Below, in pieces: positions 1 through 64,000 of a stretch of DNA of 64,000 nt. Made by a program: the position numbers and the translations under genes. Every line of letters begins with the position of its first letter. Position 1 is the stretch's first letter. The notes beneath the pieces were generated by a model that saw only the letters and a program-made list of their open reading frames with translations, did not search any database and was not told where the DNA came from. The DNA lies in contig OZ025265.1 in NCBI GenBank assembly GCA_964019135.1, positions 20,001,143 through 20,065,142 of the forward strand. Direction: 5' to 3'. This DNA comes from Arenicola marina (lineage: Eukaryota; Annelida; Polychaeta; Arenicolidae).

Positions 1-1320
1 TAAACACATGACTACAGTCATTAGATACAAAACCATGTGCACAGCTTCTAATTATTGACAAGCATTTCTCGCCTACTGTAACCTTACATAACCTTTACTG
101 TGAATAATGACATGTGTATTAGTTATTTCACGAATGATTTTATTTATAAAAGATTTTATAAAGCATGAAACATGCGTAAGACACAATCTGACATTCATTG
201 TGACCACCTGTGGACAGCCCATGACGTGTTGATACTCTCACACCCGAAATGGCTTTACTAACAAATTGACTTAAACACGCTTACTGTGCACATACAACAT
301 CAGATACTAACATATTTCTACAAAACATACCTGAAAGAAGGCAAGGGATTTACAAAACAATATCTGGCACTGGGGTTTTCCAAGGCAGGACGCGTTTAGA
401 GACGTTCTCCACCATTGCCTCCACCCTCAGTCAGTCAGTCAGTCAATACATCAATATCTAGTTCAAACCGGACACGACCTTTTATACGGAAGCTTACGGT
501 AAAACTGGGTCGCGCATGCGCTTAACTTGGAATATCTGCATCGTATAGCGAACGGCCTTAAACTTTGCACGAACGTTTGCCAAAATGGATGTTTCGATGA
601 ACCACGAATTTAGAAAAATTTAGAAGAATTTAGAACAATCAGCTTACAGTCTATTTAAGTAATACTGCCTGTTAGAAATGAGAACACGACACGCGATTCT
701 ATTAGACTAACATCTTAATTCGCGTTAATCATATGAATAAATTGACCAGAGCCATGACATTTACACATACAAACAAACATGTGCGGTAGACAAAATGTAG
801 CACTACACGAAACCGGCATAACATGAATGCATCACCGGTTTAAACAAAATCATTCCTAAAATGTATGCACGAGGTATATCTGCCGACGTTTTAGTCAATA
901 TGTATCAATACGTATTAGATTACCAGAATGAAAGATACAATTGAATAGCAAACATGCGATCCCATTAATTCCCCCTTGGACGATTCACCCAAACTCTGCC
1001 GCAAGGTGTCGTTCCACAGGGTAGATTCTCCGCCGACTAAGCCACAACCAGCAATATTGTGAAGCCAATCAATAGAAAATATTAAAATAAAACGCCGTCT
1101 TGTCTGGAAACCAGAAGCTATACACAGAAAACCGCTTGTTATCATGGCTCAAAATATGGTTTCAAGCATCATTAGACATAGCTAGCATTAGCGGATCCAG
1201 AATTTAAAGGGTGCTTAAGCCGCAGTAGCGCCCCGCTGGACCCGCCACTGGCTATATATTGCACCCTCCCGGCGCCAGTTAGTAATGTCCCTCGGTTATA
1301 CTACTAAAACGAGTATCAGT
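1..1320. other. No gene recognised; 3' flank of the Shisa-like gene
   Basis: I see no convincing exon here. Positions 1190-1215 contain a degenerate GCGGATCCAG start of the CAGGGGCGGATC-ended repeat family. Near 420-440 there is a short CAGT tetranucleotide run. A CAG/GTATGT splice-like site on the minus strand near 332 follows a 22-codon open frame, but nothing else supports an exon. Confidence 0.4.
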
Positions 1321-4300
1321 TCACGGTAATTCTTTTCCTCGCGACTGGCGATTTCTGCCCAGGATGAGGCAGCACAAGGGTCCCATGCCAACGATTGTCA
1401 CGGAGATAAGGGCGAAGGCCACGGCACCCAACATATGCTGGCGCCATCTACCGGAAGAGTGGAGACAATAAAAATCCCATTAAAAAAAGTATCGAAATGG
1501 ACATGAACGATTTCCATTTATCCATGTGATTGCATTATGAACCATTTAACACTAAATTTCTCATTCGTTCCTTGGCCCAACAGTATCGTCGATATTTAAA
1601 AACATTATGAAAAACATTCTTTCTTCCATTTAAAAACTTTTCCGTATTTCAAAAACAGGGCGCTGCTTGATACATGTGTATTGCTACATATACCGGACAG
1701 CGATCGCGTTAATTCTCAACATGTTGAAGGTTTACTCGTTAGATATACATTTGTTTAAGGTTTTCCTTTTAAATTTACATTCGTTTCAAGCAGCTTACTA
1801 ACAGTATCTCAAAATTATCTTGCATATATGTTTTATATCTCGTTGAGCCAGTAAAACAACAATTTCAAGATGAAACTGCGCGGACTTGTTAATCGCGCGC
1901 GGACGTCCTAGCGAGCCGCGGTGGACATCAGACAGAATACCGAACAGCGAACAGGCGCGCAGGCATATAAAGCTGGCCACCAACTTCTGCTCCGGTGAAC
2001 AAATTTCCTCTCTCCGGATAGGCCACAGGCTTTCAGGATTTTAATTCAAGACGGAATATACTTACTTGAGATGGAGAAGAGATTGGCAATATATAAATTA
2101 CAGAATATATTGCTTTAAGGTTTTCGCTTTACATTTACATATGTTGAAGAATCTTCAACGTAAGACAAGTTGGAGATGAAGAAACGCGTTTGTAGTTTTG
2201 CTAAGGTTTCTCTTGATATGTCATCATGTAAACCAAAGTTTCAACAAGGTTGAACTTGTTGAAAACGTTGAAGCAAACTTGTGGAAAAAGTTTAAGCAAA
2301 CTTGTTGAGGTTTCCCATGTGATGAGATTTGTTTTCCATTTTCCATTTGTTTGTAGCGAAAATTGCGCTACGGCAGGTTTACATTTAAGGTTTGAATAAA
2401 CTTAAACCTGTTGAGAATAACCAAACGCGCTCAGTGATTAGTCATATTTAAGAACCAAGGAACTAACATGCCATTGACATAATTCCATGGTTATCTCACA
2501 ATATATTAAATTCTAGCATTGTTGGTTTCACATATAACTCAGCATACCAAATACCAAACGATTTTTCACAGGTTAAAATGTATCAAGTCGTTGATTGACC
2601 ATTTGATCATAAGACGGAAATATCGATGTATTATTGTCCTGGTATAGACAGTCGGACTAATAGGACTGTACGGTCACTACGGGATCTGATCGAGATCTCA
2701 CGAAACAGGGATATTTATGCTCTACGTCAATGCTATAGGATCAACGGCCTGTACGTGCTACATACCTTCCGGTTGTTTGCGTTCACTCGCTTCACATACA
2801 AATTGATGCTTAATCTGTCCTTGGCTGCACAACTAATCACGGAATTGAACCAAAGCAAAAAAAAAATAGTTTCACACCCACTCGATTCTTCACGCATAAA
2901 CCGCGCAGCGAGCCGGTTTCCAACACTCAAACGTTGACTACAATCAGTGTCACGCGTCACGAAGCAGTAGCAAGGTCCTAAACCGGAAATAGAGCCCGCG
3001 AGAACTGTACAGCTCTATTTGCTGTCAAGCAGGTGCAATGTTACCATGGCAACAAGCAGTCAACCTACCGCGTGTGAGTATCCAGGCAACAGAACTCGGC
3101 GTGGGGCTCGCCACAGCACATGTGGAAATCGGCAGACTCGTCACGTGACATGGGACACGTGAAGGCCCCCAGCGTGACATTGCCAGAGGTCACATGGTGG
3201 TTCACACACACAAAGCTACCTTGAAATGGAAGACAGGCATCTCGTAGGCTATTTCACCGAAAATTAACAATAATATACTTAGTGTTAGACCAAAAATTTT
3301 TTGGTCAATAATAGTAATAACAGTTATTTAAGCCATTAAGAAATTATGTGCCATAATGGCAAATGGCGTCTGCAGAAGCAATTATCAGAGTACACTTAAT
3401 CTTCATGTTTATAACCATCCCACGTACTTTTGCAAAGAGTAGGGAATCCTTCCCGGAGACATGGCTCATCCCTACCTTTGACCCTGGCCGTTATCGTGAT
3501 AGATCAACATCGGTTAAAGCGTCCTATTTAAACCAAACGAAAAGGAGGGTGGGTGAACAGTGGGGGGGGGGGGGGGGAGTGTAACCGCTATACATCTGAT
3601 GTAATATTGTCACCACGTACCGTTCTCTATCCCGTCCTTCATGTTGCCGAAAGCTGGCGTGTTCAGGAACGATCGGTATTTCTCCGAGAAATTGTCATAG
3701 TACCCCAGGCTATGGCCCTGGTATATATCTACCAGATCATCTCTCTGTGGTGGGGGAAGAGATCTGGGGAGTGACAGATATATTAATATAGACATATTGC
3801 CATACTGTCAACCTGACGTGCGTGAGGATTACATTGTCGCAGATTACAACTGGGTTTAATGGGAGTTCATCAGAGATTCTGTTCAATGCCGAACGGCGTA
3901 GAAAGCACATGAAACAGTCGTGATTGGCACAAGAGAATTGCACTTTTTCTATGCAAAGTCAAGCATCCCTGCCCCAGTCGTAAAAAAGGGCGCCCCCCCC
4001 CCTCGCCCCTGTAATAAAATTAAAAATAAAATTCCTAGATCCGCCGCTGCACCCTATAGGGTGAAAGCATCACGCAGAATACAAAATTCGGCAACAAAAC
4101 GAGAATAAGAGACCCCTTACCTTAGTTTAATCCGATTTAGCTAGGTTGCTTGTAAAACATACTCACATTTTTTTGCCCTATTTATAATTAATGTATATTT
4201 GTACCAAAACGTGCAATTTACTGGCACCATTGGATGCAATACTCGAGCATGAATGGAAAGCGGCACATCAGTGTTATACGTATGACAGTCAAGCGAACCA

Positions 4301-5074
4301 CAATACACAGAACCACAGTATTAGACTGTTTCGGTCTAATATAAGACATAAGATATATTCTCTAATCTCTTGTCATGAGAGCACGTGAGGGTGAGGGTGT
4401 ATTGACTCACGCATAGGGTGAATCGGCTCTGACAGGGGCGCGAGCAATGACGTCATATGGCGTTAGACCAGACGCCTCGCTCTTCTTCCGACCCTTGGCG
4501 GACGCCTTGTCTGATCACGTGACCGCGCAAAGAAAAGAAAGACAACGCCAGAATGAGTTCGGTTGGTAAGCCTGCTGAGGTGCTTAAAATTATGGGACAT
4601 CCCAAAAATAATGGGACAATAATTTAAATGAAATATTGCATAGTCTGTTCGTTATATATTTACAATGCGTCACCATGTCCCCTCGAAGCTTCAAGAAATG
4701 CGTCATTTGAAATGTTTATGCGACGAATGACGCAAGACGCGCACCTATCAGAATCGCTGCATATAAGATCATGGGTTTGCACCTCCATAGCTCACTTAGT
4801 AAGCAATCGGAGTATATCAAAGGTCCTGGGTTTGAACCCTGGTACCTACATTTGGAGCAATTTAATCTCAATGGCCTTTACGTCTTGGAGATTACTTTGT
4901 GGATCATGCGATTTAATGACCTTTAAGACAAACATTAACTTCAGATCGAAAAATGCCACAAAGCCTTTCGGAATTCATTAAACGGTAAATAAATTCCTTG
5001 ATTAATTACTTTACATAATTAAATACTATACCTGCGAGTAGCGGCAGCAGCAGAATTATCACGGCTGTTTTCAT
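1321..5074 (-). CDS. Small Shisa/WBP1-like single-pass membrane protein (3 exons)
   Basis: Three short minus-strand exons join in phase: 5074-5032, 3219-3069 and 1447-1321, giving 106 residues. Exon 1 encodes a signal peptide (MKTAVIILLLPLLAG) with A at -3 and a GT donor. Exon 2 holds one N-glycosylation site (NVT) and a cysteine-rich patch, FTCP then DFHMCCG then EFCC, which resembles the Shisa/WBP1/VOPP1 type ectodomain. Exon 3 has a pyrimidine-rich acceptor and encodes a hydrophobic span (about residues 70-95, LGAVAFALISVTIVGMGP) followed by CC and a short basic tail ending KELP-stop. Known family role: Shisa-type proteins act in the secretory or endosomal membrane and modulate receptor trafficking. 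Inference: this is a short family relative. The proline-rich tail of typical Shisa proteins is absent, so a further 3' exon is possible (a weak GT follows the last proline). The phase agreement (1 then 2) strongly supports the model. Confidence 0.68.
4780..4862 (+). repeat. tRNA-derived SINE-like fragment
   Basis: An A-box-like stretch (ATAGCTCACTTAGTAAGC) is followed by a B-box-like stretch (GGGTTTGAACCCTGG), spaced as in a tRNA gene. The stems do not pair as a functional tRNA, so I read it as the head of a tRNA-derived SINE. It lies in intron 1 of the Shisa-like gene. Confidence 0.45.
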
Positions 5075-5564
5075 TGTCTTGATATCTAGGTTACTCATCA
5101 CAGGGTACTTTAAGTCCTACAGCCAGGAGGCTATAAACACAACAACTACGTCTCGTACGTAGTGGAGGGCGCGACCGGCTTAACTCCAAGAGTCCGTCTA
5201 GTTGGTGTCTTGCGATCCGGTTGGATAATTCTATACAAAACAAATAAAGGGCCTCAAAGTGTTTGTATTTGGTACTAAAGTAGGCCACACAAATCTGTAG
5301 TTTTGTCGTCTACTTATCGTAGTTGGTCTATATAAATAGTTGGTCTATATAAATGAATATAAATTGTACTGAATCTGCTCAATATTGACTTTGAAGTTTT
5401 AGGATTATGCATTGACCAATGTTAGAGCTCGCTTAGGATTACAGTACGATAGAGCTGCCTGTGGGCCGATAGAATAAACTAAACCATAACAACATCTTAC
5501 AGCTAGGATTGTGCGATTATGCCATCAACGGTCTCTACAACTAAGGGTTTAAACATCCCAAACT

Positions 5565-5755
5565 CCCAAATATTCTAGCGACGCCAACAAAACGACGCGA
5601 AATATTCTAGAGACGCCAACAAATTGATGTCAAATATTCCGGTAACGTCAAACAATGACGTCAACTATTCCGGAGACGCAAACAAAATGACGCCAACTAT
5701 TCCGGAGACGCCAACAAAATGACGTCAACTATTCCAGAGGCGCTCTTCAGCAGTT
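5565..5755. repeat. Minisatellite, about 35-bp period, with TGACGTCA sites
   Basis: About five imperfect units built on GACGCCAACAAAATGACGTC plus AACTATTCCGGA. Two units hold the perfect palindrome TGACGTCA (CRE-type). The array lies roughly 500 bp upstream of the start codon of the minus-strand Shisa-like gene. Whether it is regulatory is unknown. Confidence 0.6.
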
Positions 5756-8530
5756 TACGGGCTAACTGTTTATTCCGACATGAGATAAAACACTAACCTT
5801 CGTAATGGCTTGTCGCTTCGTCTTCAGGGTCCGTATTCATAATTGCCGCGTAGGCTACGCTACTAGAATTAGCGTTACGGGGAATATTTTTCGAGCGATT
5901 GTCGGGTTCAAAATACATAAGTACTCACCCAAGAAGTGGATTTTCTGAGCGCCAAAATTATATTAAAGAAGATTTCTTAATCATGAGCACCGCCACGAGC
6001 TGGTGAGGCTAAGACGACAATGCACTTATCGTGCGTAAGTTACGAGGGATTATGAATACGGCACAATTGGCTCATGCTAATGCAAGCTACATTCGTGAAC
6101 TTTTGCAGCCAGGAAGTATAATTACGTTTGCTTAATGGGATACCGCGAGGGGCAGCCCTCCTGCTTCACGCAGAGATAGGTATATAGGTCTGTATGGCCC
6201 AATTTACATATTAATGTGCGCAGAAGTGACTCAACACATCGACATCATTTCATATTTAATTTAAGCTTGGAGGTGCGAGAATTAACAGGCTATTCTGTTT
6301 CCGGTACGTTGATGGAATAGTAGGCTCTTTGAACTTTAGCCGCCACACATCGTGAGGTTGTAACAATATGTACAATATGTACCGGGAGAAAATCGCTTTA
6401 TATAAATCTGCCTGGTAAAGTATTCATCTGAGACAGTTCTCTTTGTAAAAATCGATTCCTTAATTATTACCCACTTGTACTCTGTCATTCTCCAATATAG
6501 AACTGAACTGTCAAGTCTTTCTTTGTTCACTCTTCCATCCTATAAGACATATTGAAACAAACGTAAGCGGCAGGCAATGCATCGATTGGTGCTTTAGGCC
6601 AGAATTGTACACACACGGGTTAAACAGGGCCAAGAAATCCCATGGATAATGGAACGAAATGAGGACAGGCACTAGACACGGGTGGTGGCTCCACCAGGCG
6701 GTGGGCCCATAGAACTGCATTATATATCATTTTTTTTCCGTTATTTAGTTACCTCCCGGTATCCGCCTGTAAACCCGGTTTATGGATTTATGGACAGCTT
6801 GTAAGGTCTGTCTGTGCACGATTCTGGTAAATACTTTTACCCATCAACACCAGGACTAAATATAGTGCAACCCTCCAGTGTGCCAGTTCGTAGTAAACTG
6901 ATGCGTTAATCTAGTGAGGTAACAGTTTGGCAACAGTGCGACGAGAGAATACAATCAGTTGCAGACAGTCTAAGCACACCCCGGATAGCATTCACTCGGT
7001 CTCCCGGCAGAGGGCGCTCCGCTTGCGCTATAGAGGAAAGAGCTCCCTCTGTTGGTAGAGTGACATGCACTCTAACTACGGGTTACCCAGGATTACGTTT
7101 GTGGTAGTGTCCTTCCGACTGTATCCATGTTCCGAGGCGTTTTGTTAACGTTAGTATCACTTCCTGAAGACCTTACCTCAGTTACGTCAACCTACGTCCA
7201 AGTAATGCAAGTTGATACGAAGAGGTTCCTTTCCGCATTAGGCTGGTTCTATTTTTGCTGATCTGCGTAGTCGGGTGAATTGTCGTCTGCTTTGGTTGTA
7301 CGAACTATACCGCTGCCAGACGCAAAGCTGCCGTTGCAGTGATCAATGAAACCGACAGAGCTTGGCGTGTCGGGACGCGAGCGCGGTCTCTAGTCGATAA
7401 CGTTATTCATGTGAGACAAGGGGAATAGATTGGTTATGGGTGGATAGGCTGGAGAAAGCGGGAGGTATGTAAAGTATATGTATGCAGTCAGACTGCTGGG
7501 GTGGCGGTGTGTGTGTGTGTGTGTGGGGGGGGGGGGGGTGTTCTTTTATTGAGCTCGGTAAGTCGTTGAGCAAGTCGATATGGTCCTTAGCTGTTCTCCT
7601 TATAGGGTTAAATCAGTCTACTGCGAGACCAAGCATTAAGGTCTACCTAAATTGGAAATAGAGGTCTGACCTAATTAGGGCAAAACGGTTGGTCACGCTG
7701 TATTCTTACGCGTGTGTGTGTTTGTTTACTCGTGATTTACATACGGCATATGCGTCTAAGTCTCAAATGAACCATCAATCTAGTTCACTTTTCACATTGT
7801 TATATTTTCATATTACAACCGAAAATATGTCAACGGAGATATTTTTGAGAACATATGCTCCCCTCCCCCCCCCCCCTTTCAATTATGTGCCCCCTGGCCT
7901 CTCCTTATATATTACAATGCATCAAGCTCATTAGTTTTTGTGTTCTTTCTTCACCTTGTCAACGATTATAGAGCGTGCAAATAGTTCGTAACGTGCACCA
8001 CGGTCACCGACGTCTGAGGCTATCGCACACATTTCTTTCATGTTTTTGTGGAAAAAATTATTGTGCGCCCTCCCCCCCCCCACCTTCCAAGAATTCCTCC
8101 CCACACCTTTGGATCCCACCCCTAAAAGGATATTCCTGAATGTTATTTGTTTATCTTCCCTAAACCAAGTTAATTCTGAGCAAGATAAACTCGTGGCACG
8201 AACACTTAAAGCAAAGTCATGATTTTAATGTACGCGCGCGTTATGGTGTGATATCGTCATTCTACCAGTCGCTAGGTGGCGTTTAAGACTAATGATGCTA
8301 CGCCAATAGGGCTATAAAGTCTCGTTCGCTTAGACTTCCGGTTTACTCATTTTGGGGACAAACAAACAAAACACGTGTTCGGAACGAGTTTAGAATCTCT
8401 GCGCACACTGGTATCCTGACTATCTGTGACGTAGACGTGACGTGTATGTTACGCAAAGAGAGAGACTAGGAACCAGACTACCTGCGCAAAAACCAGGCGC
8501 CGAGGGGTGGGTCCATTGCGGAAGGCCTAG
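5756..8530. other. Intergenic, no gene recognised
   Basis: No supported exon. It contains a (GT)n run passing into poly-G at about 7511-7539 and a poly-C tract near 7866-7877. Short open frames lack splice support, and their inferred proteins have no recognisable motif. Confidence 0.4.
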
Positions 8531-8534
8531 CGCA

Positions 8535-9197
8535 AAACGGATAGATGACATATGTTTTATTCGTTTGCGCCATCACAATGACGAATATTTGTTACGACGG
8601 GACAATACGACTGAGAAACTAACGTTTTTTTGCGTTTCCTACGAAAACCAGGCATTATGACGTCACACGGATTCTCCCCGGTGACAACGTTGGCGCAACG
8701 CTTTAAACAGAACACTTACAAAAATGAAGAAACTTGGCCTTTTGGTGATCCAAAATTGATACGAAAACATCCAACTGCTCTTATTTTATCTTTACCATGT
8801 GGTTTAATGACGCCCCCGTGTGTTGTTACTCCATGCACTGCACATCTTGACAGCGGAATGGTTAAGTCGATCACTTGCTCTCGCCATTTTTGTTACCGCG
8901 GAGGCACGCGAAACTCCTTGACATCACTCGCTGTTTGGTGCACTTGCGAAAGCCCGGGTGCAGGGCTAAATTTAGAACGTTATTTTTAGCTTTCGAGTGT
9001 TTTGAAGACGGATTTTTCCTTGTATATTCCCAAAGTTCTGCGCTTCATCGCCTCCAAATATTTCAACGTATATCTCCCATAGCCATGTTTAGTGAAATGG
9101 TACTCATAGTCTTTAGAATAAACCTGGAAATAAATTGACTTATAGCTACCTATAGTTCAACATGGAGCACGTGTGTTTGTTTGTCCCCAAAACTGAA
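8535..9197 (+). repeat. Interspersed repeat R1, uninterrupted copy
   Basis: About 660 bp, closely matching two separated blocks at 46355-46642 and 50360-50707. It runs from AAAACGGATAGA to CCCCAAAACTGAAGT and has no conserved reading frame between copies, so I read it as a non-coding interspersed element. It includes about 35 bp near 8940-8980 that the other copy lacks. It matters because it shows the unfilled target site (ATGACGCCCCCGTG) of the foldback-like element at 46643-50353. Confidence 0.75.
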
Positions 9198-9708
9198 GTC
9201 ACGCGGCCCGATCGCGAGAACTGTATAGCCCTATCACCGGTGAGCCCATATACCTGTATACCTATTTTTAGCGCACGCACGCTGATCCCGAAAGTACGGG
9301 CAAACAAACGCGTGAAGCTGAGGCGCGCAAGGTTAAACCCAATGGGAGTATGGCGGCCTCGGATTTTTTCAAATTGATAAAATTCTCACAGGGCGACGTT
9401 CCTCGGACGAAATGTGCTGTAGTAACACTACTTAACAACATTCATGTACCAGTTATCTGGTTCGCGCTATGAATGGAAAGACCATTGCAGATATCCAATA
9501 ACAACAGTTCCGCAATGTACCATAGGAGCTAGTATAATTTTGCTAAACATCTGACATTAAAATGCGCAATTCTCTGTAGCCCACCGGGCCCCACCACTTT
9601 CTCTTGACGTTGTACGGTTACATATGTGACAGTTGGCGGCCGGCTGTGAAAGCAGGCCACCGTCACGAGGAAATGAGAACAACTGAGGTGGCGGTCAAGA
9701 GGTTTATT

Positions 9709-9804
9709 TACCTGTATGGTGAATAAATACAGATAGAACATAAACAAATGAATGATCAGCCGTTGACGGTCTGTCCACGGCTACGAATAGAGAGGAAGTG
9801 AAGT
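9709..9804. repeat. 96-bp direct repeat, copy 1
   Basis: A 96-bp segment beginning TACCTGTATGGTGAATAAAT recurs at 9961-10056 with only one visible mismatch; 156 bp separate the copies. The near identity points to a recent local duplication, or to two copies of one element end. No coding potential is apparent. Confidence 0.8.
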
Positions 9805-9960
9805 TTATTACACGCTACTTACAGGAGAACTGTATCGTCACTTATGTGCATAAGACTAATACTATTATATAAACAATAAGATACCGTTTAAACTAGTCTC
9901 ATAATTATGTAATAATGAACGAGAGTATGAGTTGAAAGTGAAATGAAAATGAGAGGCACA

Positions 9961-10056
9961 TACCTGTATGGTGAATAAATACAGATAGAACATAAACAAA
10001 TGAATGATCAGCCGTTGACGGTCTGTCCACGGTTACGAATAGAGAGGAAGTGAAGT
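9961..10056. repeat. 96-bp direct repeat, copy 2
   Basis: Second copy of the segment at 9709-9804, in the same orientation. The single difference seen is GGCTACG versus GGTTACG near its 3' end. Confidence 0.8.
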
Positions 10057-11655
10057 AAGTTAGGCTTTCAAACCAGTGTCACATGCCACATCTCTCTAAT
10101 GACCAATGAGGGATAAATATGATGTGACTGACCAATGAGATGTGGTTATAGCGGGTAGTCATGACTACATGATAACAATTATGGAGTCACCTAGTGAGAG
10201 AATGAAACTATGAAAGCCAATGAACTAATGTTATATTGTTATAATGCTATGGAAGACCACTCAAATAATAATCCTGCTACACATACATGGGCAGGGATTA
10301 TACAGTCTCCTTGTTCTGGTGTATGATTACCTCAAGGTACATTATTAGCCAGGCACTGCGAGGGGTCGATATAGAGGGAGGGGAGAGGCAACCGTTGTTG
10401 GTTTAGGAGCCTGTGCGCCCTCACCCCGCCTCTCCCTTGCCCCCCCCCCCACCACCACCCCATCCAGTTGCATCCAACTTCAATATCATTGCCCCGGGAG
10501 GTTTATTGGCCCGTTAACCTTTCATATACATGTACACATATGTGGTCAACATCACTTTTTTTCTCTGCGAGCCGTATATCGCAGGGTTTGTTTTGGACCT
10601 AGGCATTATATATCGATGTTTATATTATGCACGTTATATTGCTGTTTACATTTGTTTGTTTTGAAGTGAACTCATGCATAGCAGCGAAGAACGAAGCTGA
10701 TATAGACATCACCTTAGATTGCAGGCAGTGGTATCACTTGAGTTTTTCCCAATATATCTTGTCTCATAACTTAAAATCGGGAGTGCTGCGTATATGTTTT
10801 AGTTCAGATGGTCATACATTCATGTATACAATTTCTAGCGCATCATTTAGGCTTCCCAATAAAACTGTCTGAAAATTGTTATTTGCCTTGAGACTTTTCC
10901 GCACACACTTGACCAATAGTTCTTGGAAGTTAACCAAGCACCCAACAACAAATATTACAAGCCCCAACTTGGCTTTTGAACCCCCCTCCCCACCGAGCGT
11001 GTCCACCTACGACCCCCCCACCAGATCTCTGTACATTACCAAATGTACTGATGCTCAAGCGTGCAGGCTTATGAAAAATTCACATTTGATGGAGTTGAAA
11101 TAATTAGTTATTGGTGACGGTGGAAGAACAAATAGTGATTTATTTTAATCTATTTTAATGATTAATGAGTTGTATTTTGTAGATTAAAAAAGTATATATC
11201 GCACAAACTGATCTACCTAGGCTATGTAATCCCAATTCATAGTGCGGTTCTCAATTGGCTGGCCTCCCTGCTCTTTCCCTGCTCTTTCGTGTAAGTAGTG
11301 GGGGGGGGGGGTGGGCTTTTGTGGGAGTAAAGATGCTAGTAACCCTTAACAAATATATTCCACTCAATACATGTTAGTAAATTTTGAAAGTGCCAATCCT
11401 GGATACCTATAAGGAATGAGACAACGCAGGTTTGACTACTATTGCAATTTGTTTTGGGTAGATCCCTAGTTAGCCCGGACCATAATGTTCATGCTACATG
11501 TGCATGTGTGTTTACCAAAAGCTTGCCAGTCAATTCCGGTCGGAAACGGCTCGTGCGCATTTTGCGACTGCATCATGATCTAAAAATAGCCTAGCCCGCT
11601 ATTTAACGTCTTCTGAGGCCTGGACACAATGTTGGAAATCCTCGTGATCCTCCTC
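10057..11655. other. Intergenic, no gene recognised
   Basis: No supported exon. Poly-C (about 10439-10452) and poly-G (about 11300-11311) tracts are present. Two short plus-strand open frames near 10627-10872 and 10876-11103 carry no family motif and no clear splice context. Confidence 0.35.
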
Positions 11656-11659
11656 TGTG

Positions 11660-12160
11660 TGGGGAGCAAGCTCCCCGCACGGGGGCGCTACGCAAGCTCC
11701 GCTTTTACTTCTGTCGGCGGGGGGCAAACTTAAAGTTTTTTGAAAAAACGGTCAAATCAGCAGAATAAAACATAACGAGTTCTGTTTATCTAATACAGCA
11801 AAATACGTATGGTACCATGGTAAAAAAAATTCTAATTGAGACAGAACTCTTTCCTTTCTTCATCTGATACCGTGTGATATTAGGCTTAGGCTGGGTCCCC
11901 GGCACTAATTTGTGGAAATGGATTGAGGAAGAACGCCAACAACAGAGATAGGGCAGGCCAGTTCTCTCGGGTTCTACTTTCGGCCCGGCAGTCTGGTGAT
12001 AAGCAAAAAAAAAACACGTGCCGTTTTTGAGTCCTTGCGGAGTGAGTCGAAGGCAGAGAGTGGGTGGGGAGCAAGGTCTGGAAGAAAAATGTACCACCGC
12101 GCTATCGGACCACAATCTCTGCTCTCCGCGGAGTTTGACTAATCCGCTCATATACCGGAA
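11660..12160 (+). repeat. Interspersed repeat R2, copy 1
   Basis: Starts GAGCAAGCTCCCCGCACGGG and contains GACAGAACTCTTTC and TAGGCTTAGGCTGGGTCCC, which recur in the same order at 14935-15365 and in reverse complement at about 57765-58165. Three copies in 64 kb indicate a common non-autonomous element of roughly 430-500 bp. No conserved open frame. Confidence 0.7.
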
Positions 12161-12294
12161 CTCATCCTGAGAGTACGAATGTAGCCACCAGCGGATTATG
12201 CTATAAAAGGGGGCGTGGCGGAATTACAATTCTTCTTGTTTGATACTCTCGTTTTTGGCGTCATCATTATAGAATCGACCCGCAGGGATGCGAC

Positions 12295-12440
12295 ACGCAC
12301 AACGATAACACTACACTACGGATTCATGATAACTCTACAATACGGATTCATGATAACGCTACAATACGGCTTCATGATAACGCTACAATACGGATTCATG
12401 GTAACACTACAATACGGATTAATGATGCCACTGTAATACG
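12295..12440. repeat. 24-bp minisatellite 3' of HAO-A
   Basis: About six copies of a 24-bp unit (CTACAATACGGATTCATGAT plus AACG). It lies about 160 bp beyond the HAO-A stop codon. The period is a multiple of three, which explains a short repetitive open frame across it. Confidence 0.75.
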
Positions 12441-12602
12441 GAGTTTCAAGTAGATATAGGTGTATATATATATGCCAAGCACAAGATCAAATAGGCCATA
12501 AGAAATAAAGCTAGTTTAATCTGAAATTCATGTTAATACCCTGATTACCATAGTACAACTTTGGCTTCCATGTATTCAATGAACCATCGTTACACTGTGT
12601 GA

Positions 12603-15600
12603 TCATATCTTGGACTCAGCAGAGAGCACCATGTGTTTATTAATGCTTTCCATAGAGGGCGCTCCACACAGTTGGGCTGTGTTAATAAATTGTTTCGTCA
12701 GAATCTCCAGAATGTGTCGCGCGCCTTGTTCACCGCTGTTTGCAAGACCATACACCAGAGGGCGTCCCACGAACACCATCCGGGCACCTGACAAAAGAGA
12801 CGACAGAACCGGTTAAAAAAGCTGAGAAAACTGATATTTCCTTTTAAGAATTTAACCCAGGAAAGGCGTAGTTTAATTTTATATTCACTGCGTTACTCTG
12901 GTTATATGATGATACGGATTTTACCATTGATAATTGCATTCGGTGGCAAAGGATTAGAAAATAAAACATATTTGTTTATTGTAACTTTTTAGTTAACTAA
13001 CCCCTCTCTCAGTAGAGCAATTACCAGTGCGATGATTTGTATTGACACAATAAGCAAATCGCGCAATACAACACTCGGATGTAATTCCGCACCTGACGGT
13101 ACCTTTGGCCGATGTTTCCTCTGATATTTTAAAGGCGAAATCTGCTGGATTCTTTAGTATCGCACGAATCATATCACAAACATGGATGATGTACAGCTTT
13201 TAATTAGCCATGTTAGACTATGGATGTAGCCTCGCCCTAGTTAAATCAACCACGGACATGTGTGTTATAGTTTAGCAACGGCTGTAAATCATCTAATGGT
13301 TCATGCCATATAAAGCATGATGACGTCACCATAGTATCTATTTCGTTATCCATAGCGACGGCTTTGAAAACGTCGGGAGTATTACGATATATGGCATTAT
13401 AACGTCACAGCGGTATCTGTTCCGTTACCCATAGCAATGGCTTTGGAGATGTCGGAACCATGACAATATACGGCATTATGACATCACAGTTGCATCTGTT
13501 CCGTTACCCATAGCAATGGTTTGGAGATCTCGGAACCATGACAATATACGGCATTATGACATCACAGTAGTATCAGTTCCGTTACCCATAGCAATGGCTT
13601 TGGAGATGTCGGAACCATGACAATATGCGGAATTATGACTTCACAGTTGTATCTGTTCCGTTACCCATAGCAATGGCTTTGGAGATGTCAGGACCATGAC
13701 AATATACGGCATTATGACATCACAGTTGTATATGTTCCGTTACCCATAGCAATGGCTTTGGAGATGTCAGGACCATGACAATATACGGTATTATGACATC
13801 ACAGTGGTATCTGTTCCGTTACCCATAGCAATGGCTTTGGAGATGTCAGGACCATGACAATATACGGCATTATGACATCACAGTTGTATCTGTTCCGTTA
13901 CCCATAGCAATGGCTTTGGAGATGTCAGGACCATGATAATATACGGAATTATGACATCACAGTGGTATCTGTTCCGTTACCCATAGCAATGGCTTTGGAG
14001 ATGTCGGAACCATGACAATGTACGGCATTATGACATCACAGTGGTATCTGTTCCGTTACCCATATCAATGGCTTTGGAGATGTCGGGACCATGATAATAT
14101 ACGACAATAGTTACCCATAGCGATGGCTTTGAAGACGTCGGCTCCGGTCCGGATTCCCCCATCCATGAAGATCTCCAGATTGGTGTCCTTGGCGGCCTCC
14201 ACGATGGATCCCAAGACGTCAATAGACGCCGGAACGCCGTCTAGCACCCTGACAATAAAACCTTGGTGTTTTAGGGCCAGGATACATCCAGGGGCAATGC
14301 AATGGGGTGGCATAAAACATACTTCGACAAAGGTGCCAGGGTGTAAACCCAGGACCTGTTGGTCTGCAGGTCTGTGCGGCTGCCATTGAGATAGGAAGGC
14401 ACTCTGCTAGGGTAGCAAAATACAAACCAAAGATAGATGGTGTAACACAAAGCATAAAGCATGTTCGTCGATAAGGTAGGCCCCTATATCCTTTGTTTTG
14501 TTAATTTCTCCAAAATTAAGAGCAATGAAACTGTCGTAACAAAAAGAAATGTAATGTCTCATATCCCTTAAACCGCCAGACCTAGACTACCGTAGAGCCG
14601 CCTTTCGGTTTTCACGCGGTGTGTATTTGCAGGCCCCGAAATAAGGATTTAAATCTAAAGCTTTGCTGTTTTCACTCGATCCTTTTCAGGGGAGGATCCC
14701 ATGATAGCCTTCTGGGTGGCCTCTTGCACTAAGCATGAAATGTGGGGCGATGTGCTGTGCATAATATGTTAACTTTACAAACGGTCTCTTGGCTGACGAA
14801 AAGGTTAATACGTGAAACAAGATCTATATACCCTTTATGGCTATAGGCCACCATTTTGCACACATGGAGCTGAATCGGGTCATATTGACGGGAGATTGAA
14901 ACGGATCCACATACACACGAGGTTCAAGTCTGAAACCAAGCTCCCCGCGCGGTGGCGCTACGCAAGCTAGCTTTTACCGCTGCTCTCGGCCGGGGGCAAA
15001 TTTCAAGATTCTTGACAAAAAGTCAAATCAGCTGTAATTTCTTACAACATTATAATTTCAAGAATAAAACATAAAAATAACGAGTCTTGTGTATGTAATA
15101 CAACAAAAAACATCTTGTACCCTGTCGAAAAAATTATAATTGTGACAGAACTCTTTCTTTTTATCACCTGATTGTATGTGTTATTAGGCTTAGGCTGGGT
15201 CCCAGCACTAATTTGTAGAAATGCGCGACGCATTTTTCCGATCGATTTGCGCAGCGCCGCTCTGGCGAGCGAGTGTGAAAATGCACGTATTGAGGACGTA
15301 GGTGACAACAGATATATAATGAAGCCCTAGCGGAGTGAGACGAAGGCAGAGAGTGGTCTGAAATCTGTTGATTTGTAGGTCTAACGTTGACATGCAGGTC
15401 CACCTCCACCCCCTCCCCCTCCTCTACCAACATGAATTACAGTCTGTATTTAATTAATGGCGTTCCAATCGCTTACCTTCCGCCGTGGTTAGACACCAAT
15501 ATCCCATCCACCCCGGCGTCGACCGCTCTCGCCACCTGCCGGGAATTCAGCAACCCTTTCACAATCACCGGAAGTGATGTATGCCGCTTGATCCAGGCCA

Positions 15601-16672
15601 AATCCTCCCAGCTCTGGGCCGCATTGACCAGCTTCATTTGATAAGCCATCGTCGAGTTACTGAAGTTGACATCGATCATCTGAGCCGGTATACTTGCCAG
15701 ACCCCGGTGAGCGTTGTAACGGATGCTCCCGACGGGCCTGTCAATTGTTACCACGATCCCGGCGAATCCTGCGGCCTCAGCACGGCGGATGAATCTCAGC
15801 GTCTCATCCCGCAGGGCCCAGGGGTAAATTTGCTGCCATTTTGTCGCCCGCGGAGCTGCGGTAGCCACGTCCTCTATCAGACTGGACGAGGAAGCGCTGT
15901 GGATGAAAATGGCGCCCATGGCCTCCGCTGCGCGCGCAGATGCCAGCTCTCCTTCCGGGTGAGCCCACCGCTGCGGATAAAAGAATGAAGTGAAATACAT
16001 ATCATGCTAGGATTACACCGCTTTATGATGGTTCATTATCATAATAACAAATTATGATAATAATAAAATGAATGACAATAATGAAATTAATGACAATCAT
16101 AAAATGAATGACAATAATAAAATTAATGACAATAATAAAATTAATGACAATAATAAAATTAATGACAATAATAAGACGCAAACGATCAGTAAAACTAATG
16201 ATCATAATAACATTAATAATAATAATTAAATTCATAATAATAACCACATTTAAGTGACCAACGCTCTGATTTCCTTACCTTCCTTAAGAAGTAAATTTTA
16301 TTGTCGCAATCGCATGATATTGCTTATTAAACACAATAGAAGAAATTATTTAATAATTACTTTGATTCATTGTTAAAACGAATGCGTATATCACTTGCTT
16401 TCAGAGTATCTATATGGGACAGTGCTTACTTGAAATGCAGTTGGAGCGAAGCCAACAGGTGTTGTTATGTGTCGACCAAACACAGTGACTGAAGGCTGAA
16501 AACTGCTGACATTGACCATGTAATTTGGCATTAGCCTGTAGCGTTGGAAGGCCGCCATATTGTTCACGAAAGTCGTCTGCTCCGTCGCTCCATCCTCAAA
16601 GTAGTTCCAGGCATTCGCGTCCAAGTGAGCATGCGCAAAGTCACGGAAATCCGAAACCGACACAAGTTTTTC
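12603..16672 (-). CDS. HAO1-like: 2-hydroxyacid (glycolate-type) oxidase, copy A, first exon not found
   Basis: Four minus-strand exons join in phase: 16672-16430, 15970-15477, 14248-14115 and 12787-12603, giving 351 residues. The family is the FMN-dependent alpha-hydroxyacid oxidases, which oxidise 2-hydroxyacids to 2-oxoacids with release of H2O2 in peroxisomes. Visible signatures, in order, are YFEDGA (active-site Tyr), QIYPW (FMN-contacting Gln and Tyr), VTIDRPVGSIR (substrate Arg retained), IVKG (Lys), SNHGGR (catalytic His and substrate Arg), DGGIRTGADV (FMN phosphate site) and FVGRP. The C-terminus is SKI, a peroxisomal PTS1 signal identical to the end of human HAO1. The Trp of the human active-site lid (SSWAT) is Ser here, so substrate range may differ. 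The initiating exon, a few codons, was not located upstream. Introns carry the 79-bp minisatellite, repeat R2 and AT-rich arrays. No stop or frameshift was seen. Confidence 0.9.
13290..14110 (-). repeat. 79-bp minisatellite copying the exon end and 5' splice site of HAO-A
   Basis: The motif GTTACCCATAGCAATGG recurs at 13345, 13424, 13503, 13581, 13660, 13739, 13818, 13897, 13976 and 14055, so the period is 79 bp (one unit 78). The array abuts the real splice donor of the exon at 14248-14115. Read on the gene strand, each unit contains GCCATTGCTATGG/GTAAC, nearly the same as the true exon end GCCATCGCTATGG/GTAAC. About ten near-copies of a usable 5' splice site therefore lie directly downstream of the genuine one. 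Confidence 0.92.
14935..15365 (+). repeat. Interspersed repeat R2, copy 2, in a HAO-A intron
   Basis: Matches the repeat at 11660-12160 and the reverse complement of 57765-58165. It includes AGGCTTAGGCTGGGTCCC and a distal block with GCGCAGCGCCGCTCTGGCGA. It lies between the 494-bp and 134-bp exons of HAO-A. Confidence 0.7.
16030..16235. repeat. 18-bp AT-rich minisatellite in a HAO-A intron
   Basis: Units of AATGACAATAATAAAATT, near-perfect in the centre and decaying at both edges. It lies between the 243-bp and 494-bp exons of HAO-A. Confidence 0.8.
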
Positions 16673-16839
16673 CTAAAATGGGACGACCGGAATATCAATC
16701 GAAAAGGAATCCATTTATTGAAATTCGAGATGAACAATCAACATAGATTTTAAATATTTAAAATTAAATATCCGTTTAAATGATTAAACACACGTAAAAT
16801 CGTTATATACATATCCTTAAATGCGTTGAACACATGTCC

Positions 16840-17052
16840 AATTACCTATATTTTCAATTATTTATACAACTTTCAAATTATTTATACAACTTTCAAATTA
16901 TTTATACATATCTCAAGTTATTTATACATATGTCAAATTATGTATACATATGTCAAGTTAATTATATATGTACGTCAAGTTATTTATATATGTATGTCAA
17001 ATTATTCAAACATATGTCAAATTATTTTTATATGTATGTCCAATTTTTTTGA
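16840..17052. repeat. AT-rich minisatellite, about 20-bp period
   Basis: About ten units of the type AATTATTTATACATATGTC, upstream of the first located HAO-A exon. The overlapping open frames rich in Tyr, Ile and Asn are products of this repeat. Confidence 0.75.
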
Positions 17053-18534
17053 CATATGACAATGCGAATTGAATTAGACCCCATATAAAATGAATTAAAC
17101 AGATGAAAACTGATTTTGACATTAAGTCCATGCTGCATCAGTTTAATTCAGTATACGAATTATGCCAATCTGACTAAACGTGCAAATCATTTTCACATAT
17201 GTCGAATGTATATACCTGTATATATACGCTATTAGGAAGCTAGCAAACTCAACGCCAGGGAAAATAAATGACCAATTTTTACTGATGCCGAGACTGACAT
17301 GGACGAGATATTCCACAAGAATGATGAAATTGTGATTTTCTCGACTTTGCTAACAATTTTGATTGACACAGCCTTTAAGACTGAGAAATGAAATGGAGAC
17401 TTGAAATGGAGAGAAAATGTTGTCTCCGAAACAATATGGTCACGATCAGTTAAATGAGATTAAAATGGACTTTGGCTTTCCATGACTTGAGTGCAGACCC
17501 CGTCTTATGAGTCAGCAGATGTCGTAACTAGATATGTCCTTAGATAAATTAAAATGCTAGGTTTTGTGAACGTACATGGAAGCAGCTATGTGGTGCAGTG
17601 TAGGAATACAGCCCTTTCCAAAATGAAGGATACCCGGTACCCACTGTACGCATGCGCCTGCCCATAACTGCAGATACGGCCAACCAAAGATGGCGGAAGG
17701 GAGTGTCAATTGAATATTTTATATGTCGCTTGTCATTGGAAACTTACCTTGCATCCGCTCTAATTAAATGGTAATAACGTCATGAGTTTCATTCTGCTTT
17801 TAATTCATCGTGACATGGGAATAAATTTTTTAAATTATTAAATCATTATATCCGTCATATCACTGTTGAGGGGGCGATGTTTTTCACGAAACTAAGAAGC
17901 AATGACTTCCAAAATTTCTACTTCATCCACGCCTTTCCACTCCTACCCTACCCCCTGGGGCTTCACAATGACGAACCGTTGTGTCCACAATGTGGCTCAT
18001 GTATTCGTCGGGCAGCGCAATTGACACAATAGTCAATTCCTGTGTCCAAACGTGAGCACATGTCATGCCTTGTTATAACAATTTTATAAGTACGTTAAAG
18101 AACTCGCTGTCGTGCATTCCCCAAATAAACCACTCGACGCTATCGCGTCTCGTGCTTTATTTTGGCGAATGCACTCCAGCTCGTTCTTTAACTAGTACAT
18201 AGAGAACAAAAACACAAGCATCTACCTACCCATCGCAGCCCCCACCCACCTACCTGCTCCCAACATATAGACCCCTAAGTCGCTCTGGACTATTTCTAGC
18301 TATCCAATGCAAACAAGATAATGAGGGGATTAGAATGTGGCACCCCCAGCCAGCTTAATTGGTTATGTCTGGTTATTTGTCGGGTGGGGCAGGAAGGGCC
18401 AGGGTGGTTTCGAGGGGGGTCGGATCTCTACAGTAAGACTGCAGTGGCGAGTTTCCGTATATGATACAGGCGACATGGAAAGTATGACGATCAATTGAAG
18501 ATCCAACAGGCCCAGTGAACATAGCAAAGTAATC

Positions 18535-18690
18535 ATCAAAAGTAATCATGATTACGATTACATTAGCAATGTAATCGATTACGATTACGATTACATTGCC
18601 TTAAAAACCAATGTAATCGATTACGATTACGATTACTTGAAAAATGTAATCGATTACAATCGATTACGATTACTGATTATGATTACCCCA
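18535..18690. repeat. GATTAC-rich simple array
   Basis: Repeated ATTACGATTAC and AATGTAATCGATT motifs in both orientations. It can fold back on itself. No further function is evident. Confidence 0.7.
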
Positions 18691-20712
18691 TGTCTGCTGG
18701 GAACACGACCCCCTTTAAATCCCCCCCCCCGCCCCCGAATTGTACTATAGGACCCCGTGTGCTGGCGGACACGGTACTGATTATGATTAACGGAGGGGAG
18801 CTCTCGTGACTGTACTGATCTCTACAGTTACTGTCGGGCCCCAACCTTTTCAGATATATAGCATCAATATGGCAGTTAAAACCCCATCGTCGGGTAGCTG
18901 ACAAGATTCAGATACGGGCATCCTTGCAAAAATCTGCAAATGCTCTAAAAATGCAAATAACAGTGCTACAAATTAAAGCACAACAAACATGCCAAAGTTA
19001 TATATGGAAGGGACAACACAGATGACTACCCAATGACACATTTCTTATGGATGTACCGCGAATTGGCATTTCAGCTGACATATCTTCCGCCATCTTTGGT
19101 TTACCGTATCTGCAGTTACGGTCCGCCGTGTACTTGCTTGCGTACAGTGGTTACCAGCGGTCTGAATCGGACAGGCAGGCTGCTTGCCAGCAAATGCGCC
19201 ATCTTGCTACAGGTTAATCAATATTGTTCTCACCATGTTCACGGTTGCTTATGGCAGGACGGATACTTTATATACATCCATGCATCTCCGTGTTTGTGAT
19301 GACTGCCTTAGAGACAAATGCAAATACGTGCACCAGGGTTGGGTTGCGGAGCACGGTCGACTGCCGATCGACCGCCTCAACTGGAGTAGTCCCGCATCAT
19401 AACATTAAACAATGGACGACGATTCTTCTGAAATACGTGGGGATAACGCGTAAATATCGATGCATAATAATTAGCCTTTATCTAACAATATTTTACACTA
19501 TTTAGAGTGTCCTGTAATTTCCAAATTAGGGTTAATTATTTGGTGGATATGCCCGGTGGACAAATTGGTAGAGAGATACATACGGCGTCTATTCATAAGC
19601 CGACACCACGAGTCATTGCGTAACGTTCTCGGTTGTATCACACGGAGCGAATTTAATGCCTATGACGCCATCTGCTTTTCGTGACCTACATAGAAGCGTT
19701 ACGCTTTCTGACCTGTTAACGGGTACGCATCATAGCCCGGGACAATTTCGACAATATCTTCTAGCTAGTTCATGCTTCAGGGTCTGCGGCCATCGAGAGA
19801 GACGATACTGAACAGATTCATTGTTAGTATTGACTGTCTATAAAAGAGGGAACGCAAAGGAATTTGCCGAATGTAATCGGCCGTCTGCAGCGGCAATGCA
19901 ATGGCTTGTCTCCCAATATGTAGAGGGGGATGGCGGGGGGGGGGGAGGGGGTACCTTTTGCGATTTCCACGATTGGCATCCAGGAATTTTTGAAGATTCG
20001 CGATTAGCTGCCGTCAATTTCTGGGGCTCATTATAATATCCATACAATTCCTGGTTCAACGCGAAGACACTTTCCCTATTTACCGCGATATTCGATATTA
20101 CACACTCCCTAATTTTTGGGTATTCACGATTCATAGGATCCCCCCCCCCCCGAGCGACGTGGATGGGATTCAGTGGTTTATAATTTCAGCAACTCCAGTC
20201 TCATGCCCCGATGTTCCTCCCAATACAGCCTTGCCGGTTATGCCTGTGAAGGGGAAATCTAAACCATCAATGGCTCCTTTGAACTAACGTGCGTTAGTCT
20301 GTAGCCTGCTGACTGTAGCATAACAGTCGCCATAGGCATATTACGGCTTACAACACTTAAAAACAGGCTTCAATATAGGCTTAAGTATCTATGTTAAATT
20401 GAAATTTATTTGGAATTCATTTCTTCTCTGGATGGTGCCGTATAGACAGCTGGTCCAACACTGCATACAGTTGGACCAGTTTGACTGTTACTTGATATCA
20501 TCGGTTTTTACACGTATTCTGTATTCAGGAGTACCAGTATTTTAGCATTAATCATAAAAATATATTGCGAGGCATAGTAGCTCTTTGGTCTCTTTGGTGG
20601 CAAAATAGAGTTTTCAAATGCGTAATATACGATTCAATGACTGTAATTTTTTAAATGGTTTCACATTATTGATTATGCAATTTTTTTCTATGGCCCAGCT
20701 GCATGTTGTTTG

Positions 20713-20862
20713 CAGGGGCGGATCCAGAAAGTCTGGATAGGGAGGGGGGGGGGGCGGTTTCAGGGTCGGATCCAGATATGCTGATATAAATTTCGGCCCT
20801 AAAACAAGGGGAGGGGGCAGGGCCGGGTCGCCCCCCCCCCCTCTGGATCTATGCCCCTGCAA
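20713..20862. mobile_element. Short inverted-repeat (MITE-like) element ending CAGGGGCGGATCC
   Basis: A 150-bp segment starts CAGGGGCGGATCCAGA and ends TCTGGATCTATGCCCCTG, its imperfect reverse complement, with internal poly-G and poly-C tracts. The same terminus appears near 21472, 33990, 35016, 36495 and 58250. The CAGGGG/CCCCTG ends resemble hAT-type termini, but I found no clear 8-bp target duplication, so the superfamily is an inference. Confidence 0.6.
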
Positions 20863-21471
20863 TAGGCCTTTACAATCTAGGTCCAAAGGGACTTTCAATA
20901 TATTAATCGCAATATATTGCTCCATCCAAATAGAGTACCCGTTAATTTTATTCGGGAGCACTATTAGAGATATTTACCAGTGTATCATATGACGCTCTGA
21001 AGCATCTAGATATAGTCAGAGGCGATCATTCGAGTTTCGTGACGTAAATGTGAGTTCCCGTTTGAAGAACGTGTTCTACCATTAAACCGGAACCTACGTC
21101 TACTTCACTCTTCTATAAACGTTACGAGATAATTTATCCAGAAGCTGGCCTTTAACTTGTAATGTAATATAAAGTTTAGGTTTTTTTGGCACTATGAACG
21201 TTTAATAAAGTCTACTTCCATATTTATTCGCCAAATAAATTTGAAAATCAGCATATCTGCCGATTCATTCATAGGTTCAGTGATAATATACAGTTGATTG
21301 AAACTGAGCAGGCAGTTTGACTGAAGTTAATACCGAAAATAACTAAGAATTCTCAGTTATTTTTGTTGTGCTCATATTGTAGTGACAGTTCCAGGCTCAT
21401 ATGATGGGTGCTGTGCCGCTACAAGTGGATGCATTATATGAAGATGACCTGATGTTGTTACTATTAACCCA

Positions 21472-21626
21472 GGGGCGGATCTGGGATTTTAAAAAGGGGA
21501 GTTGCGACCTTGGGAAAGGGGGCTCTCTAAAAACAAGTTGCGACTGGGCGGGGGCATGAATGACTGCGGGATTTTACAACCGTTTTTTTTTTAACATCCC
21601 CTTAAACACCCTTTTGATCCGCCTCT
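21472..21626. mobile_element. Short inverted-repeat (MITE-like) element of the same family
   Basis: Starts CAGGGGCGGATCTGGG and ends GATCCGCCTCTG, an inverted repeat, with G-rich and T-rich interior. Another copy of the family seen at 20713-20862. Confidence 0.55.
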
Positions 21627-23228
21627 GGGTTGTGTCTACAAAATGTCCCTTTTCAATATCTTTCATTGGAAAACCCGACTTTTACAGTTTATGCTCAAGT
21701 TCCCAAGGGGCGGGGGGGGGGGGGGGTGCAACCCCCTTTCCGTTCTCAAACGAATTTTCCGTTTGAGAACGCCAGCGCGAGCAAAAAATTATCGGGATGC
21801 GTATCGTGAAATCATTCCTGATATTGGGCGATAGGTTTTACAAAATGGGGTTAGCTTTTATCGACGTTCTCATACACTGTGTGATCGGTTCGTCAATTGT
21901 ACCTTGTGTGTCCGGCATCGACCGTTACAATAACAACATATGCCTGTCATTTTCACAAGTTTTTATTTCCGACTTGCTGAAATAACCAACCGCAAATATT
22001 GCAAGGAAATCATATTTTTGCTACAATATCGGATATGGAGAAACACTTGGGACAGGTACTGCACCACCCTTTTGTTGCAAAGCTGGAGGTAAAATGCAGC
22101 TTTGTCTTCAGTTACTTCATACTTCACTTCATATCTCACTTTGTATCATCTCGGCGTCTTCTGCAAAACCCAGTCCAGTAACTGTACTTGCAAGGCCAGG
22201 ATCAGTCATTATTTCATTAACTTCAGTGGCTTCCAGCATAGTTTCGCTATTTTTAATGTTTTGTTAGAAAAGAAACCGTGCGGCCTGCAATAGTAGCTGA
22301 CCTCTGTTTATAAGTATTGATGTTGCATGGTTATATTACATCTTTGAGCTCGCTAAGAGAGAAAAGTGCTACCACAAAGCTGACAGAAGGATATATCATA
22401 TAGACATCTTTCTTTTGTCTTAAAGTAGAAGTAGCATTACATAGCAATATCGGGTGCAACTAACCTTTTAAGGCAACTTGATTAGATTTGCAGTAGTTTA
22501 AAATAATACATTTATACAAATACAACAAAGAAATAGTGACGCAATGTTGCACAATTCTACGTGAGGGTCTGTACAGGAGTCAGCACGGAGCATGTGGAAC
22601 GTGAACATTGCCACAACACTTCGCTTGAAACCACATGTCTCAGCCCGGAATAACATGTCTGCTATAATTCCTAATGTAATTCAATATACAGTCCCGTAAG
22701 CAATATATACATATCAAACAGGGGCGTGTGCAGTAATCCTTGAAAGGGGGGGGGGTGGAGCACAAAGAAAAAGAGATGACGACCGGTGGGGGGGGGCGTT
22801 TGAACAAATTTGCTGAACAGATTTGCGACCAAGGGCACAAAATATGAAAAGGGGGGACAAAGAGCCCGACCCCCACAGGAAACGCCCATGTCAAACGAAG
22901 ATGAAGGACATGGACGTTTCAACAGTTTTCCCTAATTATGACGAAACACATGCTTCACCCGTTTCAAATTCTCTTTTGGATTACGCAATTTACAATCATA
23001 GAGTTTATGATTAACGAATATCGATTTTACCATTGGTGGGGAGAGCTTTACTCATATCTGCGACACATGTTGTCTCAGTGTACACGTATAATAACAGTAA
23101 GTTATTAGCCACCAATGTTTTTCATATACCAAAACAATATTGACTCAATAATCGCATAATCACCCATATATGGCCATAATATTTGATGCTAGCTTGGTCA
23201 GTATTCACCATGTCATACCGCGTGTTAC

Positions 23229-23267
<39 letters not shown>
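23229..23267. repeat. (TTA)n microsatellite
   Basis: About 13 perfect TTA units. The overlapping open frames on both strands, with runs of Leu or Asn, are artefacts of this repeat. Confidence 0.9.
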
Positions 23268-23817
23268 ATGGTAAACGATCACAATGTGGATATATTGACA
23301 TCAGCATGCAATCATTGAACAAAACAACATCTTTGAGCAATGGAAACCTCCACAATGAGTTGCATTTGGTAAATGTCGCTCATTTAATCCATCTGGTGAT
23401 GCTGGTGTAAGAGTGTCTTCAGTTTAATATTGACCAACTGAAACTGTATTATTGTGAGTTGATGGTCGTGTTACCTTGTACAGTAGCGTTAGATCTGACG
23501 GCGGCTAACATAGAGTAACCTGACCCAATCCGCCTTGTGGCCCATTCAATAGACAATTTGTTGCCATGGTGACATTGCATAGAAACATGAACATTATTGT
23601 TATTATTATTATGTTTTTTACAACTATTATTTTTAAATGGGTTTGAACAGATCATCTTATTCTAGGAACAATGATTCCAGAAGGACTTTACTCTCATTCT
23701 CCTTCCGATGACGTCATTGATACACGGAAACCGTCTGTCCATTCCACGGTCGGATTCACAAGGCATAGTTCATTAATTAATTGCTGACTCCAGTTCTGGC
23801 ACTTGGTGTGGATTCCA

Positions 23818-23957
23818 CGTCATCAGTTCCGACCTCTGACATCATCAGTTCCAACCGCTGGCGTCATCAGTTAAGACCTCTGACGTCATAATTTCCGATC
23901 TCCGACGTCACCAGTTCCGACCTATGACGTCATCAGTTCCAACCTCTGACGTCATCA
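23818..23957 (-). repeat. 22-bp minisatellite with TGACGTCA, overlapping the HAO-B coding end
   Basis: Between six and seven units of about CTCTGACGTCATCAGTTCCAAC, with phase markers at 23824, 23846, 23868, 23890, 23912 and 23934. Three units contain the perfect CRE-type palindrome TGACGTCA. The unit nearest the gene is read through by the last exon of HAO-B, supplying its final codons and its TGA stop. The array therefore forms both the C-terminus and the start of the 3' UTR. Confidence 0.85.
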
Positions 23958-26540
23958 AGAGAGGAGACCATGCCTCGCCGGATATGTTCCGTAGATGGCG
24001 CTCCACACTGCTGGGCTGTGTTGCTGAACTCGGTGGTGAGAATGTCCAAGACTCTCTCAACCCCAGTCTGGCCCTCGTGTACCAGTCCGTACACCAGAGG
24101 GCGCCCCACGAACACCATCCGGGCACCTGGGGGACAACAACATGTAGATGATGACGTCACGCGATACATTTAAGTGGAAATATGATATATGTATTGCATT
24201 TCAATGCATTTAGCTTTATTATGATTTGCATTAAAGTGTTCGTGCCAAGAGTTTGTCTTGCTCAGAGTTAGCTTGGTGTAGGGAAGATAAACAAATAACA
24301 ATTTGTTTTAATGGAAACTTACATTTTCTATTCCAACATATCACTAAAAACGCGTTCGTCAAAGTAGCAAAAGTGAGATCCGGCGGGTTTATTCTGGGAG
24401 CATTGCATCTGAGCGTTACTTGAAAATTCCCCAATAATGTCACAAGATTGACAGGTGAGCTTTGATGCAGTGTGTAGATATCTGTAGACGAGGGCCTGTA
24501 TTGTTTTATGGTTGGGTGCGTTTCGTTGAGTTCAAGCCAATGAGCAGAAAGAATCTAAGTCTCAATATAAAAGCACATGCGTTTGTATTCTCCTTTGACG
24601 TCACTCCTCGCTCGCAGAAGTTAAATTGGTAGGTGCGAAAAAAAAGTGGAAAAAGTATTTCCTTCTACTATTTGGGGCGTTACAGCTCGATAATATAAGC
24701 GTGGAAACACAGAAGATTAAAATGAGCTGAAGTTGTTTTGGCGTGGCACGAACATTTTAATATATTGTTGTTATCATTGTGAATATTTATTAATATACTG
24801 TTGTTATTATCGTGAATATTTGTTAACATTATCATTGTGCATATAATAATCATACTTATTATTAAAAGTATTGCAATATTAAAATGGTTTTGGCAGTCTC
24901 GTTAAAAGGGTCCTGACTAGTTAGTAAGCAGGCTGAGTCACAGATCACTATGTCATGGGTCCGCGCCCGCCGCTCACACAGCCCCAATTAGTAGTCCTGG
25001 TAGATTACTTGATCAAGTTGACTTTCTTGTTCACACAAGCGGCACAAAACACGAACATGTGCATAATACCCTCTCCCCTGTCCACAGAAAAATCTAGTGG
25101 TGCGTCCCTCAGGAACTCAGGAATCCCACATAGAGTTTTTACTACCGTACCGAGAGCCAGAGCCTTGAATACGTCCGTGCCCGTCCTGATCCCCCCATCC
25201 AGGTAGATCTCCAAGTCGGTCTCTTCAGCCGCCGCCACCGCGTCCGGCAGCAGATCCAGAGAGCCAGGCAGGCCGTCCAAGGATCTGGAACCATTACAGG
25301 AACGTCGTTGCTTCTGTCGGGCAACCATGTAGCATACAGGGCCGCCCCGATAGCCCAGTGGGTTAGAACACTCGTATTGACATTGAGCTCTTTAATGGCA
25401 CGTGGATGGGGATGAGGGTGAGGACGGGGACGGGAACGGGGACGGGGACGGGGACGGGACGGGGACGGGGACAAGACGGGGACGGGGACGGGGACGGGGA
25501 CGGGGACTGGGACGGGGACCGGGACGGGGACGGGGACCGGGACGGGACCGGGGACGGGGACGGGGACGGGGACGGGGACGGGGACGGGGACGGGGACGGG
25601 GACGGGGACGGGGACGGGGACGGGGTTGTCATGGAGATGTCATGGGGATGTCCGATATTTCATATTTACGGGGAGGCGGGGAAGGGTTGTTACCCAAGTA
25701 TACCGCTTGATCTTTCGGCAAACACTTGAGCCACGAATTAGAAGACAAGGAGTGAAAATATAATGCTAAATACCGAAACGCACTGATCGCTCACCTGCCA
25801 CCGTGATTGGACAGCAAGACGGCCTTGACCCCTAGGCGGGCCGCTTGATAAATGTCGTCTAATTCCAACGGGCCTTTCAGGACGACAGGCAGGCGCGTGA
25901 GCTTGAGTACCAAGGCAACATCCTCCCAGGTCTGGGCCGAATTAGTCCAGGGACCGGATATATTCATAGCCGGATATACGTCATCGGGTACCATGGCAAC
26001 GCCGCGCTCGTCGTTATACATGATTCCCGGCACGGGGGAGTCGATGGTGATGACGACGGCGCCGTATCCAGACAGCTCGGCGTGACGTAGGAAGGACGCC
26101 GTGTCCGCACGGTGCGCGAACGGATATATCTGGATCCACTTCGTGACGTCACCCGCTGCCATGGCAACGTCTTCCATAGTGGTCGACGACTGCGCGCTTT
26201 GGATGAAAATAGTATTCTTAGCCTGGGCTGCGCGCGCCGCCGCCACGTCACCGTCTCTGTGGGCCAGCGTGAGAAGAGGGACAGGGGACAGACCGATGGG
26301 GGTGTCATATGTCTTTCCGAGGACGGTCACAGACGGCGTGAAACCCGACACGTCGCGGAGAAGCTTGGGGCGGAGTCGGTAGCGGCGGAAGGCAGCCATG
26401 TTGTCCCGCAGCGTCTCCTCCGAGAGGGCGCCACCCTCGAAGTAGTTGAGGGCATCTTCGTGAAGTCGCTCGTGCGTGTAGAGACGGAAGTCTCCCACTG
26501 ACACAAGGCGTGTCGTCAGAGCTGGAGGCTGGGCTTCCAT
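23933..26540 (-). CDS. HAO1-like: 2-hydroxyacid oxidase paralogue B, complete, without peroxisomal signal
   Basis: Three minus-strand exons join in phase: 26540-25795 (start ATG in good context, in-frame TAG two codons upstream), 25284-25151 and 24126-23933, giving 357 residues against about 370 for human HAO1. It has the FMN alpha-hydroxyacid oxidase fold: Tyr33 in YFEGG, Q137-I-Y139, T165 and D167, Lys222, the SNHGGR active site (His246, Arg249), DGGIRTG (278-284) and VGRP. The 134-bp middle exon has the same length and phases as in HAO-A, but the long first exon is continuous where HAO-A has an intron after the codons for AFQ. Odd points: the residue matching substrate Arg167 of human HAO1 is Met174, and the C-terminus is RGWN rather than a PTS1 tripeptide, because the end is encoded by the 22-bp repeat. 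FMN binding and a TIM-barrel fold look intact. Loss of peroxisomal location and altered substrate are inferences. Confidence 0.9.
25405..25630. repeat. (GGGGAC)n hexanucleotide array in a HAO-B intron
   Basis: About 37 near-perfect GGGGAC units on the plus strand, with occasional GGGAC and GGGACC variants, inside the 510-bp intron between HAO-B exons 1 and 2. The G-rich strand is the template strand, so the pre-mRNA carries (GTCCCC)n. G-quadruplex formation by the template strand is plausible. Long Gly-Asp, Arg-Gly and Ser-Pro open frames here are repeat artefacts. Confidence 0.93.
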
Positions 26541-26579
26541 GGGCTAAACACCGAACACATAATAAATTACTAACCACGG

Positions 26580-27410
26580 TTACCGTTATTACGTTATAAT
26601 TTCCAAATAACTATCAGCTACCCATGGCACATTTATGGTGCAAAATTTTTATGCTATTTTACCGTGCCGTTAAAAAAATATTCTTCAATTTACATTTTAT
26701 CCCCATTCCACAAAATAGTTCTTTGGAAAGCTTAAACCTAGAGCAGCGCAGAAATGATATTAATTTCCTTAAATAGTTCCCATAAAAATAACAGAATGCT
26801 AATAATATAGTGCAATTATGCAAAATCAGTTTTTTTGCCAACATTCAAAATCACTACCTTCACAAAATTGGCTATAATTTCATCAAAAATGAAAGTCTTG
26901 ACACCAAACCACATTTGAAAACTTCTACAAATGTAGTTCTTGTAACAAAAATAAAGAAAAACATGGTAGCCGTGCAAATTGTCCTAGAAACAAGCCCTGA
27001 AACTTGAAAATGTTATTTCACCGATATTTCCCGGCACAGCTTCCTTCACATCAATTCTCATTAATTTACGCCTCGTATTTCACATTTTAATCAATCTGGT
27101 TATATATAATGGTCTAAAATATAATTATGATATACACTAATGTTTTCTGAACTATATACACGTTTTCTCGACTTTTCTATATGGCACTACATATAGTTAG
27201 GTACATACATATGTGCCGCCCAAATGACCCCTTTTTTCTCTCAATCCCCGATACAGAAATTAACAATTTCTCTCGATATCTGAGACTGACTTTTTTTTCA
27301 CACTTGCAGTTCTTCACTATATAGTCTAATGACCACGTAATGCGTCGTCAACAGCCTGTATAAACAATGCCTGATCCACTATCGTCAACCCCTCCAGGTT
27401 CAAACTGGTC
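26580..27410. other. AT-rich intergenic stretch upstream of HAO-B
   Basis: No exon supported. It should hold the HAO-B promoter, but no element stands out. The sequence GTGTTTAG directly before the HAO-B start codon resembles an acceptor, so a 5' UTR intron reaching into this stretch is possible. Confidence 0.35.
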
Positions 27411-27415
27411 CCCGA

Positions 27416-28569
27416 TTAAATCAGCAGTTGGTGTAAATTCGGTGTTACTTCAACTTCTTCGTCCGATTCGCCAGAAATTATTATAGCTTCCGGTGGTAGT
27501 AATCGTCTAAACCTACTGGTCGCTTCATCGCCGGTGACGTCATCATCCGTGCACTGAGGCGGGTGCCCATGGCAAATTGGGTGGTCGTGCAAAACTGCTT
27601 GAAACTTCACCAATGTATGATTAAAAAATCTATATTCTGTGTAATGTTTAGTTAATTCCCTATAGTTTAACTGGAAATGTAAATGATATGGGCCCGGCAT
27701 TTCCCTTTAAGACTGCTTAAACTCCCCGCGTTACAGCTCGCCGATGTTTGCCGATGTTTACCAAAGTCTTCTCTAAATCGCCCAGGCTTATTATGGGTGG
27801 CTTACATTAAACGAAATGTTGGTGTTTTAGGCCGCTTTAGTGCGCAAGAAGGCTAAATTAAACAGGAAGGACTAAACTTCTCAGGATTAGAATGAAATGG
27901 GATTGGACGGGATTCACGAGCCAGGGTTTGTACCTAAACACAGTTGATCTGCAGCTCAGCCTGTACACCAACTAAGCTACGGAAACTCCTACACGATGTA
28001 AAAAAAGCTGATTTAATATTCTAGCATTTCAGGGAAAATACCACATTAGATGTTACAATCGGATCTTGGTGGCCATTAAACCAATCCCGTAGCACCGGGA
28101 TTCGTTTATGATCAATACATTGCTTCTTTACGAAAGAAAGCAGATATGGGATAAAACAGAAAAAGGTAAAATTATCCTCAAGGCAAGTTTTTCACCCAAG
28201 CTGACATGACAAACGAAATCACCTCTTCCTATGCATTTTTAATGCACTTCTTTATCAATGACATACACAGTTACACCCACATATATCCCGAGCAACATAT
28301 TAAGATATCGGTGGCAACAACCCGCAAAACATGGCGAAAGTGATATGAATGTACTCACGTAGCTGATGACGGATCTGGGTGTAGGCCAGGGCCGATCGTC
28401 ATGGTGTTTGACGACGACAATTGTGATGATGACGGTGGTCGCAACCAGGAGGAAGGACACGAAACCGACCACGAAGAAGATTAAGCCGTTGCAACGGAAC
28501 CAGTGACAGTACCGACTGCCGCCGCCGGACTTGTACTTCTGCTCGTAAGGGTATTTGTCCTCGTCCATG
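27416..28569 (-). CDS. Small type II single-pass membrane protein, family not recognised
   Basis: Two minus-strand exons fit in phase 0: 28569-28359 (acceptor TATTTCAG, one base, then ATG at 28568; donor TAC/GTGAGT) and 27670-27416 (acceptor TTACATTTCCAG). They give 154 residues. Residues 1-28 are hydrophilic and presumably cytosolic (MDEDKYPYEQKYK start). Residues about 29-53 form a strong hydrophobic span (GLIFFVVGFVSFLLVATTVI), followed by VKHH. The C-terminal half has one N-glycosylation site (NHT), three cysteines and an acidic tail (SGESDEEVEVTP). I do not recognise the family. Further exons between the two cannot be excluded. The first coding exon is the source of the large minisatellite immediately upstream. 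Confidence 0.6.
27920..28000 (-). repeat. tRNA-derived SINE-like fragment in an intron
   Basis: The minus strand reads GTAGCTTAGTTGGTGTACAG followed by GAGCTGCAGATCAAC and a GGTACAAACCC B-box-like end. It resembles the fragment at about 60588-60655 and, more weakly, one near 24905-24960, so a tRNA-derived SINE family is likely. Confidence 0.45.
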
Positions 28570-31500
28570 CTGAAATACACATATTACATGGGACAATTGT
28601 TCAGCTCGTAAGGGCATTGGGAGTTGTGAATGCTGAAATACACATATTACATGGGACTTTTGTTCAGCTCGTAAGGGCATTGGGAGTTGTGAATGCTGAA
28701 GTATACGTATTACATGGGACATTTGTTCAGCTCGTAGGGGCATTGGGAGTTGGGAATGCTGAAGTATAAGGGGACATTTGTTCAGCTCGTAAGGGCATTG
28801 GGAGTTGTGAATACTGAAGTATACGTATTACATGGGACATTTGTTCAGCTCGTAAGGGCATTGGGAGTTGTGAATGCTGAAGTATACCGGGACATTTGTT
28901 CAGCTCGTAAGGGCATTGGGAGTTGTGAATGCTGAAGTATACATATTACATGGGACATTTGTTCAGCTGGAAGGGGCATTGGGAGTTGTGAATGCTGAAG
29001 TATACCGGGACATTTGTTCAGCTCGTAGGGGCATTGGGAGTTGTGAATGCTGTAGTATACCTATTACATGGGACATTTGTTCATCTGGTAGGGCCATTGG
29101 TCTTCGTCCATACTGAAATACACATATTACATGGGACATTTGTTCAGCTCGTAGGGGCATTGGGAGTTGTGAATGCTGAAGTATACCGGGACATTTGTTC
29201 AGCTCGTAAGGGCATTGGGAGTTGTGAATGCTGAAGTATACATATTACATGGGACATTTGTTCAGCTGGAAGGGGCATTGGGAGTTGTGAATGCTGAAGT
29301 ATACCGGGACATTTGTTCAGCTCGTAGGGGCATTGGGAGTTGTGAATGCTGTAGTATACCTATTACATGGGACATTTGTTCATCTGGTAGGAGCATTGAT
29401 CCTCGTCTATGCTGAAATACACATATTACATGGGACAATTGTTTAGCTCGTAAGGGCATTGGGAGTTGTGAATGCTGAAATACACATATTACATGGGACT
29501 TTTGTTCAGCTCGTAAGAGCATTGGGAGTTGTGAATCCTGTAGTATATCGGGACATTTGTTCAGCTCGTAGGGGCATTGGGAGTTGTGAATGCTGAAGTA
29601 TACCGGGAAATTTGTTCAGCTCGTAAGGGCATTGGGAGTTGTGAATGCTGAAGTATACCGGGACATTTGTTCAGCTCGTAAGGGCATTGGGAGTTGTGAA
29701 TGCTGAAGTATACATATTACATGGGACATTTGTTCAGCTGGAAGGGGCATTGGGAGTTGTGAATGCTGAAGTATACCGGGACATTTGTTCAGCTCGTAGG
29801 GGCATTGGGAGTTGTGAATGCTGTAGTATACCTATTACATGGGACATTTGTTCATCTGGTAGGGCCATTGGTCTTCGTCCATACTGAAATACACATATTA
29901 CATGGGACTTTTGTTCAGCTCGTAAGGGCATTGGGAGTTGGGAATGCTGAAGTATACCGGGACATTTGTTCAGCTCGTAAGGGCATTGGGAGTTGTGAAT
30001 GCTGAAGTATACGTATTACATGGGACATTTGTTCAGCTCGTAGCGGCATTGGGAGTTGGGAATGCTGAAGTATACCGGGACATTTGTTCAGCTCGTAAGG
30101 GCATTGGGAGTTGTGAATACTGAAGTATACGTATTACATGGGACATTTGTTCAGCTCGTAAGGGCATTGGGAGTTGTGAATGCTGAAGTATACCGGGACA
30201 TTTGTTCAGCTCGTAAGGGCATTGGGAGTTGTGAATGCTGAAGTATACATATTACATGGGACATTTGTTCAGCTGGAAGGGGCATTGGGAGTTGTGAATG
30301 CTGAAGTATACCGGGACATTTGTTCAGCTCGTAGGGGCATTGGGAGTTGTGAATGCTGTAGTATACCTATTACATGGGACATTTGTTCATCTGGTAGGGC
30401 CATTGGTCTTCGTCCATACTGAAATACACATATTACATGGGACATTTGTTCAGCTCGTAGGGGCATTGGGAGTTGTGAATGCTGAAGTATACCGGGACAT
30501 TTGTTCAGCTCGTAAGGGCATTGGGAGTTGTGAATGCTGAAGTATACATATTACATGGGACATTTGTTCAGCTGGAAGGGGCATTGGGAGTTGTGAATGC
30601 TGAAGTATACCGGGACATTTGTTCAGCTCGTAGGGGCATTGGGAGTTGTGAATGCTGTAGTATACCTATTACATGGGACATTTGTTCATCTGGTAGGGGC
30701 ATTGATCCTCGTCTATGCTGAAATACACATATTACATGGGACAATTGTTTAGCTCGTAAGGGCATTGGGAGTTGTGAATGCTGAAATACACATATTACAT
30801 GGGACTTTTGTTCAGCTCGTAAGAGCATTGGGAGTTGTGAATCCTGTAGTATATCGGGACATTTGTTCAGCTCGTAGGGGCATTGGGAGTTGTGAATGCT
30901 GAAGTATACCGGGACATTTGTTCAGCTCGTAAGGGCATTGGGAGTTGTGAATGCTGAAGTATACCGGGACATTTGTTCAGCTCGTAAGGGCATTGGGAGT
31001 TGTGAATGCTGAAGTATACATATTACATGGGACATTTGTTCAGCTGGAAGGGGCATTGGGAGTTGTGAATGCTGAAGTATACCGGGACATTTGTTCAGCT
31101 CGTAGGGGCATTGGGAGTTGTGAATGCTGTAGTATACCTATTACATGGGACATTTGTTCATCTGGTAGGGCCATTGGTCTTCGTCCATACTGAAATACAC
31201 ATATTACATGGGACAATTGTTCAGCTCGTAGGGGCATTGGGAGTTGTGAATGCTGTAGTATACCTATTACATGGGACATTTGTTCATCTGGTAGGGCCAT
31301 TGGCCTTCGTCCATACTGAAATACACATATTACATGGGACAATTGTTCAGCTCGTAAGAGCACTGGGAGTTGTGAATGCTGAAGTATATCGGGACATTTG
31401 TTCAGCTCGTAGGGGCATTGGGAGTTATGAATGCTGAAGTATACCGGGACAATTGTTCAGCTCGTAGGGGCATTGGGAGTTGTGAATGCTGAAATACACA

Positions 31501-32745
31501 TATTACATGGGACAATTGTTTAGCTCGTAAGGGCATTGGGAGTTGTGAATCCTGTAGTATACATATTACAGTGGACATTTGTTCAGCTCGTAGGGGCATT
31601 GGGAGTTGTGAATGCCGTAATATACATACTACAGGGGACATTTCTTCAGCTCGTAAGGGTATTGGGAGTTGTGAATGCTGAAGTATACATATTACATGGG
31701 ACATTTCTTCAGCTCGTAAGGGTATTGGGAGTTGTGAATGCTGAAGTATACATATTACAGTGGACATTTGTTCAGCTCTTAGGGGCATTGGGAGTTGTGA
31801 ATGCCGTAATATACCTATTCCATGGGACAATTGTTCAGCTCGTAAGGGCATTGGGAGTTGTGAATGCTGAAGTATACCTATTACATGGGACATTTGTTCA
31901 GCTGGTAGGGGCATTGATCCTCGTCTATGCTGAAATACACATATTACATGGGACAATTGTTCAGCTCGTAAGGGCATTGGGAGTTGTGAATGCTGAAATA
32001 CACATATTACATGGGACTTTTGTTCAGCTCGTAGGGGCATTGGGAGTTGTGAATCCTGTAGTATACATATTACATGGGACGTTTGTTCAGCTCGTAGGGG
32101 CATTGGGAGTTGTGAATGCCGTAGTATACATATTACAGGGGACATTTGTTCAGCACGTAAGGGCATTGGGAGTTATGAATGCTGAAGTATACCTATTACA
32201 TGGGACAATTGTTCAGCTCGTAAGGGCATTAGGAGTTGTGAATGCTGAAGTATACCTATTACATGGGACATTTGTTCAGCTGGTAGGGGCATTGGGAGTT
32301 GTGAATCCTGTAGTATACATATTACATGGGACGTGTGTTCAGCTCGTAGGGCATTGGGAGTTGTGAATGCCGTAGTATACATATTACAGGGGACATTTGT
32401 TCAGCTCGTAAGGGCATTGGGAGTTATGAATGCTGAAGTATACCTATTACATGGGACAATTGTTCAGCTGGTAGAGGCATTGATCCTCGTCCATGCTGAA
32501 ATACACATATCACATGGGACTTTTGTTCAGCTCGTAAGAGCATTGGGAGTTGTAAATGCTGAAGTGTAGCGGGACATTTGTTCAGCTCGTAGGGGCATTG
32601 GGAGGGGTGAATGCTGTAGTATACCTATTACATGGGACATTTGTTCAGCTGGTAGGGGCGTTGGGAGTTGTGAATGCTGAAGTATGTATACCTATTACAT
32701 GGGACATTTGTTCAGCTCGTAAGGGCTTTGGGTGTTTGAATGCTG
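28570..32745 (-). repeat. 4.2-kb minisatellite (63/55-bp units) copying a splice acceptor and exon start
   Basis: About 70 tandem units of two length classes, 63 bp and 55 bp (the short form lacks 8 bp around ATATTACAT). On the minus strand, units contain GTGTATTTCAG followed by a stretch matching the first coding exon of the adjacent membrane-protein gene. Several still read ATGGACGAAGACCAATGGCC (exon: ATGGACGAGGACAAATACCC), while most have drifted to CATTCACAACTCCCAATGCCC. Landmark blocks at 28874, 29173, 29645, 30180, 30479 and 30951 show spacings of 299, 472, 535, 299 and 472 bp. This gives a higher-order period of 1306 bp, arithmetically 12 units of 63 plus 10 of 55. A G/C-rich GCGGATCC element interrupts the distal edge near 32770-32970. 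Confidence 0.95.
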
Positions 32746-35700
32746 ACAATGCTAAATTACATGATACATTCAGGCGCGGATCCATGAGGGATCGCCTTTT
32801 TTTTTAGGAAGAATGCCGTTTTTCAATTGAAAATTTTAGCTAAATGTAGGCCATATAGGGCGTGGACTCCCCCTTCCCCCGCCCCTCTTTCTCTGAGGCA
32901 ATTTTGTGGAACCGCGGTTGCAAGTTTCTTTTTAGAGCCGCCCCCCCCGGCCACCCCGGGCGCAAGTTTCCGATGGTTGTGGTGAATGCTGACATACACC
33001 GACATGACTTGGAACATACTCGGCTGGTAATGATTCTTGCTGTAATATGACATGAGTTTCATACTCTGATGGAATGTAGCTTTAGTTGTCGACATTTACG
33101 CAAACCGTGTTTGCCATGGATGGCATAGCCTGTATTGTGGAATTAAGGGAACATATACAATGATTGCCCTTAGCTTTGTTGATTTAATCTTGCTCCAGGA
33201 TTGTGGGGATGACAAATCTGTCTGAATAGCTATTTGTGTACCTAGAACATAATTTACTGTATATGTATCTCTTACTGCTTTGCAAAGTTCTTTGTAAAAG
33301 AATAACTTAATTAAATGCGACCTGAATTAGACAAACTAGATATTAGTAATTTAAAAAAAGATGAGTTGCCATTTCAGGACAAATAGCACGCGAGATATGC
33401 GTTATTCAAACCTCAGCTTACATTAAGTGTTCAATCTCGAAGGTAAGGTAATAATGTTTTTATAGTTGTTGTTTCCTCCGATAACTACATTACAGCATTG
33501 TATTACGTTCTTATGCCCGATGTCTAAAGCTCCTTGAGCTGCATCATGGATCATATGCAACATATCGGTGTTACCCATTCGGACCGATTTGGCCTTACGA
33601 CAGGCGGGGAGTGTACAAACGTGTCAGCATCACTATACGAGAGCTTCCATCAACACTGTAGTCACTTATTGTGATATACCATTACCTTTCAAGCGTGCAA
33701 CAAACAATTGACACATAACATGCAAGCCAACTTGCCACGTTCTTCACGAGCCAAAAGGCATAACGAAATTATTAAACATTACAAGATTACTTGCAAATAG
33801 GAGGATGCCATATGTCGACTCATGCGCGACGAATTATAATTGCAATTATTTTCACAGCGATAATATGTGGTAATTACGATCTGTATCGTAACGTCTTTAT
33901 TTGGAATCAGTATATTATGTTTTGGAGTATGCAGTACTCCGTTGATACGGCGTGATTAGGGTTGTAAGTGAATGATACGGTGACTAGCAGGGGCGGATCT
34001 AGGAATTTGAAAAGGGGGGGTCCAAACTTGCGACCGGAGGGGTGGGGGAGGCTCTGAACAAAATTGCGGGGGATGGGGGGGGGGGGGTCCACGCCGCCTC
34101 AGATAAGTAAATTTTTGCATTGAAAAACGACATTCTTCCTCATAAAAGGGGGGGAGGTCCGGATTATAGAGAAAATGCATATAATTAACGAATTTTTACG
34201 GAATCATGACAATAATGGGCGTCCATGGAGAATGAGAAAGAGGGACAGGTGGCATACCTGCTCCCTGGTGATTTCATCGGGAGACACGGGGGAAAATTGC
34301 CAAGTTAAGTATTTAAAATATCCGTGAAAAACACACGTTATCATATGACTAGAACAGGAAGACAAATTTCTTGCAAAATATCAGCGTAGCAGTTTTTTAG
34401 GAGAAGAAATATCAGTAATTATCGATTTATACAATGGGCAGTAGCCGTAGGCCTTAATACACCTGTAAACCTGACTTCTGCGGACTTACCTGAATACTGT
34501 ATACGCGCTACACGGTTCAGCGTTCACTCAGTAAAATGGCAGTCTCACACTATGTTCTCAGAACCAAATACAAACATTTATCTCGCTGAAGTATTAAACG
34601 CAAATTCACAACAAACGTGAGACGTTCGATTCAAGCGAGGGATCGAGGCCTAATTAGGTCACCGGTCTGTTTGTTTGTGCCTTAAGTGCGCGCGCATGCA
34701 GAGAGCGGTACACAGCTTACATGGTGTAGATCTGAGGCCAATGGCTGCGAGAGGTGAAAGTCCCCCTCGTCACGGCGAGATAAGAACGGACTCAGCTCGA
34801 GGGGGTTGATCTACTAGCCTCCGCCCGTCCCCCCTCCCCTCCTCCCCTCTGTCAGGGTCATGTTGGAGGCCTACCACAGGACAGGTACAACCACACATTC
34901 GTCTCACAACATCTCGTCAACATCTCGTCACGGTGGGACATTAATGCACACAATATTCAGTAGGCGGCGCGTCGAACGAACGTGGCATCAACATGTTTCT
35001 AATTCGAGATAACAGGGGCAGATCCAGGAATTTGATAAGTGGGGTGATCCAAACTTGTTACCGGGGGGGAACAAAATTGGGACACCACAGTATCCATCAA
35101 TCTTGATCGACCAACGTGGGGGGGGGGTCCACTTAAAACTTGCGACCGGGGGTGGGGGGAGGATGTCCGGACCCCCTGGACCCCCCCTTGGCCCCCCGCC
35201 ACCTGGACACGCACTTGTGACAAAATTGCAAAAAGATGCAAACACGTGAACCGGTGGCTTCACGTGAACCAATCGTTCCAGTAGTCGTACCATCACAGAT
35301 TGAGATCGCAGAGTTTTCTGTCAACCAACTGACAACTGTGGGGAGCATTTTCTCTAAATTTTTTCACCGACAATAGATGGGTCATTGTCAGACAAAAATG
35401 CATTTGCGTGTCCTTGGGCTCCCTAACGTTTTCGCGTTATATAGCAACATAGCAAGCATATCTATATTATGAGTAAGGGACGTAATTTCCGTTGTGTAGA
35501 AATTTAAGATATATATCCGCTTATATTTACAAATTACATTCGACAAGCATACAATTATAGCAAAAAGTTCTTGTCTCAGCCAAAGGGTTTGTTCCGTCAC
35601 TGTTTAAACAAAACACTCCTGTTTTTTTCCTATTTCATTTAGGTTAGAATTCGTGAATCGTCTGCTACAGTCTCTCGTTGTATAAACTTTTCAAGCAGCG

Positions 35701-37065
35701 CTGTCCCAAAAAATAGCGCTGTCCCAATGACATAAGCGTAAACATTGGGAGTTAAACATGTGCAAATAATGACTCCCCCATAGCGTCTTCCTAAAGGGCT
35801 GTAAAGTCATAATGCCCTGTTCACACGATGCAATACGTTGTAAAGTTCATTGAAACTAATCTACCTTTCGACCAACTCATCAATTGGAGAGCCGGTTTTC
35901 CATGCATTATGTTCTAAAGTTCGATCAACTTCACGATTTGGGAATTGTCAACCAATCAGCGTCGAGCGTTTTAGCTGATCAGCGTTGAGATTGATATTGT
36001 TTTGAATTATGACATTTATGAACTTATGTGTGGCTTGTATGCATGACGTTATGAATGATGTTCTTATGGTATGCTCGCTAGGTGGCGATAATGATAATTG
36101 TTGTGTCGGTTGGTGCTCGGTTTGATCGTGCGAACTGTTGACCGACCGATGCTTCGACCGTTGTTACGACTATTGAAGGCATGATCGTACCGTGTAAAGC
36201 CGGCATTACGGGATCTGATCGAGGCCAGACAGGGATACTTAAGGTCAGTATCTTTTTTATCTCACCGACTTCTCCGCCGCTCTCCGCCGTACATGAACGC
36301 TCATTTTAGTTGTACCGGAGACCTAATTAATATTAAGTGACCGTGAATCCGGAAATCGTCATTATATCGACCTCCGTGATCTACAGATCAATTATTCTAG
36401 TCGTGAAGGAATATTTTGGCGGACGCCTATTTTGCATATTCCATCGGCTCGCGCATGTCCTCGCCTTCCACTTATATATCAGTACGTATCATGCAGGGGC
36501 GGATCCAGGGGGATGTTCTACACCCCCCCCACTGATATTCACCTTCTAATTGAAGTAAAGAAAAAAATTATTCTTCAAGATCCCCCCCACCCCCCCTAAA
36601 GGTTACACACCAATAGGTCGTACGTAGAAAAGTATAGACCGTCAAGTAGTGCCTAAAATATGGTCGTATCTCAGGGTTATATGGTTACTAATTAGTTTTG
36701 GCCAGGATAATGCCTGTTCAATTAATCTGTGACGTATTTAATGATGCATGCGATTGTTACGGGTGCGTGGTTCGGTCGACCTAATCACATGCTGATTCGC
36801 AGGGTCTCTAATTTGCGGCGGGTTGCGCTAGTGGGAGTGTTATACTATGGGCGGGAGCAAAAAATATCGCACGTCAACCTATGTTTTGCTTGTTTTTAAA
36901 ATAAAGTTAATAGGATAATTGCTCTATAATTTCTATGGCCCACATAGTCAAACATGGTTACCGATTTTTCTCTGGCGTTGGGTTAAAAATTTGGGGATGG
37001 TTACTATTGATGTATAACCTAAAGACACACAGGTAAGTGAGCGATACTTAGTGCGGCTAGACAAG
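32746..37065. other. Intergenic, no gene recognised; several GCGGATCC-type element fragments
   Basis: No supported exon. Elements beginning CAGGGGCGGATC or close variants start near 32771, 33990, 35016 and 36495, each followed by poly-G or poly-C tracts. After the one near 32771-32970 the sequence resumes with GTGGTGAATGCTGACATACAC, a recognisable minisatellite edge, so this copy inserted into the end of the 63/55-bp array. Confidence 0.45.
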
Positions 37066-40000
37066 ATGGAGAAAGAGTAACAAAAATCAGCGAAAAAACG
37101 TTTGCCTCAGGAGGATAGAAGAGAAGCAGAGACGAAATGAAAGAAGAAATATGATACTCGTCGTATATATCTTGCTGATGTTTGTGATGAATGGGATCTT
37201 CAAAGAGTTTTTATCGGAGAAACACACTCCAGTTTTGCCAAACGCCTGCTCTTGGACTCGGTGCACTCGAATCTTTGCCGATCAGCCCAATGTGCACTGC
37301 CCCAAGCCTCCCAACTCCAAACAGATCGCACCGACATAGTGGATGATGAAAGGTTAGTACCAGTGCAGTGTTGGATACATTTATGGTAAATAACATAGAA
37401 TCCGTGCCCACTTTATCTGTTCATTGGCGTGACATGACACATGTGTGCATGAGGTGGTGGGGTTGGGTGATAATTTATACGAGTTACATGCAATGCACAA
37501 CACTGATGCAGGGCGAGAGGTGGACGGTGAGGGTGTGGGGTGGAGATCTGTACATGGGTGGGTCTTACAACAGTATAATACAGCTGCTGTTACGTACAGT
37601 ATCTTGAGGTGCCATGTCTTGCTTGGTTACATACAATCTGAAATGGTATACTATAAGGAGTAATAACATTCTATTTGAGTTCGCTACAGTGGAATTTGAG
37701 CTCATTTGATCTCCCCGATGGCAGGGAGAGGCTATAGTTTAGTCACCAGTCCGCACTGTTTTAGACATTTTATATCCATTTCACTACAGTCAATGACTAG
37801 AGCAGGGCATTCAATAAAACGTATACCGGCCTCCGCCACGGCCCACATCCGTAATTTAATACATACATAATAGCACATTTCTGTTTCAATTATGAATTCA
37901 CATATTTTTTTCATACTTTTCTCTTCTAATCACCATCAGGGGTGGGGTTTGGCGCAAGTGCCCCCAGGAAAGCCTGCTTCTCTAGGGGCACAATGTTAAC
38001 AACGGTAACAATGTTAAAATCCTTCGACGTTAGTAGGGAATCGACTGTAGCTTTTATTATAATGTGTGCTCGAACAATCATAGTGTTTACGTATTCTATA
38101 TACCTTGTTCTATAATCTGACATCAATAAAGTGTGTCGACACTAGGTTGTTTCGGTTATATTTTCGCGAAGAAATAAATATTTGATATATATAAAACTAT
38201 ATATATCAAAGTACCATACTGGAATATCATTTGTATTGATTTAAGTTTAGTTGCCTCCCTGACAGAGTGGTCCATTGTCATTTGGCGAGTTTAGAGTCTG
38301 ATGTTTCAAATTTGAATGGTGGTATGGGCGCATAGAATAATTGTATTTTTATTCGAAGAAGTGTATTTGTACTTGATGAATTTTGGAAGTGTGTATTTGT
38401 ATTTGCATATCTCGTTTGGTATTTGTATTTGACCAGTTGTATTTGACCCCATCCCTGAATTCACCATTTCCTAAAGAGTAAAAGACCTTGCAAATGTTGC
38501 ATCATGTACATATTTTTTTAAACAGTGATGACACCAGCTATGAATTTCCAACATATTCGGAGGGGAAGCCTCAAACAGGTACGGTCATGGATTGATTGAT
38601 TGATTGATTGACATGTTAAAGAACTTCTATTTGTCTTAAAATAAATTTATGCTATATTTGCTACATTGTATGTTTGTTTGTCCAATACACATGACGATCC
38701 AATTGGACATGCTAAAATAATGAGTACACTATATTGAAACGTTTCTGATCAAAGGTATAATACCATTTTATTAACTTTTCATTCATAAATTTTTGCGAAA
38801 ATGACCACGATATCTGTGTCATATCTGAATGTCTGCCTTGCAGTGCATCATCAGGTTTGCCAGGATTTTCTGCCTTTATGAAGAGGGTCTCTAGCAAGTC
38901 GATGGAGAATCGTCAATTGCCTCACCCACCAAGCATGCTAAGCACCCCAAATGATAAATCCAAGAACACATCACAGATGACGTCAACCCCTGTGGGAGGA
39001 AGCCACCGTGGTACAGTTAAAAATTTACATTGTGTGTTCATTAACTATATGACACAGATTTTAACACCCATTTAGGGCATGTAAGATATTATAAATATTT
39101 CATATACTTGCAGATTTACCCTCTTCGCCGACCTAGGGTCTGGCACGTCTGAGGATGAGTCTGACCATGACGACGACCTGGACTTGGACAGGTAAGATAA
39201 TACCAATAATGTGTGTGTTACGTTATCCTTGAAGGATTTTGCTAGATGCTCCTCGAATATAAAATACAACGGTATAGTATTAACTGCTTTCAAAGATCTT
39301 CTCAATATAGACTACCTTCTATACAACAAATGTTATGTTGCATAAAAACATATCGACTTGCTAAGCTCACGGGAACAGGTATATCATTGTATCAACGTTA
39401 GTGCCGTACCCAGATGTACTTTGTAGGAATTACTCTTTGTGTGTGCTGCGCAATCAGGTCACATTTTTCCCCTATGTATTTGCTGGTGACTTTGTCAACA
39501 ATGGCACTGTAACTTATAGCGATTCGTCATGACATCAACATTCTAAATGAGTCAACAGTGCTTTTATGTCAGAAACAGTGAATCTTGGAATGATGAGGGT
39601 TTTCCCAACTATTTTCAGGACAGCCGATGTGAATAACATTAGTTTTCCGGCCGATGTCTGGGCCAACTTAGGTGAAGATGATGATGGGATGCCGAAAACA
39701 AGAAAGTGTCGCACGCACCTCATCTACAAGACGAGTAAGCAGGAAGCTATCGAAGAACAGAAATGTCTCGCCTTTGAGAGCGCGATCTACAAGCTACTCC
39801 ATCTTGCTGTGGGAAATGAATGTTCGATGTGTAAGGAGCCCATCACGTGTATCACCAGCATATACGCTACGTGTATGATGGTGAAGGGGAAATGTTCCTA
39901 TGGGGGTGACAAGCACGTCGAGGGATCGTGGTCATCGCAACCGAACTTGTTTGGGATGAAGGCCGGCAACCTCCTAGTACCTGTATGCCACATACTTTCC

Positions 40001-42492
40001 GGGAACAGCTACATAAAAACTGCCTTATTCGCCAAATTCCTCAACATGGGATTCGTTGGGGAAGTCAACTACTACAGGTGAGGATGGTTTAGACCTATAT
40101 TTTTACATGCCTAATGAACGTGCGAAATATACAGGTTTTTGTATAACCTTACCGTAACCGCATGTGTTTCTAGAATCAAAGAAAAGTATGTGCGGACCGC
40201 GGTTGACGACTACTGGCAGAGGTACCGTCAACAGATTATGGATAATGTCAAGGAGCCGCTGGTTGTTGCGGGTGATGGTCGCAACGATTCACCGGGGTAC
40301 AACTCCCAGTACTGTACATATTCCCTAATGGACATGACAACTCACAAGATACTCGCGCTAGAAGTCATCGACTCCCGAGAAGCCAATGACAAGAGCGTCA
40401 ACATGGAGAAACTCGGTTTTCAGAGAGCTGTTCGGGATCTCCAGTCGAAGTGTCCTCAAACCATTGCAGAGATAGTAACAGATCAACATGTCCAGATCAA
40501 AGCTCTGATGAGTAAGATGTTTGTATCTTTGTAGTGATTGATAATGTCTGAAACAATGCTGTGACAAGGACAGTCATGTTTCACTCGATGAAATATTTCA
40601 TTAGAAGAATGTATCATTTATGCCACCTCACAATATTTTGTCTACCTATATTGCTATGTGCAACTATTATCCATATAATAATATGATGCTATTTGTCCAA
40701 ATAAGACTGCTGTTTGTGCCTGAACAATAGCAACGCTATCAGGGCCAAAGTGTGAGAATCCGGTAACTGTACTAGTCTATATTTATTTCAGATAACGATG
40801 ACACGTACGCAGGTATCGTACATCAATTTGACGTATGGCACCTGAACAAGAACTTCATCAAGAAACTTGTCCTGGTACGTGGAGTGAGAGCGTTTATTTA
40901 TTTGTGGTAACAACAGTGAGCACAGTATAGATGAATTGAAGTACAGTAAAAAGGTAAAACATTTATTTTACGTTTCTAAAGTACTATGTGTGGAAGTTTC
41001 ATTTCTACTGTGTCTGTGTTTATTTTAGGCCGGGAAGGAACGGGGGAATGCAGCGCTTTTGCCCTGGGTGCCAGCTGTTACCAAGCACTTGTGGCATTGC
41101 TCGTTACAATGTGGAGGAAATGCTGAAAAGTTGAAGGTATTCAATCATGATAATTTGTATATAGTTCAAAATTATACGACTTGAGATTAGGATCATCAAA
41201 AAAACTATGGACTAAAATACAGTAGCTTATATGTGTCTTGAAATAACAAATCTGTTTGCAACCATGGTAACTGGGACGTCTTGTGGTTGCAGGCTAAATG
41301 GACGAAAGTAGTGCACCATGTCACGAATGACCATTCTTGGATCGACTGCACCGGCTTGACAAGTGGGCGGTGTGACCATCCCATCCCAGTTATTGACCAA
41401 AATAAGCCATGGGTGGAGAAAAATTCCAAAGCACACAAGGCTCTTGTTGCATTGGTGTGGGAAAAACGCTTTATGAAGAATTTGCCCTACATAAGAAATT
41501 TCAGGTACTGGGCGTTAGTTATAGGTGTACACGCCGCTCACACTGTGTTATCCACGATAAACCATTACTCCCCAATTTACATCCAAGCTCATCGTTCACA
41601 TTTTATTGATTTCTGATTTTTATTTCTTCAGACATACTGGCAACTTGGAGGTCTTCCACAGCAACCTCCTGATGTACTGTCCAAAGAGAAAAGCTTTCTC
41701 GTAAGTATAACATCATGCTCTGTCAATTATTGTCATAAATATTTTATTATGCATTGTGCGAACTGCGAATTGGACATGCATGTTACCATGGTTACTATTG
41801 AACGTAATATTACCTTGTTTGAATAGAATGTGTTCCATATTTTATACAGTTACTCTGGGTGTAAGATGCGCAACCAGTTAGCTGCGATTGACCACAACAA
41901 ACACGCAGACCGTCAAATTGCAACGAACGAAACAACAGGAGACATTAGGTAAGTGATACACAGCTTTATTTCGTCAGTCATTCATTCACATGTGGAAATT
42001 TGGCTCAACATTTTAAGATATCAATCTATCCATGGTATTGTCATGATTTGGTTGTCCTATCTAAATAGATCTATGTTTGGGTGGACACATGTACATTCAT
42101 TGTTCCTAATTTATTATATTGGGAATACATACACTCTACTTGTTCTCAGTCGACCTATGCATAGAATGATGAAGAGTGGTGATGTAAGTTAATACAATAA
42201 GTAAGACTAACCTAATATATTTGTATAATTCGGAAGGTACAAAGATGGTTTCAGCAAGGCTACGGCAAACTAGAGCACTGCCCCGCTCAAGGTTCCCAAA
42301 ACATATAGTTACATCGCTGACCTGATCATGGAGGTTTTCAACACACGGGAGCTGAATCCAGGCAGATTAGATGCACCAGCTGTCATTGCTCCAGAAAACC
42401 CGAAGCGCATCCGGGCTAACATTGCCAAAGTTCCTCGACCGAGCAAGGCTGAGCTCATTGAGAAAAACAAGAGCCGTTTCAGCAAAGAATAA
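37066..42492 (+). pseudogene. Kolobok-like DDE transposase gene, 12 exons, three in-frame stops
   Basis: Twelve plus-strand exons with GT/AG borders share one frame: 37066-37352, 38526-38578, 38855-39010, 39137-39191, 39619-40077, 40174-40511, 40792-40874, 41029-41136, 41293-41504, 41632-41700, 41850-41948 and 42237-42492. Total 2175 bases, 725 codons. The N-terminal part includes RRIYLADVCDEWDLQRVFIG. An acidic exon (SDHDDDLDLD) precedes the catalytic part: GDGRNDSPGYNSQYCTYSLM (first Asp), IVTDQH (second Asp), FDVWHLNKN, HLWHCSLQCGG, HHVTNDHSW, HTGNLEVFHSN (probable Glu), YCPKRKAFSYSG and LAAIDHNKHADRQ. These match a Kolobok-like transposase family I recall from fish and invertebrates. In-frame stops are TAA at 37078, TGA at 37138 and TAG at 42271. 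There are no frameshifts. The family name is less certain than the transposase nature. Confidence 0.72.
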
Positions 42493-43169
42493 AGGTGTAT
42501 CATAGTATCATGATAATTGTATCCCCGAACGAAGTATCTGGGATACATTGGATTAAGCAGCTTTCCGCCGCCGCGTCCGTAGAGATTTCTTGTCCTAGTT
42601 TTTTTCGTTACTTTATGTTTTGAGGATAATAGGATGACACCCATTGAATTTCATCGAAATCTGAAATCCAACATGGGCGATGCATTTTCGGAAAGAAATG
42701 TTTTAACAAATTTGCGACTTTTTTATCTTTAAAATTTTTTTTTTTTACTAATATGTGATTGTACCGCACTTTTCGTGTCAACGCGAGTCCTGCCGAGGAT
42801 ACATATGCGGTCGGCTGTCCCGACCGAGCATTCTAGTTTTTGCATAATTATATCGACATAGCTGGTGACTACCAGCACACCGCAGTCCCAGTCAACTGAA
42901 AAACCGCAACGGAACCCATGGTATGAGTTCAGTGTGGTGTGTCACTAGATGGGGACTATCCAGCAAACATGTAAATCTTAAAATGAACATTGTATGTGAC
43001 ATTAAAACTAAGGAATACATTTGAGCAAACTTTCAAATTTCAAGGCAAAAAATGTCAATCAAGTTTATGGCCAAATATCATAATAGTCATAATACAAATC
43101 TATTTACAATCTGAACATCACTATGCCAGCATTTCACTGGTTGGATGACAGCAATAAAAAAACTATTTG
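42493..43169. other. Gap between the convergent transposase and ballast-domain genes
   Basis: AATAAA overlaps the transposase stop codon at about 42488-42493. The rest holds AT-rich sequence and no exon. It should contain both 3' UTRs. Confidence 0.4.
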
Positions 43170-46117
43170 TTAACCGAGACGCGCCAATTTAAAGCCTGTG
43201 TATAAGCCATCGACTGATGGAAACTGATCCCTAATGGCCCATACAACACAACTGGGTATCACAACCCTGTTACCACTGCCCAGGCGCTCAAATCTCCATA
43301 GCACAAACTGTCTGTAAGCAGCATGGCGAAAGTTGTCATTTGCTGGCTGAACGTTGTAAGCAAAGAGGTCATTGACATCTCGGAGCGCTACGAGCACCAC
43401 GGACCTCCTTAAAACTACATCGTTAATGTCTGTTCCAGCTGTTTCCAAGAGACATCGGCCTGGAGTACGACGGCAGCACATCTGTTCCTCGGGACGAGGC
43501 ATGGAACGACATCTACCACAGCGGCACCATGGCAGGTCCTCATTTGCTACTGGCGGTTCCTGACAACCATCGCCGTCTGGAAGTAAATCCCGAAGGTGAA
43601 GGTGCATGCTGATTGCTGTCTGGATGAAGCGTAACAATGCTTCCCGGCTGACGTCTTTCAACTGTATATAAAATGATACAAACACTTGTACATTGCATCT
43701 CACAATTTTATAAGATGTTCATTAAAACAGTAATGCGAATTGTGTTGTGACATTGTAAAGTAAAACTGTAATAGTAGCATGCCAACCTGTTCAGACACTA
43801 TGCCATATCTGTCTTGGATATTGCTTGTACCTGGTCCCGATTCAACGAAGGGTTTTGAACGTTTCTGGAAATACATATCTAATAATTACTGAATTTATAA
43901 GGACTAGGAATTGTTAAATAAATATTGTAAATATATTTGTGCCACTGTTCATTTGGATGAGTAAGGTCAGGTTTAACAGGTTTGCTAATGTAACTTCAAT
44001 TGTGATTTGTACAATATAATAGTTAATTGACCTTCCGTGGCTTTCGGACAACGGGTTGCTTCCGTTTCATCTTTAAAGGCAGGCTAGTTGTGTTATGCGT
44101 ACGTCTTTCATCGTGTATAATCCACACATATTATGCCCCTCAAAATGAGGAAAAACTTGGATGCGTATTATATACAGAAAAATATATTGTTAACATTTTT
44201 CTTGATCTGTGCTAGTTCATCATGCCCCCCCCCCCCCCCTGCCCCCCTATGATGTCATATATATTTGATGATGATGGTAACGTCAGATGTTCAAAGAGTG
44301 TGTATACATATATATATATCCAATCTCACACACAGGCAACATGTTCAAAGGACAACTTTTCATGGAAGTCTGGATCAAAGAAATACATGTCTGCTCTGAT
44401 TTGTGTGTACATGTGTCAATAAAGTAAAAACGATGATGTGCTGTTATTATTTATGAAGTGTTGAAGACGGATGCTATATAGATGAGCAATACCATAGATT
44501 GGTCGTGAAGGCTCTCAGCCATTGACTGTGGAGACTGGTTAAGCAGATCTGGCACAGAAATTACGAAGATAGAGGTGTCGGAGTCTTCCTCATCTTCCGC
44601 AAATGCCACCATCAATTCCTGTGAACAATGAAATAAATATGTGCATTAAACATGACTTGTAATTAATTTATATATCAAACATGACTTATTAATAAAATAT
44701 ATATCTATACAATATATCTATACTTTATAAAACATCAATCGGTTAGGGTAGTAACCATCTAAGTCAGTATTTATGTATGACATAAAACGAAAAAACTTAT
44801 GAAGCTTTCTGACAATATGCACAACCAAACCAAACCTCCCCCCACCTGTTATTTTGCTCAAATATTTTGTATAACAGTTTTTTTACTGTTAAAAAATGGG
44901 GGCATCAAGAGTATGGACTCATCGCCGATGGGCATCGTGATCATCGTCTCAAATTCCATCTAAAATCAGAAGGTAGAAAATGAAAGTACAAGAGATGAAC
45001 TTTGATCAGGAAATACAATTATAGTGACATCAAAGTAGAACATAAACATTGTGAATTATCATCAGTTCCGTCTAGCTAGGTACGTGGAAAATACCAGTGC
45101 AAAATGAAAAAAATCGGCATGAATATATCGGCTAATCAATGTTATTTACTAAGGCCTCTGGTCCCCCACCCATCCCCTCCTTGCTCCTGTGCATTAGAAT
45201 AGAAGCCACTAGCACTTATACATGTGCGAATGACTTGCACGTGTCTACACTGTGACCATGGTGATCCGTGATATTACCTGATGATGATCAGGGCAAACAG
45301 CGTACACAACCAAAGCACATCAAAAGCATTGATTTGTGTATGTAATCCCACAGTTTATATAACAGTAAAAACAACGCGACCCAGGATGGGAGAGGGGACG
45401 GGGAGAGGATAGAATAGTCCCATGCTGGGAACAAAACGATAACATAAAACGTGCGGGAACCACAGTATGTATTTTATGGTTATTGTTTTGTATGAAGTCC
45501 GTGTCGATCATTTGCAGGAGATGTTTATTCTGATCATCAAGCATGGGACTGCTGTTCCTTCAGACGTGGGGGGGGGGGATACTTGTACATGATTGTCGGC
45601 TCAAATTTGGATTGTGGTATTCTAACTAGTTGTTGAGTGATTGCAGTTCTATTTGGAATGTAACAAATTATAGAAGAAACTCTTCTGCGCATATTTTATG
45701 AAAGTAATATTCGATTACATGTCTTTTATCAATGATCACTAGGATAGTACTGTTGGTACATTTCATGGAGATAAATGATAAATATACTAGTACAAGGCCC
45801 TAATAGTCAATACATATATTCTCTTACTGGGGACATAAAGATGACCATTCACTCACATGAGCCTCCTCTCCAGCAGACCCGTTGTCTGATACCTCTGCCC
45901 ATAAGTCTATCCCAAGTTTTTCTGACAACTTTGATCCTTTCCTTACCGCTCGATTGGTGCAAAATAGTTTTTTGGTGCCACAAGTGCAACGATCAGAGCA
46001 AAATGCTTCCCTCTTCAAGCATGGACATGCACCTCTCCGTTCCGTTTTATTACAAATGTTAGCGCAATCACAGTATTCAGGATCAGCAGAAAATTTGCTT
46101 TTACTGTTCTCCATCAT
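43170..46117 (-). CDS. CXC-like cysteine-rich protein with P2X7-type ballast domain
   Basis: Four minus-strand exons, all phase 0: 46117-45857, 44618-44493, 43864-43787 and 43661-43170, giving 318 residues with no stops. Residues 16-53 hold nine cysteines in the spacing C-x-C-x3-C-x8-C-x-C-x6-C-x3-C-x-C-x6-C, like the zinc-cluster CXC (tesmin/TSO1) motif. Exon 2 is acidic (EDEEDSD). The last exon is the intracellular ballast domain known from vertebrate P2X7: WCRCGRC (Cys201, 203, 206), MCCRRTPGRC, FRHAAYRQFVLWRF, VVIPSCVVWAIRDQFP and GLYTGFK. In P2X7 this domain binds zinc and guanine nucleotide. Here there is no channel part and no membrane segment, so the protein is probably soluble. A possible extra exon (44959 downwards, starting MEFETMITMPIGDE) has a good acceptor but only a weak donor. 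The function of stand-alone ballast proteins is unknown to me. Confidence 0.82.
44225..44330. repeat. Poly-C tract and AT-rich patch in a ballast-gene intron
   Basis: A C-rich run at about 44225-44247 is followed by a (TA)n patch near 44308-44318. No exon here. Confidence 0.6.
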
Positions 46118-46354
46118 GTCGAGACGCACAAGCCAAGCCAGTGAAAGTCGTGATCAGTGGTGATGCACGCGAATCTCTGTGACCTCACCGGGACATCTAC
46201 AGCTGACTGCAGCCACACACTGATACATTCTAGAAATAGGGTCCCAAGCATGACGCATGCGCATAGAGGCAGATAGGCCAATGCGCGGCCGACAACATAA
46301 TTCTGCCATGGATTATCAGATTCTATACAGTGGGACTTAAATTAAGAAGCTTAG

Positions 46355-46642
46355 CTTTACAAAACGGATAGAGGACATATTTTTTATTCGTTTGCGCCAT
46401 CACAATGACGAATATTTGTTAAGACGGGACAATACGACTGAGAAACTACCTTTTTTTGGCGTTTCCTACGAAAACCAGGCATTATGACGTCACACGGATT
46501 TCCCCGGTGACAACGTTGGCGCAACGCTTCAAACAGAAAACTTACAAAAATGAAAAAACTTGGTCTTTTCGTGATCCAAAAGTGATACGAAAACATCCAA
46601 CTGGTCTTATTTTATCTTTACCATGTGATTTAATGACGCACC
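46355..46642 (+). repeat. Interspersed repeat R1, left part of an interrupted copy
   Basis: Matches 8535-8815 closely, from AAAACGGATAGA to AATGACGC. The match stops exactly where the foldback-like element begins and resumes at 50360. Confidence 0.8.
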
Positions 46643-46868
46643 TGTTACGTTGCAAAATGTTCACCCGTTGCATTATGTCCGCCCGACAAAATCGTTGCAT
46701 TATGTCCGCCCAAAAATCAATTCGTCGTTGCAAAATGTCCGCCCGGCAAATATCGTTGCATTATGTCCGCCCAAAACTCAATTCGTCGTTGCAAAATGTA
46801 CGCCAAGTGCAATATGTCCGCCCAAAACTCAATTCATCGTTGCAAACTGTCCGCCCGTTACAGTCGTT
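46643..46868 (+). repeat. Outer arm array, left (GTCCGCCC units)
   Basis: About eight to nine units of roughly 25 bp built from CGTTGCATTATGTCCGCCCA and CAATTCGTCGTTGCAAAATG. The inverted counterpart is shorter, at 50235-50353. Confidence 0.82.
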
Positions 46869-46887
46869 ATGTGTCGGTTGGTTAAAA

Positions 46888-47455
46888 GGGGTCAATCTGG
46901 ATCTGAGGTGTCAATCTGGATCTCATGGGTCAAATCCAGATATGTGAGGTCAAATCTGGATCTGAGGGGTCAATCTGGATCTGAAATGTCAAATCTTGAA
47001 CCATGGGTGTCAATATGGATCTAAGAGGTCAAATCTGGGTCTGAAGGGTCAATCTGGATCTGAAGGGTCAATCTGGATCTCAGTGGTCAATCTGGATCTC
47101 AGGGGTCAAATCCGGATATGTGGGGTCAAATCCGGATATGTAAGGTCAAATCTGGATCTGTCGGATCAATCTAGATTTGAGAGGTCAAATTTGGATCTGA
47201 GGGATCAATCTGGATCTGAGGGGTCAAATCTGGATCTAAGAGGTCAAATCTGGATCTGAGGGATCAATCTGGATCTGATGGATCAAAAATGGGTCTAAGA
47301 GGTCAAAGCTGGAGCTGAAAGGTCAATCTGGATCTTATGGGTCAATCTGGATCCCATGGGTCAAATCTGGATATGTGGGGTCAAATATGGATCTGTCGGT
47401 TCAATCTGAATCTGAGAGATCAAATCTGGATCTGAGGGGTCAATCTGGATCGTCT
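46888..47455 (+). repeat. Inner arm array, left (TCAATCTGGATCTGAG units)
   Basis: Nearly 30 imperfect units of about 19-20 bp, GGGTCAAATCTGGATCTGAG and close variants. The inverted counterpart is at 49390-49845. Confidence 0.85.
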
Positions 47456-47798
47456 GTAAGGCCATTATTGTTTAAACTAATTAACAAATAAAACCTATTT
47501 CTGCAAATTTTACTCTTTTTCGAGCACATTTGACAATAGCCGAACGTGTAAGCCTATGCCACACGGCACGGGTGACCCCCCTCCAGCTGGGGGGTATCCC
47601 CGACCAGCAGTGGGATGCTATCAGTCCAACAGAGCTTATCTGCTTAGTGGAAGATAGCTAAGGTCCATATGTTGATTTGTCCATTGGAAAGTTAACGGCA
47701 AATTAAATCAAACGTTAATGGTGTTTTTATTACAAACTTTGCAGGGAATTGTTGCTCGGAGTACAATATGACGCACTGAAACGCATTGCGTAACGTTG

Positions 47799-47875
47799 AA
47801 AACCGCGTAGCTCAGTCGGTACAGCGCTTCTCTTTCGATAGTGGGGTCGTGCGTTCAATTCTCGAGGGGTGCAAT
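47799..47875 (+). repeat. tRNA-like sequence (SINE head or decayed tRNA)
   Basis: GCGTAGCTCAGTCGGTACAG gives a good A box, and GTGCGTTCAATTC a B-box-like segment at normal spacing. The anticodon and T stems pair poorly, so it is not a convincing functional tRNA. It lies in the centre of the foldback-like element. Confidence 0.5.
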
Positions 47876-49299
47876 TATTTTTTCCTTGCATTTCGTGCAA
47901 CAACCACATTCTCCCATAAAAGTGGTCATCACTGTTTTAAGATTAGACCAATTAGTTCATGCAACGGCACAGGCAGAGTCAATCAATACGTGCATGGAGG
48001 GGGGGGGGGGTAGAATTATTGCCATATTGGTCTTTTCATGAGATAAAATATGTCCGCATAATTCCATATACCCAGCATAATATCTCCCCATGCTCCGATC
48101 ATACAATACCGGGTAAAACACGGGGTTCAACAACGCTTGTGTGCACAAGTTTTCACGCGGTTTGATTTGGGTTTAACGTTCAGCCTGTAAGGCTATAGGC
48201 CTATCGTGCCATTTCACGCGGGTCTATCATATGAGTAATAGGCAAAGAATGTCCGGGTCATAGGATTCACTCAATAATACTCAACAAAAAATAGTCATAA
48301 TAAAAGCAAAAACAATAGTAGGTCCACAGACTAATATGTCACAACACAAAGATCCTATAGCTAACGTGGAAAGCCAGTTAAAAAAAATAGGGGGCTTTCA
48401 TGTCAATTGATTCTTGCTGCATGCCGCGGGAAATACCCCATTTTTTTTTCAAATATACTCGCCCCAAAAGACCCTCTTTTTTCACATGTACTTGCTCTAG
48501 AACACACACATCCTTTTCATCTGCCTGAAATCGGTCATTTTATTACTGAAATCCCCCGGGAGCTATTTCACAGCGAACCCGCAGCAGTTTCTCCCATTAG
48601 ATTTCACGCGTTGAACGAGTCGCGCAGTTTGTGTTTGCAGGCACAGCCTCGTTTTGGCGTCAATATGGCGATTCCGTGAATAAGGCGAATGGTGACAACG
48701 CTTAGCAAGGCTCGTAATAAGCGTAAGAAATTCTTATTCGTGACATATATCTCCTTGAAAATGTGCAATGCGCACGTTGTAGATTAAAATAATCCACAAG
48801 GAAGGCAACATATGCTGTGGAATTAAACCTATAATCATGTTACAAGCCTTTTCAGTGACAGGGCAATAAAATAGGAACGGTAATTCATGTATTGTGACAC
48901 CTTGATTGGATGAAGGGCCATATATATCGCGGTCCATGCATCGGGAAGACCAAATGGACGCATGTCACAACGTGGAATCGCTTATCGGCGAACGGCTTAC
49001 CATAACTACCATGATGACGTAACGGGAAGCATAGAGGAGTCAACCGCACGAGCGCATGCAAGGCTACAAGGAATGATAATATACAGATCGTAGCCTCGCG
49101 GCTTTGTAATCTTTCCCACGGCTCGACGCTGCAAAGGGTGCCGCATTTCGCTGCCACTTGTACGGTGCGTAGTTGAACATATTGTACCTTTGTGAGTGTG
49201 TGTGTGGGGGTGGGGGGGGTGCGCTTAAGGGCAGGTGTTTGTCGTGGTGTATAGCCGGTTTCAGCTCCCATGCGGCTGTTGGCGCTAGCCCGACAACCA

Positions 49300-49380
49300 A
49301 GCCATTAGGCTTCCAGTTCCAGCGAGATCATTCGTGCCAACCGCCCTGAGCTACTGAGCTAAAGCTCTCTCAGGACCCGT
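49300..49380 (-). repeat. tRNA-like fragment in the foldback centre
   Basis: The minus strand reads GAGCTTTAGCTCAGTAGCTC then GGCGGTTGGCACGAATG, an A-box-like start without a clear B box. Probably another SINE remnant. Confidence 0.3.
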
Positions 49381-49389
49381 ATTGGCCCC

Positions 49390-49845
49390 TAAGGTCCAGA
49401 TTAACCCATCAGATCTAGATTGACCCCTCAGATCCAGATTGACCCCTAAGATCCAGATTTGACCCCTCAGATCCAGATTTGACCTATCAGATCCAGATGG
49501 ATCCGACAGATCCAGGGTTGACCGCACATATCCGGATTTGACCTATCAGATCCAGATTTGACCTCTTAAATCCAGATTGAACCATCAGATCCCGATTGAC
49601 CTATCAGATCCAGATTGACTCTTCAGATCCAGATTTGACCTTTTAGATCCAGATTTGACCCATCAGATCCAGATTGACCCATCAGATGCACATTGACCCC
49701 TCAGATCCAGATTGACCCATCAGATGCACATTGACCCCTCAGATCCAGATTGACTCTTTATATCGAGATTTGACCCTCAGACCCAGATGTGACCCCTCAG
49801 ATCCAGATATGACTCCTTGGATCCAGATTGACCGTTCCTATCCCG
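49390..49845 (-). repeat. Inner arm array, right (inverted)
   Basis: About 23 units of GATCCAGATTGACCCCTCA type, the reverse complement of the array at 46888-47455. Unit sequence varies more than in the left arm. Confidence 0.85.
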
Positions 49846-50234
49846 GAGACACATGTTCAGATCGACACAACCCACCGCCACACCCCTCTGTTTCCTCTCC
49901 GTCAATGCTCACTCACACAAGCAGGTTTGAGCAGTCCCCACAGTAACCCTCCTCGGAATTATTGGCCCCATCTGCCAATGATTAAGGACAGAATAAAAAT
50001 ATCGTGACCTTGAGCTTTGACATATATACCCCGCTAATAAACTTGACCGAGCCATGTCGGTGACACGCAGATGCACACACACACACACACATGTAGACAA
50101 ACAGACAAACTGATATATGTGGGAAATATCGTAGATTTTCCGTCATAACAAATCAGACCGACATATGAAATTTAGATAATAACACAACACACCGAGATTA
50201 GACTTTAAAATCTAACATTTTCGTTTTGAAAAAC

Positions 50235-50353
50235 GGAACCAACCGACATACGGGCGGACATTTTTCAACGACGAATTGAGTGTTGGGCGGACATAATGCA
50301 ACGATTTTTGCGGGCGGACATTTTGCAACGGGTGGACATTTTGCAACGTAACA
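50235..50353 (-). repeat. Outer arm array, right (inverted)
   Basis: Four to five GGGCGGACATTTTGCAACG-type units, the reverse complement of 46643-46868, ending GCAACGTAACA at the element border. About 390 bp of other sequence separates it from the inner array, unlike the left arm. Confidence 0.85.
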
Positions 50354-50359
50354 CGCACC

Positions 50360-50707
50360 CGTGTGTTGTTACTCCATGCACTGCACATATTGACAGAAGA
50401 ATGGTTAAGTCGATCACTTGCTCTCGCCATTTTTGTTACCGCGGAGGCACGGGAAACTCTGTGACGTCACTCGCTGTTTGGTGAACGTTATTTTTAGCTT
50501 TCGAGTGTTTTGTAGACGGATTTTTCCTTGTATATTCCCCAAGTTCTGCGCTTCATCGCCTCCAAATATGTTAAGGTACATCTCCTATAGCCATGCTTAG
50601 TGAAATGGTACTCATAGTCTTTAGAATAAACCTGGAAAGAAATTGATTTATAGCTGCCTGTACTTCAACATGGAGCACGTGTGTTTGTTTGTCCCCAAAA
50701 CTGAAGT
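50360..50707 (+). repeat. Interspersed repeat R1, right part of the interrupted copy
   Basis: Matches about 8816-9197, resuming exactly after the element and its CGCACC duplication. It lacks about 35 bp present near 8940-8980 in the other copy. Confidence 0.8.
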
Positions 50708-50814
50708 AGCATACTGTATAGCCCTATAGGCCTTTCCATGTCGTATGACGTAAACATCATGAGGCCTCGCATGTCTGAGCTCGGTATCTATGGTTACGTG
50801 AAAACGTTGTATAG

Positions 50815-51200
50815 ACGACTTCGCAAATTATAGTTCAGATTATTCCACCGTGAGGCGCCACTGCATGTCCAATGCATTCTGGGTATTATTTTGGTCTTTG
50901 CGAGATGTCAAGATGGCGTCATCGCATGACAACGTATTTTGCAGACACTTAAACATGCAATATTGTCATCTATGTAACGGAAAAAGTTACGTAATATGGA
51001 TGTAAGTTAGACATGCTCATTAATTTTATACATGCCTTGCCAATAACCTGGAAATATGGTATTTATCTCCATAGAAAAATTCAAGATAACACCAAAATAT
51101 TTCCCAGAACTCTTTGCGCCAGTCACGATTTTGCCAAGATGGCGTATAATTGCGAAGTCGTGTACGGACTGAGCAGGCGAGCACAATGGTACTCCGTTTA
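50815..51200 (+). repeat. Interspersed repeat R3, copy 1
   Basis: About 385 bp whose reverse complement recurs at 63400-63760. Shared blocks include GAACTCTTTGCGCCAGTCA, ATGGTATTTATCTCCATAGA and CAAGATGGCGTCATCGCA. No shared reading frame. Confidence 0.75.
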
Positions 51201-51299
51201 TCACAGAAATGTAGGCATCTATGATTTGCCTCAAAATACAACGTTTCCTACGGTCCCATCGAACGGACCCACATGGATTAAGGAGAGATAAATGTATTA

Positions 51300-54200
51300 T
51301 CTTTACATATATTATGATTTTATAGTTAGGAATGTCTGGCGTAAAGCGAGGTCGAGGGGGGGGGGGGGGGGTCGTGTTCCCAAATCACGAAAAATAAATA
51401 AATTTCTTTTTTCCCACATCACGATGAAGCACGGTTATTTAATAATATGAATAAGCATGGCCCAAGTTGCGAGCTCTTAAAGCTCAGCTCATCTCTTCTA
51501 TAGAAACGAGTATATTGTGCTTATAATTTCTTTACAAAAATATCAAGTAAATAATGCATAGCTTTGTTGTTTGCATAAATGTTAAGTTTAGAATATGTAC
51601 AATCATGCCCGGAGAAAAATAAGAATAAGTAGTTAATTATCAAATTAGTTTTACTATTGTTAAATCCCTCCTGTGTATTTCACAACGTTCGGAGTAAAAC
51701 GTCAAATGCAACGCTCCAAAAGGATATATATTTTATATGCAAAGTTAATGAAAAATCCTAATTTTACAAGAGACGGGGATAAGCGTTGTACTTTGATTAT
51801 TAGGGTGCAATCTATTTTACGTCAGTATTATTCAAAAACATGTTTGCTCTATATTTAAGATTTATTTTCTGGTGGGCATTTTAATTTTACGAGCCAATCT
51901 ATGAGATCTAAGTGAAATGACCCCCAAAATGAAAGCTGCTCATACAGCAATTTTTCACATACATTACGATTGTTTCAATATTATCGCTGTACAAAGCTCA
52001 GATTTTGTTTACTTAATTACACAAGAAATTAGCTACGCATAGATATACTCTCTCACACACGATGTACCAGGCAGTTTGGCCAACAAGAGGCTTTTACTAG
52101 TTAAACTTGTGACCACATTAAATAAAAATACGGGTCTCAGAAGCCTAATGTTGAGTCACAGGTGCGGTAAAACAACTGACAGAGGGTGGGTGGGGGCGGG
52201 GGGGGGGGCTCTGTACCGCCTACATCTTGTTTCCCCTCCCCCTCCCCGCCCTGTGTCAGTTGATTTACCGCACCTGTGGTATAGCGTATTTTTTTCAGGC
52301 AGTAACGTCAGCCTATTCGCAAAGGCTTTGTGAATGAAGTCTGTCAATATGGACCATCTCTAATGCCTTCGTTGTAATCACGATGATGTGTAATTTCCTT
52401 CAGCCCGTTTTTCAGGAACAAAACCACATATTACTGGCAAAGCTCATGAAAACTTTTTTGTTAGCGACGGCGACAACAAAGGAAACAAATGTTTTTCATT
52501 TCATTGGGGCGGGGGTCACTCGGTAATAAATATCTGACCTAGCTTTAGCGAGCTATCGCCATGGATGAGGGTTATATTGGAGAAGGGAAGCCCTTACCCT
52601 TAGTTGAGGATTTTTATTTGCAAGTCGTATATGCAACATTACAATGGAAGCAAATATTATTTACAGTCAGTTGGCCATATTCATTTTGCATTGAATAATT
52701 AAACTTCAGAAATATTACAAATTAACCAGCATTTTTTTCTTTCTAATCCTCTCCAATCCTGTGATTCCAGATAGGGATATGATTTCAACGGCTACGAAGA
52801 AGTCACTTCATTTTTGCAGAACATTGGACATGTTATAGGGATGGTCATGAACAAGTGACATGTTAAATATTATAAAAATCGAATGGGAAATTATTGTGTT
52901 GTTACCTATATATGAAGCGCAAATAATTCAAGGTATTACAACGTCCATACCATCGTTTCTACGAGTGTTACAATTAAATGCACATATATATTTCAATAAT
53001 CCTGTAATGTGTCACTTCGATTTCCTTGAAACTTGAGCATTTGATATGGATTGTTACGAGGAATTGAAAAGCTAAATTTACTAACAATCGAATGGTTAGT
53101 GACCCCCCATCCCTTGCTGACAAAGCCAGGTAATGCGTGTGAAATGCACTCATGATCTTGGCAACATTGTCATTATTGTATATTTTTTTATTGACGTTAT
53201 AGCCACGGATGCACGCACCGATCGGGGCTGGCGAGCACACTGTGTGGTGTTCAGTTTTATGTGACCAAAGAACTTGTATGTTCTATAAATTCTTTGATGT
53301 GACTAATGGTACAACCTAGTACAATTACAAAATGTTATTCCGACTGACCTAGATTCGTCATAGGACATATTCCATACATACCTGTTTAGACTCGCCCGTT
53401 TTGTTTCCTGCCAGCCTGCGAAGGTGGATTAGATCATTAATGTGGATTAAATCGGAAGATGTAAGTGTTGTCTAGCTTTGTGTTAGCGTGGGTGAAATGT
53501 ATACCAAGACCTCCTAGACCATACTAAATGGTCTAGGAAGTCGGTCCGTCCGTTCCGTTTGTTTCTCGTTAAATGACTAGGCATCCTTCTCTAGCTACCA
53601 CCGTCATAGCCCCAAGTCGCCCAATTCAAGGAATAGGGCCACAAGTCCCTCCATGCTAATTTCTCACATGAAATATAAAACTTATGGCAAGAGGTTTCTC
53701 ATTAATGGCAAGAGCTTGCTATAATGGTACACTACCTGTTTGTCCAGTAAGTTTAAACTAATTCATGATCTGAAGGTACAGAATAAGCAATTTTTCAACT
53801 TGAGCTGGTCTGATTTAGCAAAACGGAAGTCCTACCTCATTTTGAACCCAAAGTTCTAAACACCGAAAATGTGTTGCACACATGACAGGTACAAAATGTG
53901 TGGAATATTATGTCAGCACCCAAATTTCACAGAGGGAGTAAACTACCACTGTGAAAGATAATCAAACAAAAGGGTTGACTGAAAATATTACAGATATATT
54001 TGAAGAGTGAACTTTTCTTTGTTTTTCTGACCAGGGAATTCAGGGCCCTCCACACCACATGAAGATGGTGTGGCTACATCCGTATTTTTCGATGTTTGGT
54101 AATTCATGATGGCCGCGAGAGAGCGGGAAAAACTTCAGGAAAACGTGACAAAAGTAGAAATTAGGGGGTTATATCAGCAAGGTGTGCATCTTGAGCACCA

Positions 54201-54640
54201 GAATTAGATGAAGTTAGTTTTTGAGAAGCAATGTAATAAATTTGAATGTTGTAGCTTCTAACGGGAGTCAGTCGCCATCTTCTTTTTAAAATGTGTCCAA
54301 AATTTACATGGTCGGCAACGTGACTGTTTTCCCTAGAAAACGTCACACGGGACTACCACCGTCACACAAGTAGCAGACCATTTTATACACAGATCTAAAT
54401 TTCTAGGTACACAGTAAAAAAAAGCACACCCGTTAACCCTGCCCTTGTTAGTTTTGAATAGTCCTCGCTATGTCTCCTGTATATGGCAACTCTGGTGATC
54501 TCAACATCCTGCTAATGGTGTGCAATACACGCGACTGGCTGTCTCAGCTCCAGACTCTTGTTACAGTGGTATCATGAATCGCGTGTTATGATGAATTCGC
54601 TCTGTGGGATCTGGGAACTTGTATGAGTTTTATAAATTCT
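51300..54640. other. Intergenic, no gene recognised
   Basis: No exon supported. It contains a poly-G run at about 51356-51371, a hairpin element at 52158-52279 and an 11-bp perfect hairpin at 53511-53538. Numerous AT-rich short frames show no family motif. Confidence 0.4.
52158..52279. mobile_element. Short hairpin (MITE-like) element
   Basis: CACAGGTGCGGTAAAACAAC at the left and GTTGATTTACCGCACCTGTG at the right are near-perfect inverted repeats extending to about 35 bp, around a G-rich and C-rich centre. Total about 120 bp. No target duplication was identified. Confidence 0.6.
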
Positions 54641-54884
54641 TTGGTGGGGTCTAGCCGAACGCCCGCCATGTGGTGTCGCCATCTAGCGGTTGCATATGCA
54701 AGCAGCACTCACGACCTATGGCGGGCCATCCTGGCATTTATTCTGTAATTGTATCAACTTCTTGATATCCATATTTTTAAAATTTATTTATCGTTGATTT
54801 ACTTTATCAGGGCAATGAATTTAGAAATACACATGTAAATGACCACCTCATAAATTCATGATATACCCAGAATTGTGTTTTGGA

Positions 54885-55095
54885 TAACATCAATTGCGTT
54901 CATTCTTGACATCAACAATTGTGTCTTTTTGATATCAACAATTGTGTCCATTCTTGATATCAACAATCTTCTCCATTCCTGAAATCAAGACTTGAATTGT
55001 TGATATTCAGAATTGAATTCTTGATATCCGTAACTGAATTGCTGATATCAAGCATTGAATTGGTGATATCAAGCATTGAATTGGTGATATCAAGA
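54885..55095. repeat. GATATCAA-type minisatellite
   Basis: Units such as TTGATATCAACAATTGTGTC and GGTGATATCAAGCATTGAAT repeat about eight to nine times with variable spacing. The array lies between the promoter-side and N-terminal parts of the partial GPCR copy, where the intact gene has no such array. Confidence 0.7.
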
Positions 55096-55211
55096 AATAG
55101 GGAATAAATGTTGTGATGGACCTCCATATGTTGTTCCTTTTGATTCTTTCTTCCATTCCAACTTGTCATAAGGATACCATTGTGACAAATTCAATCGATC
55201 GCATGCATTCA

Positions 55212-55515
55212 GACAGTTTAGTGTGTGAATTTACAGCTGCACTGTGAGAAGTAAGCCACCATATGTGTTACCCTCTGGAGCTCTATGTGGATTTTCCAGC
55301 TACAAGAATCATATTTTGTTCTTCGAAGACAATGAACAAGCGATAAGAAAGAGCTGTAAGCTTGACTTCAATTGACGTCATCATGGATCATGCCATGGTA
55401 ACTATTGGCGACGGAAGTGACAGTGTGACGCCATCTTGGCCGGCCACAGCGACTGTTGGTCGCACCATGATGGAGTCGTCGCATGGAGGCACCACAACCC
55501 GGTCCCCGAGAGAAC
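55212..55515 (+). pseudogene. Inverted partial copy of the GPCR 5' end
   Basis: Plus-strand sequence closely matches the 5' flank and first about 43 codons of the GPCR at 61195-62232, in the opposite orientation. It encodes MDHAMVTIGDGSDSV and continues to TTTRSP, then diverges before the first membrane segment. A short match 5' of it (near 54655-54690, ACGCCCGCCATG) aligns with 62450-62480, so the promoter region was copied too. It ends against a LINE fragment. It has no receptor core, so it cannot make a receptor. Confidence 0.85.
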
Positions 55516-55695
55516 ATGACATTGAAAACCTGAACACCATTATTAGAAGCGCGGTAGATGACCCCAAAGTGTATAGGCCTATATGGTTCCTTGGAAGTGC
55601 ACCCTTTATCAAACTCCACAAACAACGCTTCCACGTGTTCGTTGAATACATCTAAATCATCTCTCAATGTACAGTTAATACTATGCATAGCGACA
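55516..55695 (-). mobile_element. LINE endonuclease-domain fragment
   Basis: The minus strand encodes DDLDVFNEHVEALFVEFDKG then PIHFGVIYRASNNGVQVFN, resembling the apurinic-endonuclease-type domain of non-LTR retrotransposons (pattern FES-IFIEI, GVIYRPPN). Only about 55 residues remain. Clade not determined. Confidence 0.6.
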
Positions 55696-55714
55696 CCCCC
55701 CGCACCTCTCTAAA

Positions 55715-55835
55715 CAATATGGTCTAAACAATATTGTCTAAACAATATTGTCTAAACAATATTGTCTAAACGATATTGTCTAAACAATATTGTCTAAACA
55801 ATATTGTCTAAACAATATAGTCTAAACAATATTGT
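55715..55835. repeat. 14-bp minisatellite GTCTAAACAATATT
   Basis: About nine near-perfect units of 14 bp with single-base variants (CGATATT, ATATAGT). Non-coding. Confidence 0.9.
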
Positions 55836-55844
55836 CTAAATGAA

Positions 55845-56735
55845 TTTTCAAGAATGTACCGGTTTAGATGGTTGAGAAATTGAGATTGACTCAACAAGAC
55901 CAAACCATATTCCAGTTAAACAATCTTACTTTTATGTCGCGAAATCGACAACCGCAGTCAATGCCAATCATGAGCAATAAGTGAGCTTCCCTGAAACACG
56001 TGTCAACCACAACGGATGCTGAACTGGAAGCTTGACGCCCGATGGAATGCTGCAGCAAAGCAGATATACATCGCTTTTTAAAACAAGCGTAGATCACGAA
56101 ATCCAATTTTAGAAACTAAACTTGAGATCATAGGTAATTCTTGTGCAAAAAATGCATACCGACATTTGTTATATCCTTCAGTTATCGCACTATAAATTAT
56201 TTGTCTTCCCCCTTAATCCCACAAAACTCATTTTGCGAGGCGTATTCTATCCATCAACAACGCACTTAACGAAATGTTCCTTGTTTTAAACACCATCGCA
56301 ACATCGTTGCATATCATATCCTTTTAGTATCCAATAATTTGCACGATTGTATCATATTCCACCTTCAAATGATAATGATATATATAAAGACACATAATCC
56401 ATGTAAAGTAGCCTACGCGCCTTGATTCGAAACACAACTTCATTTTTGCAATCTGCATATGAACTAAACTGTTTTGATGGTGCAGGGTCCGACGGTTCTT
56501 CCATGCTGGAGCGAATCATTGATTCAGCTTAGCTCACTTATGACTCAAGCCTTCCATTTGCTAGAATATAACGTACTTTAAGTCAGAGAAAACCTGTGTC
56601 ACAGTTCATTCTTGAAAAGATATGTACTCAGCTTGCGCCCCGTACATTCGTTTTCCAGAATGTACTGCGACACGGGCATTCTCCTTACCGTAAATGCTGC
56701 TATGACGTCAATCTATTGTCTCAAATGTATATAAG
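55845..56735. repeat. 0.9-kb tandem duplication, copy 1
   Basis: From TTTCAAGAATGTACCGG onwards this segment aligns with 56735-57615 in the same orientation. Shared landmarks are CGCAGTCAATGCCAATCATG, CTGGAAGCTTGACGCCCGAT and GAAAAGATATGTACTC. No open frame is shared. Confidence 0.75.
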
Positions 56736-57615
56736 TTTTCACGAATGTACTGTTTTAGCGAGATGATGAATTGCGATTGACTCAAGACCAAACAATTCTT
56801 TCTGTTGAACGCAATCGACAATCGCAGTCAATGCCAATCATGAGCAATAAGTGAGCTTGTCCAATACAGGTCACAACCATAAACGATGATGAACTGGAAG
56901 CTTGACGCCCGATGCAAATTTCTTATCAAAACAAGCGTAGATCGAAAAAATCAACTTTTAGAAACTGAATTTGAGACCATATGTAATTCATATGCAAAAT
57001 ACATAACTACATTTGTTTATATCCTATAATCACACTATAGAAATTATTTTGCTTTCTCGTAAATCCCACGAAACTCAGTTTGCAAAGCATATCCTATCCA
57101 TCAACAACGCACTGGGTGTTACTTGTTTCAAACACCATGACAACATCGCTGAGTATCATATCTTTTCAGTATCAAATAATTTGAACGATTGTATCATATT
57201 CCACATTCAAATGACCATTATCGTCTGTATAGTGACACATAATCCATGCAAAGTAGCCTAGCGCCTTGATGCGAAACGACTTTATTCTTGCAATCTGAAG
57301 ATCAGTAAACTGATTTGTGGCTGCAGCGTCCGACGTTCTTCCATGTCAGGGCGAACCACTCTTTCAGCTTAGCTCTCGTATGACTCAAGTTTACCATTGC
57401 TACAACAATGCATTTCGTGGGTTCTCAGATAGAATATGAACTGACTTCAGTCAGCTATTTTATTGGTTTCGGAAGCAAAAGATGCAAGGTAATCTTAAAA
57501 TAACTCTTATTCACGCTACATGGTCAAGGTGAGGCTCACCGACCGTACTTTTAGTCAGAGAATACCCGTGTAACAGTTCATTCTTGAAAAGATATGTACT
57601 CGGCTTGCGCCTCGT
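56736..57615. repeat. 0.9-kb tandem duplication, copy 2
   Basis: Second copy of 55845-56735. It runs about 80 bp longer in its distal half and is interrupted at about 57620 by repeat R2. Confidence 0.7.
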
Positions 57616-58165
57616 ACATTCAATTTGCGCAGCGCCGCGCTGACGAGCGAGTGTGAAAATGCATTGAGGCAGTAGGCGACAACAGATATACAATGGAGCC
57701 CTACCGGAGTGAGTACAAGGCAGAGAGTGGTTATATATGTGTAGGTATTGGCACTTGATGCATCTCCATTGTATATCTATTGTCGCCTACTGCCTCAATG
57801 CATTTTCACACTCGCTCGTCAGGGTGGCCCTGCGCAAATTGATAGGACACATGCGACGCGCATTTCTACAAATTAGTGCCGGGATCCAGCCTGAGCCTAA
57901 TAACACATGGTACCAGATGATGAAGAAGATCTAAAGAGAGAGTTCAGTCACAATTATAGCTTTTTTGAAGGGGTACAAGATGTTTTTTTTGCTGTATTTT
58001 AATACACAGAGCTCGTTATTTTGATGTCTCATTCTTGAAAATTATAATGTTGCAAGAAATTACAGCTGATTTGACCGTTTTTATAAGAATCTTGAAATTT
58101 GCCCCCGGCGGACAGCAGCGGTAAAAACGTCGCGCCCCCGTGCGGGGAGCTTGATATAAAACCAG
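57616..58165 (-). repeat. Interspersed repeat R2, copy 3, with a hairpin end
   Basis: 57765-58165 is the reverse complement of the repeat at 14935-15365. In addition 57616-57720 repeats the distal block in the opposite direction (TTGCGCAGCGCCGCGCTGAC), so the copy begins with a large inverted repeat of about 90 bp arms around a short loop. Confidence 0.7.
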
Positions 58166-60050
58166 AAGATGATGTAGGCAATTCCGATCTGGTTCCAACG
58201 CAAACGCCAAAAGTGTTAATGGCATCCTTTATAATATTATAGGGGCAGGGGCGGATCTCGTGAGGGGGGGGGGAGGTGGTGGAGGTTAGGGGAGTTTCAT
58301 CTCCCCCCCCCCCTTGGGAGCTTTAGCAAACACAGTAAAGTTCTCCGACGAAAGCCATTTTTTAGATGCATCCCCAATGCATTTTTTTTCAATGAGCCTT
58401 ATACAGGAAAAAAAATTCCGTTTATCATGCCAAATCAACGCCGTCTGAGGTGTAGGTGTAGATCGCCCCCCTCCCCCGTCTTACAGAGCTGGGAGCCCCC
58501 CCCCCCCGCCCGGGGACCCCACCCCTTTTCAAATGCTTAGATTTGCTAAGAAGCACCGCTTGCCTTTGTACCGCCCTCTCATTACTATAAGAGCAGCATA
58601 ATTATTCATGGGTAATTTTGGCGCTTTGCACGTTGCAACATTTGTCAAGGATGTTGGTGTATGGAAAAAACTCTGGTGCAACACATGACGCACGTAACAG
58701 GTAAGCAGCGAGTCATTATCTTCTTGTGTGGGTCATTATGGTAAAGGAACAAAAATGCCCCGCCCTGGTGCAATAATAACCCGCTCTGACAGCCGACTCA
58801 GAGGAAACAATAAAAGTATGCAATAGAACACGACAGAACCGGTAATTGCGCGTCACAGCTCATTTTCGTTTTTCTTTTATCGTTTTAGTTTTTATGACGT
58901 GCAGGAACTCCTTTACTCCAGCACTAGCTGGCGTACCCAGTAAGTTCGCTTGGATCTGAACTGGTTTCTCTTGCAATTTAGGCCGAGAAAAAACTGAGAT
59001 ACAATGACTCCACTCAGTTTTCCATATGCAGTTTGTTCGTTTAATGTTCTGGAAAGGTTCGCTCGTATTATTCGCAAAACATATTCCCTGAATATTAAGA
59101 AAATTTTCATGAAAAACATTCCCAGAATGTTTTTTGGTAATATTCCCTTAACATTGGCGGAGTGTTCGGAGAATATTATTTTGTTACCTGGGTAGGAATT
59201 GAAGTTACCTTGTCGTCCCAAGTTTATGTAAAGTCAGTCGTCACTTTGCAATTCTGCTTCGCATAAAGTAGTCCGTTTTGCGGCTCGCTGACCAATCAGG
59301 ACCAACTCCTAGCCACAAATAGCATAGAATTAAGACTATTATTACGGCACTCGGCTCCATATAGATCGAGGTAAATAATTCCTCACCTACGATTAATACA
59401 GCAGACTACTTATGCTGCACTAAGCTCTATGTAGAAGATAGATGTGATAATCATGCTTCTAAAATGCAAGTCTTGATTCTGAAACGTAAAAAATCTAAGA
59501 TGGCGCATGTAAGTAGGCTGCTTTAAACTACGATTAGCCCCACCTTTTCCCGCGTGACGTGAAGTCCTTTTCACATTGTATTTCTCAATAGCTGACTGGC
59601 GGACTGAAGCCGTTCCATCTTCCATCTTAGAACCCACGACATGTATTATTGTAGCAGGTGGTAGGCCTGCGTAATGCGAGAGCTATGATGAAACAATAGT
59701 TTGCACTAACGTGAAATCGCTCCAACGGTACTCGACTTTAACAGTATAACTTTCTGAACGATCTCGAGTTTGACAGTGTATCTTTCTAACGGATCTCGAC
59801 TTTAACTGTGTATCTTTCCAACTGATTTTTGGCTTTAACAGTGTATCATTCCAATGGATCTCGACTTTAACAATCTATCTTTCCAACGGATCTCGACTTT
59901 AACCGTGTATCTTTTCAACAGATCTCAACTTCAATGGATCTCAAATCTAACTGCATACGTTCCCAGCGGATCCCCACTTTAACAGTTTACATTCGCAAAA
60001 GGAACTCGAATAACCCAGTAACAAGAGTGACTTTATTGGAACACTAAACA
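58166..60050. other. Intergenic, no gene recognised
   Basis: Holds a CAGGGGCGGATC-type element start near 58247 with poly-G and poly-C tracts to about 58510, and the 31-bp minisatellite at 59725-59995. No exon supported. Confidence 0.4.
59725..59995. repeat. 31-bp minisatellite
   Basis: About nine diverged units of CGGATCTCGACTTTAACAGT followed by GTATCTTTCCAA. Periodicity is clear though units differ at several positions. Confidence 0.8.
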
Positions 60051-60460
60051 TGACAGATACAGTAACAGTCTAATACATGCGAACTTTTATCTTACGTTTC
60101 AACATAGCATCTTGGCATTCGTAGTCTTCATTATCGTGTGACAGCTAGCTATATTTGTCAGGAATATAAATTTCGTAATTTGTTCATATGTCACCAAATT
60201 GCGGACACTCCATGACAAAGTGAAACTCATCGTTTAAAGTCATATAAATACCAATTGACATCTCCCATACCTTGCGTTACCCAGACATGGCCGTAGCCAT
60301 ACTTATACAGTAGATTGCAGATACTAGTCGCCCAGGTAAATTTTCCAGCTTCTCCTAAACAAAATAGTTTGTTATAACAACTTTTTGTGTACCGACTCGG
60401 TGTATGTATAATATTCAAGCAGAATTTAACACATCGGGTCATGTACGCTTCCTGCCGCAT
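60030..60460 (-). mobile_element. 3' end of a decayed LINE ORF2
   Basis: The minus strand encodes SICNLLYKYGYGHVWVTQG then VGD-like GMGDVNW, a stop, and in another frame DEFHFVMECPQFGDI. This layout (YGFG-VW, then a HF--CP motif) is typical of the C-terminal end of non-LTR retrotransposon polyproteins. CCAATAAAGTC near 60031-60041 could be the poly-A region. At least one frame change and several stops are present. Clade uncertain. Confidence 0.55.
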
Positions 60461-60540
60461 GCCCCTAGCCCCGCACAGTCCGGGGTTCGTGAGGGTAGCC
60501 CAAGTATTAGTTTACAGTATCTAACGTGAGGCTTCTCAAT

Positions 60541-60562
60541 CTGGGGGGGGGGGGGGGGGGGG
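60541..60562. repeat. Poly-G tract
   Basis: An uninterrupted run of about 20 G. Similar runs occur near 3561, 7526, 11300, 19936, 21711 and 51356, so the genome tolerates long G tracts, often inside GCGGATCC-type elements. Confidence 0.9.
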
Positions 60563-60587
60563 CGATATGACGATGACGTCACTAGCC

Positions 60588-60660
60588 TCCCTAACTCCCT
60601 AAGTTGGTAAGCAGGTTGAGCTGCAGATCAACCGGTCGTGGGTTTGCACCTTTAAGCAAT
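60588..60660 (+). repeat. tRNA-derived SINE-like fragment
   Basis: CCTAAGTTGGTAAGCAGGTT then GAGCTGCAGATCAAC and GTCGTGGGTTTGCACC give A-box-like and B-box-like parts. Related to 27920-28000. Confidence 0.45.
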
Positions 60661-61194
60661 TTATTTTGTAATTATGTGTACTACTAACCTCTTCCCCATG
60701 ACAAATAAGTATATTCTTGAATTTGAATCCTGAAAGCCTGTGGGCTATCCGGAGAGAAGCAATTTGGTCACCGGAGCAGAAGTTGGTAGCCGGCTCTATA
60801 TCCCTGCGCGCCTGTTCGCTGTTTGGTATTTTGTGTGATGTCGACCGCGGCTCGCTATCACGTCCGCGCGCGATATAAATAAACCGCGCAGTTTTATGTT
60901 GAAATTGTTGTTTTACAGACACTCTCTCACACTTACTCGCGGAGATATAAAATATATATATGCATCATAATTTTGAAATACTTTTAGTCTTGATTCTAAA
61001 ATGTAAAAGATCTAAGATGGCGCATGTACGTATATTGCTTTAGCTGGCAGCTGCATCTAGGATATATTTCGTCCAACCGCATCTCATTGTACCAGAAGGT
61101 TTCTTGGCCTATATACTGAGACTACTTCAGCAATTCGTGGTCACAAAATTGGCCTGAAACACTCACATGTTTAACTCCGGTGACTCAGCTTACT

Positions 61195-62232
61195 TTACTC
61201 AATGTCGATCCTGTTCGGGTGCAGTACTTTGTTAAAGGCCGTTCGGAATTCGTGGCATCTCCACTGATACACTAACGGGTTTAGGCATGCACCTCCATAC
61301 ACAAGGAGTCTAGCAAAGCTGTTTTGGAAAATATAGATAGCTTTTGAGGCAGAGGAATTATCGGTTATTGCCAATTTTAAGATCACCTGTAGTATAATAG
61401 GGAGCCATGACAGATAGAGGAGAGAGAGGATGATGCCCAAAGTGTTGATACCACGGTTGTACTGCGCCATCTGCTGACCAACGGCTGCCAACTGGTCCTG
61501 AATCTGCCGACGATGTCTGTAAGCGACGAACGCCAGACGACCGTAGAGGGCGCTGATGGCGATGAAGGGCATTACGACGAGAATGGAAATTAAAGGCACG
61601 AGGGTCTGTCTTGGTGACAGTGCTTGGACGTAGCAACGATTACCAGGTTGCCACGTGTGGGGCACCAGGGTGATGGTTGTGACAGCGGCGACGAAGATCC
61701 AGACAGCGACCGTCACGACAAGGACGTTGCGAGACGAGAAAATCCGGATGTAAGCTCTCGGGTGGTCAATGGCTACGTAGCGCTCCACGGTGACCAGGAG
61801 AAGGTTCCACAGGGACAGAGTTCCGCTGCAGCCCGTCACACCCGCCGCCAAGACGCAGACGACATGAACCTCAGTCGACGTCGGGAAGAAGATATGGACG
61901 ACCTCTGCCACGACGATTGCGATTGACATCATCAGATCTGACGTCGACAAGCTGACTAGAAAGACGTTCCGGAATGTTCTCACAGCTGCAAACTTGATAA
62001 ACGCGATGAGAACGAAACTGTTGCCGACAAATATGATGAGCGCTATGAGAAAGTGCATAATACTGAATACATACTCGAGGGAGATATCAGGGGCATGAGA
62101 AGGTACCGGGGACCGGGTTGCGGTGCCTCCATCCGATGACTCCATCATGGTGCGATCAACAGTCGCTGTGGCCGGCCAAGATGGCGTCACACTGTCACTT
62201 CCGTCGCCAATAGTTACTATGGCATGATCCAT
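61195..62232 (-). CDS. Intronless class A (rhodopsin-like) G-protein-coupled receptor, orphan
   Basis: A single uninterrupted minus-strand frame. I start at the ATG at 62232 (345 residues) because it lies in good context and is conserved in the partial copy at 55 kb, whose upstream frame is closed; the frame could extend to 62367 (390 residues). Residues 1-52 form the extracellular N-terminus. Seven membrane spans follow with class A landmarks: GNSFV (Asn71), LSTSDL (Asp99), Cys126 and Cys200 for the disulphide, ERY (150-152) for DRY, Trp178, Pro222, SWLP (275-278) for CWLP, and NPLVY (318-322). A short tail with Cys326 follows. It signals at the plasma membrane through G proteins by family. 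The ligand cannot be read from sequence: no amine-type Asp is evident at the expected place in TM3. I consider it an orphan receptor. Confidence 0.92.
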   Translation of the reverse strand: MDHAIVTIGDGSDSVTPSWPATATVDRTMMESSDGGTATRSPVPSHAPDISLEYVFSIMHFLIALIIFVGNSFVLIAFIKFAAVRTFRNVFLVSLSTSDLMMSIAIVVAEVVHIFFPTSTEVHVVCVLAAGVTGCSGTLSLWNLLLVTVERYVAIDHPRAYIRIFSSRNVLVVTVAVWIFVAAVTTITLVPHTWQPGNRCYVQALSPRQTLVPLISILVVMPFIAISALYGRLAFVAYRHRRQIQDQLAAVGQQMAQYNRGINTLGIILSLLYLSWLPIILQVILKLAITDNSSASKAIYIFQNSFARLLVYGGACLNPLVYQWRCHEFRTAFNKVLHPNRIDIE

Positions 62233-62379
62233 GATGACGTCAATTGAAGTCAAGCTTACAGCTCTTTCTTGTCGCTTGTTAAACGTCTTCGAAGAACAAA
62301 ATATGATTATTGTAGCGGGAAAATCCACATAGAGCTCTAGAGAGTAACACGTATGGTGGTTTAACATTGATTACTCCTC

Positions 62380-63395
62380 GCAGTACCGCTGTAAATTACT
62401 AAACTGTGGAGCGGAAGAAAATATCAAGCGTTCTCTCTATCCTCGTTAGGTGGCGACACCGCATGGCGGGCGTTTTGCCGAGACTGCGCTGGGCGAAGCC
62501 ATAGGCTCTTCCCAACATTACTCATGAATAATTAATTTCTGCGCGAAAACGAGGCTAGCAGGCTAGACATCCAAGCGGCGCTCGCACGCAGTGGCAGCGC
62601 GGGCGTATACCATGGCGTCTCATCTGGGCTTCCACCGTGATCTATGTGTCCTATGCGTGTCAGAATATTAACATCATCAGAACTACCATGTACATGGGGA
62701 CATAAAGATAGATCATTCGATTACTAAGAAGTGGGGTGGGGGGGGGGTCTAGTGGTAGGTGTGTTTACAAAGCTTGAGCCCCGGCCTTTTCTCCCGTTAA
62801 ACTTGAATTATGAATGCCTTTTTTTGCTGATACCAGAGTAATATTGTTTTTCTCGGATACATTGTTGTACAGTGTACCTTAAAGTTGCATGTGGAGTTGT
62901 TTCGCTGTTTTTGAATGCCAAATTGGCGTATAAGAACACAAACCTAAGGCCTTAAGGTTCATAACAGACAATAAACACCTACCATATCGCTCACCAATTA
63001 TCTGCCAATGCGCAAAACATTTCAAATTCATGAATTGTCCGCCACAAAAATGAAAACTTGTGCTGATTTGAAACGTCACAAACGTGTGTACACAAGTCGT
63101 TTACCGGTGCCACCGACAGGGGCGCCCAAGCGCTAAATTATATGAGACAAAAGAAGCGTCCGGAGCGCCACGTTTTCTTTGGCGGTGGCCGTTGACACTG
63201 CTTGTGGTCAAAGGTAACATTTCCTGTTTATGTTTATTTTGGTACCGCCGTTGCAACGGTCAGCTCCACAAGTAACTTTAACATTATATAGTTAGATATA
63301 TATTTTAAGAATGTTTTCTTTAGCAAACTACAAAGCCACGTTCCTTTTTTGCTGCAATTTCATTATTTTGAAAACAAAAGCACAACCGAGCCTCC
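62380..63395. other. 5' flank of the GPCR and adjacent intergenic sequence
   Basis: 62380-62480 is shared with the inverted partial copy (54655-54690 and 55212 onward) and probably holds the promoter. A poly-G tract lies near 62735-62748. No other exon recognised. Confidence 0.4.
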
Positions 63396-63399
63396 CCCT

Positions 63400-63760
63400 C
63401 CACTCAACACTGTATCAGATACACGACGCAATTATATGCCATCTTAGAAAAAGCCTGACTGGCGCAAAGAGTTCTTGGAAATATTTTTGTGCTATCTTGA
63501 TTTCTATGGAGATAAATACCATATATTTAGGTTATTGTGAAGGTATGTATAAAATTAATGAGCATATCTAACTTACATCAAGATTACGTAACATTTCCCC
63601 ATCGTTACATAGCTGAGAATATGGTATGTTTAAGTGTCTACAAAATACGTTGTCCAGCGATGACGCCATCTCGACATATCGCAAAGACCAAAATAAAAGC
63701 CAGCAAGCATTGCACATGCAGTTGCGCCTCACAGTGGAATAATCTGAACTATGACTTGCG
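63400..63760 (-). repeat. Interspersed repeat R3, copy 2 (inverted)
   Basis: Reverse complement of 50815-51200. Shared blocks include GACTGGCGCAAAGAGTTCTT and TCTATGGAGATAAATACCAT. Confidence 0.75.
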
Positions 63761-64000
63761 AAGTCACCTATGTTACTCGCGTTTTGTTATGATATGATAA
63801 GACATGCCGTGGTGTGGGGGCCCTGACTGTTACCACGCGATAAATGTCGGCCAGCTGTTCTTAATATTTAAAAGCTCTCATAGGTTCCCATGTTAAAGTT
63901 GAGGAATTGTTTTGCAGAAATACTATTTAGGCGATTTGTACAATTCAAAGACGTGATACAAGTTACCGACGGGTTCAATACGTGACATAATGTACAGCGT

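Follow-up and report, generated by a model that had tools for sequence, protein, structure and literature searches.

The window analysed here, a 64,000-nucleotide stretch of an 867-Mb genome (G000:C20:20001143-20065142), contains two hydroxyacid oxidase genes, HAO-A and HAO-B, both on its minus strand. The FMN_dh domain (PF01070) of the HAO genes exceeded the curated cut-off in a profile search, and the best relatives of HAO-A and HAO-B among solved structures were hydroxyacid oxidase 1 chains, which we take to be human. HAO-A (12603-16672) has exons at 16672-16430, 15970-15477, 14248-14115, and 12787-12603, and its predicted protein ends in ...AESKI. Since the first exon found has no in-frame start codon, we infer a further exon upstream, which was not found. 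Two hydrophobic frames upstream were considered as a membrane exon of HAO-A and rejected, as no sufficiently strong phase-0 donor is present in either. HAO-B (23933-28568) has exons at 28568-28359, 26543-25795, 25284-25151, and 24126-23933, which give a continuous frame of 428 amino acids; the acceptor of exon 2 was missed by the automatic edge caller and was set manually by inspection of the sequence. Intron 2 of HAO-B carries a 34-copy (GGACGG)n array (25422-25625).

The sequence-only reading had counted three neighbouring genes in this region, taking the exon at 28.4 kb for part of a third. This exon (28359-28569, minus strand) combines a 3' splice site, a start codon, a predicted membrane helix, and the donor AGCTAC/GTGAGT, and it is single-copy in the genome (next matches at E values of at least 0.19). 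As modelled at 28568-28359, it ends in phase 0 and runs on in a continuous frame into HAO-B exon 2. Judged by strand, phase, and frame, the presumed third gene is HAO-B's own predicted first coding exon, and the number of genes is two.

Several other features were recorded in the window. The palindrome TGACGTCA occurs 20 times, compared with 0.89 expected from base composition, and 3-9 times in each of five other 10-kb loci (L027-L031; 0.15 expected). Two tandem arrays at 46666-47451 recur, by eye, in reverse complement at 49381-50348, like the two borders of a mobile element of ~3.7 kb (46666-50348). On the minus strand, a stretch of P2X7-type intracellular domain lies at 43173-43718 and an open frame for a rhodopsin-type receptor at 61198-62370.

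Intron 3 of HAO-A is occupied by a 79-bp minisatellite (13308-14103, minus strand), which the sequence-only reading had described as copying the end of exon 3 together with its 5' splice site. That description was confirmed. Exon 3 (14115-14248, minus strand) ends in ...DVFKAIAMG, and a 30-mer spanning this end (24 exon and 6 intron bases) is present in 11 copies including the real one. In ungapped comparison, eight of the 10 intronic copies match at 26/30 positions, one at 25/30, and one at 21/30, whereas the best of 200 shuffled 30-mers reached 19/30; the poorest copy, with nine mismatches, carries by eye a one-base deletion. The donor motif GGGTAAC is intact in 9/10 intronic copies. Four sites distinguish the exon from the common interior unit, and at three of them the unit farthest from the exon has the exon base, which fits array ends escaping homogenisation. 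Exon 3 codes for a stretch that is conserved in this family, as seen in the alignment to the hydroxyacid oxidase 1 chain, so the direction of copying is from exon to array. A reading frame continued past exon 3 into the intron reaches a stop at 14067, ahead of the second donor, so that the full HAO-A protein can come from the first donor only. The 79-bp unit had no match outside the HAO-A locus in a genome search that skipped very common words.

The second array covers 4.2 kb next to the HAO-B first exon (28567-32746, minus strand). Its 69 units, of which 44 are 63 bp long, 22 are 55 bp, and three differ from both lengths, repeat a 3' splice site and an exon start. Each 63-bp unit comprises 21 intron and 42 exon-like bases. 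The best of the 69 units matches the exon-edge 63-mer at 49/63 positions, compared with a maximum of 36 when the array was shuffled 30 times with its composition kept, in agreement with the earlier claim that the array at 28.6-32.7 kb copies a 3' splice site and the start of an exon. The exon part alone reaches 28/42 in the best unit; with gaps allowed, all 69 units score 24-29/41 over this part, compared with a shuffled mean of 21.7 and maximum of 27. What speaks for an exon-derived array is the match over the entire junction. The acceptor AG is present in 64/69 units, and the start GACGA is kept in nine of the 69 (six with ATG, three with ATA), which score 28-29/41. In a genome search of the same kind, again with very common words skipped, the 63-bp unit had no match outside the HAO-B locus.

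For the HAO-B first exon the direction of copying is not proven, and its unconserved N-terminus could be array-born, the last unit having turned coding. Roughly 14 codons at the N-terminus can be aligned to the unit; they are not seen in the part of HAO-A that was found or in the candidate first exon of a third paralogue, HAO-C, and the last seven codons of HAO-B are themselves array sequence. Nothing decisive speaks against this origin, as the nine units with an exon-like start and the restriction of the array to one locus are predicted by either direction; we consider it somewhat unlikely.

Those last seven codons (DDVRGWN) and the stop codon (23935-23933) are encoded by a 22-bp array at 23817-23957 on the minus strand. 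The sequence-only reading had also regarded this array as seeded from its exon. It does supply the protein end, but derivation of the unit from the adjacent exon is not supported, since related arrays exist elsewhere. A genome search with the array returned 20 matches, namely itself, 18 on contig C9 within ~2.2 kb, and one on contig C4, the relatives being 69-72% identical. Given these relatives and the HAO-A C-terminus, which is unlike the unit, the array supplied the HAO-B protein end and not the reverse; the coding 3' end of HAO-B may have been overrun or replaced by an array of a type that also occurs at other places in the genome. Of the three consensus units aligned to their exons, then, two span a splice junction and an exon origin of the third is not supported, and the idea that arrays tune protein ends holds only insofar as the HAO-B C-terminus is array-encoded. 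The relatives on C9 and C4 would also suit an origin of all these arrays as pieces of dispersed mobile elements inserted by chance at exon edges, but the 79-bp and 63-bp units, each confined to its own locus in the searches described above, argue against such an origin, which we regard as highly improbable.

HAO-C lies on another contig (L028, C14:8194001-8204000, positions 1955-5600 of the locus). A candidate membrane exon (MAIGVAL...TLPQ) with a strong phase-0 donor was found and is not joined into a full gene model; the stop codon falls, by eye, within the diverged first unit of a 29-bp array. Two features set HAO-B and HAO-C apart from HAO-A: a membrane exon, predicted in the first and a candidate in the second, and an end that falls within or next to a minisatellite. 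The predicted proteins end in SKI (HAO-A), GWN (HAO-B), and CST (HAO-C), so among the three a PTS1-like tripeptide is present in HAO-A alone; human HAO1 likewise ends in SKI. HAO-B and HAO-C may have moved out of the peroxisome, to judge from these predicted ends. HAO-C reads VILEG where HAO-A has VIVKG and HAO-B VVLKG, the lysine of the motif being replaced. A further FMN_dh match, with in-frame stops, lies on an 18-kb contig (C321:16169-17211) and is possibly a contaminant or a pseudogene.

Exon edges of other genes were surveyed at 43 loci of two families, each with 1.5 kb of flank, where 85 edges were called. The aldehyde dehydrogenases contributed 13 loci (all 13 listed matches; 13 of 96 candidates scored) and the chaperonins 30 loci of 49 matches, with 19 left out; AMP-binding genes (14 matches) lay outside the survey. 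A crude splice score, applied close to where HMM matches ended, served to call the edges, and the sample includes several exons per gene from just these two families. A tandem array lies across or within 25 bp of 16/85 edges, nearly one in five, compared with 3.24 expected from random placement and 5.99 when units were allowed to span the edge (Poisson P = 0.0005 against this larger value). In a reduced set of 77 edges, without three loci of paralogous copies (L039, L042, and L048) and one with a doubtful edge (L078), 17 arrays have an edge within 200 bp, and 13 of them cross it or come within 25 bp of it (P = 3e-5); seven are at 1-25 bp, compared with 1.42 at pseudo-edges (P = 0.0003). When the count was extended to 200 bp, no clear excess was seen (21 versus 17.0 expected under the first null, P = 0.11), so the surplus of arrays sits at the edge itself.

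Units that contain exon sequence, defined as array units matching at least eight exon bases, were less distinctive. They occur at 5/85 edges, compared with 3.18 expected from random placement (Poisson P = 0.22), and two of the five loci (L044, L054, L055, L064, and L073) have uncertain edges: in L044 the exon overlap is ~12 bases by eye and 33 as computed, and in L064 an in-frame stop lies inside the match. A probe of 20 exon and 10 intron bases had copies at 5/85 edges and at least two copies at 3/85; the corresponding counts were 9/1234 in the flanks of other loci and 0/82 at exon centres. HAO-A and HAO-B together have 14 splice edges, and two or more edges with exon-containing units among these are expected with P = 0.20 at the rate of 5/85, and with P = 0.086 at the stricter rate of 3/85 (two or more copies). 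The local cluster, which the sequence-only reading had offered as evidence in itself for a process acting at exon borders, is therefore not unusual at the survey rate. The proposal that exon borders favour arrays fared better for arrays near edges (16/85 versus 3.24-5.99) than for units that contain exon sequence (5 versus 3.18). In this sample, which is small, exon edges appear to act as anchors for arrays, and this preference is a more general result than the local cluster.

Plain chance would account for the cluster if minisatellites are so dense in the genome that some land on exon edges with no preference for them. The exon-containing counts and the cluster probability are compatible with this, as are the share of sequence taken up by arrays (12.7% in the window, 19.6% in the survey loci) and the other HAO genes, on contig C5, where an array lies within 25 bp of 1/20 called edges (gap 14); the corresponding count in HAO-C is 0/6. 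It speaks against chance that the gaps between array and exon peak at the edge, with 10 arrays at 1-25 bp in the 85-edge set compared with 1.82 at pseudo-edges, and we consider it unlikely.

Selection could also maintain arrays at these sites if repeated splice signals help or tune splicing, through G-rich sequence after donors and pyrimidine-rich sequence before acceptors. On the sense strand, donor-side arrays tend to be G-rich and acceptor-side arrays pyrimidine-rich, and the donor motif in HAO-A and the acceptor AG in HAO-B are kept in most units. However, neither composition trend reaches significance (P = 0.063 and 0.28), homogenisation alone would also preserve similar motifs, and an intron-side donor, if used in HAO-A, would lead into the stop at 14067, so that we regard selection as very unlikely. 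Composition was rejected as the cause of the edge preference on the same non-significant trend. The preference would be compatible with either mutational bias at splice-flanking sequence or survival of arrays at such sites; the composition trend that would point to mutational bias is the non-significant one.

We consider it highly probable that the two splice-site arrays are minisatellites of the 'mirage' type and that the 22-bp array is a different case. In both splice-site arrays, intronic tandem units span an exon-intron boundary (the HAO-A donor and the HAO-B first-exon acceptor), the terminal unit is the authentic exon edge, as placed from homology and reading frame, and splice signals recur in many units. 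A short segment spanning a splice junction would have been duplicated in tandem, with the copy joined to the exon keeping its function. As the authentic exon splice site would still yield normal mRNA, the intron-side copies would be free to multiply, homogenise, and drift. We infer a neutral process in which the exon-proximal sites are the ones spliced.

A broader and more tentative reading is that minisatellites preferentially arise at, or are anchored to, exon edges, that introns grow through amplification of their own splice junctions, and that some arrays rewrite coding ends, as in HAO-B and perhaps HAO-C; we see this as a real possibility that falls short of being probable. That ~6% of the surveyed edges have junction-spanning arrays, in a genome whose mitochondrial order is annelid-like, suggests a more widespread way for introns to gain length and for cryptic splice sites to increase in number; the attraction of arrays to exon edges also becomes a question that counting can address.

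The host is probably an annelid in the broad sense, because the mitochondrial contig (C762) has the order cox1, trnN (gtt), cox2, which is the annelid pattern. On this contig cox1 was identified from an HMM match and cox2 by eye, and trnN was found by ARAGORN in mitochondrial mode, with no tRNA in bacterial mode. An amphioxus host was considered and rejected, the order cox1-trnN(gtt)-cox2 being annelid-like instead; a GFP-family search of the genome gave no match, and its control was silent too. The same order is given for Sipunculus nudus in an excerpt of PMC2639372.

In searches of open-licence literature, the papers found to describe junction-spanning minisatellites dealt with amphioxus, and no paper was found that joined hydroxyacid oxidase with a minisatellite. 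A tandem duplication in potato RdRp likewise copies splice signals, according to an excerpt of PMC4974935; in contrast to that case, the units here lie inside existing introns and no new intron is shown. Intron 1 of an earthworm metallothionein gene also carries clusters of minisatellites in an annelid intron, and boundary-spanning units, present here, are not described in the excerpt of that paper (PMC12783039). The closest likeness is to the amphioxus 'mirage' minisatellites of Adh3, the globins BflGb6 and BflGb9, TnC, and PGBD5, which, as described in excerpts of PMC3087553 and PMC3902484, share the anatomy of the HAO-A and HAO-B splice-site arrays. The arrays reported here, known from genome sequence alone, differ from these in that one is longer (69 units), the mitochondrial genes of the host stand in an annelid-like order, and a preference of arrays for exon edges was measured in other genes.
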